From an uncultured Ruminococcus sp. (lineage in GTDB: Bacteria > Bacillota > Clostridia > Oscillospirales > Acutalibacteraceae): a stretch of DNA of 57,878 nucleotides. Below, piece after piece: positions 1 through 57,878 of this stretch; position 1 is the stretch's first letter; the number at the start of each line of letters is the position of its first letter. Location: NCBI GenBank assembly GCA_902800005.1, contig CADCCP010000002.1:20799-78676 (forward strand). The letters are read 5' to 3'. A program made the position numbers and the translations under genes. The notes under the pieces were generated by a model that was not told the origin of the DNA, did not search any database, and was given only the letters and a program-made list of their open reading frames with translations.

Positions 1-702
1 TGTACTTTCTGTGCAACGGGACAAAGCGGTTTTTCAAGAAATCTGACGGCTTCCGAAATGATCGCTCAACTTCAGGCAGAACAGAACGATAACGATATAA
101 GAATATCTAATGTCGTTCTGATGGGCATGGGTGAACCGCTGGATAATTTTGACAATGTTGTAAGATTTCTGAAACTCGTCAGCAGTGAAAACGGCATGAA
201 TATCGGTATGAGACATATATCGCTTTCAACGTGCGGTATCGTGCCGAAGATATATGAACTTGCAGATATGAAACTGCAATTAACTTTATCTGTATCGCTT
301 CATGCACCGAATGACGAGATAAGAAGCAGGACGATGCCTGTAAACAGAAAGTATAACACAGAGGAATTGCTGAAAGCGTGTAAATACTATGTAATGCAGA
401 CGAACAGGAGAATATCGTTTGAATATGCGATGATAGACGGAGTGAATGACAGTGAAGCCTGTGCAAAAGAACTTGCACACAGACTCAAAGGTATTCTCAG
501 TCATGTCAATTTGATACCGGTGAATAACGTGAAGGGTACAGGTTATGAAAAAAGCAAAAAGGAAAGCATAAGGAATTTTATTGCAGTGCTGGAAAGAGCG
601 GGCATTACTGCAACGGTACGCAGAACTCTCGGAAGTGACATCAATGCTTCCTGCGGACAATTGAGACGTTCCGTTTCTGACGGCATCACAAAGGAGGGAT
701 AG
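1..702 (+). CDS. rlmN: 23S rRNA (adenine-2503-C2)-methyltransferase RlmN, 5' truncated
   Basis: Radical-SAM enzyme that methylates C2 of A2503 in 23S rRNA, and A37 in some tRNAs. The reading frame is open from the first base, so the N-terminal part lies outside the window; 233 residues remain. The fragment opens with CTFCATGQSG, the last two cysteines of the CxxxCxxC [4Fe-4S] motif. VLMGMGEPLDNF and LSTCGIVP follow, both typical of RlmN. SCGQLR near the C-terminus carries the cysteine that forms the methyl-transfer intermediate in this family. The stop is 3 nt before the TTG start of the phosphatase gene, so the two are co-transcribed. RlmN upstream of phosphatase, PASTA kinase and rsgA is a common Firmicutes order. 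Confidence 0.95.
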   Translation, partial: CTFCATGQSGFSRNLTASEMIAQLQAEQNDNDIRISNVVLMGMGEPLDNFDNVVRFLKLVSSENGMNIGMRHISLSTCGIVPKIYELADMKLQLTLSVSLHAPNDEIRSRTMPVNRKYNTEELLKACKYYVMQTNRRISFEYAMIDGVNDSEACAKELAHRLKGILSHVNLIPVNNVKGTGYEKSKKESIRNFIAVLERAGITATVRRTLGSDINASCGQLRRSVSDGITKEG

Positions 703-705
703 ATA

Positions 706-1434
706 TTGGAAGTGTATTCCAAAACCGACATAGGACTTGTAAGGAGTTCCAATCAGGATTACTGTAAGACAGGCAGATTGTCTGACGGTTCTGTATGGGC
801 GGTGGTATGCGATGGCATGGGCGGTGCAAACGGCGGTTCTACTGCAAGCAGGATAGCAGCGGAAACTGTTGCAGAACAGCTCAAAGAGTTATATAATATA
901 AAGAAATACCATGATGATATTGAAGAACTCATCAAGGAGTCGATAGCGATCGCCAATCAGCGTGTGCATGATATGTCGCTGAATATATATTCTCTCAGCG
1001 GCATGGGTACTACAGTTGTGGTCGTGGTAGTCAGGGATGAGACAGTACATATCGTCCATGCGGGCGACAGCAGGGCCTATCTCTATGAAAACGGAATTCT
1101 CAGGCAGATCACAAAAGATCATTCGATGGTACAGGAACTTGTAGACATCGGACGTATCACTCAGGAAGAAGCCCGCAATCACCCTAATAAAAATATCATT
1201 ACAAGGGCGTTGGGAACAAGAGTCGATCTTAAAACGGACTATAACGGTGTACCGTTCCATAATGGGAGTTTGCTGCTGATATGCACTGACGGATTGTCGA
1301 ATTATCTGACAGAGGAAGATATTGCCGGCTTTATCGGGGAAAACAGGGGAAATGAGCTTGTCGAAAGGCTCGTGGAACAGGCAAAAGCAATGGGCGGCGG
1401 TGACAATATCACTGTTGCGGTGATAGAAAGTTGA
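706..1434 (+). CDS. prpC: PP2C-family Ser/Thr protein phosphatase (Stp/PrpC)
   Basis: Metal-dependent phosphatase that reverses phosphorylation by the PASTA kinase encoded just downstream. It is 242 residues long, the usual size for stand-alone bacterial PP2C. Visible motifs are the N-terminal TDIGLVRSSNQD, the metal-binding DGMGGANGG, HAGDSRAYL, TDGLSNYLTEED and the C-terminal GGGDNITVAVIE. The start is TTG at 706, supported by AAGGAGGG at 691-698 with good spacing; no better ATG exists. The gap to the kinase ORF is 15 nt and carries GAAAGGAG. Kinase and phosphatase almost certainly act as a pair controlling cell-wall and division proteins. Confidence 0.95.
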   Translation: MEVYSKTDIGLVRSSNQDYCKTGRLSDGSVWAVVCDGMGGANGGSTASRIAAETVAEQLKELYNIKKYHDDIEELIKESIAIANQRVHDMSLNIYSLSGMGTTVVVVVVRDETVHIVHAGDSRAYLYENGILRQITKDHSMVQELVDIGRITQEEARNHPNKNIITRALGTRVDLKTDYNGVPFHNGSLLLICTDGLSNYLTEEDIAGFIGENRGNELVERLVEQAKAMGGGDNITVAVIES

Positions 1435-1449
1435 AAGGAGCTTTATTGA

Positions 1450-3810
1450 ATGGATAAATACATAGGCAGAAGGCTTGACAGCCGATATGAAATACAGGAG
1501 CTTATCGGCATGGGCGGAATGGCGATGGTCTACAAGGCTTATGACAGCATTGATGACAAGACCGTTGCAATAAAGATTCTCAAAGATGAATTTCTCGGCA
1601 ATGAGGAGTTTATCCGAAGATTCAAGAATGAATCAAAGGCGATAGCAGTGCTGTCTCATCCGAATATCGTGAAGGTGTATGATGTCAGCTTCGGGGACAG
1701 GATACAGTATATAGTGATGGAATATATAGACGGCATTACTCTCAAGGAGTATATCGGTCAGCAAAAGATAATTCCGTGGAAGGAAGCTGTACATTTCACT
1801 GTGCAGATACTCAAAGCCCTTCAACATGCTCATGAAAAAGGTATCGTTCACAGGGATATAAAACCTCAGAATATCATGCTTTTGCAGGACGGCACTATCA
1901 AAGTCACGGATTTCGGTATCGCAAGATTTTCAAACAATGAGACTCGCACCATGACAAGCAAAACAATAGGTTCTGTGCATTATATTGCTCCCGAACAGGC
2001 TCGTGGCGGTGCTACCGACGGTAAGGCGGATATATATTCGGTGGGTGTTATGCTGTATGAGATGCTGACAGGTCAGCTCCCGTTTGAAGCAGACAATGCC
2101 GTATCTGTTGCCATCATGCAGATGCAGAACGAACCCAAACCCCTCAGAGAACTCAATGACAAGATACCCGAAGGTATTGAACAGATCACTCTCAGGGCTA
2201 TGAGAAAAGAACCTAAACAGCGTTTTGCTTCGGCAGGCGAGATGCTCGAAGCGATCGAAACTTTCAGGCGTGATCCGTCCGTGAAGTTCCGTTATACCTA
2301 TGCAGTCGATCAGGCTCCTACAAGAGAGGTAGAGACCATAAATAACGTCAAACTTGCCTCGACAGCGGAAAGTGCATATGAGATGGACTATCTGCCGGAG
2401 GATGATGAAATATCTGCTGTCCGTTCAAAGAGGGCTGTAACTCTTATCACTCTGACGATAACATTGTTGGTGCTTGTCATGCTGATAGTTTTCATCATAA
2501 ATCTTGTTCAGACAATGACAAAAGTTACCGATGTAAAAAGTGTCGAAGTGCCGAGCTTTGTCGGCGAGCTGTATGATGAGATCGTGCAGAATAAAGAATA
2601 CAAGTTCAATTATGACATTACTGCCAAATATGATGCAACCAAGCCTGTGAATATCGTTCTTTCGCAGGATCCCGAAGCAGGCTCAAAGCAGGTCAAGGAA
2701 AATGCTGTCATAAAGCTGACCATCAACAGCAAGAGTACCAAAGCGGAAGTTCCGAAGGTAAGGAACTATCTTAAACAGGAAGCTATGGACAAACTCTCTG
2801 ACAAGTATTTCACCTATGAACTCAAGTATGTGAACAGTAATGATGTCAGCAGAGGTTATGTTATAGATTGCTCACCTCAGGAGGGTACGGAACAGCCTAT
2901 AGGTACAGTTATAACTCTGATCGTCAGCGAGGGCAAGACTCCCAAACAGATAACCGTACCGAATGTTGTCGGCAAGAGCTATGAAAGTGCCAAGTCGGAG
3001 CTTGAAAGTGCAGGCTTCACTACACAGAAATCAATGGTAGCGAGTGCCGTTACCGCAGGACAGGTCATTCTGACCGATCCGCTTGCAGGCAACAAGCTCA
3101 CAGAAGGCTCTCTCATCACCATTCAGGTCAGTGACGGCAGCAAGATCATCAAAGGTATGACACAGGCTGTTGATCTGCCGCAGGACGAATATGCGGAGAT
3201 AAAAGTGACTATTTACGTTGATGCAGTGAAAACAGAGGAAGTATCCGGCGTACCTGCACACGGATTCAAGAAGAGCATCTATCTTGAGCCTGAAGGTGCA
3301 AAGAACCATCAAAAGACCGTTGTTGTCATGGTAGATGATGTGAGATATGAAGCCTTCACCTTTGACTTCAAGAACCAGACCGTGACAAAAGATTATCAGA
3401 ACTATGACTATAAAGTAAAACAGGGTTCTGATCCTCTGGGCTATCAGAAAGATAATGCTATCTATTCGCTGACAAACTATATCAGTGATATGTCTGCTTA
3501 TTCAGAGTACGATCAGGGTGTAATGAACGACCTTATCGAAGAATACAAGGACTATATCAGAAGTGCAACAAGCGAATCAGAGATAGATGAACTTCTCAAA
3601 GAGGCGACAAGTCAGCTCGATACTTTTGAAGAAGAACCTGAAGAGGAGTCTTCTGAAGAGGAATCCGAAGAGGAGTCTTCTGAAAAGGAATCCCAAGAGG
3701 AATCCCAAGAAAGTAAAGATGAGCCGTCACCTGCCGATGTTGTACAGCGTTATATCAGACAGGGTTATGAAGATGTCAGACACGGCTATGAAGTATTGTT
3801 CGGAGTTTGA
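1450..3810 (+). CDS. prkC: Membrane Ser/Thr protein kinase with PASTA repeats (PrkC/StkP type)
   Basis: Eukaryotic-like kinase that senses peptidoglycan fragments through extracellular PASTA repeats. Residues 1-270 form the kinase domain: glycine loop around GMGGMAMVYK (20-29), catalytic Lys42, HRDIKPQN at 134-141, DFG at 154-156 and APE at 180-182. One transmembrane helix lies near residues 335-357. Three PASTA repeats follow, opening with VEVPSFVG, AEVPKVRN and ITVPNVVG. A further extracellular region of about 200 residues has no obvious PASTA pattern. Near residues 720-757 is a Glu/Ser-rich run with repeated EEESSEE-like units. At 786 residues it is longer than typical PrkC (about 650), because of the C-terminal part. 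The RBS is GAAAGGAGC, 15 nt after the phosphatase gene. Confidence 0.95.
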   Translation: MDKYIGRRLDSRYEIQELIGMGGMAMVYKAYDSIDDKTVAIKILKDEFLGNEEFIRRFKNESKAIAVLSHPNIVKVYDVSFGDRIQYIVMEYIDGITLKEYIGQQKIIPWKEAVHFTVQILKALQHAHEKGIVHRDIKPQNIMLLQDGTIKVTDFGIARFSNNETRTMTSKTIGSVHYIAPEQARGGATDGKADIYSVGVMLYEMLTGQLPFEADNAVSVAIMQMQNEPKPLRELNDKIPEGIEQITLRAMRKEPKQRFASAGEMLEAIETFRRDPSVKFRYTYAVDQAPTREVETINNVKLASTAESAYEMDYLPEDDEISAVRSKRAVTLITLTITLLVLVMLIVFIINLVQTMTKVTDVKSVEVPSFVGELYDEIVQNKEYKFNYDITAKYDATKPVNIVLSQDPEAGSKQVKENAVIKLTINSKSTKAEVPKVRNYLKQEAMDKLSDKYFTYELKYVNSNDVSRGYVIDCSPQEGTEQPIGTVITLIVSEGKTPKQITVPNVVGKSYESAKSELESAGFTTQKSMVASAVTAGQVILTDPLAGNKLTEGSLITIQVSDGSKIIKGMTQAVDLPQDEYAEIKVTIYVDAVKTEEVSGVPAHGFKKSIYLEPEGAKNHQKTVVVMVDDVRYEAFTFDFKNQTVTKDYQNYDYKVKQGSDPLGYQKDNAIYSLTNYISDMSAYSEYDQGVMNDLIEEYKDYIRSATSESEIDELLKEATSQLDTFEEEPEEESSEEESEEESSEKESQEESQESKDEPSPADVVQRYIRQGYEDVRHGYEVLFGV

Positions 3811-3816
3811 TAAAAT

Positions 3817-4692
3817 ATGGAAATTTTAACGGGATTGATCGTTAAGGCTATCAGCGGTTTCTACTATGTTGAAACCGCTGAAATGCTATACGAATGTAAA
3901 GCAAGGGGTGCTTTTCGCAAAAAAGGCATAAGTCCGTGTGTCGGTGACAGGGTAAATATCAGTATATCAGCCGACGGCAAAGGTACTGTTGATGAGATAC
4001 TTCCAAGAAAAAATTCTATCGTCCGTCCTCCTCTCGCTAATCTGGACAGGCTTTTTATCGTATCATCAGTTGCACAGCCGTCACCGAATACCGTCATTAT
4101 CGACAAGATAACTGCCGTTGCCGTCAGAAAGGGTATTGAACCTGTAATTATCTTCACAAAATCCGATCTTGCCGACTGCACCGCACTTCTTGATATATAT
4201 AAAAAATCGGGTATCACCGCCCTTTCTTACAGCATAAAAACAGGTGAAGGAAAGGAAAATATCCTTTCCCTGCTTGAAAACAAAATATCCGCTTTCACAG
4301 GAAATACAGGCGTAGGAAAGTCTTCAATGTTAAATTCGCTTTTTCCCGAATTTGAGATACAGACCGCTGAAATAAGCCGTAAACTCGGCAGGGGCAGGCA
4401 TACTACCCGTCACAGTGAACTCTACAAAATAAACGGTGGTTACGTTGCGGATACTCCCGGATTTTCCACTGTCGATATAGAAAGATATGAAATGATAGAG
4501 TTGGATAAAATACAGTATTGTTTTCCCGAATTTGATGAATATATATGTAACTGCAAATTTACGGGGTGTTCACATACCGTTGAAAAGGGTTGTGCAGTCT
4601 TGCAGGCACTCACCGACGGGAAAATTTCAAAGTCACGCCATGACAGCTACAAATATATGTACAATGAAGTGAAAGCCATTCCGAAATATTGA
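3817..4692 (+). CDS. rsgA: Ribosome small subunit-dependent GTPase RsgA
   Basis: Late 30S-subunit maturation GTPase, 291 residues. The order of G motifs is circularly permuted as expected for RsgA/CpgA: TKSD (G4) comes before GNTGVGKSS (G1), and DTPG (G3) follows. An N-terminal OB-fold region precedes the GTPase. The C-terminus has the zinc-binding cluster visible as CFPEF...CNCKFTGCSH...GC. The start ATG lies 6 nt after the kinase stop, so translation is probably coupled. In many Firmicutes rsgA is followed by rpe (ribulose-5-phosphate epimerase) and then thiN; here rpe is absent from this position. Confidence 0.95.
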   Translation: MEILTGLIVKAISGFYYVETAEMLYECKARGAFRKKGISPCVGDRVNISISADGKGTVDEILPRKNSIVRPPLANLDRLFIVSSVAQPSPNTVIIDKITAVAVRKGIEPVIIFTKSDLADCTALLDIYKKSGITALSYSIKTGEGKENILSLLENKISAFTGNTGVGKSSMLNSLFPEFEIQTAEISRKLGRGRHTTRHSELYKINGGYVADTPGFSTVDIERYEMIELDKIQYCFPEFDEYICNCKFTGCSHTVEKGCAVLQALTDGKISKSRHDSYKYMYNEVKAIPKY

Positions 4693-4740
4693 GGACGGGT
4701 AAAACCCCTTCCCAAAAAAATTTGATCTGGAGTTTTTTAA

Positions 4741-5364
4741 GTGAAAAGATGTGTGATAATAGGTGCATCACCCTTTTGTGATGCAGATGTTCTTAAAAAG
4801 AATATTCGTGAAAGTGATTTTATCATGTGTGCGGACGGCGGTTACAAGTATGCTTTGAGTGCAGGCGTAAAGCCCGATATGATAATAGGTGACTTTGATT
4901 CATCGGAATTTCCCGAAAATATCAGGTGTGATATAGTGAGATTGCCCGTTCATAAAGATGATACCGATACCATGTATTGTGTCAGAGAGTGCATGAAAAT
5001 GGGATATAAAGATATTTTGCTTTTGGGAGTGACGGGTGGCAGACTCGATCATACATTTGCCAATTTCTGTACGCTTCTTTATACGGCTGAAAATGCCGTC
5101 AATGCAAAGATAATTGACGGTGAAAATATCATTTTTGCCATGACACAGGGCATGAAAGAAAATATCGAAAATATGCAGGGACATATCTTTTCTATATTTC
5201 CGTTTGGCTGTGAAAGCTGTAAAGTTACGCTTGACGGCTTTGAATATCCGCTTGATGAAGATATTTTGAAAGTTGATACTGTTCTCGGAACAAGCAATTC
5301 TATTTTGTCGGATCATGCGGAAATTATCTTGCATGAAGGTAATGCAATTTGTATAGTGGGGTGA
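4741..5364 (+). CDS. thiN: Thiamine pyrophosphokinase (ThiN/TPK)
   Basis: Transfers pyrophosphate from ATP to thiamine, giving thiamine diphosphate. It is 207 residues, normal for bacterial TPK. Diagnostic motifs are CADGGYKYAL near the N-terminus, PDMIIGDFDS, the acidic KDDTDTMYC and LLGVTGGRLDHTFAN. The start is GTG at 4741, with CTGGAG about 8 nt upstream. The 48-nt gap after rsgA has no terminator. The gene stops 4 nt before coaBC, so the two are translationally close. The cofactor it makes would also serve the MenD-like enzyme domain encoded at 38312-42202, though no regulatory link is visible. Confidence 0.93.
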   Translation: MKRCVIIGASPFCDADVLKKNIRESDFIMCADGGYKYALSAGVKPDMIIGDFDSSEFPENIRCDIVRLPVHKDDTDTMYCVRECMKMGYKDILLLGVTGGRLDHTFANFCTLLYTAENAVNAKIIDGENIIFAMTQGMKENIENMQGHIFSIFPFGCESCKVTLDGFEYPLDEDILKVDTVLGTSNSILSDHAEIILHEGNAICIVG

Positions 5365-5368
5365 AATT

Positions 5369-6568
5369 ATGTTAAAGAATAAAGTAGTAGTTGTGGGAGT
5401 AACGGGAAGTATAGCGGCTTATAAATCTGCACAGCTTGTCAGTGATTTAGTGAAAGAGGGCTGTGAAGTTCATGTGATAATGACTAAAAATGCCGTGAAT
5501 TTCATAAATCCGATAACTTTTGAAACTCTCACGGGCAGAAAATGCCTCGTTGACACGTTTGACAGGAATTTTGAATACAGCGTGACGCACGTTTCTTTGT
5601 CACAAAAAGCAGATGTATTCATGATAGCACCTGCTTCGGCGAATATCATAGGCAAAATTGCCAACGGCATTGCAGATGATATGTTATCTACAATGGTGAT
5701 GGCGGCAAAATGTCCCGTCTTGATAGCCCCTGCCATGAACAAATATATGTTTATGAACAGTATCGTACAGGAAAATATAGAAAAGCTTAAAAGACACGGT
5801 TATAAAATAATTTCGCCTGCTGTGGGAAGGTTGGCTTGTAATGACACGGGTATCGGAAAATTGCCTGATGTAGATGTTTTAATGGAACATATCAGGCATG
5901 AGATAGCAAACAAAAAAGATTTTCAAGGTAAAAGGGTTCTTGTAACGGCAGGACCTACACAGGAATCTCTCGATCCCGTGAGGTATATAACAAATCATTC
6001 AACGGGTAAAATGGGTTATGCGATGGCACAGGCGGCAAGTGAAAGGGGTGCGGAAGTCACCTTGATAAGCGGTGAAGTGAATATAAAACCGTCGATATTT
6101 GTACAGCTTGTCAAAGTGAAATCGGCGGAAGATATGTTCAATGCAGTGAAAGAGAACTTGTCTGAAAGTGATGTGCTTATCATGTCAGCGGCAGTTGCGG
6201 ATTATACCCCCGACACATACAGCAGTCAAAAAATCAAAAAACATGATGACGATATGTCGATCTCTCTTAAAAGAACGGCTGATATTCTGAAATATGCAGG
6301 AGAGCATAAAAAGGAAAATCAAGTGATATGCGGATTTTCAATGGAAACGGAAAATCTTGTTGCCAATTCGAGAAAAAAGTTGGAAACAAAGAATTGTGAC
6401 ATGATAGCGGCAAACAGCATAAAAGAAAAAGGTGCCGGATTCGGCACCGATACGAATATTATCACGCTTATTACAAGAGATGATATATATGAATTACCCA
6501 TCATGTCGAAGTATGAAGCGGCAAACGTTATCCTTGACAAGATAAAGCAGATTTTTTCAATGAACTGA
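5369..6568 (+). CDS. coaBC: Bifunctional phosphopantothenoylcysteine decarboxylase / phosphopantothenate-cysteine ligase
   Basis: Carries out two consecutive steps of coenzyme A synthesis. The N-terminal CoaC half (about 1-185) is an FMN-dependent decarboxylase with GVTGSIAAYKSAQL, the His-containing VTHVSL segment, and PAMNKYMFMN. The CoaB half (about 190-399) is the ligase, with VTAGPTQESLDPVRYITN, STGKMGYAMA and the later KIKK motif. Length (399) is normal for the fused enzyme. The start ATG is 4 nt after thiN. No terminator hairpin is apparent after the stop; a heptamer repeat array follows instead. Confidence 0.96.
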   Translation: MLKNKVVVVGVTGSIAAYKSAQLVSDLVKEGCEVHVIMTKNAVNFINPITFETLTGRKCLVDTFDRNFEYSVTHVSLSQKADVFMIAPASANIIGKIANGIADDMLSTMVMAAKCPVLIAPAMNKYMFMNSIVQENIEKLKRHGYKIISPAVGRLACNDTGIGKLPDVDVLMEHIRHEIANKKDFQGKRVLVTAGPTQESLDPVRYITNHSTGKMGYAMAQAASERGAEVTLISGEVNIKPSIFVQLVKVKSAEDMFNAVKENLSESDVLIMSAAVADYTPDTYSSQKIKKHDDDMSISLKRTADILKYAGEHKKENQVICGFSMETENLVANSRKKLETKNCDMIAANSIKEKGAGFGTDTNIITLITRDDIYELPIMSKYEAANVILDKIKQIFSMN

Positions 6569-6580
6569 TGTTACGAATGA

Positions 6581-6636
6581 TTGTACATTGCACATTGTAC
6601 ATTGCACATTGTACATTGCACATTGTACATTGTTAA
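6581..6636. repeat. Heptanucleotide tandem array, unit TTGTACA/TTGCACA
   Basis: Seven perfect 7-nt units alternate TTGTACA and TTGCACA from 6581 to 6629, then a degenerate TTGTTAA at 6630-6636. The array fills the space between the convergent genes coaBC and pgeF. Its last unit overlaps the pgeF stop codon (TAA on the minus strand, 6633-6635). The same unit recurs at 54111-54145. Confidence 0.9.
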
Positions 6637-7463
6637 TTTATTTTCATCATGGCGATAAGTCCGCCACGTTTGCCTCCGCTTGCACGGTGGGAAAATAAAA
6701 GACCGCTGTTGCATTTCGTGCAGACATCACTGATAGATATGTTTATACTGAGAAGCCCGGCTTCAAGAAGCATACGTCTGTTAGTTTCTTTGAGGTCTAT
6801 CATGTATTTTCCGTGACCGAGATTTTTCGTGAAATAGGCGGGTTTAAGTTCTGTCAAAGAGGCGAATTGTTCATAAACGGGCGTATCGACTTCATAACAG
6901 CAAAAGCCTATTGCAGGACCTATGACACATATAATGTCGGACGGATCACAGCCGTAATTTTCTGTCATGACTTCAACGGTAGCTTCACCGACTTTACCGA
7001 CAGTGCCTTTCCAGCCTGCATGGGCGAGAGCGATAACTTTTTTTTCCGGATCGGCAAAAAAAAGCGGTGTACAGTCTGCATAGTGAGTTACGAGAGTTAC
7101 ATTGGGTTCGTTGGTGACAAGTGCATCAACGCTTGGCATATCATGTTCACGGTATATTCCGATACCGCAATCGGCTTTTGTGACACAGCGGACATTTGTA
7201 TGATGATCCTGCGAGGAGCTTACAAGGGTATTATAATCAAAGCCTGCCGCTTGACAGAAAATTTTGTAGTTTTGGGTGACGTTTTCAGGAACGTCACCTC
7301 TTTTGAAATTGAGGTTCATGGATTTGTATTCACCGTGGCTTATGCCGCCGATGCGTGTAGAGAAAGCATGGTGAATGAAATCGAGCTGTGAAAGTGACGG
7401 GAATGTCAAAAATCCCACTCCGTCAACGAAGTTAAGGTCTGTATTTTTACTTTTAAATATCAT
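6633..7463 (-). CDS. pgeF: Peptidoglycan editing factor PgeF / laccase-domain purine nucleoside phosphorylase (YlmD family)
   Basis: Member of the multicopper-oxidase-fold (DUF152/YfiH/YlmD) family. Members remove wrongly incorporated residues from peptidoglycan precursors and can phosphorolyse or deaminate purine nucleosides. It is 276 residues. Zinc-binding residues are visible in THYADCTPL and ALAHAGWKGT, followed by GPAIGFCCYEV. SDVCTKCN and FSHRASGGKRGG near the C-terminus are typical. The start is ATG at 7463, with AGAGG a short distance upstream. It is convergent with coaBC. Which activity dominates in vivo cannot be read from sequence. Confidence 0.9.
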   Translation of the reverse strand: MIFKSKNTDLNFVDGVGFLTFPSLSQLDFIHHAFSTRIGGISHGEYKSMNLNFKRGDVPENVTQNYKIFCQAAGFDYNTLVSSSQDHHTNVRCVTKADCGIGIYREHDMPSVDALVTNEPNVTLVTHYADCTPLFFADPEKKVIALAHAGWKGTVGKVGEATVEVMTENYGCDPSDIICVIGPAIGFCCYEVDTPVYEQFASLTELKPAYFTKNLGHGKYMIDLKETNRRMLLEAGLLSINISISDVCTKCNSGLLFSHRASGGKRGGLIAMMKIN

Positions 7464-7507
7464 GATAAAAACCTCTGGAAAAAAATTTTTTTTGAAAGGA
7501 AATGTAT

Positions 7508-7729
7508 ATGTTAAAGATATTCAATAAGAAAAAGCTGTTCGGGAATAATATAGAACCGAGATGTGAATACTGTCGGTTTTACGCAAAAAACAATGACGGC
7601 AAATCCGGATGTGCATACGGTACAGTCAGTGAAGATACCTGTAAAAAGTATGAATACGATCCTCTCAAGAGAGAACCGAGAACTGCACCGGCACTTCCGA
7701 AATTTACCGCCGATGATTTTACACTGTGA
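7508..7729 (+). CDS. Small Cys-rich protein of unknown function
   Basis: A 73-residue protein with four cysteines, two of them as CEYC, spaced like a small metal-binding knuckle. The C-terminal half contains KKYEYDPLKREP, a pattern I associate with small conserved clostridial proteins of unknown role. ATG codons occur at 7502 and 7508. AAAGGA at 7495-7500 leaves only 1 nt before the first but 7 nt before the second, so the second is chosen. It sits between pgeF (divergent) and mscL (convergent, stops 6 nt apart). No function is assigned; structural zinc binding is inference. Confidence 0.7.
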   Translation: MLKIFNKKKLFGNNIEPRCEYCRFYAKNNDGKSGCAYGTVSEDTCKKYEYDPLKREPRTAPALPKFTADDFTL

Positions 7730-7735
7730 GCTGCA

Positions 7736-8221
7736 TCAAGCCTTGTCTTCTGCGAGAGCCTCAGCAGCAAGCTCGATAACTGCCGTACAATGCGGGCAGC
7801 GTGTTGCAGCTATGTCTATTTCGCTTATGCAGAAAGGACATTTCTTTGTAGTGGGAGCTGCGGGTTCTTCGGTCTTTTTCTTCGGGAGCGTCATGAGCTT
7901 GTTGAAGGACTTGACGATAGCGAAGATGATTATAGCCATGATGAGGAAGTTGATAACTGCAGCAATGAAGCTGCCGAAACCGATGGGACCTACATTGAGA
8001 GCCTCTGTAGCCTTTGAGAAGTCAGGCTGATTTGTTTCGGGATTGACGAAACTCTGACCTGAAACTGCACCGATGAGCCAGCCGATAGCAGGCATTATGA
8101 CATCATTACACAGAGATGTAACGATACTGTTGAAAGCACCGCCTATGATAACACCGACTGCAAGGTCGAGAACATTTCCTCTCATGACGAACTCTTTAAA
8201 TTCACTGACAAGTTTACCCAT
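7736..8221 (-). CDS. mscL: Large-conductance mechanosensitive channel MscL with zinc-ribbon tail
   Basis: Homopentameric membrane valve that opens at high tension to release solutes on hypo-osmotic shock. The N-terminus (FKEFVMRGNVLDLAVGVIIG) is the MscL signature including the first transmembrane helix. A second helix lies around NFLIMAIIIFAIVKSFNKL. Usual MscL is about 130-140 residues; this one has 161. It ends in an extra zinc ribbon with two CxxC pairs (CPFC and CPHC), an extension seen in other clostridial MscL proteins. The start ATG at 8221 has a good AAGGAG upstream. The gene is monocistronic. Confidence 0.95.
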   Translation of the reverse strand: MGKLVSEFKEFVMRGNVLDLAVGVIIGGAFNSIVTSLCNDVIMPAIGWLIGAVSGQSFVNPETNQPDFSKATEALNVGPIGFGSFIAAVINFLIMAIIIFAIVKSFNKLMTLPKKKTEEPAAPTTKKCPFCISEIDIAATRCPHCTAVIELAAEALAEDKA

Positions 8222-8343
8222 TGTTATATCTCCTTTCGTAAAAAATTTCCGTGCATATTATAACATACTTTGCCAAAATCGTAAATAGTTTTTTTGAAAT
8301 TTACAAAATTTTTTAGTGAAATTTCCAAAATATTGTCAGTAGT

Positions 8344-8829
8344 TTAATAGCCGAAACTGCCTTCAAGCGATTCATCGTTGTCTATCCAGTCTTGGACATT
8401 GACAACGGTATATTTATTTTTGGAATTGCGGATAATGACTTTTTCGATGCCTGCGTTGATTATCATGCGTTTACACATTGAGCAGGCGGATGCATTTTCA
8501 ACATAAGCACCTGTTTTTGCATCTTTTCCGACAAGGTAGAGAGTTGCACCGATCATGCTGTCACGGGAGGCGTGTATGATAGCATTCTGTTCGGCGTGGA
8601 CTGAACGGCAGAGTTCATATCTCTCACCTCTGGGAACTTTCAGGCTCTCTCTGACACATATTCCCATATCGATGCAGTTTTTTCTGCCACGAGGTGCACC
8701 GACATAACCTGTTGAAATGATCTGGTCATTATTGACGATGATAGCACCGTAATTTCTTCTTAAACAAGTGCCTCTTTCAAGCACTGTTTCGGCTATGTCA
8801 AGATAATAATTTATTTTGTCGGTACGCAT
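8344..8829 (-). CDS. Deoxycytidylate deaminase family protein (dCMP deaminase / ComEB-like)
   Basis: Zinc-dependent deaminase expected to convert dCMP to dUMP for dTMP synthesis. The zinc site is visible as VHAEQNAI (His and catalytic Glu) and CSMC. GAIIVNNDQIISTGYVGAPRG near the start is the usual family context. A longer reading from GTG at 8841 is possible, but AAGGAG directly abuts that codon. The ATG at 8829 is 11 nt away and gives MRTDK, the normal family start, so it is used (161 residues). It is monocistronic between mscL and htrA. ComEB-type competence proteins share the fold, but no com genes are nearby. Confidence 0.88.
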   Translation of the reverse strand: MRTDKINYYLDIAETVLERGTCLRRNYGAIIVNNDQIISTGYVGAPRGRKNCIDMGICVRESLKVPRGERYELCRSVHAEQNAIIHASRDSMIGATLYLVGKDAKTGAYVENASACSMCKRMIINAGIEKVIIRNSKNKYTVVNVQDWIDNDESLEGSFGY

Positions 8830-8880
8830 TTTTGAATACACTCCTTTTTATTGTATAAATTGAGCATTGTACATCGACAA

Positions 8881-8915
8881 TAAGCTGCACTCCCGAAAGA
8901 ATGCAGCTTATTTTT
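8881..8915. terminator. Hairpin, possible bidirectional terminator downstream of htrA
   Basis: Inverted repeat TAAGCTGCA (8881-8889) / TGCAGCTTA (8902-8910) with a 12-nt loop. A T5 run follows on the plus strand, and a weaker T-rich stretch on the minus strand. It lies about 100 nt beyond the htrA stop on the minus strand. Confidence 0.5.
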
Positions 8916-9011
8916 AAAGAGGAGAAAATTATGAAAAGAAAGATAAATATCAAATTTGCTTTTCATAATCATACACCAAAATTATATAAATGTCAAATCA
9001 TTTTTGTCGAA

Positions 9012-10463
9012 TCAGTTAAAGAATTTTATCCAGTCTTCAATGTTGTCGGGATAGTCGTAACCGCCGTTGTTGGAGCTGTTACCGCCGTTTTTATTGAAGT
9101 TGTTGCTGTTTCTCTGGGGAGATCCTGACTTGTTTTCTTCAAGGACGGCTGTAACGGTCTGTTCTTTGCCGTCACGGTATATTTTGATCTTCACGCTGTC
9201 GCCGACTTTATGTGAAGAGATGATGCTTGAAAGTTCCTCTTTGGAAGAGACTGATTTGCCGTCCATTTCAAGAACGCAGTCACCTACCATCAGACCTGCT
9301 TTATCGGCAGCACTTCCGTCTGTGATGGAGTAGATATATACGCCCTGTTTATCGACATTGTAGCGTGAGGCAGTGGTGTCATCAAGCACATCAACGGCTG
9401 TTATGCCGAGTACAGGTCTTGCTACATAGCCGTTTGTTTTGAGATCGCCGAGAATTTTCTTTACGTTGTCGATGGGGATCGCAAATCCGAGACCTTCAAG
9501 AGATGTTCCGTCAGATGAATTGGTGGATTTTGCAACGATTATTCCGACAAGATTGCCTTCTTCATCAAAAAGACCGCCGCCCGAATTGCCGGGATTGATA
9601 GCGGCATCGGTCTGGAGAAGTTCCATTGTTTTGCCATCGAGCTTGATAGAGCGGTTGAGGGCACTGATTATACCGTGAGTGACAGTACCGCCGAGTTGAC
9701 CGAGAGGATTGCCGATAACGATAGAGGTATCTCCGACATTCAATTCTGAAGATGAGCCGAGAGCTGCAACGGTAAGATTGTCGGCTTCTATTTTGATAAG
9801 TGCGATATCGAGTTCTGAATCCGTTCCGATGAGTTTGGCATCGTATGAATTGCCATCGGTAAGTGTGACTTTGATGCTTGTAGCATCTTCGATGACATGG
9901 TTGTTTGTAACGATGTAGCCGTCAGTTGAGATGATGACACCGCTTCCTGCACCCTGAGCAACGTACTGTCCGTAGAAAGTACCGTATTTTGTAACTTCTG
10001 TTGTGATCTCGACAACGGAGTCTTTTACTTTATTGACGACATCTTCAATGGTAGTGGGAGCGTTGTCACTCTTTGAAGCCTGAATGATATTCAAGCCTGA
10101 ATCCTTGCCTTCGGTGGTCTTTGCAGTAACGCTTGTACCGGCAGGCTGTACGACAGTCTTGGTATTTCCGCCAACGTATGAGCCGAGTACGCCGCCGCCG
10201 AATCCTACGCAAAGTGCCAATGCAAGAGTGCCTGCAATAAGTGCAGCATTTTTTCTTGACTTTTTGGGCTTTTCAGTCACGGGTTCAAAGGGCTGGCTCT
10301 CGCTGTAGATGTTTTCATAGACAGGCGGGAACGGTGCAGTATCCTGATCTGACGAGTATACAGGAGCATGATATGTTTCAGGCTGTGTATAACTTGGATA
10401 CACTGTTCTTTCATGGTCGTATATGTTTTCAGAGCCGTTTTCAAAATTTCTGTTGTTTTCCAT
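9012..10463 (-). CDS. htrA: HtrA/DegP-family membrane-anchored serine protease with PDZ domain
   Basis: Envelope quality-control protease that degrades or refolds misfolded exported proteins. It is 483 residues: a disordered cytoplasmic head (1-70), one transmembrane helix (about 72-95), a trypsin-like domain and one PDZ domain (about 365-440). The catalytic triad is visible as His189 (NNHVIED), Asp219 (SELDIALIKI) and Ser294 (GNSGGGLF). The C-terminal tail is Asn/Gly-rich. The start ATG has GGAGGT with ideal spacing. The approximately 190-nt upstream gap contains TATAAT on the minus strand (10516-10521), but I see no convincing -35 box. An ECF sigma/anti-sigma pair lies upstream on the same strand, so stress control is plausible but not shown. 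Confidence 0.95.
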   Translation of the reverse strand: MENNRNFENGSENIYDHERTVYPSYTQPETYHAPVYSSDQDTAPFPPVYENIYSESQPFEPVTEKPKKSRKNAALIAGTLALALCVGFGGGVLGSYVGGNTKTVVQPAGTSVTAKTTEGKDSGLNIIQASKSDNAPTTIEDVVNKVKDSVVEITTEVTKYGTFYGQYVAQGAGSGVIISTDGYIVTNNHVIEDATSIKVTLTDGNSYDAKLIGTDSELDIALIKIEADNLTVAALGSSSELNVGDTSIVIGNPLGQLGGTVTHGIISALNRSIKLDGKTMELLQTDAAINPGNSGGGLFDEEGNLVGIIVAKSTNSSDGTSLEGLGFAIPIDNVKKILGDLKTNGYVARPVLGITAVDVLDDTTASRYNVDKQGVYIYSITDGSAADKAGLMVGDCVLEMDGKSVSSKEELSSIISSHKVGDSVKIKIYRDGKEQTVTAVLEENKSGSPQRNSNNFNKNGGNSSNNGGYDYPDNIEDWIKFFN

Positions 10464-10651
10464 AATTGTACCTCCGATTTTTATTTGAATTAATTTGTTT
10501 GCTTTCGATGGTTATATTATAACTCTTTATTTCAAAAAATGTGCTAACAAATTAAATATCTTCTTAAAACAATTTATTAAGCAAGCCTTAAATATTTTTA
10601 AGTTAATGAGGAACGAAAAATAGTTAGTATTTCCGATTCATCATTTCTAAT

Positions 10652-11506
10652 TTATTCGGTGTTTTGTGCATAGAAAGTATTGGTGCTTTCGTCATAGGAG
10701 ATATTGATAGTTGAGAGGACGGAATTTCCGTCGGTGACTTTAATTGCAGTATTGTTTGTTTCGCCGTCGAATGTCCAGAAAAAGTCGGTTGTTTCGGAAA
10801 CAGTGAAAGATGAGCCGTGTTCGGTTATTACACCGCTGTCTTTATCCCATGTTACAAAATAGCCGCTTTCGGCTTGGAGGGTGACGGGTTCATACGGTGT
10901 CACTTGAAATTCTATACCTATTCCTGTTGAGGAACTCATCAGGGGATCAAAGTCACCTTTGATTTGGACAGCACCGTTTTTTGACAGTTTTTCGGGAATT
11001 TCAGCAGCGTATACCTTGATCGAAAAAATAACATCAAGAGAATTTTCATTTGTGGCGGTGGGGGCTTCTTCATATGCATGAGGTTCTTCGGAAGGAATAT
11101 CAATATAGTCAGCGTCATGTCTTTCTTCATAAGGGATCGATTTAGAAGGTGTGCTGTAAGGGATGATATTATTTGTGCTGTGTTCACTGCCTTTGCTGAC
11201 ATCATAATGTGCGGAATATATACTGCTTTCGGGGGATACTTCAGCAATGCTTTCGGTCTGTTTGGTTTCCGAAATGACAGTATTATTATGCACCGAATCA
11301 TTCTGAATGTCAATAGAGGGGCGATTTTTCTGCTGTAGGGCGATAAAGACCGCTATACCCAATACAAAAACGGCAGCTATGCTTCCGTAGAATTTGGGTG
11401 AAAGCAGAAAAATTTTTTTCTTTTTAAATTTTGATGTGTCGGCAAACTCGGAAATATACTTGTCATCAATATTGCCGACAGCGTTGAAAATATCTTTTCC
11501 GTTCAT
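10652..11506 (-). CDS. Membrane anti-sigma factor-like protein
   Basis: Single-pass membrane protein, 284 residues, encoded 2 nt after the ECF sigma factor and very likely its regulator. The cytoplasmic head (1-30, MNGKDIFNAVGNIDDKYISE) resembles clostridial ECF-associated anti-sigma proteins and lacks the His/Cys motif of zinc-binding anti-sigmas. A lysine cluster (FKKKKIF) precedes one transmembrane helix at about 39-57. The rest is extracytoplasmic: a Ser/Thr/Glu-rich linker, then a probable beta-rich domain from about residue 165. The start ATG overlaps no upstream gene but is coupled by distance. The signal sensed is unknown. Confidence 0.75.
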   Translation of the reverse strand: MNGKDIFNAVGNIDDKYISEFADTSKFKKKKIFLLSPKFYGSIAAVFVLGIAVFIALQQKNRPSIDIQNDSVHNNTVISETKQTESIAEVSPESSIYSAHYDVSKGSEHSTNNIIPYSTPSKSIPYEERHDADYIDIPSEEPHAYEEAPTATNENSLDVIFSIKVYAAEIPEKLSKNGAVQIKGDFDPLMSSSTGIGIEFQVTPYEPVTLQAESGYFVTWDKDSGVITEHGSSFTVSETTDFFWTFDGETNNTAIKVTDGNSVLSTINISYDESTNTFYAQNTE

Positions 11507-11508
11507 GT

Positions 11509-12063
11509 TTAAAGTACCTCCTGTTCGGCAAGGAATTTTTTCAGGTTGGAACGTATTCTTGAAAGTCGTGTTCTGATAGCCTGTTCTTTAAGACCTGTAT
11601 GTTTTGAGAGGCTTTCATAGGAGTCTGAAAAGAAATAACGTCTGACAAATAAAAATTGATTTGTCTTATCAAGAGAGGAAATGAATTTGTTGACGGTGTC
11701 GGAGAGTTCGGCAAATTCCGTTTCAGATTCAACAGTATGCTGTGCGGGAATGCACTCGTTAAGTTCATCTATGCAATTGCCGTAATTACCCTGACGTTTT
11801 TCGGCAGAGTTGTAGGAACTCTTCTTCAATGACAGATTACGGGCTATTTTGCAGATGAATGCAGTTAAGTTATCGGGCTTTTGAGGCGGTATGGCATTCC
11901 ACACCGCTAAGTATGTATCATTGATACATTCTTCCGCATCCTCTCTGCTGCCGAGAATGTTCATGGAAACCGTCATGCAGACTTTTTCAAATTTTGCGGC
12001 GAGTTCTTTTATGGCACTTTCAGAACGTCCAAAAAAGAGTTCTATTATTTTCTCGTCCTCCAA
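11509..12063 (-). CDS. ECF-type RNA polymerase sigma-70 factor
   Basis: Alternative sigma factor of 184 residues. The sigma2 region is at the N-terminus, with SREDAEECINDTYLAVWNAI and PDNLTAFICKIARNLSL. The sigma4 helix-turn-helix is at the C-terminus, around YESLSKHTGLKEQAIRTRLSRI. No ATG fits. The best start is TTG at 12061-12063, placed 9 nt after AAAGGAG. The stop is followed after 2 nt by the start of the membrane anti-sigma gene, a typical autoregulated pair. Target promoters cannot be identified from this window. Confidence 0.92.
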   Translation of the reverse strand: MEDEKIIELFFGRSESAIKELAAKFEKVCMTVSMNILGSREDAEECINDTYLAVWNAIPPQKPDNLTAFICKIARNLSLKKSSYNSAEKRQGNYGNCIDELNECIPAQHTVESETEFAELSDTVNKFISSLDKTNQFLFVRRYFFSDSYESLSKHTGLKEQAIRTRLSRIRSNLKKFLAEQEVL

Positions 12064-12225
12064 ATTTTACATCTCCTTTATTATTAAAGTACCCAAAAAA
12101 GTGTATTTGTTACATTATACATCAAAGCAGATACAAAAGAAAGAGGAATATATCTCTAAAATAAAATTATTGCATAATTTCACGGGAAAAATTTTATTTT
12201 TTTTGAAAAAAATTTCAAAAAACAA

Positions 12226-12254
12226 TAGAAATTTTGTAAAGTATATGTTATAAT
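12226..12254 (+). promoter_or_regulatory. Probable ppdK promoter
   Basis: A perfect TATAAT at 12249-12254 lies about 50 nt upstream of ppdK, inside a very AT-rich stretch. The -35 is weak (TAGAAA at 12226-12231, 17-nt spacer). The 12064-12305 gap otherwise holds nothing recognisable. Confidence 0.5.
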
Positions 12255-12305
12255 AGTTACAGACAACCCAGTCGAAATTTTTAAATATATAGGAGGTAAT
12301 TTCCA

Positions 12306-14933
12306 ATGGCTAAAAAATGGGTATATCTTTTCAGCGAAGGTAATGCTGATATGCGTGAACTGCTTGGCGGTAAGGGTGCGAACCTTGCAGAAATGACAGG
12401 TCTCGGACTTCCTGTTCCTCAGGGCTTCACGATCTCTACAGAGGCTTGTACTCAGTACTATGAGGACGGCAGAAAGATCAATGATGAGATTCAGGCTCAG
12501 ATCATGGAGTACATCACCAAGATGGAAGAAATCACAGGCAAAAAGTTCGGTGATAAAGAGAATCCTCTCCTCGTTTCTGTTCGTTCCGGTGCAAGAGCTT
12601 CTATGCCCGGTATGATGGATACTATCCTCAACCTCGGTCTTAATGAAGAAGTTGTTGAAGTTATCGCTAAACAGTCAAATAATCCCCGTTGGGCTTGGGA
12701 CTGCTACAGAAGATTCATTCAGATGTTCTCCGATGTTGTTATGGAAGTCGGCAAGAAATACTTTGAGGAACTTATCGACAAGATGAAGACCGCTAAGGGC
12801 GTTACTCAGGACGTTGACCTCAATGCAGATGACCTTAAAGAACTTGCTAACCAGTTCAAAGCTGAATACAAAGCTAAGATCGGTGAAGATTTCCCGTCAG
12901 ATCCTAAAGTACAGCTTATGGAAGCTATCAAAGCCGTATTCCGTTCATGGGATAACCCCAGAGCTAACGTATACCGCCGTGACAATGATATTCCTTATTC
13001 ATGGGGTACTGCTGTCAACGTACAGTCAATGGCATTCGGTAACATGGGTGACGACTGCGGTACAGGCGTTGCATTTACCCGTGACCCCGCTACAGGCGAC
13101 AAGGGCTTGTTCGGTGAGTTCCTGACAAATGCTCAGGGTGAAGACGTTGTTGCAGGCGTTCGTACACCGATGAAGATCCAGGAGATGGCTGACAAATTCC
13201 CTGAGGCTTTCGAACAGTTCCAGAAAGTTTGTGCAACTCTCGAAGAACACTACAGAGATATGCAGGATATGGAATTCACCGTTGAACACGGTAAGCTCTA
13301 TATGCTCCAGACCAGAAACGGCAAGAGAACAGCTAAGGCTGCTCTTAAAATAGCAGTTGACCTCGTTGAAGAAGGTATGAGGACAGAAAAAGAAGCTGTT
13401 GCTATGATCGATCCCCGTAACCTCGATACACTTCTCCATCCCCAGTTCGATGCAAAGGCTCTTAAAGCAGCTACTCCTATCGGCAAGGGACTCGGTGCAT
13501 CACCCGGTGCAGCTTGCGGTCAGATCGTATTTACAGCTGAAGATGCAGAAGCTTGGAATGCAGCAGGTAAGAAAGTCGTTCTCGTAAGACTTGAAACATC
13601 TCCTGAAGACATTACAGGTATGAAGGCATCACAGGGTATCCTTACAGTTCGTGGCGGTATGACATCACACGCTGCCGTTGTTGCTCGTGGTATGGGTTCA
13701 TGCTGCGTATCCGGCTGCTCTGAGATCGCTATGGACGAAGAAAACAAGAAATTCACACTTGCCGGCAAAGAATTCCATGAGGGTGACTTCATTTCTATCG
13801 ACGGTTCTACAGGTAACATCTATGATGGTATCATCCCGACAGTTCCTGCTACTATCGCTGATGAATTTGCTACTGTTATGGCATGGGCTGACAAGTACAG
13901 AAAACTTAAAGTAAGAACAAATGCTGATACACCTGCTGACGCTAAAAAGGCTCGTGAGCTTGGTGCAGAGGGTATCGGACTTTGCCGTACAGAGCATATG
14001 TTCTTTGAAGGCGACAGAATAGATGCATTCAGAGAGATGATCTGTGCAGATACAGTTGAAGAAAGAGAAGCAGCTCTTGCTAAGATACTCCCCGTACAGC
14101 AGGGCGACTTTGAGGCTCTTTATGAGGCTCTTGAAGGCAACCCCGTTACTATCAGATTCCTTGATCCTCCTCTCCATGAGTTCGTTCCCACAGAGGAAGA
14201 AGACATCAAGAAGCTCGCTGAAGCTCAGGGTAAGTCTGTTGAGAGAATCAAAGAGATCATTTCTTCTCTCCATGAATTCAACCCGATGATGGGACATCGT
14301 GGCTGCCGTCTGGCTGTTACATATCCTGAGATCGCTAAGATGCAGACATCTGCCGTTATCCGTGCAGCTATCAATGTTCAGAAAGCTCATCCCGATTGGA
14401 AAGTTGAGCCTGAGATCATGATCCCGCTCGTAGGCGATGTAAAAGAATTGAAGTACGTTAAGAAAGTAGTAGTTGAAACAGCAGATGCTGAAATAGCTGC
14501 TGCAGGTGCCGATCTCAAGTATGAAGTCGGTACAATGATAGAGATCCCCCGTGCAGCTCTTACTGCTGACGATATTGCTAAGGAAGCTGAGTTCTTCTGC
14601 TTCGGTACTAACGACCTTACTCAGATGACATTCGGCTTCAGCCGTGATGACTCCGGTAAGTTCCTCAGTGCATACTATGATGCAAAGATATTTGAGAACG
14701 ATCCGTTTGCTAAACTCGACCAGACAGGCGTTGGCAAACTTATGGAAATGGCTATCAAACTCGGTAAGGCTACCCGTCCCGAACTCCACTGCGGTATCTG
14801 CGGTGAACACGGCGGCGATCCTACATCTGTAGAGTTCTGCCATAAGATCGGTCTTGACTATGTATCATGCTCACCGTTTAGAGTACCGATCGCTCGTCTT
14901 GCTGCTGCTCAGGCTGCTATCAAAGAGGGCTGA
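12306..14933 (+). CDS. ppdK: Pyruvate, phosphate dikinase
   Basis: Interconverts pyruvate + ATP + Pi with PEP + AMP + PPi. In fermentative clostridia it often runs as a PPi-linked glycolytic enzyme. At 875 residues it is full length. Domains in order: N-terminal nucleotide-binding domain (GGKGANLAEMTGLGLPVPQG), swivelling phosphohistidine domain (GGMTSHAAVVARGMG, with the catalytic His), and C-terminal TIM-barrel PEP/pyruvate domain (LHCGICGEHGGDP). The RBS is AGGAGG. Codon choice is visibly more biased (GCT, GTT, CTC, AAG) than in neighbouring genes, consistent with high expression. It is monocistronic, with its own terminator. OadB/OadG subunits elsewhere in the window fit the same PEP-pyruvate-oxaloacetate node. 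Confidence 0.98.
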   Translation: MAKKWVYLFSEGNADMRELLGGKGANLAEMTGLGLPVPQGFTISTEACTQYYEDGRKINDEIQAQIMEYITKMEEITGKKFGDKENPLLVSVRSGARASMPGMMDTILNLGLNEEVVEVIAKQSNNPRWAWDCYRRFIQMFSDVVMEVGKKYFEELIDKMKTAKGVTQDVDLNADDLKELANQFKAEYKAKIGEDFPSDPKVQLMEAIKAVFRSWDNPRANVYRRDNDIPYSWGTAVNVQSMAFGNMGDDCGTGVAFTRDPATGDKGLFGEFLTNAQGEDVVAGVRTPMKIQEMADKFPEAFEQFQKVCATLEEHYRDMQDMEFTVEHGKLYMLQTRNGKRTAKAALKIAVDLVEEGMRTEKEAVAMIDPRNLDTLLHPQFDAKALKAATPIGKGLGASPGAACGQIVFTAEDAEAWNAAGKKVVLVRLETSPEDITGMKASQGILTVRGGMTSHAAVVARGMGSCCVSGCSEIAMDEENKKFTLAGKEFHEGDFISIDGSTGNIYDGIIPTVPATIADEFATVMAWADKYRKLKVRTNADTPADAKKARELGAEGIGLCRTEHMFFEGDRIDAFREMICADTVEEREAALAKILPVQQGDFEALYEALEGNPVTIRFLDPPLHEFVPTEEEDIKKLAEAQGKSVERIKEIISSLHEFNPMMGHRGCRLAVTYPEIAKMQTSAVIRAAINVQKAHPDWKVEPEIMIPLVGDVKELKYVKKVVVETADAEIAAAGADLKYEVGTMIEIPRAALTADDIAKEAEFFCFGTNDLTQMTFGFSRDDSGKFLSAYYDAKIFENDPFAKLDQTGVGKLMEMAIKLGKATRPELHCGICGEHGGDPTSVEFCHKIGLDYVSCSPFRVPIARLAAAQAAIKEG

Positions 14934-14953
14934 TTATAATTCTGTGATAATAT

Positions 14954-14993
14954 AAAAAAGGGCAATGCTGTAAAAAGGCATTGTCCTTTTTCT
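14954..14993 (+). terminator. Intrinsic terminator of ppdK
   Basis: Stem AAAAGGGCAATGC (14957-14969) pairs with GCATTGTCCTTTT (14978-14990) around an 8-nt loop, with a T-rich tail. It separates ppdK from the convergent methyltransferase gene. Confidence 0.85.
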
Positions 14994-15000
14994 GTATCTG

Positions 15001-15762
15001 TCAAATAGTTTTGCCTATGTAGAATACATATCCGTAGTGCTGCTTGTATTCGAGATATAATTCAACTTCACGTTTATTCATCTCTGCATACTCTTTCACT
15101 GTATCGCAGTTATCATATTTTTTGACAAGGTTTTGTATTGCCTTTTCTCTCGGATAAAAGTAATTGTCGGTCCAGCACTTTTCCGACAGGGTAAAGGCGG
15201 ATATAAACTGATAACCGCAGTTTTGCATGATCTCGATATTTTTGTCAACGGTATCAAGATGACTTCCCGCATCAGACCAGAATTTCTCGACAACTGAAGG
15301 ATGGTCTTTTGTCAGCCATGACGGACACGTTACGGCAATAAAACCGCCTTTTTTTAGGAATTTGTGCCAATGGTTCAGACCTTTTTGAAAGCCGATGTTA
15401 TCGACAGCTCCCTCTGACCATATCAAGTCAAAAGAGTGTTCTTCAAAGGGCAGGTCTTCCATATTGCCTGTGATACCTTTAACTCTGCTATCGAGATTTT
15501 TTATTTTGGCTTTTTTGTTCAGTTCATCAATGAAATTTCCGAACATATCCAGACCGATGATATTTCCGTTTAAATGCTGTGCAAGCTGAATCGTTTGTCC
15601 GCCCGTTCCGCACCCCAGATCTGCAATGTTTTGGATTTTTTCAATATCACCCAAAAATTTCAAAGCCTGTTCTATAGTTTCCGGACTGCCGGGTCCCTGA
15701 CGTTCCAGACCGATATGTGCTTCAAGCAATAACTCAAGAAAAGTAGGCTGTGTATTATCCAT
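15001..15762 (-). CDS. SAM-dependent methyltransferase (class I)
   Basis: A 253-residue Rossmann-fold methyltransferase of the UbiE/small-molecule type. Motif I is IADLGCGTGGQTIQLA, the acidic loop IIGLDMF and the post-motif FDLIWSEGAVDNIGF. The substrate is unknown. The frame is open further upstream, but GGAGGAG sits 6 nt before the ATG at 15762, giving MDNTQPTF. That start lies 20 nt after the stop of the XRE regulator, which argues for one transcript with it and the PAP2 gene. It converges on ppdK. Confidence 0.85.
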   Translation of the reverse strand: MDNTQPTFLELLLEAHIGLERQGPGSPETIEQALKFLGDIEKIQNIADLGCGTGGQTIQLAQHLNGNIIGLDMFGNFIDELNKKAKIKNLDSRVKGITGNMEDLPFEEHSFDLIWSEGAVDNIGFQKGLNHWHKFLKKGGFIAVTCPSWLTKDHPSVVEKFWSDAGSHLDTVDKNIEIMQNCGYQFISAFTLSEKCWTDNYFYPREKAIQNLVKKYDNCDTVKEYAEMNKREVELYLEYKQHYGYVFYIGKTI

Positions 15763-15782
15763 ATATTTCTCCTCCGTAAATT

Positions 15783-16388
15783 TTATTGTTTTATTTCTTT
15801 GAAAAGAAAAAATGCTTTTATAACAAGTGCAGTGAAACATATCATTCCCGCATAGGGCTGTCTTGTCAGAATGAATATCGCTGAAACGACTATCGAAAAA
15901 CATATACCTGTCATGAGTATATAACGATTCCATAAAGGTTTATCAAAATTATTTAAGATAACCGCAAAGATACCGTTTAAAATCGTCATGCCTGTCATGA
16001 CTGCAAAAACTATTTTTATCCAATGGCTGATACCGTTCAATTCAAATAATACTGTCGCTTGTGAATTGACTCCGTTTCCGAATATAGGAGTGAAAAACAG
16101 TATCACATGAAAAATATCAAGTAATCCGCATATCAAAGAGGTATATTTTGAGAGAGTTTCTTTTTTATCTTTTTCTGCCGCTGTCATGAATTCCTGTGAA
16201 CATATCAGTTCATCTATCGTCACCGAAAAGAATTTTGATATTTCTTTCAGAGAATCAATACTCGGATATCCTCTGCCCGATTCCCATTTTGATACAGCCG
16301 TTCTTGAAACGAACAGTTCTTTTGCAAGTTCCTCTTGTGTAAGACCTTTGTTTTTTCTGAGTTCCTGTAATTTTTCGTTGAATTCCAT
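15783..16388 (-). CDS. XRE-family regulator with C-terminal membrane domain
   Basis: 201 residues. An N-terminal helix-turn-helix (1-65, with GLTQEELAKELFVSRTAVSKWESG) is followed by a hydrophobic part with about three or four membrane helices. This HTH plus membrane-domain layout is common in clostridial regulators thought to read membrane state. ATG at 16388 is chosen over an upstream in-frame ATG because AGAAGG lies 6 nt before it. The start follows the PAP2 stop after 1 nt, so translation is probably coupled. The target is unknown; autoregulation of this three-gene unit is a reasonable guess. Confidence 0.85.
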   Translation of the reverse strand: MEFNEKLQELRKNKGLTQEELAKELFVSRTAVSKWESGRGYPSIDSLKEISKFFSVTIDELICSQEFMTAAEKDKKETLSKYTSLICGLLDIFHVILFFTPIFGNGVNSQATVLFELNGISHWIKIVFAVMTGMTILNGIFAVILNNFDKPLWNRYILMTGICFSIVVSAIFILTRQPYAGMICFTALVIKAFFLFKEIKQ

Positions 16389-16389
16389 G

Positions 16390-17052
16390 TTATACCTTCT
16401 TTTTATCAAAAAATATCACAGCGGTTTTATACATCATGAACGAACCTGTACTCAGAAAAACTGCTCCGATAATATCAGTTGCCCAGTGAACGCCTGCAAT
16501 AAGTCTTCCTATCACCATGAATGCTGTGAAGATGGCTGTAAATGAATATGTTGCCATTCTGATTTTCTGTTTATCGGTTCTTCGTCTGACTTGAAGTACC
16601 AAAGTCGGCATAACGCTCAGAACGAGCAATGTAGTTGATGACGGATAGGAAGCTTCAAGGATACCGTCTATTAAGATAGGACGGTAATTGATGGGTACCA
16701 TTTCAAAAAAGAGGTATTCGAAGATGACGAAAATATAGTATACACCCAATAATATTATGTCAATGTCAACTTTCAGCAGACTTTTTCTTTTTATGAGCTG
16801 GCAAAGTCCGAGGATCCCGAAACAAAAGCATATAAATACAGGTACTAAACCGAGCCAGTCGGTTATATTATAGATGACCATGTGTACACCTGTGATCTGA
16901 TGAAACCAAACATTGAATGAGGCAAATCCGACAGTTGTTTGGTTTGAACCTGCCGTCTGTACATCTATATATTGAATAAGTATCGTCCACAGTGCAAACG
17001 CACACAACAGGGCAAAGCCTGTCCAAAAAGTTCTTTTACTGTTCATATCCAT
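16390..17052 (-). CDS. PAP2-family membrane phosphatase
   Basis: An integral-membrane lipid or polyprenyl-phosphate phosphatase-like protein, 220 residues with about six helices. The PAP2 signature is divergent but visible: a YRP-type first motif (VPINYRPIL), SYPSSTTLL as the central motif, and GRLIAGVHWATDIIGA carrying the catalytic His and Asp. Two ATGs (17052, 17046) are possible; AAAGGA lies 4 and 10 nt before them. It heads a minus-strand unit with the XRE-membrane regulator and the methyltransferase. The substrate (phosphatidate, undecaprenyl-PP or other) is not determinable here. Confidence 0.82.
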   Translation of the reverse strand: MDMNSKRTFWTGFALLCAFALWTILIQYIDVQTAGSNQTTVGFASFNVWFHQITGVHMVIYNITDWLGLVPVFICFCFGILGLCQLIKRKSLLKVDIDIILLGVYYIFVIFEYLFFEMVPINYRPILIDGILEASYPSSTTLLVLSVMPTLVLQVRRRTDKQKIRMATYSFTAIFTAFMVIGRLIAGVHWATDIIGAVFLSTGSFMMYKTAVIFFDKKKV

Positions 17053-17191
17053 TTTGTCCTTTCGATCTTGGTTGATTTAAAATTAACATATTTATGAAAA
17101 ACAGTAAAGAACCGCTGCGTAACATTGATGATACGCAGAGTGTCATAGATAAAAGTATCATTTTTTCCGAATATCAATATCGGGATGTTGT

Positions 17192-18478
17192 TTACAGTAT
17201 CACTTTCCATGCATTGCTTTTTTCAAAAAGGTCAAGGATATTTTTATCTATGCTTCCCTCGTCAGCCATACTGTGAAGGATATTCAATGCTTTTTCGGCA
17301 GACATGGGTTTTTTATAAGGTCTGTCTTTGGCAGTGAGGGCTTCAAAGATGTCGAGTATCGTCAAAAGGCAGACTTCTTTAGGAATATCTGTTTTATGTT
17401 CGGGATAGCCCTTTCCGTTGAGGAGTTCATGGTGGGAAGCCGCCCATTCGGTGACCATTGAAAAATCATATGGAAAGTTTACTTTTTTAAGTATATTTTT
17501 TGTTGCCGAAGCGTGATTTTGTATGATGATCCTTTCTTTATCGGTGAGTGTACCCTTGCGTATCGTGAGACATTCAACTTCTCCGTCGTTCAGAAAAGGT
17601 ATTTTTGTTTGATCTTCCTCTTCATAGCAAATCCGTGACAAAGCCTTGACTTTTTCAATATCTTCGTCAGAGAGCCAGCCTGCCACATCTATCCTCTTGA
17701 TAAAAGAGAGAACATCATTTCGGTCATGTTCACGTTTTTGAAATTCTGAAGTATCAATGCGGTTTTCAAGCAAGGCTATCTTATCAAGCAGGTGTATACG
17801 TGCAAATCTGTTTTCTACATCTTTGATCTTTGTTCCGAGCCGTGTAGCTTTGTCCATGATCTCAAGCGGAACGGACAGTTTTCCCACATCATGCAGCCAT
17901 ACACTCATCAAAAAAGCGTGTTTTTTATTTTTATCAAACTTCCATGGATCGTCTGTTTGGTCGAGCCATTGCAGAAATTCTTTTCCGAGTTTGACCATAT
18001 TACGAGTATGTCGGGCAGTATAAGGGGAGCGTTCATCGATAGCTTCCGAAAGTGCCCTGACCAAAGAATCCATCAGGGCGGTCATCTGATTTGTATATCT
18101 TTTTCTCATTGCCGCAAAATCTGTCATATCGTTCATCATGACGATAAGTGCGATCTTTTTTCCGTTGTCGTGCAGGAATGACGTTGTTACATACACGGTC
18201 TTTTCACCGTGATAGGAATAGTAGGAAATAAGATTATATTGTACGGATGAGGAATCATATATAGCATCAAGTATTGTCTGTGCAAACTGATCGTTGTTTT
18301 GGTCATTGATAAATATATCTCCCGTTTTTTTGCCGATCAATTGTTTTTCATTTTTTTCCAAAATATTCAATGCCGCAGGATTGACATACTGTATAGTTCC
18401 TTTTAGCCCGATGACCATGACACCCTCTGACATATCACGGATAATACTTTGCTGTATCAATTCATTCTGTTCTGTCAT
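17192..18478 (-). CDS. PAS-HD-GYP domain protein, putative cyclic-di-nucleotide phosphodiesterase
   Basis: A 428-residue cytoplasmic protein. Residues 1-125 form a PAS sensor (GVMVIGLKGTIQYVNPAALN). The rest is an HD-GYP-type phosphodiesterase: HDVGK at 196-200, HHELLNGKGYP around 349-359, and DIFEALTAKDRPYK at 376-389. About 100 charged residues separate the HD core from the second half, longer than in compact HD-GYP proteins. No membrane helix is seen. The start lies 13 nt after the oligopeptidase stop, so the two are probably co-transcribed. A hairpin (CTGCGTA 17115-17121 / TACGCAG 17132-17138) follows the stop but has no strong T run. Confidence 0.88.
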   Translation of the reverse strand: MTEQNELIQQSIIRDMSEGVMVIGLKGTIQYVNPAALNILEKNEKQLIGKKTGDIFINDQNNDQFAQTILDAIYDSSSVQYNLISYYSYHGEKTVYVTTSFLHDNGKKIALIVMMNDMTDFAAMRKRYTNQMTALMDSLVRALSEAIDERSPYTARHTRNMVKLGKEFLQWLDQTDDPWKFDKNKKHAFLMSVWLHDVGKLSVPLEIMDKATRLGTKIKDVENRFARIHLLDKIALLENRIDTSEFQKREHDRNDVLSFIKRIDVAGWLSDEDIEKVKALSRICYEEEDQTKIPFLNDGEVECLTIRKGTLTDKERIIIQNHASATKNILKKVNFPYDFSMVTEWAASHHELLNGKGYPEHKTDIPKEVCLLTILDIFEALTAKDRPYKKPMSAEKALNILHSMADEGSIDKNILDLFEKSNAWKVIL

Positions 18479-18491
18479 TTGAAATCATCCT

Positions 18492-20207
18492 TTATTGACA
18501 TGAGTTTGATGAAAGATGTTTGCCACTGATCTTTTCAAGCTGTTTTTCCGCTTTTTTAGCGACCTTTCTGAGAGCATTCTCGTCAAAGGGAGACAGCAGA
18601 CCTGCCGTTTCGACAAGTTGTGTAAATGTCTGAGTACCTGCCTTTTTGACGAGCTTGATATAGCGTTCCCAAGCATCCTTAAAGCTGTCCTGCATTATCA
18701 CCCAGAACTCCAGTGCAACTGTCTGTGCAAGGCAGTAATCGATATAGTAAAAGGGGTTTTCATATATATGGAGCTGTCTTTGCCATCCCCTGCCCTCACC
18801 GTAGAATACGGAGCCGTCCAGCTTTATCCAAGGCATATAGATGCCTGTCAGTTCACGCCAGACATTATGCCTTTGCTGAGGTGTCATAAAGGGATTTTCA
18901 TAGATTATATGCTGAAAGTGATCTACCATCGTACCGTATGGAATGAATGTCAAAGCACCCGAAAGGTGACTGTAACGGAATTTTTCCGAATCCTTGCCGA
19001 AGAAGTCGTCACTGCATTTCCAGCCGAAAAACTCCATCGTCATGGAGTGTACTTCACACGCTTCAAGAGTGGGGGACTGGTTTTCGGAGGGAATTATATT
19101 TCTTGCCATATAAAAAGCAAAGGCATGACCTGCTTCATGGGTGATAACCTCGACATCATCAGCGGTGCCGTTGAAATTGGCAAAGATGAAGGGTACTTTG
19201 TGATCTGCAAATTGTGTGCAGTAACCGCCGCCAGCCTTTCCTTTTTTGCTGAGAACGTCCATCAAGTCGTTTTCATACATCATGTCGATAAATTCGGCAG
19301 TTTCTTTTGAAAGTTTGTGATAGAGTTTTTTACCTGTTTTGAGTATGTCTTTAGAAGAACCCTGCGGTTTGGGGTTGCCGTCACGGAATTTCAGAGCTGC
19401 ATCTGCAAATGTCAGGGGATAGGGAAGTCCTGTTCTGTCAGCCTGTTCACGATACAGTTTGTCTGCAACGGGAACTATATATTTTATGACAGCCTTTCTG
19501 AATTTTTCAATATCGTGTTCATCGTAGCAGTTTCTGTTCATCTGGAGATAGCCGAGCTTTACGAAGTTTTTATAGCCGAGTTTAAGGGCTTTCTGATGTC
19601 TGAGTTTAACGAGTTTATCGAAAATATCGTCAAGTTCATCAGCGTGTTCTTTGTAGAACTGTCCCTCAACGAACCATGCTGCACGCCTTTGTCCATCATC
19701 GGCAGACTGCTTATATGGGAAAAGCTGTGAAAGAGTTTTTTTATCGCCGTCAAAGTCGATCTGTGCAGAAGCTATCAGTTTTTGATAAGCTGTTTCCAAT
19801 TTATTTGTTTCCTGTGTTTCGGGTATTATCTCAGGTGAAAAGGCTTTTAAAAATATCTCTGCATTTTTAAAGAGGAGAGTTCCGTATTTTTTTTCAAGCT
19901 GAGGGCGGAATTTGCTTTCAACGAGAAGTTTGGAAAAACTTTGCTGTATCTCCGTAAATTCGGGAGATATTTCATCTGTGAATTCCACTTCTTTTTCATA
20001 GAAGCTGTCATTTGTATCGATGGAGTGCCTTGTATAGGCAAGGCTCATCATGGTATCAACGTGTCCGGACATGGCATCCCATGCAAGAAATGCCTTGTCA
20101 GCGGTCTCAAAATCATCTGCATTTGCAAAGCTGCTTTTTATTTCATCAGCCTTTATTCTTATATCCTCCATATTCGGTCGTTCATACTTCATTTCGGAAA
20201 ATTTCAT
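18492..20207 (-). CDS. M3-family oligoendopeptidase (PepF-like)
   Basis: Cytoplasmic zinc metallopeptidase that degrades short peptides. It is 571 residues from the ATG at 20207, which has GGAGGA 7 nt upstream; the open frame extends further but without a ribosome binding site. The zinc motif HEAGH is at 357-361 (THEAGHAFAFY), and the third ligand Glu is expected in the following ACEVHSMTMEFF segment. The helical N-terminal lid is normal for M3 peptidases. It is the first gene of a unit with the downstream HD-GYP gene. Confidence 0.9.
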   Translation of the reverse strand: MKFSEMKYERPNMEDIRIKADEIKSSFANADDFETADKAFLAWDAMSGHVDTMMSLAYTRHSIDTNDSFYEKEVEFTDEISPEFTEIQQSFSKLLVESKFRPQLEKKYGTLLFKNAEIFLKAFSPEIIPETQETNKLETAYQKLIASAQIDFDGDKKTLSQLFPYKQSADDGQRRAAWFVEGQFYKEHADELDDIFDKLVKLRHQKALKLGYKNFVKLGYLQMNRNCYDEHDIEKFRKAVIKYIVPVADKLYREQADRTGLPYPLTFADAALKFRDGNPKPQGSSKDILKTGKKLYHKLSKETAEFIDMMYENDLMDVLSKKGKAGGGYCTQFADHKVPFIFANFNGTADDVEVITHEAGHAFAFYMARNIIPSENQSPTLEACEVHSMTMEFFGWKCSDDFFGKDSEKFRYSHLSGALTFIPYGTMVDHFQHIIYENPFMTPQQRHNVWRELTGIYMPWIKLDGSVFYGEGRGWQRQLHIYENPFYYIDYCLAQTVALEFWVIMQDSFKDAWERYIKLVKKAGTQTFTQLVETAGLLSPFDENALRKVAKKAEKQLEKISGKHLSSNSCQ

Positions 20208-20265
20208 ATTTGATTCCTCCTTTGACTTCATTTTACAATACGCTCCATGAAAAATCAATCGAAAT

Positions 20266-20303
20266 AATAAAAAAATCCCCGACAGGAATTTTGTCGGGGA
20301 GAT
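20266..20303 (-). terminator. Intrinsic terminator of the BI-1 gene
   Basis: Read on the minus strand, CCCCGACA and TGTCGGGG form an 8-bp GC-rich stem around an AAATTCC-type loop, followed by a run of T residues (plus-strand A run ending at 20275). It starts a few bases after the stop at 20308. Confidence 0.88.
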
Positions 20304-20307
20304 ATGA

Positions 20308-21081
20308 TTATCTGCTGTTTCTGGAGAAGAGCCTGAGAATATACAGGAAAAGGTTGATGAAATCAAGATAGAGTTGAAGTGCTATGTTGATAGAGGCTTT
20401 TTTGAGCATTTCCGCATCGCCGCTGAAATATTCGTAGCCTTTTTTGATCTTCTGGGTATCGTAGGCGGTGAAACCGACGAAGATCGCAATTCCTATCAAA
20501 CTTATTATCAAGTCCATCGCACCCATTCGGAAAAACATACCGAGAATACCGAACACGATAAGCACTATAAGACCGATAAGAAGAATGGGACGGAGTTTAG
20601 TAAGGTCACGTTTGGTAACGATCCCGTAGATGGAGAATGTACCGAAAAGCAGTGCAGTTGCGGCAAATGCCCATATAGCCTTGTCTGCCTCTGCAAACAT
20701 GAGGGCAGGGGCGATATTTATGCCGTTCAGTACGGAGTATACAAGGAAGAGTATCAGGCTGACAGTAGACGGGAGTTTGTAGATGAAAAATCCGAGTGCA
20801 ATGACCATAATGAATTCAAGTATGACACTGAATATAAAGATCGGTAAGAACTGTTCAAGCATGAACGGATCGGCAAGAAGGACATTCTGAATGACAAAAC
20901 CGAGAATGAAGGTAATGGAGAGACCTGCTGCCATCCATGAATAGACTCTTCTGCTGAAGTCAGCCATCGAGATACCTGACGTATCTTTGACGGAATAGTA
21001 TCCGTTGCCCTGAACACCCCTGAAATCGTCATAACCTGAACCGTTGTCATAGAAATTGTTGTTATAATCGTTTCTGTTCAT
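20308..21081 (-). CDS. Bax inhibitor-1/YccA-family membrane protein
   Basis: A 257-residue integral membrane protein of the BI-1 (UPF0005) family with seven predicted helices. The N-terminal 40 residues are soluble and rich in Asn/Gly/Tyr. Family patterns include FSRRVYSWMAAGLSITFILG in the first helix region and GFTAYDTQKIKKGYE before the last helix; the latter carries conserved Asp residues implicated in Ca2+ leak in homologues. It has its own promoter and terminator. Its physiological role in bacteria is poorly defined. Confidence 0.9.
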   Translation of the reverse strand: MNRNDYNNNFYDNGSGYDDFRGVQGNGYYSVKDTSGISMADFSRRVYSWMAAGLSITFILGFVIQNVLLADPFMLEQFLPIFIFSVILEFIMVIALGFFIYKLPSTVSLILFLVYSVLNGINIAPALMFAEADKAIWAFAATALLFGTFSIYGIVTKRDLTKLRPILLIGLIVLIVFGILGMFFRMGAMDLIISLIGIAIFVGFTAYDTQKIKKGYEYFSGDAEMLKKASINIALQLYLDFINLFLYILRLFSRNSR

Positions 21082-21128
21082 AAATACACCTCTCTCTGAA
21101 GAAGTAAAGACATTTTTCGTACATCTAT

Positions 21129-21157
21129 AATATAACTGCTTTTGAATTGAAAGTCAA
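21129..21157 (-). promoter_or_regulatory. Sigma-A-type promoter for the BI-1 gene
   Basis: On the minus strand TTGACT (21157-21152) and TATATT (21134-21129) are separated by exactly 17 nt, about 50 nt upstream of the BI-1 start. Confidence 0.75.
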
Positions 21158-21219
21158 TACGCTTTTTACAGATTTTTGAAGTGAAAAAATCGGAAATATC
21201 CGACTTTTTAAAATACATC

Positions 21220-21248
21220 TTGACTAATCACAAAAAGAGAACTATAAT
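21220..21248 (+). promoter_or_regulatory. Sigma-A-type promoter for leuB
   Basis: TTGACT at 21220-21225 and TATAAT at 21243-21248 with a 17-nt spacer, 63 nt before the leuB ATG. The leader is too short for a T-box, and no attenuator is visible. Confidence 0.85.
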
Positions 21249-21311
21249 TTATATTGGAAAAGCAGCGTGAAGCTGACAGATAAATGAGTTAAGAGGAGAG
21301 GTTTTTTGAAA

Positions 21312-22382
21312 ATGAAGAATTACAGTATTACCCTGCTCAAGGGTGACGGCATAGGCCCTGAGATCGTGAATGAAGCGGTGAAGGTGCTTGACAGGACAGC
21401 AGAAAAATCCGGATTTACAGTGACCTATACAGAGGCACTTTTGGGAGGCTGTGCGATAGATGCAACAGGCGTTCCGCTCCCGCAGGAGACTATAGACAAG
21501 TGCAAGGCTTCGGATTCTGTACTTTTGGGTGCAGTGGGCGGTCCTAAGTGGGACGATCAGCCCGGCAATAACAGACCTGAAGCAGGTTTGCTTGGAATAA
21601 GAGGAGCATTGGGACTTTTTGCTAATCTGCGTCCTGCCGTTATCTTTGAACAGCTCAAAAATGCATCACCGCTGAAAAGTGAAATTATAGGTGATGCTAT
21701 GGATATAATGATAGTGAGGGAGCTTACGGGCGGAATTTATTTCGGCAAAAGAGGACAGTTTGAAGAGGATGGCGTAAAAGCTGCCTATGACACGGAAAAA
21801 TACAATGTAAAAGAAATAGAGCGTATCGGCAGAGTAGCATTTGACATGGCTATGAAGAGAAATAAGAAGCTCACAAGTGTTGACAAGGCAAACGTGCTTG
21901 ATTCTTCAAGACTCTGGAGAGCAACTATGATAGAGCTTTCAAAGGAATATCCGGAAGTTGAACTCAATCACTTGTATGTAGATAACTGTGCAATGCAGCT
22001 TGTAAGGAATCCGAAGCAGTTTGATGTTATAGTCACTTCAAATATATTTGGTGATATACTTTCAGATGAAGCATCAATGATAAGCGGTTCGATAGGAATG
22101 TTGGCTTCGGCAAGCCTGAACAGCACAAAATTGGGAATGTACGAGCCGATACACGGTTCTGCACCCGACATTGCAGGAAAGGGTATTGCCAATCCGCTTG
22201 CAACGATACTTTCTGTTGCAATGATGCTGAGATACTCACTTGACGAGCCGCAGGCTGCTGATGCCATTGAAAACGCCGTTGCAGAGGTTCTGAAAACTTA
22301 CAGGACACCCGATATTTACACAGAGGGTACAACAAAAGTATCAACTGTTGAGATGGGCGATGCAGTTTGTGCATTGATATAA
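21312..22382 (+). CDS. leuB: 3-isopropylmalate dehydrogenase
   Basis: NAD-dependent oxidative decarboxylation of 3-isopropylmalate in leucine synthesis. It is 356 residues from ATG 21312. A TTG two codons upstream (21306) is possible, but the ATG gives the normal family start and acceptable spacing from GAGGAGAGG. Motifs: [46 protein letters not shown] and [18 protein letters not shown]. Unusually, leuA, leuC and leuD are not adjacent; the next genes are oadG and oadB. The isopropylmalate call rests on overall family pattern; related dehydrogenases (tartrate, isocitrate) are less likely. Confidence 0.93.
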
Positions 22383-22397
22383 AGGGCGGTATCTCAT

Positions 22398-22757
22398 ATG
22401 GAAAATATAAATTTGGCTTTGACGCTGCTCATAGCGGGCTTTGTAATCGTATTTTTAGTTTTGGTGGTGCTTATCATAGTCATCACGCTTTACGGTAAGA
22501 TCATACAGTCTGCACAGAAAGCGGCATCTAAAAAGCATGGCGAGACCGACAAGCCTGCCATCAGGTCTGTTACCCGTGAGGAAATAGAGGAATATGACAG
22601 TGATGAGATTCCCGAAGAGATAATTGCCGTCATTGCGGCAGCGGTCGATTCCCTTTACGGCTCAAAACCTCACAAGATAAAAAATGTAAAGCGTTCCCGT
22701 TCGGTTCGATCTTCTTGGGGCAATGCGGGCATTGCTGAAAACACAAGACCGTTTTAA
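22398..22757 (+). CDS. oadG: Na+-pumping decarboxylase gamma-chain-like small membrane protein (OadG family)
   Basis: A 119-residue protein with one strongly hydrophobic N-terminal helix (about 5-33, LLIAGFVIVFLVLVVLIIVI) and a soluble tail. This is the architecture of the gamma subunit that ties the soluble and membrane parts of oxaloacetate or methylmalonyl-CoA decarboxylase together. The tail contains EIPEEIIAVIAAAVDSLYG, a helix pattern common in clostridial OadG-like proteins. It starts 15 nt after leuB and is followed by oadB after 43 nt, so the three are likely one operon. Confidence 0.8.
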   Translation: MENINLALTLLIAGFVIVFLVLVVLIIVITLYGKIIQSAQKAASKKHGETDKPAIRSVTREEIEEYDSDEIPEEIIAVIAAAVDSLYGSKPHKIKNVKRSRSVRSSWGNAGIAENTRPF

Positions 22758-22800
22758 ATAATTAATATTGTGTGAAATCAGATTGAAAGGAAGAGAGCGA

Positions 22801-24039
22801 ATGGATATTTTTGATAAGCTGGGAGAGATAATCGTCAATCTCTACAATTCTTCGGGACTTGCTTCACTTGACTGGCAAAATTATGTAATGATAGTCATTG
22901 CATTCGTACTGATGTTTCTGGCGATAAAAAAACAGTATGAACCTTTGCTGCTCTTGCCGATAGCATTCGGCATGATGCTGGTGAATATATTTCCGGGTAT
23001 CATGGGAAATCCCTCAACACAGCTAATGACACTGGAACAGCTTCAGGCAGCAAATCTTGATCCGTCTTCTTATACGACGAGTATGCTCGATGGGATCACA
23101 TATTATAATGTGACAGAGAACGGCGGTTTGTTCTATTACTTGTATCAGGGAGTACACTTGGGTATATTCCCTCCGCTGATATTCTTGGGAATAGGTGCAA
23201 TGACGGATTTCGGACCTCTCATTGCCAATCCGAAGAGCTTTTTGCTTGGAGCAGCGGCACAGATAGGTATATTTATTACATTCATAGGTGCAACATTCCT
23301 GAATTTTGCACCCAAAGAGGCAGGCTCTATTGCTATCATAGGCGGTGCGGACGGTCCTACAGCGATATTTGTAACATCACAGCTTTCCCCCGAACTTCTC
23401 GGACCTATAGCTGTTGCGGCATATTCCTATATGGCACTTGTACCGATAATACAGCCGCCTATCATGAAACTCCTCACCACTAAAAAAGAGCGTTCTATCG
23501 TTATGGAGCAGTTGAGACCTGTTTCAAAACTTGAAAAAATACTTTTTCCGATAGTCGTTGTAGTTCTGGTAGCGATCTTGCTGCCCGATGCAGCACCGCT
23601 TGTCGGAATGCTCATGTTGGGAAATCTCTTTAAAGAGAGCGGAGTTGTTGACAGAATCGCAAAGACTGCACAAAATGAACTTATGAATATCGTCACGATA
23701 TTCTTGGGAGTGACAGTCGGAGCAACTGCAAAAGGAACTTTGTTCCTCACACCTAAGACTTTGGGTATAATAGCACTCGGCTTGATAGCATTCTGCTTTG
23801 GTACAGCCTGCGGAGTGCTTTTCGGAAAGATCATGTGCTGGGCAACTCACGGAAAAGTCAATCCCCTTATCGGCTCGGCAGGTGTATCGGCAGTGCCTAT
23901 GGCGGCAAGAATATCTCAGAAAGTCGGTCAGGAAGAAAATCCTGCCAACTTCCTTCTTATGCACGCTATGGGACCTAATGTAGCAGGTGTTATCGGTTCG
24001 GCAGTTGCTGCAGGTGTACTTATAAGCGTATTGAAATGA
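22801..24039 (+). CDS. oadB: Na+-translocating decarboxylase beta subunit (OadB/MmdB family)
   Basis: Integral-membrane Na+ channel subunit that couples decarboxylation of biotin-bound CO2 to Na+ export. It is 412 residues from ATG 22801, preceded by GAAAGGAAG. A longer open frame upstream lacks a start signal. The hallmark GGADGPTAIFVTSQLSPELL, with the essential Asp, is present, and about ten helices can be drawn. The extra loop after the third helix (NPSTQLMTLEQLQAANLDPS) is longer than in enterobacterial OadB. The alpha subunit (carboxyltransferase) and biotin carrier are not in the window, so oxaloacetate versus methylmalonyl-CoA or glutaconyl-CoA specificity is open. Confidence 0.93.
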   Translation: MDIFDKLGEIIVNLYNSSGLASLDWQNYVMIVIAFVLMFLAIKKQYEPLLLLPIAFGMMLVNIFPGIMGNPSTQLMTLEQLQAANLDPSSYTTSMLDGITYYNVTENGGLFYYLYQGVHLGIFPPLIFLGIGAMTDFGPLIANPKSFLLGAAAQIGIFITFIGATFLNFAPKEAGSIAIIGGADGPTAIFVTSQLSPELLGPIAVAAYSYMALVPIIQPPIMKLLTTKKERSIVMEQLRPVSKLEKILFPIVVVVLVAILLPDAAPLVGMLMLGNLFKESGVVDRIAKTAQNELMNIVTIFLGVTVGATAKGTLFLTPKTLGIIALGLIAFCFGTACGVLFGKIMCWATHGKVNPLIGSAGVSAVPMAARISQKVGQEENPANFLLMHAMGPNVAGVIGSAVAAGVLISVLK

Positions 24040-24046
24040 CATACAC

Positions 24047-24086
24047 TATAAGCTGTTTGCATATAGGCAGACAGCTTATATTTTTT
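24047..24086 (+). terminator. Intrinsic terminator after oadB
   Basis: TATAAGCTGT (24047-24056) pairs with ACAGCTTATA (24071-24080), followed by T6. Confidence 0.88.
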
Positions 24087-24139
24087 GCACGAAATCTTTC
24101 TTAAAATATTATGTATTTAGTGGAAATTTCTATATTATA

Positions 24140-24168
24140 TTGATTTTTAATATCTTTTAAGGTATAAT
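24140..24168 (+). promoter_or_regulatory. Sigma-A-type promoter for the transglutaminase-like gene
   Basis: TTGATT at 24140-24145 and TATAAT at 24163-24168 with a 17-nt spacer, 32 nt before the start codon. Confidence 0.75.
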
Positions 24169-24199
24169 AACATATATTTTTGTAAAGGAGTGTATTTAC

Positions 24200-25936
24200 A
24201 TGATGAATAAAAAGACTATACGCAAATTTTTTGCGGCAGCACTTGCACTCACTGTAATGACAGGCGGTATGTCTGCAATTAATGCACAGGCTTTTGATGA
24301 AGGTGATATGTTGTACATATCTGATGATCTTCAGCAGGAGTTGGAAAATGAATCATCCGTGAACTTCACACAGTTGGGTGTCAAGAAGAATCTGAAAATG
24401 TACGGTGCGGCTTCCGGCGGCAGCGGTGACTACACTTATGCCTATTTGTATAAAAAACAGGCTGATACAAAGTGGTCTGTAAAAAAGAATTTCAGTGACA
24501 CAAAAGAAGTTACTATTGCACCTCAGACGGCTACCACTTACAACTTGTGCATAAAAGTTAAAGACGGCACAGGTACGATAGTTAAAAAGTTCATTGATGT
24601 GAAAGTTAATTCGGGACTTGTCAACAAGTCAAAAGTGAGTTCCAAGAGTATCACCAAAGGTCAGAAGGTGACAATGACAGGTGCAGCTTCGGGCGGCAGC
24701 GGCGGTTACACATATGCCTATCTTTACCGCAGGGACAACGGTGCATGGAAGGTCTTCAAGAATTACAGTACGGCAAATTCCGTAGTGATAACACCCGCCT
24801 TTTCGGGAAGTTATGAGATATGCATAAAGGCAAAGGACAGCTATGGTACGATAGAAAAAAAATATTTCACCGTAAATGTAAAGGAATTGCTGAACAGATC
24901 GACTCTCAGCAAGACCGAAGCAAAAATAGGTGAGAATGTGACTATCAATGCGGCAGCAAGCGGCGGTAACGGCAGTTACAGTTATGCTTATTATTATCAG
25001 CTTCCCGGTTCTTCAACATGGAGAACGATAAAGGATTTCAGTACGGCAAATTCTGCTGTGATAAAGCCGACCAAATCGGGAACATATAATATATGCGTAA
25101 AAGTCAAGGATATTACGGGAACGATCGTAAAGAAGTATCTGGAGCTTGATGTGACGGACGGAAAAGACTATGCGGCAGAGATCAATGCAAAGATCATTGA
25201 CAGCTCCATGACAAGTGTACAGAAGATAAGGGCAATACATGACTGGCTCGTTAATAATACAGAGTATGATGTAGAAGGTTATAACAGCGGCAATGTTCCG
25301 CCTGAATCTTATACGGCAGAGGGACTTTTCAAAACTCACAAGGCAGTATGTGACGGCTATGCAAAGGCTTTTCAGGAGATGGCTCAAAAAGCAGGCTTTG
25401 AAGCTGTCAAGATCAACGGTATAGGTCAAAATTCATCCGGTCAAAAAGAAAGCCATTCATGGAATCAGGTCAAGGTTGATGGAAATTGGTATAATATCGA
25501 TGTAACATGGGCTGATCCGGTCACATCGGATGATATAGGATTTGATAACCTCAGATATAAATATTTCCTCGTTCCTGACAGCATTATGAATAAAGATCAT
25601 ACAGCCGATCCGGGACAGACAATTTATTCCTGCACGGCAGCACAGCCTATGGATCAGTTGATAAATGATGTAATTGCAGAAGATGTTGCTAACAATGAAA
25701 ATTACCGCTACTGCAAAAGCAAATCTGAACTTAAATCAATTACAAGCTCCTTTGTAAAGAAAAATGTATCGGAATTTACTATCATCTATAAGAAGAGTAC
25801 ATTCAGAGATGTCCAAGAAGTTATGGATACGGTTCTCTATGCGGAAGAAAATATCAGCTCGGTGAATTGCTCATTTATGGACTGGAAATTTGACGGATAT
25901 ATGCAGATGACATTCTATCTTTCATTTTTTGATTGA
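24200..25936 (+). CDS. Secreted protein with three Ig-like/triple-tyrosine repeats and a transglutaminase-like domain
   Basis: A 578-residue exported protein. The signal peptide is at 1-32, ending in INAQA. Three repeats of about 85 residues follow (about 55-136, 140-227, 230-315). Each begins GAASGGSGxYTYAYLY-like and ends with a ...YNLCIKVKDGTGTIVKKF-type strand. A transglutaminase-like domain spans about 335-445 with Cys384 (AVCDGYAKAF), a His near 418 (ESHSWNQV) and Asp near 434 (NIDVTWADP), so the catalytic triad looks intact. The C-terminal 130 residues are unassigned. It may act as a peptidase or crosslinker at the cell surface. It is monocistronic, bounded by its own promoter and a strong terminator. 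There is no LPXTG or dockerin. Confidence 0.85.
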   Translation: MMNKKTIRKFFAAALALTVMTGGMSAINAQAFDEGDMLYISDDLQQELENESSVNFTQLGVKKNLKMYGAASGGSGDYTYAYLYKKQADTKWSVKKNFSDTKEVTIAPQTATTYNLCIKVKDGTGTIVKKFIDVKVNSGLVNKSKVSSKSITKGQKVTMTGAASGGSGGYTYAYLYRRDNGAWKVFKNYSTANSVVITPAFSGSYEICIKAKDSYGTIEKKYFTVNVKELLNRSTLSKTEAKIGENVTINAAASGGNGSYSYAYYYQLPGSSTWRTIKDFSTANSAVIKPTKSGTYNICVKVKDITGTIVKKYLELDVTDGKDYAAEINAKIIDSSMTSVQKIRAIHDWLVNNTEYDVEGYNSGNVPPESYTAEGLFKTHKAVCDGYAKAFQEMAQKAGFEAVKINGIGQNSSGQKESHSWNQVKVDGNWYNIDVTWADPVTSDDIGFDNLRYKYFLVPDSIMNKDHTADPGQTIYSCTAAQPMDQLINDVIAEDVANNENYRYCKSKSELKSITSSFVKKNVSEFTIIYKKSTFRDVQEVMDTVLYAEENISSVNCSFMDWKFDGYMQMTFYLSFFD

Positions 25937-25947
25937 CCTGATGTGAG

Positions 25948-25987
25948 AGATCATCGTGAACAGGCAATTGTTCACGATGATCTTTTT
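25948..25987 (+). terminator. Strong intrinsic terminator after the transglutaminase-like gene
   Basis: A perfect 15-bp stem (25948-25962 with 25969-25983) around the loop GGCAAT, then a T run. Confidence 0.95.
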
Positions 25988-26100
25988 GCCTTTCGGAAGA
26001 TATTTGCACAGAATTATCACAGATATGCATAAAAATGTTGTTTTTGGAAGACCAAGGAAAAAATTTTAATTATATTTCATAAAAAGTGTTGTAAAAAGAC

Positions 26101-26129
26101 TTGAAATTTATCCAAATTTAATGTATGAT
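26101..26129 (+). promoter_or_regulatory. Sigma-A-type promoter of the glycogen operon
   Basis: TTGAAA at 26101-26106 and TATGAT at 26124-26129 with a 17-nt spacer, 45 nt before glgB. The 25988-26100 stretch upstream is AT-rich with no other signal seen. Confidence 0.75.
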
Positions 26130-26173
26130 ATAGGTATATAAATAGAAGTTTCAGTATAAAGGAGTTGTGAATT

Positions 26174-28252
26174 ATGCAGCTTTGCAATAATGAGTTTAAC
26201 GAGCGTTCAGACATTGATCTGTTCCACAGCGGTGAGCATTACCATGCCTATAACTACATGGGGGCACACAAGGAACATCGTGACGGCGTGGACGGTGTTA
26301 TGTTCAGAACATGGGCTCCCCATGCCAAAAGTGTTTCTATCGTAGGTACTTTCAACAACTGGGACAGGAATGCCAATCCGATGAACTGGACATCAGACGG
26401 CGGTATCTGGGAATGCTTTATTGCTGACATCGTCGGCGATTACTCCATCTACAAATACAGCATAGAGACCTATGACGGCTACACTATGCTCAAATCCGAT
26501 CCGTATGCTTTCCACTATGAGACTCGTCCCAACAATTCATCAGTATTCGTTGACATCGACGGATATGAGTGGCATGACGAGGAGTGGCAGAAGGAAAAGG
26601 CAAAACATGAATCCTACAGCAGTCCTATGAATATCTATGAGCTTCATGCAGGCTCATGGAAAAAATATGCTGACGGCAATTATTTCTCATACGGCAAGCT
26701 GGCTGATGAGCTTATCCCCTATGTCAAGGACATGGGCTATACTCATATCGAATTCATGCCGCTGACGGAATATCCCTTTGATGCTTCATGGGGCTATCAG
26801 GTAACAGGGTATTTTGCCATCACTTCAAGATACGGCAGTCCGTTTGATTTCATGAACTTCGTTGACAGATGCCATCAGGAAGGTATCTCTGTTATCATGG
26901 ACTGGGTACCTGCTCACTTCCCCAGAGATGCTCACGGTCTGGCAAGATTTGACGGAGCTCCCTGCTATGAATATGCAGATTGGCGTAAGGGTGAACACAA
27001 GGATTGGGGTACACTTGTATTTGACTACGGCAGAAATGAAGTCGTCAGCTTCCTTGTATCAAGTGCGATATTCTGGATGGACTACTATCACATTGACGGT
27101 CTGAGAGTAGATGCGGTCGCATCTATGCTGTATCTCGATTACAGCAGGCGTGACGGTGAATGGGTAGCCAATAAGTTCGGCGGTAAGGATAATCTTGAGG
27201 CGGTCGCATTCCTGCACAAACTCAACGAGGCTGCTTTCAGATACTTCCCGAATACCCTTATGATAGCAGAAGAGTCTACGGCTTGGGCAAATGTCTCCAA
27301 ACCTACATATATGGGCGGTCTGGGCTTCAACTACAAGTGGAACATGGGTTGGATGAACGATATGCTTCACTATATATCGCTTGATCCCCTTTACAGACCT
27401 TTCAATCATGACAATCTTACATTCTCGTTCTTCTATGCATTTTCCGAGAACTTTATCCTGCCTATATCGCATGATGAAGTAGTCTACGGAAAGGCTTCGC
27501 TTATAAATAAAATGCCCGGTGACTATGACCTGAAATTCAAGGGCGTGAGAACTTTCATCGCCTACATGATGGCACATCCCGGTAAAAAACTTACTTTCAT
27601 GGGTACGGAATTCGGTCAGTTCAAAGAATGGGATTACTCTATGGAACTTGACTGGATGCTGCTCGAATATCCCAGACACAATGAATTGAAAAACTTCTTC
27701 AGGGCGATAAATCACTTCTATCTTGAGAACAGTCCTCTTTGGGAAGTAGACTATTCTTGGGAAGGCTTCAATTGGATATCAAATGATGACTATACACAGA
27801 GCGTTATCTCTTTCAGAAGAATAGATAAAAAAGGCAATGAGATCATAGCAGTCTGCAACTTCCAGCCGATGCTGCGTGAAAATTACCGTATCGGTGTTCC
27901 GTATGCAGGTACTTACAGTGAAGTATTCAGCACTGATTGGACAGAGTTCGGCGGTTCGGGTGTGTCAAACGGTACCGAGATCAAGTCTGAAGATGAGCCT
28001 ATGCACGGACATGAACAGTCTATGGTACTCACATTGCCGCCGATGTCGGTAATGTACTATAAGTGTGTACGCAAAAAGCCCAAGAGAAAGCCCAGAAAGA
28101 AGAAGGAAGCTATCGAAGGCGAGGCAACAGCAGAGAAGAAGACTACCAGAAAGAGAACTAAAAAGGCTGAAGCATCAGCAGAAACTCCTGCTGAAGAAAA
28201 GCCTAAGAAGAGAACAAGAAAGAAGAAAACCGAAACTGCAGAAGAACAGTAA
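26174..28252 (+). CDS. glgB: 1,4-alpha-glucan branching enzyme with basic C-terminal tail
   Basis: Makes alpha-1,6 branch points in glycogen. It is 692 residues. A CBM48 module is at about 35-120 ([23 protein letters not shown]), followed by a GH13 barrel with the nucleophile Asp in [14 protein letters not shown] (about 311), the acid/base Glu in MIAEEST (about 366) and PISHDEV (about 430). Residues 632-692 form an unusual Lys/Arg/Ala/Glu tail containing [17 protein letters not shown] and KKRTRKKK. It resembles histone H1-like tails and is absent from standard GlgB. It is the first gene of glgB-glgC-glgD-glgA. The gap to glgC is 65 nt with no clear terminator. Confidence 0.96.
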
Positions 28253-28317
28253 CTGACAGCATGAAAGTGCTGTAGAAATAAATCAAATCGTTATTTAATC
28301 AAAGGAGGATAATAATT

Positions 28318-29532
28318 ATGTATCCAAAGCAGGAAGTAGTAGCCATGCTGCTTGCAGGCGGACAGGGCAGCAGACTTGGGGTACTTACTCAGAAACTCGC
28401 AAAACCTGCCGTACCGTTTGGCGGCAAATATCGTATAATTGATTTTCCGCTTTCCAACTGCGTAAACTCCGGTATCGAAGCAGTGGGCGTTCTGACACAG
28501 TATCAGCCCCTTGTACTCAATGAGTATGTGGGCAGCGGTCAGCCGTGGGATCTTGACGGCATGAACAGCGGTGTTAGTGTTCTGTCACCTTATCAGCAGA
28601 TCAAGGGTACAGACTGGTATAAAGGTACTGCAAACGCCATCTATCAGAATATCAACTATATCGACAGATATAATCCCGATTATGTTGTGATCCTCTCAGG
28701 TGACCATATATATAAAATGGACTATTCCAAAATGATCGCTTTCCATAAAGAGAACAATGCAGACTGCACTATCGCCGTTATCGATGTTCCGCTTGAGGAA
28801 GCATCAAGATTCGGTATCATGAATACCAATCCCGACGGCTCTATATATGAATTTGAAGAGAAGCCGAAGCATCCGAAAAGCACAAATGCTTCTATGGGTA
28901 TATATGTATTCAGTTGGGACAAGCTCCGTAAATATCTTATCGAAGATGAGGAAACAGAAGGTTCTGAACATGACTTCGGCAAGAACGTCCTTCCGAGAAT
29001 GCTTGAAGACGGTCAGAGAATGTTTGCCTATCAGTTCGAGGGCTATTGGAAAGATGTCGGTACAATAGACAGCCTTTGGGAAGCAAATATGGACTTGCTT
29101 GATCCGAATGTTCCTCTTGACCTCATGGACGAGAGCTGGAAGATATATTCAAGAAATCCTGTTGTTCCTCCGCAGTACATTGCAGAGACAGCTAAAATAC
29201 AGAATTCACTTGTCGGTGACGGCTGTGATATAAGCGGTGAACTTGAATTTTCTATTCTGTTCTCCAATGTTGTTGTCAAAGAGGGTGCAGTGATAGAGGA
29301 TTCCATCATCATGCCGGGCTGTGTGATCGAAGAGGGTGCAGTCGTAAGATTTGCTATCGTTTCGGAGAATACAGTTATAGGCAAAAATGCCGTTGTCGGT
29401 GCAAGACCTGAAGATATTGAAAACAAAGATGAATGGGGAATTGCCGTTGTAGGCGATAACCTGAAGATCGGTGCAGGTGCAAAAGTTGCACCGAAGGCTA
29501 TGATCGCAGAAGATATAGAGGAGGTTGAATAA
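28318..29532 (+). CDS. glgC: Glucose-1-phosphate adenylyltransferase, catalytic subunit
   Basis: Makes ADP-glucose from ATP and glucose-1-phosphate, the committed step of bacterial glycogen synthesis. It is 404 residues with the nucleotidyltransferase signature [11 protein letters not shown] followed by [34 protein letters not shown] and FEEKP form the sugar-phosphate site, and a left-handed beta-helix sits at the C-terminus. The RBS is AAAGGAGG. Its stop is 1 nt before the glgD ATG, so GlgC and GlgD are made together, as expected for a GlgC/GlgD heterotetramer. Confidence 0.97.
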
Positions 29533-29533
29533 T

Positions 29534-30646
29534 ATGCGTGGCAACAGAATTTTAGGTATAATCTTCTCTAATCTCCATGAAAAACTCATCAGCGAGATCA
29601 CTGAGAAAAGAACAATGGGTGCAGTACCCTACGGCGGACGTTATCGTCTGATAGATTTCCCGCTCTCCAACATGGTGAATTCGGGTATCAAAAAAGTCGG
29701 CGTTCTTACAAAAAGCAATTATCAGTCACTTATGGATCATCTCGGCACAGGCAAGGCTTGGGATCTGTCCAAACAGCGTAACGGTCTGTTTGTACTTCCG
29801 CCTTTCATGGATCCGAATGACTATGCAAACAGGGTTTCAACATTCCGTTCAATAATGCCTTTCCTCGAAAACTCAACAGAGGAATATGTCGTTATCTCTG
29901 ACTGTGATGTTGTATGTAATATAGACTATCAGAAAGTTTTTGCAAAACACGTTGAGAGCAATGCAGACATAACTCTTGTATATAAGAGAGATGTTCTTCC
30001 CGCAAAGCTGCATGATCCGATGGTACTTTCGTTTGATGCAAAAGGCAAGGTAACAGATGTACTTGTAAGCCCGTCCATTTCGGGAACCTGCAGTTACTAC
30101 ATGAACATGATGATGCTCAAGAGAGAACTTCTCATAGAGCTTGTCAATAAGTGTGTGAGCAAGAATACAATGAATTTCAAACGTGATATGATACAGGCAG
30201 AATACAATAACCTGAATATATACGGTTATGAATTCAAGGGCTTTGCTCCGATAATCACATCACCGGCTGAGTATTTCAATGCTAACATGGCACTCATGGA
30301 CAGTGAAGTCCGTGCAGACCTGTTCAGAGGCGACAGACCTATCTATACAAAAGTAAGGGACGATATGCCTGCTAAATACGGTCTTGACTCAAAAGTTACA
30401 AATTCACTTATCGGCAGCGGCTGTGTTATCGACGGTGAAGTTGAAAACTGCATACTGTTCAAGGGCGTTTATATCGGCAAGGGTACAAAGGTATCTAACT
30501 GTGTCATCATGCAGGATACAAAGATCGGTGCAGGCTGTGATCTCAGTTATGTTATCGTTGACAAGGACGTTACTGTGCGTGATGAGAAAACTCTTGCAGG
30601 ACAGCCTTCCTATCCCGTTTATGTCAGCAAACTGAGCGTAGTTTAA
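29534..30646 (+). CDS. glgD: GlgD, regulatory (non-catalytic) ADP-glucose pyrophosphorylase subunit
   Basis: A 370-residue paralogue of GlgC. The N-terminus keeps PYGGRYRLIDFPLSNMVNSG, but the catalytic GGxGxRL loop is replaced by IIFSNLHEKLISEI. This is the normal feature of GlgD and makes it a modulator rather than an enzyme. A beta-helix domain follows from about residue 285. The start is ATG 29534, 9 nt after AGGAGG that lies inside the end of glgC. A heptamer-repeat hairpin lies between it and glgA. Confidence 0.95.
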   Translation: MRGNRILGIIFSNLHEKLISEITEKRTMGAVPYGGRYRLIDFPLSNMVNSGIKKVGVLTKSNYQSLMDHLGTGKAWDLSKQRNGLFVLPPFMDPNDYANRVSTFRSIMPFLENSTEEYVVISDCDVVCNIDYQKVFAKHVESNADITLVYKRDVLPAKLHDPMVLSFDAKGKVTDVLVSPSISGTCSYYMNMMMLKRELLIELVNKCVSKNTMNFKRDMIQAEYNNLNIYGYEFKGFAPIITSPAEYFNANMALMDSEVRADLFRGDRPIYTKVRDDMPAKYGLDSKVTNSLIGSGCVIDGEVENCILFKGVYIGKGTKVSNCVIMQDTKIGAGCDLSYVIVDKDVTVRDEKTLAGQPSYPVYVSKLSVV

Positions 30647-30656
30647 TTAATTATCA

Positions 30657-30698
30657 ATAATGCACGATTTTTCGGAATTGTGCATTATGCATTATGAA
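30657..30698. repeat. Inverted repeat plus heptamer array between glgD and glgA
   Basis: ATAATGCAC (30657-30665) and GTGCATTAT (30680-30688) form a 9-bp stem. The right arm continues as 7-nt units TTGTGCA, TTATGCA, TTATGAA (30678-30698). No T run follows, so it is not an obvious terminator. Confidence 0.7.
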
Positions 30699-30719
30699 TC
30701 CAAAAAGGGAGGTGTGTGA

Positions 30720-32147
30720 ATGAAGTGTCTGTTTGTGACGAGTGAGGCACAGCCGTTTGCAGCATCAGGCGGTCTTGCAGAGGTCTCTGCATCTTTGCCT
30801 CACGCATTGAGACAGCGGCTGATAGGCTGCCGTATCGTCATGCCTTTGTATGAGGGCATATCGGACGAACTCAAAGAAAGTATGCGTTTTCTGACGAGTT
30901 TTTCTGTGCCGGTTGCATGGAGAAGGCAATACTGCGGTGTCTTTGAAGCACGCTTCAACGGTGTTATCTACTATTTTATCGACAATCAGTATTACTTTAA
31001 ACGTCAGGGAATGTACGGGCATTATGACGATGCAGAGAGATTCGCCTTTTTCTCAAGGGCGGTTCTTGAAATGCTCCCTTTCATCGACTTCAAGCCCGAT
31101 ATTATCCACTGCAACGACTGGCAGACGGCTTTAGTGCCTGTTTATTATAATCTTTTCTATTCACAGAACGACTGGTATCAGGGCATCAAAAATGTCTTTA
31201 CCATCCATAATATACAGTATCAGGGAAAATACGGCTCCGAACTTTACGACGAGGTGGTCGGGATACCTCAGCAAAGCCGCTCTATACTTGACTTTGACGG
31301 CTGTATCAATTTTGTCAAGGGTGCTATCGAGACCGCTAACCGTGTCACGACCGTTAGTCCCAGCTATTCATGGGAGATTCGTGATCCGTGGTTCTCAAAC
31401 GGCCTTGATCCGATCCTGAATGCAAGGGCTTGGAAAATCAGAGGCATCCTCAACGGCATCGATACCGTTTCCTACGATCCTTCGGCAGACGGTGACCTGT
31501 ATGCAACTTACTCGGCTGATGACCTTTCCGGCAAGGCGGTCAACAAAAGAAAATTGCAGGAACGTCTGGGACTTTCCGCTGATGCGGGTGTTCCTCTTGT
31601 CGCTATGGTAACAAGGCTCGTTTCCCACAAAGGTCTTGACCTCGTGAAAGCTGCACTTGACCAGATCATGAACGAGGAAGATATACAGTTTGTTATACTC
31701 GGTTCGGGTGAATGGGAATATGAGAGCTTCTTCCGCTCCATGCAGGCAAAATATCCCGGCAGACTTGCAGCTTGTCACGGATTCGTGCCGGAACTGTCAA
31801 GAAAAATATATGCCGCTGCGGATATGTTCCTCATGCCCTCAAAAGCAGAACCCTGCGGTCTTGCACAAATGATCGCTCTCAGATACGGTGCAGTCCCCGT
31901 TGTCAGAGAGGTCGGCGGCTTGCGTGACTCCATACACGACACCGCAGCAGGTGACGGCAACGGCTTTACATTCAAAAATTATGATGCGATGGATATGATA
32001 GATTGTATCAGGCGTGCTATAGCAGCTTACTGGCAGCGTGACGGCTGGAAAGAACTTGTCAAACGTGCTATGAACTGCGACAACAGTTGGGCTCGTTCTG
32101 CAACCGAATATATCGATCTTTATCGTGAAGTGATAGATGAAGGCTGA
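30720..32147 (+). CDS. glgA: Glycogen synthase (ADP-glucose type, GT5)
   Basis: Extends alpha-1,4-glucan chains from ADP-glucose. It is 475 residues with the GT-B fold. The N-terminal motif is SEAQPFAASGGLAEVSASLP, where the family's usual KTGGLADV or KVGGLADV becomes ASGGLAEV; the ADP-glucose-contacting Lys is therefore absent. The C-terminal donor site is intact in outline: FLMPSKAEPCGLAQMIALRYG and REVGGL. The start ATG is preceded by GGGAGG. It is the last gene of the operon and is followed by a terminator at 32205-32245. Confidence 0.93.
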   Translation: MKCLFVTSEAQPFAASGGLAEVSASLPHALRQRLIGCRIVMPLYEGISDELKESMRFLTSFSVPVAWRRQYCGVFEARFNGVIYYFIDNQYYFKRQGMYGHYDDAERFAFFSRAVLEMLPFIDFKPDIIHCNDWQTALVPVYYNLFYSQNDWYQGIKNVFTIHNIQYQGKYGSELYDEVVGIPQQSRSILDFDGCINFVKGAIETANRVTTVSPSYSWEIRDPWFSNGLDPILNARAWKIRGILNGIDTVSYDPSADGDLYATYSADDLSGKAVNKRKLQERLGLSADAGVPLVAMVTRLVSHKGLDLVKAALDQIMNEEDIQFVILGSGEWEYESFFRSMQAKYPGRLAACHGFVPELSRKIYAAADMFLMPSKAEPCGLAQMIALRYGAVPVVREVGGLRDSIHDTAAGDGNGFTFKNYDAMDMIDCIRRAIAAYWQRDGWKELVKRAMNCDNSWARSATEYIDLYREVIDEG

Positions 32148-32204
32148 TATTCTGATCTGAAAACAGAAGATGTGCAGGAACTATCTTGCGAAAAATAGTA
32201 CAAT

Positions 32205-32245
32205 AATGTGGTCATGCCCTTCAAAAGAGAGTATGACCGCATTTT
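32205..32245 (+). terminator. Intrinsic terminator of the glycogen operon
   Basis: AATGTGGTCAT (32205-32215) pairs with ATGACCGCATT (32233-32243) with one wobble, then TTTT. The remaining 32246-32379 gap is AT-rich; I see no convincing promoter pair in it. Confidence 0.75.
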
Positions 32246-32379
32246 ATGTTGAAAAAAATATCCATATTGCACAAAATATTTTGCAAAATTCTTATATATT
32301 CTTTGGGTTAAAAAAGAAAAATAACCGAAGGATTATGTTGTAGAATTGTCTTGTAAATAAGAAAAAAAAGGGTGAAAAT

Positions 32380-32607
32380 ATGTATCATTTGCCAAGATTG
32401 AGAGAAGTAAGGCTCATGAAAAACATGAAACAAAAAGATGTCTGTGCTATCCTCAACATGAAGCAGTCACAGTACAGCAGGTACGAATCCGGTGAAGATG
32501 AAATGAAGATCGGTACTTTCATCGGTATCTGCGAGGCACTGAATGTTTCGGCAGATTATCTGCTTGAGCTTTCCGATGAACCTAAACAGATGGTATCTAT
32601 CCACTGA
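32380..32607 (+). CDS. Small XRE-family DNA-binding protein
   Basis: 75 residues consisting almost entirely of one helix-turn-helix domain: KQKDVCAILNMKQSQYSRYE covers the recognition region, and LNVSADYLLEL the last helix. The start ATG has AAGGGTGA upstream. The protein is monocistronic with a strong terminator just after the stop. The target is unknown; nearby candidates are the glycogen operon upstream or the macro/HD/VWA set downstream. Confidence 0.85.
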   Translation: MYHLPRLREVRLMKNMKQKDVCAILNMKQSQYSRYESGEDEMKIGTFIGICEALNVSADYLLELSDEPKQMVSIH

Positions 32608-32616
32608 AAAACGTCG

Positions 32617-32655
32617 CAGCCGTCAAACCGAGAGTTTGACGGCTGTAATTTTTTT
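32617..32655. terminator. Terminator shared by the XRE gene and the convergent VWA gene
   Basis: A perfect 12-bp stem CAGCCGTCAAAC (32617-32628) / GTTTGACGGCTG (32634-32645) with a 5-nt loop, followed by T7 on the plus strand. The XRE and VWA genes converge on it. Confidence 0.92.
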
Positions 32656-32657
32656 AC

Positions 32658-33311
32658 TTATTCTCTGCTGTTGAAGTCTTTTTGAATATCCTCTGCCCAA
32701 TCGTCGGCTATGCAGGCTTCTGCAGCAGGTGCTTCTCTCATCTTGAAGATAGCTTTGCTAACGGCATTGTATACGACACCTGTACCTTTCTTGTCGGCTC
32801 TGTAGTTGACAGCACGGCTGCTGTCAATGCCGAACTGTGAAGCCGTTTCAACGGCATCTATATTTGCACCGATGAACAGAAATTCCCAGCCAAGTTCTTT
32901 TTTCTGCTCGATCATCTTTTTAACGGTCTTGCTGTCGAACTTTGTGCTTGCATTTTCCATGCCGTCTGTGGTTATCACGAAAACGGTCTTTTCGGGAATA
33001 TCGTCCTCACGGGCATATTTGTGTATGGTGGAGATATGCTCAACAGCCATTCCGATAGCATCAATAAGTGCCGTACAGCCGCCTACAACGTAATCTTCAT
33101 CTGTCATGGGTTTGATGTCCTTGAGTGAAACTCTGTCATGGATAGTCTGGCTTCTGTTGTCAAAGAGTATTGTCGTAACAAACGCCTCACCGTCCTGTTT
33201 TTTCTGCTTTTCTATCATGGCATTGAAACCACCGATAGTATCACTTTCAAGTCCGCTCATTGAACCGCTCTTGTCAAGGATAAATACCATTTCAGTTAAG
33301 TTCTTTTTCAT
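32658..33311 (-). CDS. Von Willebrand factor A (VWA) domain protein
   Basis: A 217-residue cytoplasmic protein consisting of one VWA domain. The metal-ion-dependent adhesion site is intact: DKSGSMSG near the N-terminus, a Thr in GGCTALID and the Asp in TTDGMEN. There is no signal peptide or membrane helix. ATG at 33311 is chosen because GGAGGT precedes it by 7 nt; the open frame extends upstream without support. It has its own extended -10 promoter. Cytoplasmic VWA proteins of this size occur with tellurite-resistance, chaperone or signalling partners; no such partner is recognised here. Confidence 0.85.
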   Translation of the reverse strand: MKKNLTEMVFILDKSGSMSGLESDTIGGFNAMIEKQKKQDGEAFVTTILFDNRSQTIHDRVSLKDIKPMTDEDYVVGGCTALIDAIGMAVEHISTIHKYAREDDIPEKTVFVITTDGMENASTKFDSKTVKKMIEQKKELGWEFLFIGANIDAVETASQFGIDSSRAVNYRADKKGTGVVYNAVSKAIFKMREAPAAEACIADDWAEDIQKDFNSRE

Positions 33312-33342
33312 TTTGATAACCTCCGTTTCATTTGATGATCTA

Positions 33343-33351
33343 ATTATAGCA
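33343..33351 (-). promoter_or_regulatory. Extended -10 promoter for the VWA gene
   Basis: On the minus strand TGCTATAAT (33351-33343) is an extended -10 element, 31 nt before the VWA start. No good -35 is visible, as is common for extended -10 promoters. Confidence 0.55.
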
Positions 33352-33375
33352 GATAAATTTATTTTGTGGTCGCTT

Positions 33376-33810
33376 TCAAAGCGACAAAATTTCAATAGCC
33401 TGTTTGTATTTTGCAGTTCTTTTAATTGCATTTCCGTCTATGGTGTCATATCTTGACAAGTCGCTGTTGTGCTTTAAGTCTGCCAGCTTTACAGCCCTTG
33501 CGATAGGGTTGTTTTTTAATCTTCTGACATAATCCATATATTCCAAGCCATCATCATGCGTTAAAAGGGAAAGTGCCGTGATTACTTCATCGGGATAACC
33601 CATGTTTTGCAGGTCTTTCAATGTATAGTCTGTGTCTTCGACAACGTCATGTAAAAGTGCCGTTACGGTCGTGTATTCGTCTTTCATCTGCTCTGCAAGG
33701 TGAAACGGATGGAATATATACGGCAAACCGGTTTTATCGGTCTGATCTTTGTGTGCCTCAAAGCAGAGTTTAAGAGCTTTTTTAGTCAGCGGTGTGTATA
33801 TCATTTTCAT
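33376..33810 (-). CDS. Small HD-domain hydrolase (SpoT/MESH1-like alarmone hydrolase fold)
   Basis: 144 residues made only of an HD domain of the RelA/SpoT hydrolase type. Visible ligands and active-site motifs: a His in [23 protein letters not shown] with HD and ED, and KLADLKHN. The short size and absence of synthetase, TGS or ACT domains match the small alarmone hydrolase group (MESH1-like). (p)ppGpp or NADPH hydrolysis is inference from family. The ATG overlaps the stop of the macro-domain gene as ATGA (33807-33810), giving translational coupling. Confidence 0.8.
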
Positions 33811-34787
33811 GCCCCCAGTAACTTTTGGTCAAATGCAAACAGCGTTTCATTTATCGTGTATATATCATAAATTTCTTTCATCATGAAATACTCTATGATT
33901 ATATCGAATTTACTGCTGTGTGAAAGTGCATAACCTGCTTTCATTAGCATATCTTTTGTTTCGTCAAGCGACAGTTCAAGTGATATTGCAAAAGCTATTG
34001 CCGTTTCTTTTTTAGGCTTGTAAAGGCGGTCGGAACGTATCTTTGAAAACAGTTTCCTGTCGATATTCGCCTTTTTATAGCACTGCACATCTGTCATGCC
34101 TTTTTCATCTATCTTCCGCAAAAGCATTTCTGTGAAACTTTCATCTATCTGATTTTTGATGAAGTCGTCTATATCGTCACTGACGGCACGTTCTTCACAA
34201 ACAGCAGTTCTTGCACAAGTCGCTTTTGCGAAAAATCGGGGTGTACGGTCGATATGTTCATCAACGTAATTTTGATCTATGTATTCACGGATATTATCGG
34301 AATAGTCTTTTGCAAATTCAAAACTTCTCCTGTCGAATATGACAAGAGTTATATCCATGTCATTATCTTTTAAAAACTCTTTGATGACACCGACAGCCAC
34401 ATCAAAAGCCTGCTGTTTGGGATAGCCGTAGACACCGCTTGAAATCAGCGGAAAGGCTACACTTTCACATTGATGTTCTTTTGCAAGTGCAAGGGAATTT
34501 CTGTAACAGGATTGTAAAAGTTCCTTTTCGCCGTGATTTCCGCCATGCCATACAGGTCCTACGGTATGAATGACATATTTACACGGCAGATCATAACCGC
34601 CTGTGATCTTAGCTTGACCTGTTTTACAGCCGTGTAATTTCATGCATTCAAGTAAAAGTCCTTTACCTGCAGCACGGTGTATTGCACCGTCAACGCCCCC
34701 TCCGCCTAAAAGAGAACTGTTGGCAGCGTTGACTATTGCATCACACGGGATATTGGTAATATCGCTTCTTATTATCTTAAAAGGCAT
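33807..34787 (-). CDS. Macro-domain protein with C-terminal helix-turn-helix-like domain
   Basis: 326 residues. The macro domain (1-170) binds or hydrolyses ADP-ribose derivatives: [36 protein letters not shown] and [12 protein letters not shown] are all present. The C-terminal 140 residues carry an all-helical region ([20 protein letters not shown] and [20 protein letters not shown]) that resembles an HTH-like module found alone or with macro domains in Firmicutes. ATG at 34787 is chosen from GTGGAG 9 nt upstream; longer starts lack a binding site. It is coupled to the HD hydrolase, suggesting a shared nucleotide-derived signal. Confidence 0.85.
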
Positions 34788-34857
34788 CGGAAACATCTCC
34801 ACTAAAAAATCTTTTTCTAATGATAGCACATTTTGATATATAATTTGTTAATAAAGA

Positions 34858-34895
34858 TTGAATATTGAAAATAATTGTATATTGCTAATTGGTGA
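34858..34895. repeat. Degenerate heptamer array overlapping a promoter
   Basis: TTGAATA, TTGAAAA, a 3-nt break, then TTGTATA, TTGCTAA, TTGGTGA (34875-34895). The TTGCTAA unit also supplies the -35 box of the next gene. Confidence 0.6.
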
Positions 34896-34910
34896 TGGTT
34901 TTGATATAAT
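34882..34910 (+). promoter_or_regulatory. Promoter of the ferredoxin/FrhB fusion gene
   Basis: TTGCTA at 34882-34887 and TATAAT at 34905-34910, spacer 17 nt, with an extended TG one base before the -10. Confidence 0.75.
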
Positions 34911-34943
34911 AAAATTGAAAAGTTTTTTATGGAGGGTATTTTT

Positions 34944-37109
34944 ATGAAAACCCATGAAACGCATTACGGAAAGGAATTATATTATCATGCTGTGAACAGG
35001 CTGTCGCAAAATGACAGGGCGGTCTTATGCACAGCAAAAGCAGATTGGAAAGCACTTTCCGAAAATTCATCGGTAAGTGTACCGTCAAAATATATGCTTG
35101 CATATATTTCAAATCCCGATAAAAATAAACGAAAAGCTGTACAGTTTTATCGTGGAAAGCTGGAAATGGAGTGTTTCAATATAGTTGACGGCAGTTATGC
35201 CGAAAATAAGAAAATGCTTGATTTAAGAAACACGCTGCCTGAAATGAGTTTGACGGACTTTGTGAAATATTTTGCAAATTCTGATTTTGTCATAACAGAC
35301 GAGTATTACAGTTTGTGTCTTGCAGTCAGTCTGAACAAGCCGTTCATTTATTTCGGTGATGACGACAAATCGGCAGATATGCTCACAGAACTCGGACTTA
35401 ATGAAAGAGTTGTCTTTGACACGCTGAATTTTCCCGTGAACAACAGACTTTTACAGCCTGTGGATTTTGACTTTACTAATAAGACCATTACGGAAAAAAT
35501 GTCTGAATGGCTGAAACGTGAGGAAGTTTCAAAGCCTGTCGATAAGGCAGTTACAAGTGTATTGGACTTGAATTTATGTGTAGGGTGCAGTGCTTGTGTG
35601 AACGTCTGTCCGAAGGGGGCGTTGTCTTTAAAGCCCGATAAATACGGATATTACTGCACATCAATAGAGCCTGAAAAATGCATAAACTGCGGTTTGTGTA
35701 CAAAAACGTGTCCTGTTCTTGAGCAGCCTGCAAATAAAAATTTCATCATGCCCGAATGTTACTCTTTCATTACATCTGATGAAGATATTTTGATGAAAAG
35801 TTCAAGCGGAGGTGTGTTTTCGCTGCTTGCAGACGAGGTTTTCAAGCGTGGAGGAGTTGTTGTCGGCGGTGCATGGAAAGATGATCTTACAGTCGGTCAT
35901 ATCATCATAGACAAAAAAGAGGATATGCCGAAGCTGAGAAAATCAAAGTATCTGCAAACTTACATGGGGGATACTTATAAAAAAGTGAAGGAGTATCTTG
36001 AAAACGGCAGATTTGTGTTATTTTCGGGATGCGGCTGTCAGGCGGCAGGCTTGAAGAAATATCTCCGTAAAGAGTATGAAAATCTCTTGATAGTGGATAT
36101 ATTCTGTCATTATTCTCCGTCACCGATGTTTTTCAAGAAGTATGTGCAGGGAAGTTTCAGTAATTTGAATAAATATGAGTTCAGATATAAACATGGCGAT
36201 AACTGCTGGGACTGCCTGACGGTCAAGGCAAATGACGGTGACAATGAAATTGTACGTCATGGCAGTGCGGAGGACGAGTATCAAAGAGTTTTTCATAGTG
36301 AGTTGATGTTGTCGGAACATTGTGCAAACTGCAAATTCCAATCCCGTCAAAGATACGGAGATATATCTTTGGGAGATTTCTGGAATATACAGAAGCATGA
36401 TACAGGCATACCGCATGGAAAAGGTGTATCATGTGTGTTCGTGAACAACGAAAAAGGCAGACGTTTTTTTGAAAGCATACCCGAAAGCATGATTAAATTG
36501 AAGAAGAAAGCCCCTGTTGAATGGGTAGGCGGAAACGGATATATCTATCAGGGAAAGAATAAATTGACACAGAAAAACCGTGATTTTTATAAAGCGATAA
36601 GATTCATGCCTTTTGAGGAAGCGGCAAATTATGCTTTAAAGCCTGACAGGGGTATGAAAGTGACTGTTGATGGAAGCAACCCCTTGCAGTTTGACAGCAG
36701 ATTCCTGCATTTCCGATTTGACGGCAATGTTTGGGAGGAGCATTTCAGAGATAACGCTGTTTATCTGAGAGTGAAAGACGGTCAGGCAAAACCCGGTAAT
36801 TATGCTGTATTGCCGTTAGGAAAAATGCTTGATAAGAATAAAACGTATATGCTTCATGCACGTTTCAAATTCAAGAGTGATTCAAAAGTTCTGTACTTTC
36901 ACATAAAGGACTCCGGAAGCAAGGCTCTCAAAGTTATTGCGACTCACAGGGCGGAAAAAAATCTCGGACAGAACCGGTTTGAGATACATCAGACTTTTCA
37001 GCCGAGTTCCAATATATTTGATGAATTCGTGTTCGGGGCATCTCAGGTCAGGGGAAACGGTGCATTTATTGCGATAGAATATATTTATATAACGGAAATT
37101 GATGATTAA
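34944..37109 (+). CDS. Half pyruvyl-transferase domain fused to 2x[4Fe-4S] ferredoxin and FrhB (F420-dehydrogenase beta-like) modules
   Basis: 721 residues in four parts. Residues 1-200 match the C-terminal Rossmann half of PPT-family proteins (SKYMLAYISNPDKN, FVITDEYYSLCLAVSL), but the catalytic-type His of the TDSYHT motif is replaced by Tyr-Ser and the N-terminal half is missing. Residues about 208-260 hold two [4Fe-4S] motifs (CVGCSACVNVCP and CINCGLCTKTCP). Residues 275-520 are the FrhB_N/FrhB_C fold (SSGGVFSLLADEVFKRGGVV, FSGCGCQAAGLKKYL, and a later CANCKFQSRQRYGDISLGDF). Residues 570-721 form a beta-rich jelly-roll-like module of unknown ligand. ATG 34944 has GGAGGG 7 nt upstream. FrhB-like proteins without F420 are common beside PPT genes in polysaccharide loci; the exact reaction is unknown. 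Confidence 0.85.
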   Translation: MKTHETHYGKELYYHAVNRLSQNDRAVLCTAKADWKALSENSSVSVPSKYMLAYISNPDKNKRKAVQFYRGKLEMECFNIVDGSYAENKKMLDLRNTLPEMSLTDFVKYFANSDFVITDEYYSLCLAVSLNKPFIYFGDDDKSADMLTELGLNERVVFDTLNFPVNNRLLQPVDFDFTNKTITEKMSEWLKREEVSKPVDKAVTSVLDLNLCVGCSACVNVCPKGALSLKPDKYGYYCTSIEPEKCINCGLCTKTCPVLEQPANKNFIMPECYSFITSDEDILMKSSSGGVFSLLADEVFKRGGVVVGGAWKDDLTVGHIIIDKKEDMPKLRKSKYLQTYMGDTYKKVKEYLENGRFVLFSGCGCQAAGLKKYLRKEYENLLIVDIFCHYSPSPMFFKKYVQGSFSNLNKYEFRYKHGDNCWDCLTVKANDGDNEIVRHGSAEDEYQRVFHSELMLSEHCANCKFQSRQRYGDISLGDFWNIQKHDTGIPHGKGVSCVFVNNEKGRRFFESIPESMIKLKKKAPVEWVGGNGYIYQGKNKLTQKNRDFYKAIRFMPFEEAANYALKPDRGMKVTVDGSNPLQFDSRFLHFRFDGNVWEEHFRDNAVYLRVKDGQAKPGNYAVLPLGKMLDKNKTYMLHARFKFKSDSKVLYFHIKDSGSKALKVIATHRAEKNLGQNRFEIHQTFQPSSNIFDEFVFGASQVRGNGAFIAIEYIYITEIDD

Positions 37110-37113
37110 AGGA

Positions 37114-37142
37114 TTGTCAAAATAAGTTTATCGTGTTATAAT
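37114..37142 (+). promoter_or_regulatory. Promoter of the PPT genes
   Basis: TTGTCA at 37114-37119 and TATAAT at 37137-37142 with a 17-nt spacer, 37 nt before the next ATG. Transcription of the PPT genes can therefore start independently of the FrhB fusion gene. Confidence 0.82.
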
Positions 37143-37178
37143 AGAAAAGATAATGTATGATGTTTGGAGGATATTCAG

Positions 37179-38243
37179 ATGAGTTCAAAATATGATATAG
37201 GATTGTTCGGACTGTGGAACCAGTGTAACTATGGCAGTATCATCACATACTATGCCCTTTACCGCACACTTGAGAAGATGGGAAAGACTGTTCTTATGAT
37301 AGACAGACCTAACGGCAACACAGCAGAGACCAATACTCATGCTAAGAAGTTTGCTGCAGAGAACTATAAAGGCATTACCATGCCCGTGAACAATGCAGAC
37401 CTTCATCGTCTCAATCAGTGCTGTGATGTGTTCATGACAGGCTCTGACCAGCTCTGGAACTACTCTGTTGCTAAAAATTACGGCAAGCTGTTTTATCTTG
37501 ACTTTGTTGCCGATTTCAAGAAAAAGATCTCTTACGCTACCTCTTTCGGACATGAAATAGACTTTGCACCCGAAAGTCAGAGAAAACTTTTGCAGGGATA
37601 TTTCAAAAGATTTGACAAAATATCCGTCAGAGAAGACAACGGTGTCGATATTTTGAAAAATATATACGGTATCACTGCCGAACAGGTCATTGATCCTGTA
37701 TTCCTGTGTGATAAAAAAGTATATGACGATCTTGCAAACAAATCAAAAGTGAAATTGCCTAAAGAGAAATATATCTTGTCATGTCTTATCGATCCGACAG
37801 AGGACAAGAAAGTCTCTATCAATACGCTTTCAAATGTCATGGACGAAATGAAAACGATCAATCTGCTTGACGGATTCTACTGGATGTCGGACAAAAATGC
37901 CGAAAAGATCGGCATAGAACGTGAAAAGGACGTTGAAACAGCCGATTGGATAAATTATATCAAAAATGCGGAAATTATAATAACGGACTCATATCATACC
38001 ATGTGTCTTGCAATGATATTCAAAAAGAATTTTGTAGCCCTGCCAAATAAGTTCAGAGGCTATTCGAGATTTGACTCCATAGGAAGACTTTTTGATATTA
38101 CGGGAAAGTTTGCTTATGAAGCGGAAGATATGCTGAGAAATCCTGAGATCATGCTTGAACCGGATTATAATAAGATCTCTTCAAAAATATCATCCGAGCA
38201 GAAACGCTGTATAAACTGGCTTTCAACAAGTGTGAAGAGCTGA
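37179..38243 (+). CDS. Polysaccharide pyruvyl transferase family protein
   Basis: Family members (CsaB, WcaK) transfer pyruvate from PEP onto sugars as ketals in cell-surface polymers. It is 354 residues with the whole GT-B-like fold. The N-terminal nucleotide-type loop is GLFGLWNQCNYGSIITYYAL, GSDQLWNYS is near 87, YATSFGHE near 122 and TDSYHTMCLAM near 269; the His is present, so this copy looks active. ATG 37179 has TTGGAGG upstream. It stops 68 nt before the giant fusion gene, which encodes two related domains. The acceptor sugar is unknown. Confidence 0.88.
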   Translation: MSSKYDIGLFGLWNQCNYGSIITYYALYRTLEKMGKTVLMIDRPNGNTAETNTHAKKFAAENYKGITMPVNNADLHRLNQCCDVFMTGSDQLWNYSVAKNYGKLFYLDFVADFKKKISYATSFGHEIDFAPESQRKLLQGYFKRFDKISVREDNGVDILKNIYGITAEQVIDPVFLCDKKVYDDLANKSKVKLPKEKYILSCLIDPTEDKKVSINTLSNVMDEMKTINLLDGFYWMSDKNAEKIGIEREKDVETADWINYIKNAEIIITDSYHTMCLAMIFKKNFVALPNKFRGYSRFDSIGRLFDITGKFAYEAEDMLRNPEIMLEPDYNKISSKISSEQKRCINWLSTSVKS

Positions 38244-38280
38244 GGACAGATATTCCGGAGCAATGTGGATAATGTAATAA

Positions 38281-38296
38281 CTCCACTCTCAACTCT
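38281..38296. repeat. Short heptamer repeat before the fusion gene
   Basis: CTCCACT (38281-38287) and CTCAACT (38288-38294) keep the 7-nt period. The unit is the reverse complement of the AGTGGAG-type unit at 45212-45239, and the string ACTCCACTCT recurs at 45299-45308. Confidence 0.5.
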
Positions 38297-38311
38297 AAAA
38301 AGGGGGATATT

Positions 38312-41300
38312 ATGGAACGATACGATGTAGGTATCATCGGCGTATGGCAGGGCTGTAATTACGGTTCTATGATGACATATTATGCATTGAACCGTGCAGT
38401 GCAGTCGATGGGAAAATCTGTGCTGATGATAGACAAGCCCCTCAACCGTGAGGGGCAGACCGATATAGAACATACCGAAACACATTCAAGACGGTTTGCC
38501 AAAGAGCATTATGAGATAAGTGAAATATATTCGTTGAGTGACCTCAGAAAGCTGAATGAGATATGTGACGGCTTTCTGGTCGGCTCGGATCAGCTTTGGA
38601 ACTACGGTATCAGTCAGAATTTCGGCAAGGCTTTTTATCTTGACTTTGCTGACGATACTAAAAGAAAGATCGCTTATGCGACCTCTTTCGGACATGAAAT
38701 AGATTTTGCATCACCTGAACAGAGGGTAGAGATCGCAAAATATATGAGGAGATTTAATGCGATAGCCGTAAGAGAAGCAGACGGTGTCAGGATATGCCGT
38801 GATATGTACGGCATCGATGCTCAGAGAGTTTTGAATCCCGTATTTCTTGTCGATCCCGATGAAGTTTACAAGCCTCTTATAGAGAAGTCGGGCAGAAATG
38901 AAACAGAGCGTTTCATGGCGGCATATATCCTTGATCCGTCACCTGAAAAGAGAGATGCACTGCTGCATATCTCCGAAAAACTCGGCGGGATAAAGATAAT
39001 AAATCTGCTTGACGGCAGTCTGTGGAGGTTTGATGAAAACAGGAGAAGTCTCGGACTTGACAACTGCATTGAAAATTTGCAGGTCGAGGATTGGCTGTAT
39101 TATCTGAGCCATGCGGAATACGTTGTAACGGATTCCTGTCACGGTGTATGCTTCTCTCTGATATTCAAAAAGAATTTCATGGCGATAGGCAATGTGGACA
39201 GAGGTTTTTCAAGATTCCGTTCACTCGGAAATATATTTGAGTGCAATAACAGGATAGTGAATGAAGCATCAGAGCTGATAAAAAATGATGTCGTATTGCA
39301 GCCTGTGAACTATGACAGGATAGGGGAGATCATGCAGCATGAGAAAAACAGAAGTTTTGAATGGCTGAAAGAAGCTCTTTCATGCCCTGTTGAGCAGACC
39401 GTCAATGTAGTAAGCATACCTAAAATGCCTCAGAAGGAAGTGGATTTTGTGCAGCCCGAAATAGCAAATGAAGATAAGAAGTATGACTTGGGAATAATAG
39501 GCTTATGGTTCGGCAGAAATTACGGCAGTATGGCAACATATTATGCCCTGCATCAGACCGTTGTAAAAATGGGATACTCTGTATTGATGATAGAGAACCC
39601 GCTGAAGCCCGATCATGAGATAATCATGAACAAGTCACACCCGTATAATATAGCAAATGTTTTCTACAAGATAAGCGAGAAGAAGCGTCTCAGCAAGCTG
39701 TATGAATTGAATAAAGAATGCAGGGGATTTCTCGTAGGCTCAGATCAGTTGTGGAATGTAGGCTTGAGCAGACCGTATAAACAAATGTATTTTCTGGGAT
39801 TCGTGGACGAGAATACAAAGAAGATAGCCTACGGTACGTCTTTCGGTAAGCCGTATAAAGGTACTGAAGAAGAAAAAAGAGTCAGTGCCGCAAATCTCAG
39901 GAGGTTTGACGGTGTGTCAGTCAGGGACAGGCTTTCACATGAGATATGCGAGAACAGTTTCGGTGTAAAAGATGTCGTGCAGGTATGTGATCCGACATTC
40001 CTTTGTGATATGGAGGATTACTATACACTTGTGAACATGGCGAAGATCGAAGAAAACGAGCCGTATATACTTGCATATGTGCTTGATCCGAATGCAGAGA
40101 TAGGTCACAGATTGGAGCAGCTTTCTGTTGACAAGAATATGAAGGTTATAGTGCTGCTTGACGAGCCGCCTAAAAATTGGGAAACAAATAAAAACAGGCT
40201 TGACTTGACGGGTAAGGGAAATATCGATGTCAAGAGAGATGTTGACCTGTATGAGTGGATGTGGTACTACGACCATGCAAGCGGCGTATTTACCGACAGT
40301 TTTCACGGCACTATCTTTTCAATAATATTTAAAAAGCCCTTTGTCACCCTCATGAACAGCAAGAGAGGGGCAGAAAGATTTTTGTCGCTTCTTGAACCGA
40401 TAGATTTGAGATACAGGCTTTTTGAGTCGCCTGAGTGTATCAATGAACAGTACGGTTTGTTTGACGGCTGTGATTACGGAGTGCCGTATGAAAAGCTGAA
40501 CAGGATAAAAGAAGATTCTTATAACTGGCTGAAAAATGTCTTGGAGAAGAAGAAAGAACCTGTCAACAGGATCGCACTTTCTGATGAGCAGAATGCACAG
40601 CTTGCAAATGATTTCAACAGATGTAAAACTGTTGTTGAGTATATCAAGTCATACGGCATAGAGAATGTCGTACTTTCGCCGAGCAGGGAAAATATCAATC
40701 TGATAAGGCTTTTCTCAGGCGATCCGTTCTTTAAGGTGCATACGGTGGAGGATGAGAGAAGTGCAGGCTTCTATGCACTCGGACTGTCGCAGAAACTTAA
40801 CAGGAGAGTTGTATTGTGCTGCGGATCGGGTTCGGCAGCATCGGAGTGTCTTGCGGCATTGAGAGAGGCTAAAAGTCAGCATTTGCCGATACTTGCAGTA
40901 ACGGCTGACAAGTCGTATTGTTCGGGACAGGGTGAATGTGTGATACTGCCGCAGAATGACATATTCGGAGATGCCGTGAAAAAGAGTGTGACTATTACAA
41001 GGCAGTTTGACGATTTGTCACAGTGGAAGCTCAGAAGTGATATATGCAAAGCGATACTTGAGCTGGAGCATTTTTCGAGAGGTCCTGTGCATATCAATAT
41101 ACCTGTCGAAAGCAATATAGACCAGTCACTCAATAATGAAGATCTGATTCTCGTAAACAGGAGAACCATAGATAAGATAACAACGATAAGCGGTGATGCC
41201 GCATGGAAGGCAAGAGCTGACAGGCTTAAACAGATAAGAAGGATACTTGTTATTTACGGTCAGAACAGACCGCTTTCAAAGCAGGATGAAGAAGCTGTCA

Positions 41301-42202
41301 ATGAGTTTGCTGAGAGATATAACTGTGTTATCATAAAAGATACGCTTTCAAACCTGAACTGTGATAAGGCATTAGTGCCTAATGATGTGATAAACAGTTT
41401 GAGTGACAGTGATTTCTGCGATACGCTCTGGGCAGATGCTGTTATTACAGTCGGCGGTCAGAGTTCCTTCTCCGATAAGATAGTGAAGAAGCTCATGTCA
41501 AGAGGTTCGCCTGTCGGTCACTGGAACGTGTCTGAGGACGGAGAGATAATTGACATATATCATAATGTACTGAGGGTGTTTGAGAGTTCGGCAGGGATAT
41601 TCTTCCGCAAGTTCGTGAGATTTGCAGGAGACTCCTTCAATGACAACAAGTATTACAGTATATGGAAAGATGAATGTGACAGGTGTGTGCCGCCGCATAC
41701 GGGACATTATTCAAAGTTCTATGCAGTTGAGAGATTTGTGATAGGAATGCCTGATGATATAACGCTGAATGTCGGAACGGGCAAGGCAATGGACTATCTC
41801 AACAGATTTGCATTGAAACCGAGTGTTACGGTGTTTGCGACATCAAGGGCAAACGGCGGATACGGCTCTGTATCTGCATTTTTGGGGCAGGCTGCTGCCG
41901 ACCGTAAGGAAAGTTATCTGCTGATAGACGAAAGTGACTTTATAAAAGACATCAATGCTCTTTGTGTATCGGAGATAAAGAAGAATGTGCATATCATGCT
42001 TCTGAATGACGGCGGAGCATTGGCAGCCAAGAAATTCGGTGAGTATAATATCATACCGCACAAAATGAATGTTGTGGAGGCTATGACAAAGGCTCTCGGC
42101 TTCAAATATATATCTTCGCATAATAAAGAGGAATTTGACGGCAGTATAACGGAGTTTTTTGCCGAAACGGACAGACCCGTTATATTTGAGATATTTGTAT
42201 GA
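38312..42202 (+). CDS. Three-domain fusion: two polysaccharide pyruvyl transferase domains and a MenD-like thiamine-diphosphate enzyme
   Basis: 1296 residues in one uninterrupted frame. PPT domain 1 spans 1-365 (GIIGVWQGCNYGSMMTYYAL; GSDQLWN near 90; TDSCHGVCFSLIF). A 25-residue linker leads to PPT domain 2, 390-745 (GIIGLWFGRNYGSMATYYAL; GSDQLWN near 478; TDSFHGTIFSIIF). Residues 755-1296 match the three-part TPP-enzyme fold of MenD: an N-terminal Pyr domain with VEDERSAGFYALGLS (Glu815, equivalent to the cofactor-activating Glu) and CCGSGSAASECLAALREA; a middle Rossmann domain; and a C-terminal PP domain with YGSVSAFLGQA, LLIDESDF near 1204 and LLNDGG near 1231 as the Mg-diphosphate site. 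The usual GD of that site is ID here. The RBS is AAAAGGGGG. The fusion suggests pyruvate-derived chemistry on a sugar; MenD's menaquinone role is unlikely in this context. Confidence 0.87.
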   Translation: MERYDVGIIGVWQGCNYGSMMTYYALNRAVQSMGKSVLMIDKPLNREGQTDIEHTETHSRRFAKEHYEISEIYSLSDLRKLNEICDGFLVGSDQLWNYGISQNFGKAFYLDFADDTKRKIAYATSFGHEIDFASPEQRVEIAKYMRRFNAIAVREADGVRICRDMYGIDAQRVLNPVFLVDPDEVYKPLIEKSGRNETERFMAAYILDPSPEKRDALLHISEKLGGIKIINLLDGSLWRFDENRRSLGLDNCIENLQVEDWLYYLSHAEYVVTDSCHGVCFSLIFKKNFMAIGNVDRGFSRFRSLGNIFECNNRIVNEASELIKNDVVLQPVNYDRIGEIMQHEKNRSFEWLKEALSCPVEQTVNVVSIPKMPQKEVDFVQPEIANEDKKYDLGIIGLWFGRNYGSMATYYALHQTVVKMGYSVLMIENPLKPDHEIIMNKSHPYNIANVFYKISEKKRLSKLYELNKECRGFLVGSDQLWNVGLSRPYKQMYFLGFVDENTKKIAYGTSFGKPYKGTEEEKRVSAANLRRFDGVSVRDRLSHEICENSFGVKDVVQVCDPTFLCDMEDYYTLVNMAKIEENEPYILAYVLDPNAEIGHRLEQLSVDKNMKVIVLLDEPPKNWETNKNRLDLTGKGNIDVKRDVDLYEWMWYYDHASGVFTDSFHGTIFSIIFKKPFVTLMNSKRGAERFLSLLEPIDLRYRLFESPECINEQYGLFDGCDYGVPYEKLNRIKEDSYNWLKNVLEKKKEPVNRIALSDEQNAQLANDFNRCKTVVEYIKSYGIENVVLSPSRENINLIRLFSGDPFFKVHTVEDERSAGFYALGLSQKLNRRVVLCCGSGSAASECLAALREAKSQHLPILAVTADKSYCSGQGECVILPQNDIFGDAVKKSVTITRQFDDLSQWKLRSDICKAILELEHFSRGPVHINIPVESNIDQSLNNEDLILVNRRTIDKITTISGDAAWKARADRLKQIRRILVIYGQNRPLSKQDEEAVNEFAERYNCVIIKDTLSNLNCDKALVPNDVINSLSDSDFCDTLWADAVITVGGQSSFSDKIVKKLMSRGSPVGHWNVSEDGEIIDIYHNVLRVFESSAGIFFRKFVRFAGDSFNDNKYYSIWKDECDRCVPPHTGHYSKFYAVERFVIGMPDDITLNVGTGKAMDYLNRFALKPSVTVFATSRANGGYGSVSAFLGQAAADRKESYLLIDESDFIKDINALCVSEIKKNVHIMLLNDGGALAAKKFGEYNIIPHKMNVVEAMTKALGFKYISSHNKEEFDGSITEFFAETDRPVIFEIFV

Positions 42203-42226
42203 ATGCTGTCGGAGGAGGATTTTTAA

Positions 42227-43327
42227 ATGAGTACAGAAAAAAATAAAAAGCAGGCGGCACTTGAAACTCTGTGGTTCATGGCAGATTACGGGGACATCAT
42301 ATCTGCATTTGCCCTTGCCAAGACCGTTGAAAATGCAGGTTACAATGCGGTGCTTTTGAACAAGCCGTTCCGTTTCCGGACAGATACGGATACATCAGAG
42401 AAAAGTGCAGCAGGAAAATTTATATACAAAAACTGCATTGTCGCACCTGTTTGCTATAACTCCGGTGACTTTTTGAAGATAGAGAAAGAAACGAATGTAT
42501 ATATCACGGGTACACATCCGCTGTGGAGTTATGCCCTTTGCGGAAAGGAAGCAAATTTCCACTATTACTTTGAGGACGTTTCCGACAGCAAGAAAAAAAT
42601 ATCCTATGCAACGGGCTTCGGCGGAGATTATACAGGTCCTGACGGTGAAGATAAAAAGCTGTGCATATACTACTTGAAGAGATATGCAGGGGTATCTGTG
42701 GGAGATTACAATGATGCGGAGATAATGGGACAGCATCTTGGAATTGAGCCGAAAGTGGTATTGAATCCGATATTGATGTGTGACAGGAGCGTGTTTGAGA
42801 AGGCATCAGAAAATGCTCCCGCAAGCCGTGCCGAAACTGCCGACAGCTTTGTATTTGCATACATCAAAAACTGCAATGCACGAAAAAGAGAACTTGTCGT
42901 GCGTGGCAATGAGATAATTGCGGAAAAGTCATCAAATCCCATGAGAACACTTGTTGGCTTGGGCGATACAGATAAGTCAAAGTCAAAGATAAAGTTGGAA
43001 TGTTCACCCAACAACAGCGTAGAGGATTATCTGTATTATATCATTCACTCGGAATTTGTGATAACGGACGATCTCAGCACAGTATGCTTGGCAGTGCTTT
43101 TCAATAAGCCGTTTGTATTCACCGGCTCGGAAACTGATGCAGTGACAAGACAGGTATATGCAACACTGTTTTCACTGGGCATAGATGAAAGGATAGTTCT
43201 TGCAGAAGAAGACTACAGGACAAGAGAATATCTTTTCAGGATGCCTGTAAGATACAATAAAGTGAACAAACTGCTTGCAGAACAGCGTGAAGCATCTGAA
43301 AACTGGCTGAAAAGCTATCTTGTATAA
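42227..43327 (+). CDS. Divergent pyruvyl-transferase-like protein, probably non-catalytic
   Basis: 366 residues with the length and layout of the PPT proteins next door, but key motifs have decayed. The N-terminal loop reads LWFMADYGDIISAFAL instead of LW..CNYGS..TYYAL. GSDQLWN becomes GTHPLWSY near 95, and TDSYHT becomes TDDLSTVCLAV near 279, losing the His. The frame is intact and the ribosome binding site good (GGAGGAGG), so it is expressed rather than a pseudogene. It starts 24 nt after the fusion gene and 17 nt before the glycosyltransferase. A scaffold or regulatory subunit role is inference. Confidence 0.75.
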   Translation: MSTEKNKKQAALETLWFMADYGDIISAFALAKTVENAGYNAVLLNKPFRFRTDTDTSEKSAAGKFIYKNCIVAPVCYNSGDFLKIEKETNVYITGTHPLWSYALCGKEANFHYYFEDVSDSKKKISYATGFGGDYTGPDGEDKKLCIYYLKRYAGVSVGDYNDAEIMGQHLGIEPKVVLNPILMCDRSVFEKASENAPASRAETADSFVFAYIKNCNARKRELVVRGNEIIAEKSSNPMRTLVGLGDTDKSKSKIKLECSPNNSVEDYLYYIIHSEFVITDDLSTVCLAVLFNKPFVFTGSETDAVTRQVYATLFSLGIDERIVLAEEDYRTREYLFRMPVRYNKVNKLLAEQREASENWLKSYLV

Positions 43328-43344
43328 AATCGGGGGTGTGTGAT

Positions 43345-45204
43345 ATGGGTAATATAAAATTCAAAGTTCAGAATATCATTCTGAAAAGCAACAAGTATCT
43401 TGATGACCATATAGGAATGATGTACAGGGGCGACAGCTTCAGCTACAACAAAATAAAGTCTGCGTTCACACTGAAAGCAGGAGATTTTGTGGAGTTCTTC
43501 ACATACTTCAACAGCTTTTCAATAGGCAAGTGGAAAAAATATACCAATGCAGGTGACATAGAACTGAATCTCGTCTGCAAGGGCAAGTTTAAAATAACTA
43601 TGTTCGGACATTACCATGACGGAGCGGAAATCCTGAAAGAGTTCTACCCTGCCAAAGAGTATGATCTGAAAGAAAAGACTGAAATATCTATATTTGTTCC
43701 CAGACAGATAAGGGCTACTACCGTAGGATTTCAGATAGATGTGTATGACACGGGCGATGAAAACGGTGAAGATTTCTGTTTCTATTCCGGCTACTGGTCA
43801 ACGATAGTTGACGACAGCAAGATAAATGATGTAAGAATATCGATAGTAACCGTTACTTTCAAGAAAGAGGACTATATCACAAGCAATATAAAGATTCTTG
43901 AAAGAGAGCTTTTCTATACAGACGAGCCTGCAAAAGATCATATCCGTGTGAGGATAATAGATAATGACGGCGGAAAGGTTCTTGACAGCGAAAGCATGAT
44001 AAGTGATTATGTGCATTACTCGCCTAATGCGAATGTCGGCGGTTCGGGCGGTTATACAAGAGGCATGATAGAGAGTATAAATGATACCGAATACAATCCT
44101 ACACATGTTCTTTTGATGGACGATGATGTTATCGTTCTGCCGGAGAGTTTTATAAGGACATATTCACTTCTGGCACTTGTCAAGAAAGAGTATGATGACA
44201 GATTCGTCAGCGGAGCGATGCTTTTCTATGAGAGAATGGACACCCAGCATGAAGATGTCGGATACGTTCATGATGACGGTTCATACGGTCCGAACAAGCA
44301 TGATATGCACTTGGAACAATGGGATCACGTTCTTGAAAATGACGAGGACTTTAAATATCACAAAAATTCCTATGCAGGCTGGTGGTACTGCTGCATACCC
44401 GTTAAGAAGATAGACAGGGCACATCTGCCGATACCGCTTTTCATCAGAGGTGATGATGTTGAATTCAGCCTTGCGAACAATGCGGAATTCCTTTCACTCA
44501 ATGGTATATGTATATGGCATAAGGGTTTTGCAAACAAGTTCAATGCAAATCTTGAACTGTATATGGTACACAGAAACAGCCTTATCATTCAGGCAATGAG
44601 CGGTATATGCAAGGGTATAGACTTCATGCAGAGGATAGACGGATTTTTCTGGAAGGAGCTGAAACGCCTTTCATATAACAACTGTGAACTTTTGCTTGAT
44701 GCGATAGAGGAGTTCTGCAACGGGCCGGAATTTCTGTATGAACCGCAGGGAGAGGCTATCATGAAAGCCCATGCAAAGAAAAATGAAGTCATGAAGCCTG
44801 CTGTATCGGAGTATCCGAATATCCCCATAGATTTTGACAGCATTTACAGAATGGCTGACAAGCCTTTGACAAAATTGCAGTCGGCTATTTACCACAAGAC
44901 AAGGAACGGTCACAGATTGCCTGACTTCATGCTGAAAAATACGATAGCTGTAACGGCATATGACTGGTTTGACGATCCCGCAAAGCAGTATCTTGCAAAA
45001 GAGATACTTGTAGTAAGTCCCTTCGATCATACGGCATATCTGAGAAAGCGTGATAAAAAGCGTTACAGACAGCTTGTAAAACGACGCAACAGGATAATGA
45101 ATTATTATAAGCACAATAAAGACAAGATAGAAGAATCCTACAGGGAAGCCGCAAAGACACTCAAAACAGAGGCTTTTTGGAAAAAATATCTTAAAATGGA
45201 GTAA
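43345..45204 (+). CDS. GlfT2-like family 2 glycosyltransferase
   Basis: 619 residues. The first 160 form a beta-rich N-terminal domain. A GT-A fold follows that resembles the galactofuranosyltransferase GlfT2: VGGSGGYTRGMIES, HVLLMDDDVIVLPES (metal-binding DDD near 259) and LPIPLFIRGDDVEFSL near 365 with the catalytic-type Asp, then WHKGFANKF. A helical C-terminal region completes it. ATG 43345 is favoured over a GTG three codons earlier because GGGGGTG is 6 nt before the ATG. It ends the PPT unit. No UDP-galactopyranose mutase is in the window, so the sugar donor is uncertain. Confidence 0.83.
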   Translation: MGNIKFKVQNIILKSNKYLDDHIGMMYRGDSFSYNKIKSAFTLKAGDFVEFFTYFNSFSIGKWKKYTNAGDIELNLVCKGKFKITMFGHYHDGAEILKEFYPAKEYDLKEKTEISIFVPRQIRATTVGFQIDVYDTGDENGEDFCFYSGYWSTIVDDSKINDVRISIVTVTFKKEDYITSNIKILERELFYTDEPAKDHIRVRIIDNDGGKVLDSESMISDYVHYSPNANVGGSGGYTRGMIESINDTEYNPTHVLLMDDDVIVLPESFIRTYSLLALVKKEYDDRFVSGAMLFYERMDTQHEDVGYVHDDGSYGPNKHDMHLEQWDHVLENDEDFKYHKNSYAGWWYCCIPVKKIDRAHLPIPLFIRGDDVEFSLANNAEFLSLNGICIWHKGFANKFNANLELYMVHRNSLIIQAMSGICKGIDFMQRIDGFFWKELKRLSYNNCELLLDAIEEFCNGPEFLYEPQGEAIMKAHAKKNEVMKPAVSEYPNIPIDFDSIYRMADKPLTKLQSAIYHKTRNGHRLPDFMLKNTIAVTAYDWFDDPAKQYLAKEILVVSPFDHTAYLRKRDKKRYRQLVKRRNRIMNYYKHNKDKIEESYREAAKTLKTEAFWKKYLKME

Positions 45205-45211
45205 ATTAAGT

Positions 45212-45239
45212 GTGGAGAGTGAAGAGTGGAGAGTGGAGC
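45212..45239. repeat. Heptanucleotide array, unit GTGGAGA
   Basis: Four consecutive 7-nt units: GTGGAGA, GTGAAGA, GTGGAGA, GTGGAGC. It lies just after the glycosyltransferase stop. Confidence 0.75.
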
Positions 45240-45270
45240 AGAAAGGCTCTGCTTTCCCTCTTTATTTTTT
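45237..45270 (+). terminator. Possible terminator of the PPT/glycosyltransferase unit
   Basis: A short stem AGCAGA (45237-45242) / TCTGCT (45248-45253) is followed by a pyrimidine-rich tail ending in T6. The stem is short, so strength is uncertain. Confidence 0.5.
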
Positions 45271-45276
45271 GTACAT

Positions 45277-45307
45277 AAAAAAAAGCGGAGTTAAAAATAA
45301 CTCCACT
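45277..45307 (-). terminator. Terminator of the YcxB-like gene pair
   Basis: On the minus strand GGAGTTA and TAACTCC (45304-45298 and 45293-45287) form a 7-bp stem with a TTTT loop, extended by an outer AG/CT pair and followed by T8. It begins within a few bases of the stop codon at 45309. Confidence 0.82.
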
Positions 45308-45308
45308 C

Positions 45309-45794
45309 TTATTTAGATTTAAGGAATTTCATAAATTCGTCATAAGTTCCTTTTGTAAAACCGTCTTTTTTGAGGGCGTAAATATCGTCCATTTCGGAAA
45401 CAAGGATAATATAATGCTTTGATCTTGAGATTTTCTTTATCTTGGCAAAGCTTATTTCGATCTCGGAATATCGGGGGGCATTATATATTATTTTGTTTTC
45501 GGTGACGGCGATGTGATATGTATCATCGGGTTGAGAATCTTTTACGGTATGTGCGACTCTTACAGGATATGCTATGAAATAGATGATAAAAAAGGCTACG
45601 CCGATAATTACGGATATGACACTTGCAATACCCTGCCAGTTGCTTCTTATGGCAAAGAAAAGGTTTGGTGCAAGAAGTGCCGCCATGAAAAGCATAAGAT
45701 AAATACTGAAAGATTTTCTGAAATGGCTGTAGAAGATGGTTTCCCAAAAGAATTTTTTATCGGCGGGATATTGGTTTTCAAAAAGTACAGGCAT
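45309..45794 (-). CDS. YcxB-like membrane protein (paralogue 2)
   Basis: 161 residues. It starts MPVLFE, like its upstream neighbour. It has two adjacent transmembrane helices (about 30-50 and 57-80) and a C-terminal YcxB-type domain with ITENKI-like strands (VTENKIIYNAPRYSEIEISF) and a final YDEFMKFLK helix. AAGGAG precedes the ATG by 8 nt. It is encoded 17 nt after paralogue 1 and has evidently arisen by tandem duplication. Function is unknown. Confidence 0.75.
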   Translation of the reverse strand: MPVLFENQYPADKKFFWETIFYSHFRKSFSIYLMLFMAALLAPNLFFAIRSNWQGIASVISVIIGVAFFIIYFIAYPVRVAHTVKDSQPDDTYHIAVTENKIIYNAPRYSEIEISFAKIKKISRSKHYIILVSEMDDIYALKKDGFTKGTYDEFMKFLKSK

Positions 45795-45811
45795 AAAAAC
45801 AACTCCTTGTT

Positions 45812-46321
45812 TTATATTTTATAGCCTTTTACACGGAGAAATTTCAGAAAATCTTCGCAGTTTCCCACAGTGAAATTGTCTTTTCTGAAAGAGTAGATAA
45901 GGCGTGAATTTGACATGAGCATGATATAATTTTTTGTTTGAAAGGCTTTTTTGATATTTGAAAAATTTATTTCCATTTTTGAAACGGGTGTATTGTAATT
46001 GATGGAATTTTCGGTAACGGATGCTGTACATACGGCAGGGGCATTGTTTGTGACCTCTGCAATACGTTTCAGAGATATATTTATTTTCATAAAATAAACT
46101 GCAAAGTACAGTGCAAATGCAAACAAATAAAATATCAGAGCGATATTCAGGACAGCATCCTGAAATTGATCTTTTACAGCAAAATACAAACCGGGTATAA
46201 GAAGTAATGCTGCACAGATAAGTGACAGCATACTTGAAGGTTTTTTGAAGTGGTGATAAGAATAAATTTCTTTATAGAAACTTTTATCCATAGTGAAACT
46301 GCTTTCAAAAAGTACAGGCAT
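45812..46321 (-). CDS. YcxB-like membrane protein (paralogue 1)
   Basis: 169 residues. It has the MPVLFE start, two transmembrane helices (about 32-52 and 57-80) and a YcxB-like C-terminal domain (VTENSINYNTPVSKMEINF, CEDFLKFLRVKGYKI). It shares VTEN, the YN(T/A)P turn and the closing F-L-K-F-L helix with the next gene. AAAGGAG lies 10 nt before the ATG. It is separated from the lipoprotein gene upstream by a terminator, so the pair probably has its own promoter in the short gap. Function is unknown. Confidence 0.75.
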   Translation of the reverse strand: MPVLFESSFTMDKSFYKEIYSYHHFKKPSSMLSLICAALLLIPGLYFAVKDQFQDAVLNIALIFYLFAFALYFAVYFMKINISLKRIAEVTNNAPAVCTASVTENSINYNTPVSKMEINFSNIKKAFQTKNYIMLMSNSRLIYSFRKDNFTVGNCEDFLKFLRVKGYKI

Positions 46322-46335
46322 TTTTTTGCATCTCC

Positions 46336-46372
46336 TTTAAAAAATATTGCACTGTCAGAATGTTGACAGTGC
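46336..46372 (-). terminator. Terminator after the lipoprotein gene
   Basis: GCACTGTCA and TGACAGTGC (46349-46357 and 46364-46372) form a 9-bp stem with a 6-nt loop. Read on the minus strand it is followed by a T-rich run. Confidence 0.88.
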
Positions 46373-46379
46373 TTTTGAT

Positions 46380-47141
46380 TTACCCCAAAGCCTGAAGATT
46401 TTGCAAATTGGTATAATCCATTGTAACTTTCTGTATACGTGCAATGACCGCATCAGCACTTCTTGTTTTGTTTGATATGCTGTAATACCAGTACTGAGAT
46501 TCAAAGAAACGCTGAATTTCATCGGTTTTGAAGATATAGCCGTGTTTTGCAAAAATGGTATTGACAAGGAGCTGTATATCGTCTTTTGTCATGCCGTAGA
46601 GGTCATCTTCCGTCAAATAGTTACTGACAAGTTCATAAGCGGTGTTGGCATCTTTATAGTCGGAGTAGCTGAATGTATTTTTCTGACGCTGTATCAAGGA
46701 CACCTGAGAAGATTCCTGCACAGGAGGGGGCGATGATTCTGCTTTGGAGCTTTGTTCATCGGGTTTCACTTTTACCATGACTTTTGCATTAACGCCTGCC
46801 TGATTTTTTGATGTAATGGTAATTATGCAGTCGCCTTCACTTCTTCCTATCAGATTTCCGCTGAAATCGACGGTAGCGATATTATTATCATCGGATGTCC
46901 ACAAAAAATCGGTGGGATCTTCCGTACCTTTATCGGATTGAACCACGAAGTTTCTTCTTTCACCTACTTTTACGGTGCAGCTGTCGGGAGTTATATATAA
47001 AGCCTTGATGCCTGAAGATTCTTCTATATGACTTACAACACTTTCTTCTGTTTTATTTGATTTTTCCGATGATTCACCGCAGCCGGCAATGCAAGTCATT
47101 ATCAATGATGTCAAAAGACATACTGCCAATATTTTTTTCAT
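46380..47141 (-). CDS. Lipoprotein with BIG2 (Ig-like) and YARHG domains
   Basis: 253 residues. The signal peptide ends in a lipobox (CIAGC, Cys20), so the protein is lipid-anchored outside the membrane. A BIG2-type Ig-like domain covers about 48-127 (LYITPDSCTVKVGERRNF, WTSDDNNIATVDFSGNL). A Ser/Glu/Pro linker leads to a YARHG domain at about 170-240, recognisable by NTIFAKHGYIFKT followed by FFESQYWY. It starts 16 nt after the sugar transferase gene, with GGAGGA upstream, and is probably co-transcribed. YARHG domains are found in extracellular proteins of unknown exact role, often peptidase- or wall-associated. Confidence 0.82.
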   Translation of the reverse strand: MKKILAVCLLTSLIMTCIAGCGESSEKSNKTEESVVSHIEESSGIKALYITPDSCTVKVGERRNFVVQSDKGTEDPTDFLWTSDDNNIATVDFSGNLIGRSEGDCIITITSKNQAGVNAKVMVKVKPDEQSSKAESSPPPVQESSQVSLIQRQKNTFSYSDYKDANTAYELVSNYLTEDDLYGMTKDDIQLLVNTIFAKHGYIFKTDEIQRFFESQYWYYSISNKTRSADAVIARIQKVTMDYTNLQNLQALG

Positions 47142-47157
47142 AAAGATCCTCCATCAT

Positions 47158-47841
47158 TCAGCATCCGCTTTTTTTGAACAGGAAAAAGAATGTTTTGAAT
47201 ATGAGTTTAATGTCTATCCATGCATTTCTTTCCATTATGTATTTTCTGTCGAGTTCCATCCATTCATCGAATGAAACGGAATTACGGTTTTTGACCACCT
47301 GCCAGTAACAGGTAAGCCCCGGAATAACAAGAAGTCTGAGTTTATCGCTCGGTCTGTACTGTTCGACCTCTTTGGGGAGGGCAGGACGGGGACCTACAAA
47401 AGACATATGTCCAAGAAAGATGTTGAATATCTGAGGAAGTTCATCAATGTTGGAGGCACGCAGCAATTTGCCGATCTTTGTGATACGGGGATCGTTTCCT
47501 ATTTTGAAAACGGGACCGTCCATTTCATTGAACTTCTGGAGTTCGGCGAGTTTTTCTTCTGCGTTGGCACACATGGTACGGAATTTGTATATCTTGAATA
47601 TTTTGCCGTTTTTTCCGACACGATCCTGAACGAATATAGGACCGGCTTTGCGGTCATCTATCATTATCAGCACAGATATGATCACAAACGGTATTGCCAG
47701 TATCACTATGCAAACAAAAGATACGACCAGATCAAAAAGTCTTTTGAAGAGGTCAAAAACGGGTTTTGGTCTGTATTCAAATGAAGAAATATCAGGTTCG
47801 ATATTTTTGTGTTCCTGTAACTGTTCTAATGTCATATTCAT
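47158..47841 (-). CDS. Priming sugar-phosphate transferase (bacterial sugar transferase / WcaJ-CpsE type)
   Basis: Transfers a sugar-1-phosphate to undecaprenyl phosphate to begin a surface glycan. It is 227 residues, the short form with only the catalytic C-terminal region. One hydrophobic helix (about 36-60) is followed by GPIFVQDRVGKNGKIF, KIYKFRTM (86-90), LLRASNIDELPQIFN and PRPALPKEVEQY, then a C-terminal CYWQV. The start is taken at ATG 47841, with a GTG further upstream also possible. It is a plausible first step for the polysaccharide modified by the PPT cluster about 2 kb away, though it is transcribed from the opposite strand. Confidence 0.93.
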   Translation of the reverse strand: MNMTLEQLQEHKNIEPDISSFEYRPKPVFDLFKRLFDLVVSFVCIVILAIPFVIISVLIMIDDRKAGPIFVQDRVGKNGKIFKIYKFRTMCANAEEKLAELQKFNEMDGPVFKIGNDPRITKIGKLLRASNIDELPQIFNIFLGHMSFVGPRPALPKEVEQYRPSDKLRLLVIPGLTCYWQVVKNRNSVSFDEWMELDRKYIMERNAWIDIKLIFKTFFFLFKKSGC

Positions 47842-47883
47842 TTTCCAAAAACACACCTTTCAGTTATACTTCCAACGTGAAAT

Positions 47884-47913
47884 ATTATATCATATTGTAA
47901 TTGACTTCGTCAA
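47884..47913 (-). promoter_or_regulatory. Promoter of the sugar transferase/lipoprotein unit
   Basis: On the minus strand TTGACG (47913-47908) and TATAAT (47889-47884) with an 18-nt spacer. The -35 is part of the palindrome TTGACTTCGTCAA (47901-47913), a possible operator. The rest of the 47914-48076 gap is A-rich without clear signals. Confidence 0.8.
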
Positions 47914-48076
47914 TAAAAAAAAGCCGATTGGAAAAAATCTAAAAAAATGATAAAAAAATGGTAAAAAAAACGGATAGATAGGGCATATTTATGGAAAAAA
48001 ACGGTTCTTTTCCAATTGGTTCAACAAAACACACAATTATTTAAAATAAAACGGCTGAAATTCGTCATAATTATAT

Positions 48077-48105
48077 TTGAGTTTTGGCATGAAATCGTGT
48101 ACAAT
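48077..48105 (+). promoter_or_regulatory. Promoter of dacF
   Basis: TTGAGT at 48077-48082 and TACAAT at 48100-48105 with a 17-nt spacer, 35 nt before the start codon. Confidence 0.75.
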
Positions 48106-48139
48106 AAACCATATATCTTGATAGGGGGAAATTTTTTGT

Positions 48140-49471
48140 ATGAAAAAGATATTCGCACTGATAGCAGCAGCGACAGTCATGATGTCGATATTGTTTGCAG
48201 TTCCTGTGAATGCGGCTGAATTTCAGATAAATTTTCAGACGGAATGCAGATCGATCTACCTTGAAAATCTGGATACAGGGATAGTCGTGTATACAAAGGA
48301 GCCTGATGCAAGGCGTTATCCTGCCTCCACGACAAAAATAATGACGTATATCGTCACAGCGGAGAATGTAAAAGATTTTAAAAACACGTTTGTGACTATA
48401 AAGGCAAAGACTCTGAAACTGCTCGAAGGTACAGGAAGTTCTGTTGCAGGTCTTGAGCCTGATGAAAAGCTGAGTATATATCAGCTTTTGAACTGCCTGA
48501 TGATACCGTCGGGAAATGATGCGGCATTGGTTCTTGCTGACTACATCGGAAACGGCAGCATACAGAAATTTGTGGATATGATGAATCAAAAGGCAGAGGA
48601 ACTTGGCTGTACCGGTACACATTTTTCCAATCCTCACGGACTCAATGATCCGAATCACTATACGACTGTGAGTGACATGGCAAAGATAACGAAGTATGCA
48701 CTCAAACTGCCCGACTTTGAGGAGATAAGCAATACGACATATTCCGAATGTCTCGGAGAAGACCGTTATCTTATAACAACAAATTCCATGATAGACGAAA
48801 GTCGTGGCGGAAGTTATTACTATCCCTATGCAAAGGGAGTCAAGACAGGCTCAACGGGCAATGATTCGGGTTATTGCCTCGTATCGACAGCGGAAAAGGA
48901 CGGTTTCAGTTATCTGTGTGTCGCATACGGTGCAAAGTATGAAAATGAGGAAACAGAAGAGTATTATGAAAACGGTGCTATGATCGATTCCAAGAAACTG
49001 TATGAATGGGCATTCGATAAGCTCGAAATGAAAACGATAATAGACAAGAATGAGCTTGTCAAGGAGATAGGACTGAGATTTGCATGGAACAGGGACAGCA
49101 TACAGCTTTCCCCGAAGGAGAGTTATTCCACGATACTTCCGACAGATGTGAAATTGTCAAGTATAGACAGAGTATATGATATTCCCGAAAATGTTGATGC
49201 TCCCGTGAAAGCAGGCGATAAAGCGGGTACTGTCACCCTCAGCTATGCAGGTCAGGAGCTTGGTACGGTTGATCTTGTCATATCCGAAACAGTTGAGAGA
49301 AGTGAACTTCTTATAGCAATGGATGCCATTAAAAAAATTGTGACATCGGTATGGTTCATGATAGCGGTAGGCGTGGCGGTGGCATTGTTTTTGGGGTATA
49401 TAGTTCTTGCGACCGTCTATAACCACAGAAAAAGAAACAGCCGTCCCGTGAAAAAATACAGGAAATTCTGA
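48140..49471 (+). CDS. dacF: D-alanyl-D-alanine carboxypeptidase (DacF-like, S11 family)
   Basis: Low-molecular-weight penicillin-binding protein that trims the terminal D-Ala from peptidoglycan stem peptides. It is 443 residues. A signal peptide is at 1-26 (ending VNAAE). The active-site triad motifs are ASTTKI (SxxK), PSGND (SxN) and GVKTGSTG (KTG). A beta-rich C-terminal domain follows, then a transmembrane helix near 405-428 and a short basic cytoplasmic tail. A stretched AGGGGG serves as ribosome binding site. It is monocistronic with its own promoter and terminator. Whether it acts in vegetative or sporulation wall synthesis cannot be told from sequence. Confidence 0.93.
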   Translation: MKKIFALIAAATVMMSILFAVPVNAAEFQINFQTECRSIYLENLDTGIVVYTKEPDARRYPASTTKIMTYIVTAENVKDFKNTFVTIKAKTLKLLEGTGSSVAGLEPDEKLSIYQLLNCLMIPSGNDAALVLADYIGNGSIQKFVDMMNQKAEELGCTGTHFSNPHGLNDPNHYTTVSDMAKITKYALKLPDFEEISNTTYSECLGEDRYLITTNSMIDESRGGSYYYPYAKGVKTGSTGNDSGYCLVSTAEKDGFSYLCVAYGAKYENEETEEYYENGAMIDSKKLYEWAFDKLEMKTIIDKNELVKEIGLRFAWNRDSIQLSPKESYSTILPTDVKLSSIDRVYDIPENVDAPVKAGDKAGTVTLSYAGQELGTVDLVISETVERSELLIAMDAIKKIVTSVWFMIAVGVAVALFLGYIVLATVYNHRKRNSRPVKKYRKF

Positions 49472-49477
49472 ATACGG

Positions 49478-49509
49478 GCAGTGTATCGTTTTGATACACT
49501 GCTGTTTTT
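49478..49509 (+). terminator. Terminator of dacF
   Basis: A perfect 10-bp stem GCAGTGTATC (49478-49487) / GATACACTGC (49493-49502), then a T-rich run. Confidence 0.92.
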
Positions 49510-49530
49510 CTGTGTATTTTTTAAAAAGAT

Positions 49531-49559
49531 TTGCAATTACAGGGAAATTGTTTTATAAT
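49531..49559 (+). promoter_or_regulatory. Promoter of the AI-2E-family gene
   Basis: TTGCAA at 49531-49536 and TATAAT at 49554-49559 with a 17-nt spacer, 38 nt before the ATG. Confidence 0.8.
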
Positions 49560-49596
49560 AATATAAGACTTTTATTCGGAGAGTAGTGAAAGAGAA

Positions 49597-50883
49597 ATGA
49601 ACATGAACCGACAGAATACCGTCAAAATATTTTTCCTTGCGGTAGCCGTGATACTTGTGTATATCGGCTTTCAGCATCTTGATATAATAGGCTCGTTTCT
49701 TTTGTGGCTGTTGCAGATATTCGTGCCGTTTATCATAGCAGGCTGTTTTACATTTTTTCTGAACGTGCCGCTGAATGCCATTGAAAGACGGCTCTTCCGC
49801 TCAAAAGACGGCAGACCTGTAAGCCCGCTCAAAGAAAAAATGAGAAGACCTCTTGCAATAACCATGTCTATAAGTATCTTTGTGCTTGTTCTGGGGATAT
49901 TCCTCATAATCATCATACCTGAGATAAGCAACAGCTTACAGAAGATCGCCGGCTCTATACCTGATGCTTTCTATGATTTCCGTAACTGGATGAAAGACCT
50001 CAGCAACAGGTATGATTGGGCAAAAGCCGTGTATGACAATATCAATATCGACTGGGAGAGCATAGGTCCGAATATTGCGAGCTTTATAACAAACAACGTG
50101 ACTAATTTCTTTGATTCCACCATGAATCTGCTCAATTCGACTATGAAAGTGGTATCATCTGTGATAAATATTACCGTCAATATCTTTTTGGGTATCGTGC
50201 TGGCTGTGTATATCCTTGCAAAGAAAGAGAAAATATCCTCTCACCTGAAAAAGTTTTTATATGCTGTATTTCCGTCAGGAGCAGTTGACTATATTATAGA
50301 TGTCGGTGTGATGACGAACAGGTCTTTTTACAACAGCATTACGGGACAGATGATGGAATGTGTGATAATCGGTACGCTGACAGGTTTCGGAATGGCAATT
50401 CTGGGCTTTCCGTATGCGGCACTTGTGGGAGTGGTAATAGCGATCTGTTCATGGATACCCATGTTCGGCATAACCATAGGAACAGTTATAGGTACTCTGT
50501 TTATCCTGACGGTAAGTCCCGTACAGGCAATATGGTTCGTAGTATTTATGGTATGCCTTCAGCAGATAGAGGGAAATCTCATATATCCCAGAGTGGTAGG
50601 CTCAAATGTAGGATTGCCTCCTATCGTGATGATCGCCGCTATCATCATCTTCAGCGGATTTTTCGGTATAATCGGCTTGCTTGTAAGTGCCCCCGTAACG
50701 TCAGTAGTGTATACGCTGCTGAAGCGTTTTGTCAGGGGCAGACTTAAGGAACGTGATATTCCTGAAGAAAAATATGCCGAAAAGACGGGCTTGCCTGAGT
50801 ACACGCCCAAGAGGATCAAAAAGGATACTCTCAAAGACAATAAGATATCCGAGATGTTTTCAAAGATAAAAAAGAAAAAGTGA
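49597..50883 (+). CDS. AI-2E-family membrane permease (PerM/YtvI type)
   Basis: 428-residue membrane protein of the AI-2 exporter-like superfamily. There are about eight helices: two to three at the N-terminus, a large extracytoplasmic segment (about 105-190), then a conserved C-terminal block with GFPYAALVGVVIAICSWIPMFG and QQIEGNLIYPRVVGSNVGLPPIVMI, the family signature. The cytoplasmic tail is Lys-rich (TLKDNKISEMFSKIKKKK). Members include quorum-signal, osmotic-stress and sporulation-associated (YtvI) transporters; the substrate is not predictable. The HprK-like gene follows after 19 nt and is likely co-transcribed. Confidence 0.88.
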   Translation: MNMNRQNTVKIFFLAVAVILVYIGFQHLDIIGSFLLWLLQIFVPFIIAGCFTFFLNVPLNAIERRLFRSKDGRPVSPLKEKMRRPLAITMSISIFVLVLGIFLIIIIPEISNSLQKIAGSIPDAFYDFRNWMKDLSNRYDWAKAVYDNINIDWESIGPNIASFITNNVTNFFDSTMNLLNSTMKVVSSVINITVNIFLGIVLAVYILAKKEKISSHLKKFLYAVFPSGAVDYIIDVGVMTNRSFYNSITGQMMECVIIGTLTGFGMAILGFPYAALVGVVIAICSWIPMFGITIGTVIGTLFILTVSPVQAIWFVVFMVCLQQIEGNLIYPRVVGSNVGLPPIVMIAAIIIFSGFFGIIGLLVSAPVTSVVYTLLKRFVRGRLKERDIPEEKYAEKTGLPEYTPKRIKKDTLKDNKISEMFSKIKKKK

Positions 50884-50902
50884 TTTCTGAGAGGAAAGAA
50901 AA

Positions 50903-51640
50903 ATGAGTTTTACAGGTATTTACAGAATTGGTGATAAAGTGATAGAGATAACATCTTTATACATGGATGTACATGAATATTGCAGGGACTACAAGTCGGA
51001 CGGAAAAGCGGATATTTGTGTCAAAATATCTGAAAGTGACATCGAACATGAACGTGAGAAGTCTGAAGGGGTGGATATTGCACAGGGCAAAGGTGTCATG
51101 CAATGGAAGGACGGGTATCTTGAAGAACTTGCGGTATATAGGAAGATAGCCGAAAAGATGCCTGAATATGATACGTTTTTGATGCACGGTTCGGTGGTAT
51201 CCGTTGACGGTCAGGGCTATATGTTCACTGCAAAGAGCGGTACGGGCAAATCTACTCATACAAGACTTTGGAAAGAGTTATTGGGTGACAGGGCAGTAAT
51301 GGTCAATGATGACAAGCCCTTGATAAAAGTATCGGACAGCGGTGTTACAGTTTACGGTACGCCCTACAACGGCAAGCACCATCTTGGAAATAATATAGTC
51401 GTTCCATTGAAATGCATATGTATACTTGAACGTGCAAAAGAAAATCATATCAGACAGATAGACAGGTCACAGGCATATCATATACTTTTACAGCAATCGT
51501 ACAGACCATCGGATATTGCCATGCTTGCAAAAACGCTTTCACTTATCGATGAAATGTCGGACAAGGTGAAGTTTTACCGTCTTGGCTGCAACATGGATAT
51601 ATCTGCCGCACAACTTGCATTTCGGGTAATGAATAATTGA
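50903..51640 (+). CDS. HPr-kinase/PEPCK-like P-loop protein
   Basis: A 245-residue soluble protein with an HprK/PEP-carboxykinase-like ATP-binding core. Walker A is AKSGTGKSTHTRLW near residue 113, preceded by LMHGSVVSVDGQGYMF; a second acidic motif is NDDKPLIK, and GTPYNGKHHLG follows. The first 80 residues are a mixed alpha/beta domain of unknown role. It is not the canonical HprK, which has a longer N-terminal domain and different signature, so no symbol is given. It lies between the AI-2E-family gene and spoIIE and is followed by a strong terminator. The substrate is unknown; kinase activity is inference from fold. Confidence 0.72.
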   Translation: MSFTGIYRIGDKVIEITSLYMDVHEYCRDYKSDGKADICVKISESDIEHEREKSEGVDIAQGKGVMQWKDGYLEELAVYRKIAEKMPEYDTFLMHGSVVSVDGQGYMFTAKSGTGKSTHTRLWKELLGDRAVMVNDDKPLIKVSDSGVTVYGTPYNGKHHLGNNIVVPLKCICILERAKENHIRQIDRSQAYHILLQQSYRPSDIAMLAKTLSLIDEMSDKVKFYRLGCNMDISAAQLAFRVMNN

Positions 51641-51652
51641 TTGTTAACCGTT

Positions 51653-51687
51653 GCGGTCAGCAAATTTTTTTGCTGACCGCTTTTTTT
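51653..51687 (+). terminator. Terminator after the HprK-like gene
   Basis: GCGGTCAGCA (51653-51662) pairs with TGCTGACCGC (51671-51680), loop AATTTTTT, followed by T7. Confidence 0.93.
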
Positions 51688-51721
51688 ATCGACAAAGATA
51701 TTTATTTTTGTGGTGTATAAT
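51688..51721 (+). promoter_or_regulatory. spoIIE promoter with Spo0A-box-like sequence
   Basis: ATCGACAAA at 51688-51696 matches the reverse-orientation Spo0A box (TTCGACAAA) at 8 of 9 positions. It overlaps a -35-like TCGACA (51689-51694). TATAAT follows at 51716-51721 after a 21-nt spacer. Spo0A-activated sigma-A promoters of B. subtilis such as spoIIE and spoIIG also have longer-than-normal spacers. Confidence 0.65.
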
Positions 51722-51754
51722 GGAAGAAAAAATATCTTTACGGGAGAGTTGCAG

Positions 51755-54061
51755 ATGAATGTAACGGCTATTATGTCAGACGGTAAAAAAGCTCTGGGAG
51801 GAAGTACGGGAAAAGTCCTGTTCCATGTATTGTATTTTGCCTTCGGTGTGGTCTCGTCAAACGGCACTGTTTTCGGGGAATACTCACCATTCGGCATATC
51901 GGCAGCAGCAGCCGTTCCTTTTCCGAATGTGATATTTTCGGCGGCAGGCTCGGTATTCGGCTATATGATCTTCGGCAGGCGAAATTTCAGGTATATCGCA
52001 GCTATTCTTGCTGTACTTGCAATAAGGTGGACTCTCAAAGACATAAAAAAATTAAACGGATATTTCATTTATTCGGCTCTTGTATGTGCGGTACCGATAT
52101 TTGCAACGGGCATGGCGGTCATGTCTGTAAGCGGATTTACAGCGGAAAGGATATTCGGATACACGCTGGAGGCGGTGCTTGGCGGAACGGGTGCATATTT
52201 CATTGCAAGAACGGCAGTTATACTTCACGGAACAAAGACTATAGGAATGCTTCTTCCGCAGGAGGCTGTATGCCTTATTATGACGGGATGTATAGGCATA
52301 CTTGCCTTATCGCCTTTTCAGATAGGTTCTCTTTCACTCGGAAGGATGATCGCAGGTATATGTATACTCATAGCTGCACACTACGGCGGTACGGCAGGCG
52401 GATGTATAGCAGGAATAGCAACAGGTATCGTTTTGGGTATCGCTTCGGAAGAGTATTATTTTCTCGGAGCGGCTTATGCATTCGGCGGTTTGATGGCAGG
52501 ACTGTTTGCACCCGCAGGAAACATTGTTTCTGCTATCATCTTTGTTTTGAGCGGAGGGATCGCCTCTTTGCAGGCACAGGGGTTGAGAACTGTCATACAA
52601 GTTTTATATGAGATGGCTGTATCGGGGGCAATATTTGCGATTTTGCCAAAGAATGCTTTCAACTTTGTGACGGCAGTGTTTTCTCTCAACAAGACCGACA
52701 GAAATTATGAAGGTTTAAGGAGATCTGTGATAATGCGTTTGGACTTTGCTTCAAAGGCACTTTCGGGTGTATCGGAGGATGTTGAAAGGGTATCGGAAAA
52801 GCTGTCTAAGATAGTTACGCCTACATTGGAGAGTGTATACAGAAAGTCGGTCGAAAGCACCTGTGCGAGATGCGGTATGAAGACATTTTGCTGGGAGCAT
52901 AAAAACGGGTTATCTCTGGAAGATTTTGAGAGTGTCAGCGACAAGCTGAGAAAAGAAGGTGAGATCAAAGCAGAAGATCTCGGCGAGAATTTCAGACGGG
53001 TATGCTGCCGTACAGCAGAGATGTCTGTTTCGGTCAACAGGTTTTATAAAAGCTACCTTTCATCAGAAGCCGCTGCCAAGAGAGTTGATGAGATAAGGAC
53101 AGTTGTTGCAGGGCAGTTCTGCGGATTGGGGGAGATACTTGGTGAAATGGCAGATGAATACGAAAATTACGAAGTGTTTGATAACACACTTGCGGAGAAT
53201 GTGCTTGTCAAGTTAAAGGAACTGGGAATGATACCGATAGATGTAAGCTGCCGCATAGATCACATGGGCAGGATGACCGTTGAAGCAGAGGTGTTTGACG
53301 GTGACAGGGATAAAATGAAGAAACTTGTAATAATGAAAGAGATCTCCAAAGTATGCGGAAGAAAGTTTGATATGCCGAATATCACGAATGCTTTCGGCAG
53401 ATGCAGGATAGTTCTGTCAGAGAGAACCGCCTTTGAAGTCGAGATAGCTGCAAGTCAGCACATCAGTCGAAGCGGACAGCTTTGCGGAGATAATTTCAGT
53501 TACTTCAATGACGGCATGGGAAGAATGATAACCGTCCTGAGCGATGGCATGGGAACGGGCGGTCGTGCAGCAGTTGACGGCGGTATGGCTGTAAGCATCA
53601 TGTCCAAACTTGTAAAAGCAGGCTTGGGATTTGATTGCTCACTGAAAGTCGTGAATGCGGCACTTATGGTCAAGTCGGAAGATGAGTCGCTTGCGACCCT
53701 TGACGTTGTTTCAGTAGACCTTTATAACGGTGAAACGGATTTCTTCAAAGCAGGTGCAGCGGTATCTTTTATCAAAAAGTCGGGTAAAATGTATAAAGTG
53801 GAAACACCGTCATTGCCTGTTGGTATACTGCCTGATGTGGAGTTCACCTGCACAGAGGATAATCTTCATTCGGGTGATATAGTGGTCATGCTTTCGGACG
53901 GTGCATTGGCAACGGGAGATGACTGGATAGAGCATATCATTTCCTCTTGGGAAAACAAGACCATGCAGGAACTTGCCGATCTCATCAATGACGAGGCAAC
54001 TTCAAGGAGAAATGACGGACATGATGACGATATAACAGTGATCGCCATGAAAATAGCGTAG
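51755..54061 (+). CDS. spoIIE: Stage II sporulation protein E (PP2C phosphatase)
   Basis: Membrane phosphatase that dephosphorylates the anti-anti-sigma SpoIIAA in the forespore and so activates sigma F; it also acts at the polar septum. It is 768 residues from ATG 51755, with GGGAGAG upstream. About ten transmembrane helices occupy residues 20-330, a central regulatory region contains CARCGMKTFCW, and the PP2C domain occupies roughly 545-768 (VLSDGMGTGGRAAVDGG, LDVVSVDLYNGE, VVMLSDGALATGDDW, GHDDDITVIAMKIA). Domain order and length fit clostridial SpoIIE. Its presence indicates a sporulation pathway, at least ancestrally. Confidence 0.95.
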   Translation: MNVTAIMSDGKKALGGSTGKVLFHVLYFAFGVVSSNGTVFGEYSPFGISAAAAVPFPNVIFSAAGSVFGYMIFGRRNFRYIAAILAVLAIRWTLKDIKKLNGYFIYSALVCAVPIFATGMAVMSVSGFTAERIFGYTLEAVLGGTGAYFIARTAVILHGTKTIGMLLPQEAVCLIMTGCIGILALSPFQIGSLSLGRMIAGICILIAAHYGGTAGGCIAGIATGIVLGIASEEYYFLGAAYAFGGLMAGLFAPAGNIVSAIIFVLSGGIASLQAQGLRTVIQVLYEMAVSGAIFAILPKNAFNFVTAVFSLNKTDRNYEGLRRSVIMRLDFASKALSGVSEDVERVSEKLSKIVTPTLESVYRKSVESTCARCGMKTFCWEHKNGLSLEDFESVSDKLRKEGEIKAEDLGENFRRVCCRTAEMSVSVNRFYKSYLSSEAAAKRVDEIRTVVAGQFCGLGEILGEMADEYENYEVFDNTLAENVLVKLKELGMIPIDVSCRIDHMGRMTVEAEVFDGDRDKMKKLVIMKEISKVCGRKFDMPNITNAFGRCRIVLSERTAFEVEIAASQHISRSGQLCGDNFSYFNDGMGRMITVLSDGMGTGGRAAVDGGMAVSIMSKLVKAGLGFDCSLKVVNAALMVKSEDESLATLDVVSVDLYNGETDFFKAGAAVSFIKKSGKMYKVETPSLPVGILPDVEFTCTEDNLHSGDIVVMLSDGALATGDDWIEHIISSWENKTMQELADLINDEATSRRNDGHDDDITVIAMKIA

Positions 54062-54092
54062 GCGAGGGAGTATGTCACTAAAAAATAAAAGT

Positions 54093-54159
54093 GGGAGGGC
54101 TTATAACTCATTGTACATTGCACATTGTACATTGTACATTGTTTAGCTCTCCCGTTTTT
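54093..54159 (+). terminator. spoIIE terminator with a repeat array in its loop
   Basis: Arms GGGAGGGCT (54093-54101) and AGCTCTCCC (54145-54153) pair with one wobble and are followed by GTTTTT. The 43-nt loop holds a heptamer array, as if the repeat had expanded inside an ordinary terminator. Confidence 0.7.
54111..54145. repeat. Heptanucleotide tandem array, unit TTGTACA/TTGCACA
   Basis: Units TTGTACA, TTGCACA, TTGTACA, TTGTACA, then degenerate TTGTTTA. This is the same unit and same type of ending as the array at 6581-6636, 47 kb away. Confidence 0.88.
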
Positions 54160-54163
54160 ACAT

Positions 54164-54262
54164 TCAGCTTATTGCAGGCTGCTGGGGAAGTTTTTTGATC
54201 TTGAACATTCTGCGGAGAAAGAAACTCCAGAATTTCGGATTGTCAACAACAACTATCTTCAT
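54164..54262 (-). CDS. spoVM: SpoVM-like spore-shape peptide
   Basis: A 32-residue peptide, too short for most gene callers. Aligned without gaps to the 26-residue B. subtilis SpoVM, it matches at Met1, Lys2, Pro9, Lys10, Phe11, Arg17 and Met19, followed by a basic amphipathic end (KIKK). SpoVM is an amphipathic helix that recognises the curved forespore membrane and recruits SpoIVA for coat assembly. ATG 54262 has AAAGGGGA with 7-nt spacing. It converges on spoIIE and lies 14 nt after a 48-codon membrane-peptide gene. Proximity to spoIIE supports the call; in B. subtilis the gene sits instead next to thiN. Confidence 0.8.
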   Translation of the reverse strand: MKIVVVDNPKFWSFFLRRMFKIKKLPQQPAIS

Positions 54263-54276
54263 AAAAATATCCCCTT

Positions 54277-54423
54277 TCAGCGATAACACCTCACTCCCGT
54301 TACAGCGGTAACTGCAAGCACTACTGCAATTATCACTATAAGACAGTGCTGCGGAAGTATACACGAAACAAGCAGACCTAAACTGAATGATAAAATATTG
54401 CCGTTTCTTACGCATCTTCTCAT
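54277..54423 (-). CDS. Putative 48-residue membrane peptide upstream of spoVM
   Basis: ATG at 54423 is preceded by GCGGAG with 9-nt spacing. The product begins MRRCVRNGN and is then almost wholly hydrophobic in two short stretches (ILSFSLGLLVSCIL and LIVIIAVVLAVTAVTGV) split by PQHC, so a helical hairpin or single bent helix is likely. Its stop overlaps the spoVM ribosome binding region, consistent with a two-gene transcript. A minus-strand TATAAT is at 54463-54458. I do not recognise a family. A different overlapping frame is also open, but it lacks this start context. Confidence 0.55.
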   Translation of the reverse strand: MRRCVRNGNILSFSLGLLVSCILPQHCLIVIIAVVLAVTAVTGVRCYR

Positions 54424-54587
54424 GGCTTCACACTCCGCTTGTTTCACTTACACTAACATTATATACATAAAAGCAAATTTTGACACAAATTTATTATGCA
54501 TATATTTGATTTTTATTAAGTTGTATAAAATGCACAAAAAATCTTTATATGTTGGGAAAAGTTCTAAAAATAAAAAAGCGTTATTTC

Positions 54588-54619
54588 TTGCAATCAGAAA
54601 GGGTATGTGATATTATAAT
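54588..54619 (+). promoter_or_regulatory. S10 operon promoter
   Basis: TTGCAA at 54588-54593 with TATTAT at 54611-54616 (17-nt spacer) or TATAAT at 54614-54619 (20-nt spacer). The upstream 54464-54587 stretch is AT-rich with no further signals recognised. Confidence 0.7.
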
Positions 54620-54923
54620 ATAGCGTGACTGCAACAGATATGCGTTGAAGCGGGAGGTTGCGACCTGTGAGGTCGGTTTTTCCGTGGAGTATGTCCGATT
54701 TCAAACCGGGCGACAAGATTTGTTGAAGTGAGCGGAGAATGTTCCTGCATTTTTATAGTGCGGAGGCTGTGTGTGTTTCTCTTGCTCATTTTATCTCGAA
54801 ATACCTTGCCCGTATCGAGTTATCGGTTCGGGGATTTTTATTGGAGTTGCATGAAACACCCGAATGTGTGTGAGGTATTTTTTGAGGGAACGCCCACCAA
54901 AAAATTTTAAGGAGGCGACTAGT
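54620..54923 (+). promoter_or_regulatory. Long structured leader of the S10 ribosomal protein operon
   Basis: About 300 nt of non-coding leader rich in G and in local pairings. A GACCT/AGGTC hairpin is at 54662-54674. GCGGAG repeats at 54733-54738 and 54760-54765, and a terminator-like hairpin sits at 54809-54839. Such leaders usually let a ribosomal protein regulate its own operon. No known riboswitch class is recognised. Confidence 0.6.
54809..54839 (+). terminator. Terminator-like hairpin inside the S10 leader (candidate attenuator)
   Basis: CCCG (54809-54812) and CGGG (54829-54832), then ATCGA (54814-54818) and TCGGT (54823-54827) pair around GTTA, with one internal T-T mismatch. GATTTTT follows. 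It lies 85 nt before rpsJ, where it could stop transcription conditionally. Confidence 0.5.
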
Positions 54924-55235
54924 GTGGCAGTCAAGGAGAAAATCAGGATAAGAATAAAGGGTTATGATCATCAGCTCGTTGATCAGGCGGCTGAAAAGAT
55001 CGTTGCAACTGCAAAACGTACAGGTGCGAGGGTGTCAGGTCCTATACCGCTCCCCACAGAGAAGGAGATCGTTACTATCCTTCGTGCTGTTCATAAGTAC
55101 AAGGACAGCCGTGAGCAGTTCGAAATGAGAACTCACAAAAGACTTATCGACATTCTCAGACCTTCAAACAGAACTGTTGATGCGATAACAGCTCTGGAGC
55201 TCCCTGCCGGTGTTGAAGTTGAAGTAAAACTTTGA
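54924..55235 (+). CDS. rpsJ: 30S ribosomal protein S10
   Basis: A 103-residue ribosomal protein, also NusE in antitermination complexes. [22 protein letters not shown] and [16 protein letters not shown] are family hallmarks, and the C-terminus ends [11 protein letters not shown]. The start is GTG 54924 with AAGGAGG 8 nt upstream; the open frame continues upstream but without support. It is the first gene of the S10-spc cluster. Confidence 0.97.
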
Positions 55236-55303
55236 TCCAACCTACAGGCAGTCGGGGTCATGTTGGCAAAGCCAACCAATAACCTATCAAGGAGGAAATT
55301 TTC

Positions 55304-55999
55304 ATGCAGAAAGCTATCATCGGCAAAAAGATCGGTATGACACAGATCTTTGATGAAAAGGGTCTCGTTATCCCTGTAACTGTTGTTGAAGCAGGTCCTT
55401 GTGTAGTGGCTCAGATCAAGACAGTTGAAAATGACGGCTATCAGGCAGTTCAGATGGGCTACGGAGATATAAAGCTCAAAGTCCAGAACGGCACAGGCAA
55501 GGGTAAAAGACAGCGTTCCGAAAAGTTCAAGAATGATCCTGTCAATATTACCAAGCCTCTTCTCGGTCACTTCAAGAAGGCAGATGTTGCTCCGAAAAGC
55601 ACTCTTCGTGAATTCAGAGTAGACGATCTCGCAAACTTCAAAGTGGGCGATATTATCAAAGCAGATACTTTTGCAGAGGGTGACAAGATCGATGTTACCG
55701 GAAAGAGCAAAGGTAAAGGTTATGCAGGCGTGATAAAGCGTTGGAACTTCCATCGTCTTAAAGAAACTCACGGTTCAGGTCCTGTTGCCCGTCACGGCGG
55801 TTCAATGGGTGCTTGCTCAACTCCGTCAAGAGTCTGGAAGGGCAAGAAAATGGCAGGTCATCTTGGTGCAGAGAGAGTTACAGTTCAGAATTTGACAGTT
55901 GTTAAAGTTGACAACGAAAACAATCTCATCGCTATCAAGGGTGCTATCCCCGGTCCCAACGGCGGTATCGTAGTGATCCGTGACAGTGTTAAGGCTTAA
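55304..55999 (+). CDS. rplC: 50S ribosomal protein L3 with internal insertion
   Basis: 231 residues, about 20 longer than usual L3. The N-terminus ([17 protein letters not shown]) and the conserved loop [20 protein letters not shown], with [12 protein letters not shown] following, are typical. The extra length lies around residues 65-80 ([14 protein letters not shown]), between the first beta-barrel strands. L3 reaches the peptidyl-transferase centre and is the Gln-methylated protein in some bacteria. The RBS is AAGGAGG. The 68-nt gap after rpsJ has a small GTTGGC/GCCAAC hairpin (55262-55276). Confidence 0.96.
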
Positions 56000-56016
56000 A
56001 GGAAGGAGGAATTTCA

Positions 56017-56640
56017 ATGGCTAATATAGATGTTCTCGATATGGCAGGTCAGAAAGTCAGTGAAATAGAACTTTCGGATGCCGTTTTCGGTATCGAGCCG
56101 AATACAGTTGTGATGCATCAGATGGTAGTCAACTATCTCGCAAACAACCGTCAGGGTACACAGTCAGCTCTTACCCGTGCGGAAGTATCGGGCGGCGGCA
56201 GAAAACCCTGGAGGCAGAAGGGTACAGGTCATGCAAGACAAGGTTCGACTCGTGCTCCCCAGTGGACACACGGCGGTATCGTATTTGCTCCCAAGCCCAG
56301 ATGCTACAGATTTACCGTGAACAAGAAGGTAAAGAAACTTGCTATGAAGTCAGCTTTTTCAAGCAAGCTCAGAGACAGTCAGATAATCGTTGTTGATGCG
56401 GTTTCAATGGACGGCTACAAAACAAAGACTGTTGCAAATATGCTCAAGGCTATCGGTGCAGACAATAAGGCACTTATAATTCTTCCCGAAGTTGATAAGA
56501 AGGTTATCATCTCGGCAAGAAATATCCCCGGTGTAAAGACTGCACAGGTAAATACCATAAATGTATATGACATCATGAACGCTGACAAAGTTGTTATCGT
56601 GAAGGATGCCGTAAGCAAAATAGAGGAGGTATATGCATAA
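56017..56640 (+). CDS. rplD: 50S ribosomal protein L4
   Basis: 207 residues, normal length. QGTQSALTRAEVSGGGRKPW, QKGTGHARQGSTRAPQWTHGG and PKPRCYRFTVNKKVKKLAM form the extended loop that lines the exit tunnel. In E. coli L4 represses its own operon; whether this holds in Clostridia is unproven. The stop overlaps the rplW start by 1 nt (TAATG). Confidence 0.97.
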   Translation: MANIDVLDMAGQKVSEIELSDAVFGIEPNTVVMHQMVVNYLANNRQGTQSALTRAEVSGGGRKPWRQKGTGHARQGSTRAPQWTHGGIVFAPKPRCYRFTVNKKVKKLAMKSAFSSKLRDSQIIVVDAVSMDGYKTKTVANMLKAIGADNKALIILPEVDKKVIISARNIPGVKTAQVNTINVYDIMNADKVVIVKDAVSKIEEVYA

Positions 56641-56933
56641 TGAATGCTCGTGACATTATCATTAAGCCTATCATTACAGAGAAAACTATGACAGGCGTTG
56701 TTAGCGATAAGAAATATACCTTCAAAGTTGATAAGAAAGCTACAAAAATCGATATTGCAAAGGCTGTTGAAGAAGTTTTCGGCGTTGAAGTTGCAAAGGT
56801 AAACACCGTGAATGTTCGTGGCAGACTTCGCCGTCAGGGAAGAAATCAGGGCTATACTCCCGCATGGAAAAAGGCTTATGTTACTCTTACCCCCGACAGC
56901 AAGACAATAGAATTCTTTGAAGGCATGATGTAA
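56640..56933 (+). CDS. rplW: 50S ribosomal protein L23
   Basis: 97 residues, normal size. IIKPIITEKTM at the N-terminus and VNTVNVRGRLRRQGRNQGYTP are typical. It lies at the tunnel exit and docks trigger factor and SRP. Its ATG shares one base with the rplD stop. A GGAGAA/TTCTCC hairpin lies in the 69-nt gap to rplB. Confidence 0.97.
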   Translation: MNARDIIIKPIITEKTMTGVVSDKKYTFKVDKKATKIDIAKAVEEVFGVEVAKVNTVNVRGRLRRQGRNQGYTPAWKKAYVTLTPDSKTIEFFEGMM

Positions 56934-57002
56934 GCCTTTACAGGCAGAATGAATGGAGAATATGCCGTTCTCCGCAAAGCCATCATGAGGAGTGTGAAAT
57001 AA

Positions 57003-57833
57003 ATGGCAATAAAGAACTATAAACCGACCAGCCCCGCAAGGAGAAATATGTCGGTCACAGATTACTCGGTTCTTTCAAAGGTTGAGCCTGAAAAAAGTCT
57101 TTTGGCTCCGCTGAATAAAAAGTCAGGCCGTAACAGCTACGGCAGAATCACCGTTCGTCACAGAGGCGGCGGCAACAGAAATAAGTACAGGATCGTTGAC
57201 TTCAAGCGTCGTAAGTTTGACGTTGAGGCAACAGTAAAAACTCTTGAATATGATCCGAACCGTTCCGCACACATCGCTCTTATAGAGTATGCAGACGGCG
57301 TAAAGAGTTATATAATCGCTCCCGTAGGTCTTAAAGTGGGCGATAAGGTCGTATCCGGTCCTTCAGCAGATATCAAGCCCGGCAATGCACTTCCGCTTGC
57401 AAATATCCCTGTAGGTACTTTTGTACACAATGTAGAGCTGTATCCCGGAAAGGGTGCACAACTTGCAAGAAGTGCCGGCAACATGGCACAGCTCATGGCT
57501 AAGGAAAACGGTCTTGCACTTCTGAGACTTCCTTCGGGCGAACTCAGAAATGTTCCCGAAAACTGCATGGCTACAATAGGTCAGGTAGGAAACATCGATC
57601 ATGAGAATGTCAAGATCGGTAAAGCAGGACGTAAAAGAAATATGGGCTGGAGACCTACCGTAAGAGGTTCTGTCATGAACCCGAATGACCATCCTCACGG
57701 CGGTGGTGAAGGTAAATCCCCTGTCGGTCGTCCCGGACCTGTTACACCTTGGGGCAAGCCTGCTCTCGGTTACAAGACCAGAAAGAATACCCGTTCCGAT
57801 AAGCTTATCGTAAGAAGAAGAAACGGTAAGTAA
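57003..57833 (+). CDS. rplB: 50S ribosomal protein L2
   Basis: 276 residues, normal size. [20 protein letters not shown], the tRNA-interacting loop and the C-terminal [20 protein letters not shown], with the conserved His, are all present. L2 helps join the subunits and position tRNA. GAGGAG precedes the ATG. It stops 26 nt before rpsS. Confidence 0.98.
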
Positions 57834-57859
57834 TAGGCGTACAGAAAGGAGCTTATACA

Positions 57860-57878
57860 ATGAGCAGAAGCGTTAAAA
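57860..57878 (+). CDS. rpsS: 30S ribosomal protein S19, 3' truncated by window end
   Basis: Only the first six codons are present (MSRSVK), preceded by GAAAGGAG at correct spacing. The sequence and position after rplB identify S19. Confidence 0.85.

Follow-up and report, generated by a model that had tools for sequence, protein, structure and literature searches.

MenD enzymes (SEPHCHC synthases) are known from vitamin K synthesis, and the known members are tetramers; they belong to the same superfamily of thiamine-diphosphate (ThDP) enzymes as the acetolactate synthases and the YerE-type enzymes. A second family, the ketal-pyruvyl transferases (PPTs) of PF04230, includes CsaB of Paenibacillus alvei and Pvg1p of S. 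pombe. In CsaB the substitutions R148K/Q and H308A/R gave inactive enzymes, and replacement of H308 by Lys or Ser left activity in place (accessible portion of PMC10435577). The two families are thought to act together in Paraburkholderia megapolitana, where a PPT and a SEPHCHC synthase of the megapolipeptin pathway are proposed to build a 4-oxoheptanedioic group (accessible portion of PMC13291983). That report was the single instance of such a pairing found in the literature, and no paper title on a PPT-MenD fusion was found in literature searches.

The window analysed here (the whole stretch of 57,878 nucleotides from an uncultured Ruminococcus sp., a rumen bacterium) holds such a fusion: an uninterrupted frame of 1296 amino acids (38312..42202, +), identified from the frame itself, from matches to PF04230 and TIGR00173, and from its relatives. 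The domain order is PPTa (aa 1-365; 38312..39406, +), PPTb (aa 385-752; 39464..40567, +) and a MenD-like domain (aa 757-1296; 40580..42199, +). The sequence-only reading had described this single 1296-codon frame, and had named an assembly artefact joining separate genes as what would refute it; the search for the same domain order that it proposed recovered the PPT-PPT-MenD frame intact, at 84-93% identity, in a further six genomes of the genus, so that the three-domain frame is common to seven genomes, and both artefact and chance frame are ruled out.

Both PPT domains are as that reading had them. PF04230 matches the fusion in two stretches (1.6e-60; 205.8 bits against a gathering score of 25.3), each with GSDQLWN and a TDSxHG motif (TDSCHG in PPTa, TDSFHG in PPTb). 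The PEP-site Arg and His (R148 and H308 of CsaB) are kept in both as VRE/VRD (AVREADG in PPTa, SVRDRLS in PPTb) and TDSxH, as assigned by motif and by a family alignment built without CsaB itself; because H308K and H308S stayed active, the His motif cannot serve as a strict criterion. At CsaB R306, two residues before the His, the window PPTs have Ser (numbering from the accessible portion of PMC10435577). A sequence search of the PPT part against the PDB returned no match up to E 10. From these motifs the two domains are predicted to be pyruvyl transferases (PEP to sugar), which differ from CsaB and Pvg1p in standing in tandem and in being fused to a MenD domain.

The C-terminal domain is homologous to MenD across the domain (Listeria 9e9b, B. 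subtilis 2x7j, E. coli MenD). It matches TPP_enzyme_N (aa 773-869, 4.5e-12) and, as the top NCBIfam match of the fusion, TIGR00173 menD (aa 771-1195, 3.2e-53), at 181.5 bits, under the curated cut-off of 244.2. An acetolactate-synthase type was rejected, since the best such NCBIfam model reached only 35.0 bits. The structure prediction and Foldseek comparison suggested by the sequence-only reading bear out its full-length ThDP-enzyme fold: AlphaFold2 returned a three-domain model (pLDDT 84.2, pTM 0.79), and Foldseek against the PDB placed MenDs at the top (3lq1, 2x7j, 9e9b; E 1e-22 to 1e-23), with superpositions at TM ~0.5 and rmsd ~18 A, for which reason the relative placing of the domains in the model is unreliable. 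A three-domain ThDP-enzyme fold is thus predicted. Pocket loops of low confidence (114-123 and 480-495) were considered as a sign of erosion and dropped, because a related fusion with an intact site, L026, is low at corresponding places (111-114 and 477-491); one more segment, 424-427, has low confidence in the window model alone, and the models do not discriminate eroded from intact sites.

Residues of the active site, labelled by Listeria MenD numbering and mapped through a 49-row MenD alignment, give a different picture from that of a 'near-complete' Mg-diphosphate site. The activating Glu, placed by the sequence-only reading at about residue 815, is indeed E815, opposite the catalytic Glu of MenD in the alignment. 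At the GDLS motif the fusion has D1206-E1207-S1208-D1209, so that the changes are Gly to Asp and Asp to Glu, not the Gly to Ile that had been proposed. Gln119 is V877 and Ile436 is G1183; the isochorismate residues S34/R35 are R792/E793, and the 2-oxoglutarate residues S408, R412 and R431 are G1157, D1161 and S1178. The Mg-ligand N486 is Asn or Asp in the window, depending on a one-residue shift of the alignment.

The same losses run through a clade of nine genomes to which the window belongs: Q119, I436, S34/R35, R412, L460 and S461 are replaced in 9/9. The acidic replacement of GDLS is likewise shared, with D/E at 1206 and E at 1207 in all nine members and D/E at 1209 in 8/9. S408 is Gly in 9/9, as it is in 5/8 intact fusions. 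Among the 40 rows outside the clade, Q119 and I436 are each present in 40/40, the Gly of GDLS in 37/40 and its Asp in 39/40, against 0/9 for each within the clade. Sixty columns reach 90% conservation or more among those outside rows, and 14 of these are lost in all nine; the losses fall on 5/6 known contact columns and 9/54 others (Fisher p 0.0019), and five control groups lost 0-4 columns. Deletions have also shortened loops near the active site in L022 and L023; in L041 an in-frame deletion has removed a central part of the MenD domain, from which it follows that the domain tolerates loss. The sequence-only reading had named the absence of a plausible TPP site as grounds for its own refutation; judged by sequence, that absence is largely what is found, within a fold predicted as expected. 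Counting against a pseudoenzyme are the retained activating Glu and N434 (N1181), each kept in 9/9, a Mg-ligand Asn that is perhaps kept, and the conservative character of Asp to Glu.

In an IQ-TREE phylogeny the nine eroded rows form one clade (100/100) inside a 17-row clade of PPT-MenD fusions of the genus (100/100) whose other members keep the site; the sister group is L026/L029/L030 (99/97), and the stem of the eroded clade measures 1.14, compared with 0.28 for the sister. A larger clade of 36 glycan MenD-like rows, the window included, stands apart from 13 menaquinone-type MenDs (100/100), made up of 12 selected loci and E. coli, the last on a very long branch (3.39). The dN/dS of the MenD domain is 0.077 in the eroded clade (21 pairs, 0.040-0.104) versus 0.031 in three intact relatives (3 pairs), and is also higher than in PPTb (median 0.023), all with dS near saturation (medians of 1.1-1.6 in the MenD parts). 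The match is free of internal stops in all nine genomes, and 344/539 MenD-domain positions are invariant in seven orthologues. The domain thus appears, from sequence comparison, to be relaxed but constrained. Because the nine genomes are one lineage, the residue losses, the FrhB gene and the absent dehydrogenase (both below) amount in effect to one comparison, not nine.

The wider relatives place intact MenD-type genes in surface-glycan clusters of Bifidobacterium, Eisenbergiella, Diplocloster, Bacteroidales and rumen Clostridia, near a PPT, a reductase, or both. From at least 570 candidates, 80 named loci were listed: three from the genus itself, 15 assigned to a glycan set, 39 to a menaquinone control, and 23 left uncounted, their neighbourhoods being partial or not clear. 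The 15, together with L033-L035 and L174-L182, make a glycan set of 27, of which 18 are in the tree (L174-L182 being left out). A PPT lies nearby in 17/27, a count that is partly circular, because the set was chosen after its neighbourhoods had been seen, and also a lower bound, because the profile used for counting missed the PPT of Diplocloster (L072), which Pfam found. An SDR is likewise nearby in 17/27 (one of them, L034, a 135-aa fragment), and each family in 0/39 menaquinone loci. The earlier suggestion that PPT and ThDP chemistry belong together is therefore supported by these relatives and by the megapolipeptin pair, which is their best precedent (accessible portion of PMC13291983). 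That pair differs in consisting of two enzymes of a lipid-peptide pathway with a proposed role, where the relatives lie in glycan clusters; the MenD domain of the window, for its part, lacks the catalytic site.

The surrounding operon agrees with the surface-glycan setting first suggested for the fusion. Upstream are a 726-aa FrhB gene (34929..37109, +) and a stand-alone PPT of 359 aa (PPT0; 37164..38243, +) with the PEP-site Arg and His. The FrhB protein comprises a PPT-domain remnant, two 4Fe-4S motifs, FrhB_FdhB N and C domains, and a carbohydrate-binding-like tail (a weak match, 0.082); the remnant, a C-terminal part, reads TDEYYS where active PPTs have TDSxHG. Downstream is a diverged PPT of 366 aa (42227..43327, +), in which SVGD and TDDLST replace the Arg and His motifs and which has a counterpart in operons whose MenD domain is intact, followed by a 622-aa GlfT2-like galactofuranosyltransferase (43336..45204, +). 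The GlfT2 models are just over their cut-offs (Glft2_N, 4.6e-7, 30.3 versus 26.1 bits; GlfT2_domain3, 2.6e-6, 27.7 versus 27 bits), and a UDP-Galp mutase above cut-off is encoded elsewhere in the window genome. Galactofuranose pyruvylated at positions 5 and 6 is known from Klebsiella K12 (accessible portion of PMC6801904).

An orthologous FrhB gene lies in the operon region of 9/9 clade genomes, and its closest relatives (61-100%) are found in exactly those nine. A Zn-alcohol dehydrogenase adjoins 5/8 intact fusions, and no homologue was found in the nine clade genomes at E<=1e-20; the five genes of the window operon likewise include no SDR, Zn-ADH or AKR. No dehydrogenase lies beside the other three intact fusions (L025, L027, L031), or was found in those genomes at the same threshold. 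Elsewhere in the genus, PPT-FrhB-tail proteins (L028, L185, L186) carry the same PPT module with an FrhB partner instead of MenD, and in L028 this protein occupies the operon slot that PPT-MenD has in other genomes.

We consider it probable that the fusion works as a bifunctional pyruvyl transferase, its MenD part being a pseudoenzyme that serves as scaffold; the target would probably be a galactofuranose glycan. PPTa and PPTb would each transfer a pyruvyl group from PEP to hydroxyls of a surface-glycan precursor, which probably holds galactofuranose put on by the neighbouring GlfT2-like enzyme. The MenD-derived C-terminus would have lost its ThDP chemistry and persist as a structural element, keeping the PPT domains joined and perhaps offering a docking site for other products of the operon: the FrhB protein, the pseudo-PPT and the glycosyltransferase. 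Its origin would lie in a PPT-MenD ancestor with an intact site. There the PPT would have drawn a C3 unit from PEP, to which the MenD domain joined a decarboxylated 2-oxo acid by 1,4-addition, and a dehydrogenase would have reduced the new ketone; in the window lineage, whose operon has an FrhB gene (flavin/Fe-S type) and no dehydrogenase, the MenD site would have eroded.

The kept residues could also be read as a re-tooled domain, in which the acid-rich loop that has replaced GDLS and the retained Glu form a new metal or sugar site for some other chemistry. The conservation of E815, N1181 and the acidic positions across the clade, the dN/dS of ~0.08 and the many invariant positions all suit this account; pocket residues have gone from the PYR and PP domains alike, however, deletions lie near the pocket in L022 and L023, and dN/dS exceeds that of the three intact relatives, so we hold it unlikely, if not negligibly so. 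An active ThDP enzyme, as first supposed, was set aside as the leading view because the conserved ThDP/Mg residues and those for both MenD substrates are lost in all nine members. A ThDP-dependent carboligase with unusual cofactor binding would fit the kept Glu, the predicted MenD fold and the conservative changes at the Mg site (Asp to Glu, and the possible Asn), but seems improbable given that Gly458 has become D/E, putting a carboxylate, we infer, close to where the diphosphate would bind, and that Q119, I436, L460, S461 and the substrate residues S34, R35 and R412 are changed in 9/9.

At the opposite pole, the C-terminus might be a decaying passenger without function. The long stem, the deletions in L022, L023 and L041 and a dN/dS above that of PPTb lean this way; the range of 0.04-0.10 over 21 pairs, the lack of stops in nine genomes and the identical three-domain frame in seven lean against it, and we regard it as very improbable. 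A continuing role in menaquinone synthesis, to which the TIGR00173 match might point, was rejected and deserves almost no credence: menB, the pathway gene searched for, is found in 0/64 genomes of the genus (control 11/14), within the limits of genome completeness, the isochorismate and 2-oxoglutarate residues are replaced, and the domain is separate from the 13 menaquinone-type MenDs (100/100).

Beyond the scaffold reading lies a broader idea, possible but rather doubtful, that these genes represent a widespread and little-recognised form of glycan tailoring. A PPT would decorate a surface sugar with an enolpyruvyl-type C3 unit taken from PEP; to this a MenD-like enzyme would add a decarboxylated 2-oxo acid, forming a Stetter-type C-C bond and a branched keto-diacid ether (for example, a 2-O-linked 4-oxoheptanedioate); and an SDR, Zn-ADH or AKR would reduce the ketone. 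FrhB modules would work on that same product of the PPT as a reductive counterpart, and in the window lineage the C-C-forming partner would have become the non-catalytic scaffold of a giant fusion, with the FrhB partner in the operon.

Within one genus there is thus a graded series, from PPT-MenD fusions with an intact site to a clade in which the site is lost and the domain is still conserved; judging by titles, no paper on ThDP pseudoenzymes was found. The intact relatives bring vitamin-K-type MenD enzymes into surface-glycan clusters. If the C-C-bond reading is true, gut bacteria would carry acidic sugar decorations that carbohydrate analysis has overlooked, and the PPT/FrhB/MenD fusions would name candidate enzymes.

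The PPTa-PPTb-MenD fusion is encoded by a stop-free frame of 1296 amino acids (38312-42202, forward strand), the third of five co-directional genes separated by gaps of 8-68 bases: an FrhB gene with a remnant of a pyruvyl-transferase (PPT) domain, a stand-alone PPT gene (PPT0), the fusion, a diverged PPT and a GlfT2-like transferase. Pfam recognizes TPP_enzyme_N and two PF04230 stretches in the fusion. The NCBIfam menD model (TIGR00173) matches with 181.5 bits, below its cut-off, and a phmmer search of PDB sequences returned 25 matches, the top 16 being MenDs (1.5e-24 to 6.1e-8) and the first non-MenD being BbmA (8e-4). The source genome, G000, comprises 2.4 Mb in 165 contigs and is 89.47% complete. 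The architecture described by the sequence-only reading is real: among 99 relatives searched, a match to residues 1-1296 is found whole in six further genomes, all of the same genus, with 84-93% identity. A literature search found no paper on this architecture.

A MenD profile run against 64 genomes of the genus matched 39 of them at E<=1e-10. Nineteen are strong (655-878 bits): seven whole three-domain frames, a PPT-PPT-MenD interrupted by contig ends (genome G027), a PPTb-MenD (G045), eight PPT-MenD proteins and two stand-alone genes. The remaining matches listed are partial (41-57 bits) and probably represent general ThDP enzymes. The genus also encodes PPT-FrhB-PPT proteins of ~1,325 aa, adjoining GlfT2-like genes (L042, 2068-6039; L043, 4805-8788), and open frames of similar size surround PPT matches in other genomes within it.

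Alignment divides the MenD domains into two classes by their GD motif. The stand-alone genes and all eight PPT-MenD proteins keep it as GDLS or GDLA, except for the variants SDLS (three fusions) and GELS (L068, a named stand-alone row). The motif is gone from the seven whole fusions and from those of G045 (L022) and G027 (L023). Judged against the contact residues given in a Listeria MenD study (PMC12312563), whose numbering is used here, these nine proteins all retain Glu56 and Asn434, and all have replaced Gln119, Ile436, Gly458, Asp459 (by Glu), Leu460, Ser461, Ser34, Arg35 and Arg412; the call at Asn486 varies with a one-residue alignment shift. Losses are concentrated at the site, affecting five of six contact columns versus 9 of 54 other conserved columns. 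Replacement of the first four of these residues, and of substrate residues, in all nine leaves unsupported, for the fusion, the active TPP enzyme that had been proposed to act with the PPT domains on a surface sugar.

The nine form a single clade (100/100) nested in the genus fusion clade, on a stem carrying 1.14 changes per column versus 0.28 for the sister group. Median dN/dS within the fusion, with dS close to saturation, is 0.077 for the MenD domain (21 pairs), 0.056 for PPTa and 0.023 for PPTb (20 usable pairs each); in three intact relatives the value for the MenD domain is 0.031. On such sequence evidence, a pseudoenzyme with a kept role fits the MenD domain better than decay does. Loss of catalysis is not proven thereby, and the retained Glu56 counts against it. 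An AF2 model of the domain (mean pLDDT 84.2) finds MenDs first in Foldseek, at a TM of ~0.5 and an rmsd of ~18 A; the three domains are therefore not placed in the model as in known MenDs, the 15-row alignment behind it being too small to judge whether that placing is real. Low-confidence pocket loops occur at corresponding places in the model of an intact control, so that nothing about activity can be read from the models.

The two classes differ in operon content. Of the eight intact PPT-MenD genes, five have a Zn-dependent alcohol dehydrogenase next to them (L024, L026, L029, L030 and L032, in the last joined to DUF6270). At E<=1e-20 this dehydrogenase is present in six of the 64 genomes, those of the five loci and G035 (at a contig end), and in none of the eroded clade. 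The nine eroded-clade genomes, and no others of the 64, hold the nearest relatives of the FrhB part (61-100% identity), the G010 copy being cut off at a contig end; FrhB matches of any kind at E<=1e-60 occur in 39. In seven of the nine, the FrhB gene directly precedes PPT0. In L022 it directly precedes the fusion, and in L038 a 321-aa frame separates it from PPT0 downstream. That frame (15138-16103) was seen only in G030 among the loci examined. In G021 and G027 contig ends intervene, so the connection between the MenD part and PPT0 or PPTa is inferred. Since only one clade lies behind this contrast, it counts as one event. In G018 (L028) a PPT-FrhB-tail protein stands ahead of the pseudo-PPT and GlfT2 genes, in the place that PPT-MenD takes in relatives, and the intact-class genomes G007 and G028 encode PPT-FrhB-tail proteins with a complete PPT on a separate contig. 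It therefore looks as if the same PPT partners either MenD or, alternatively, FrhB.

The PPT part of the window's FrhB gene (34929-37109) comprises the C-terminal half only and reads TDEYYS; the orthologue L040 has TDNYHA there, so erosion of the remnant is uneven. The PPT is whole in the paralogues L185 and L186. The diverged PPT (42227-43327), kept in the operon, has lost both its Arg and His motifs (SVGD, TDDLST). TDDIYG or TDDYYG stands in its counterparts from relatives that carry FrhB or an intact MenD domain, and the gene is read as an older pseudo-PPT. The GlfT2-like gene (barely above model cut-offs), a UDP-Galp mutase in G000 (427.7 bits, above cut-off) and the 5,6-pyruvylated galactofuranose of Klebsiella K12 (PMC6801904) together suggest that the operon's glycan contains galactofuranose. 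A macro-domain protein (33807-34829, reverse strand) adjoins the operon divergently; upstream lie a glycogen-type set (26174-32147: branching enzyme, two nucleotidyl transferases with hexapeptide repeats, starch synthase) and a pyruvate phosphate dikinase-like gene (12306-14933).

Beyond the genus, menaquinone clusters account for many of the best 80 of at least 570 candidate loci in named genomes. A separate side of the tree (36 rows, 100/100) holds the genus together with stand-alone MenD-like genes of Bifidobacterium oedipodis, Bifidobacterium ramosum, Eisenbergiella tayi, Diplocloster modestus, Draconibacterium and others, whose examined neighbours include glycosyltransferases and flippases. 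An SDR lies within two genes of the MenD-like gene in 17 of 27 such loci, as does a PPT (21 of 27 within the stretch examined); neither was found that close in any of 39 menaquinone loci. The Eisenbergiella and B. ramosum stretches have a PPT and no SDR. In another family, L174 (4225-7365) encodes a 1046-aa aldo-keto reductase, 4Fe-4S and MenD-like fusion adjoining an FrhB-PPT fusion; with the SDR and Zn-dependent dehydrogenase loci, three kinds of carbonyl reductase therefore accompany the MenD-like domain. Arg412 is kept in all 19 stand-alone rows and Arg431 in six, from which the donor is likely to be 2-oxoglutarate for some of these enzymes and another 2-oxo acid for others. Class-wide, 10 of 391 sampled genomes match at E<=1e-40, the window's own among them. 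One B. oedipodis stretch (L057) carries two differing MenD-like genes (7974-9755, 14090-15853), and a protein of 276-292 aa marginally similar to TPP_enzyme_N or MenD sits directly beside the MenD-like gene in L176 (6771-7649) and L034 (4956-5786).

Using ThDP, MenD removes CO2 from 2-oxoglutarate and joins the remaining C4 unit to isochorismate, a substrate that bears an enolpyruvyl ether; PEP is the source of the PPT C3 unit. In the intact relatives, a carboxyvinyl (enolpyruvyl) ether could serve as acceptor of a MenD-type 1,4-addition, giving a C7 keto-diacid whose ketone a dehydrogenase could reduce. In the window's fusion, the ThDP 1,4-addition chemistry would have been lost, PPTa and PPTb persisting as putative pyruvyl transferases and the MenD domain perhaps as a scaffold. 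The intact family around the fusion is the more interesting part.
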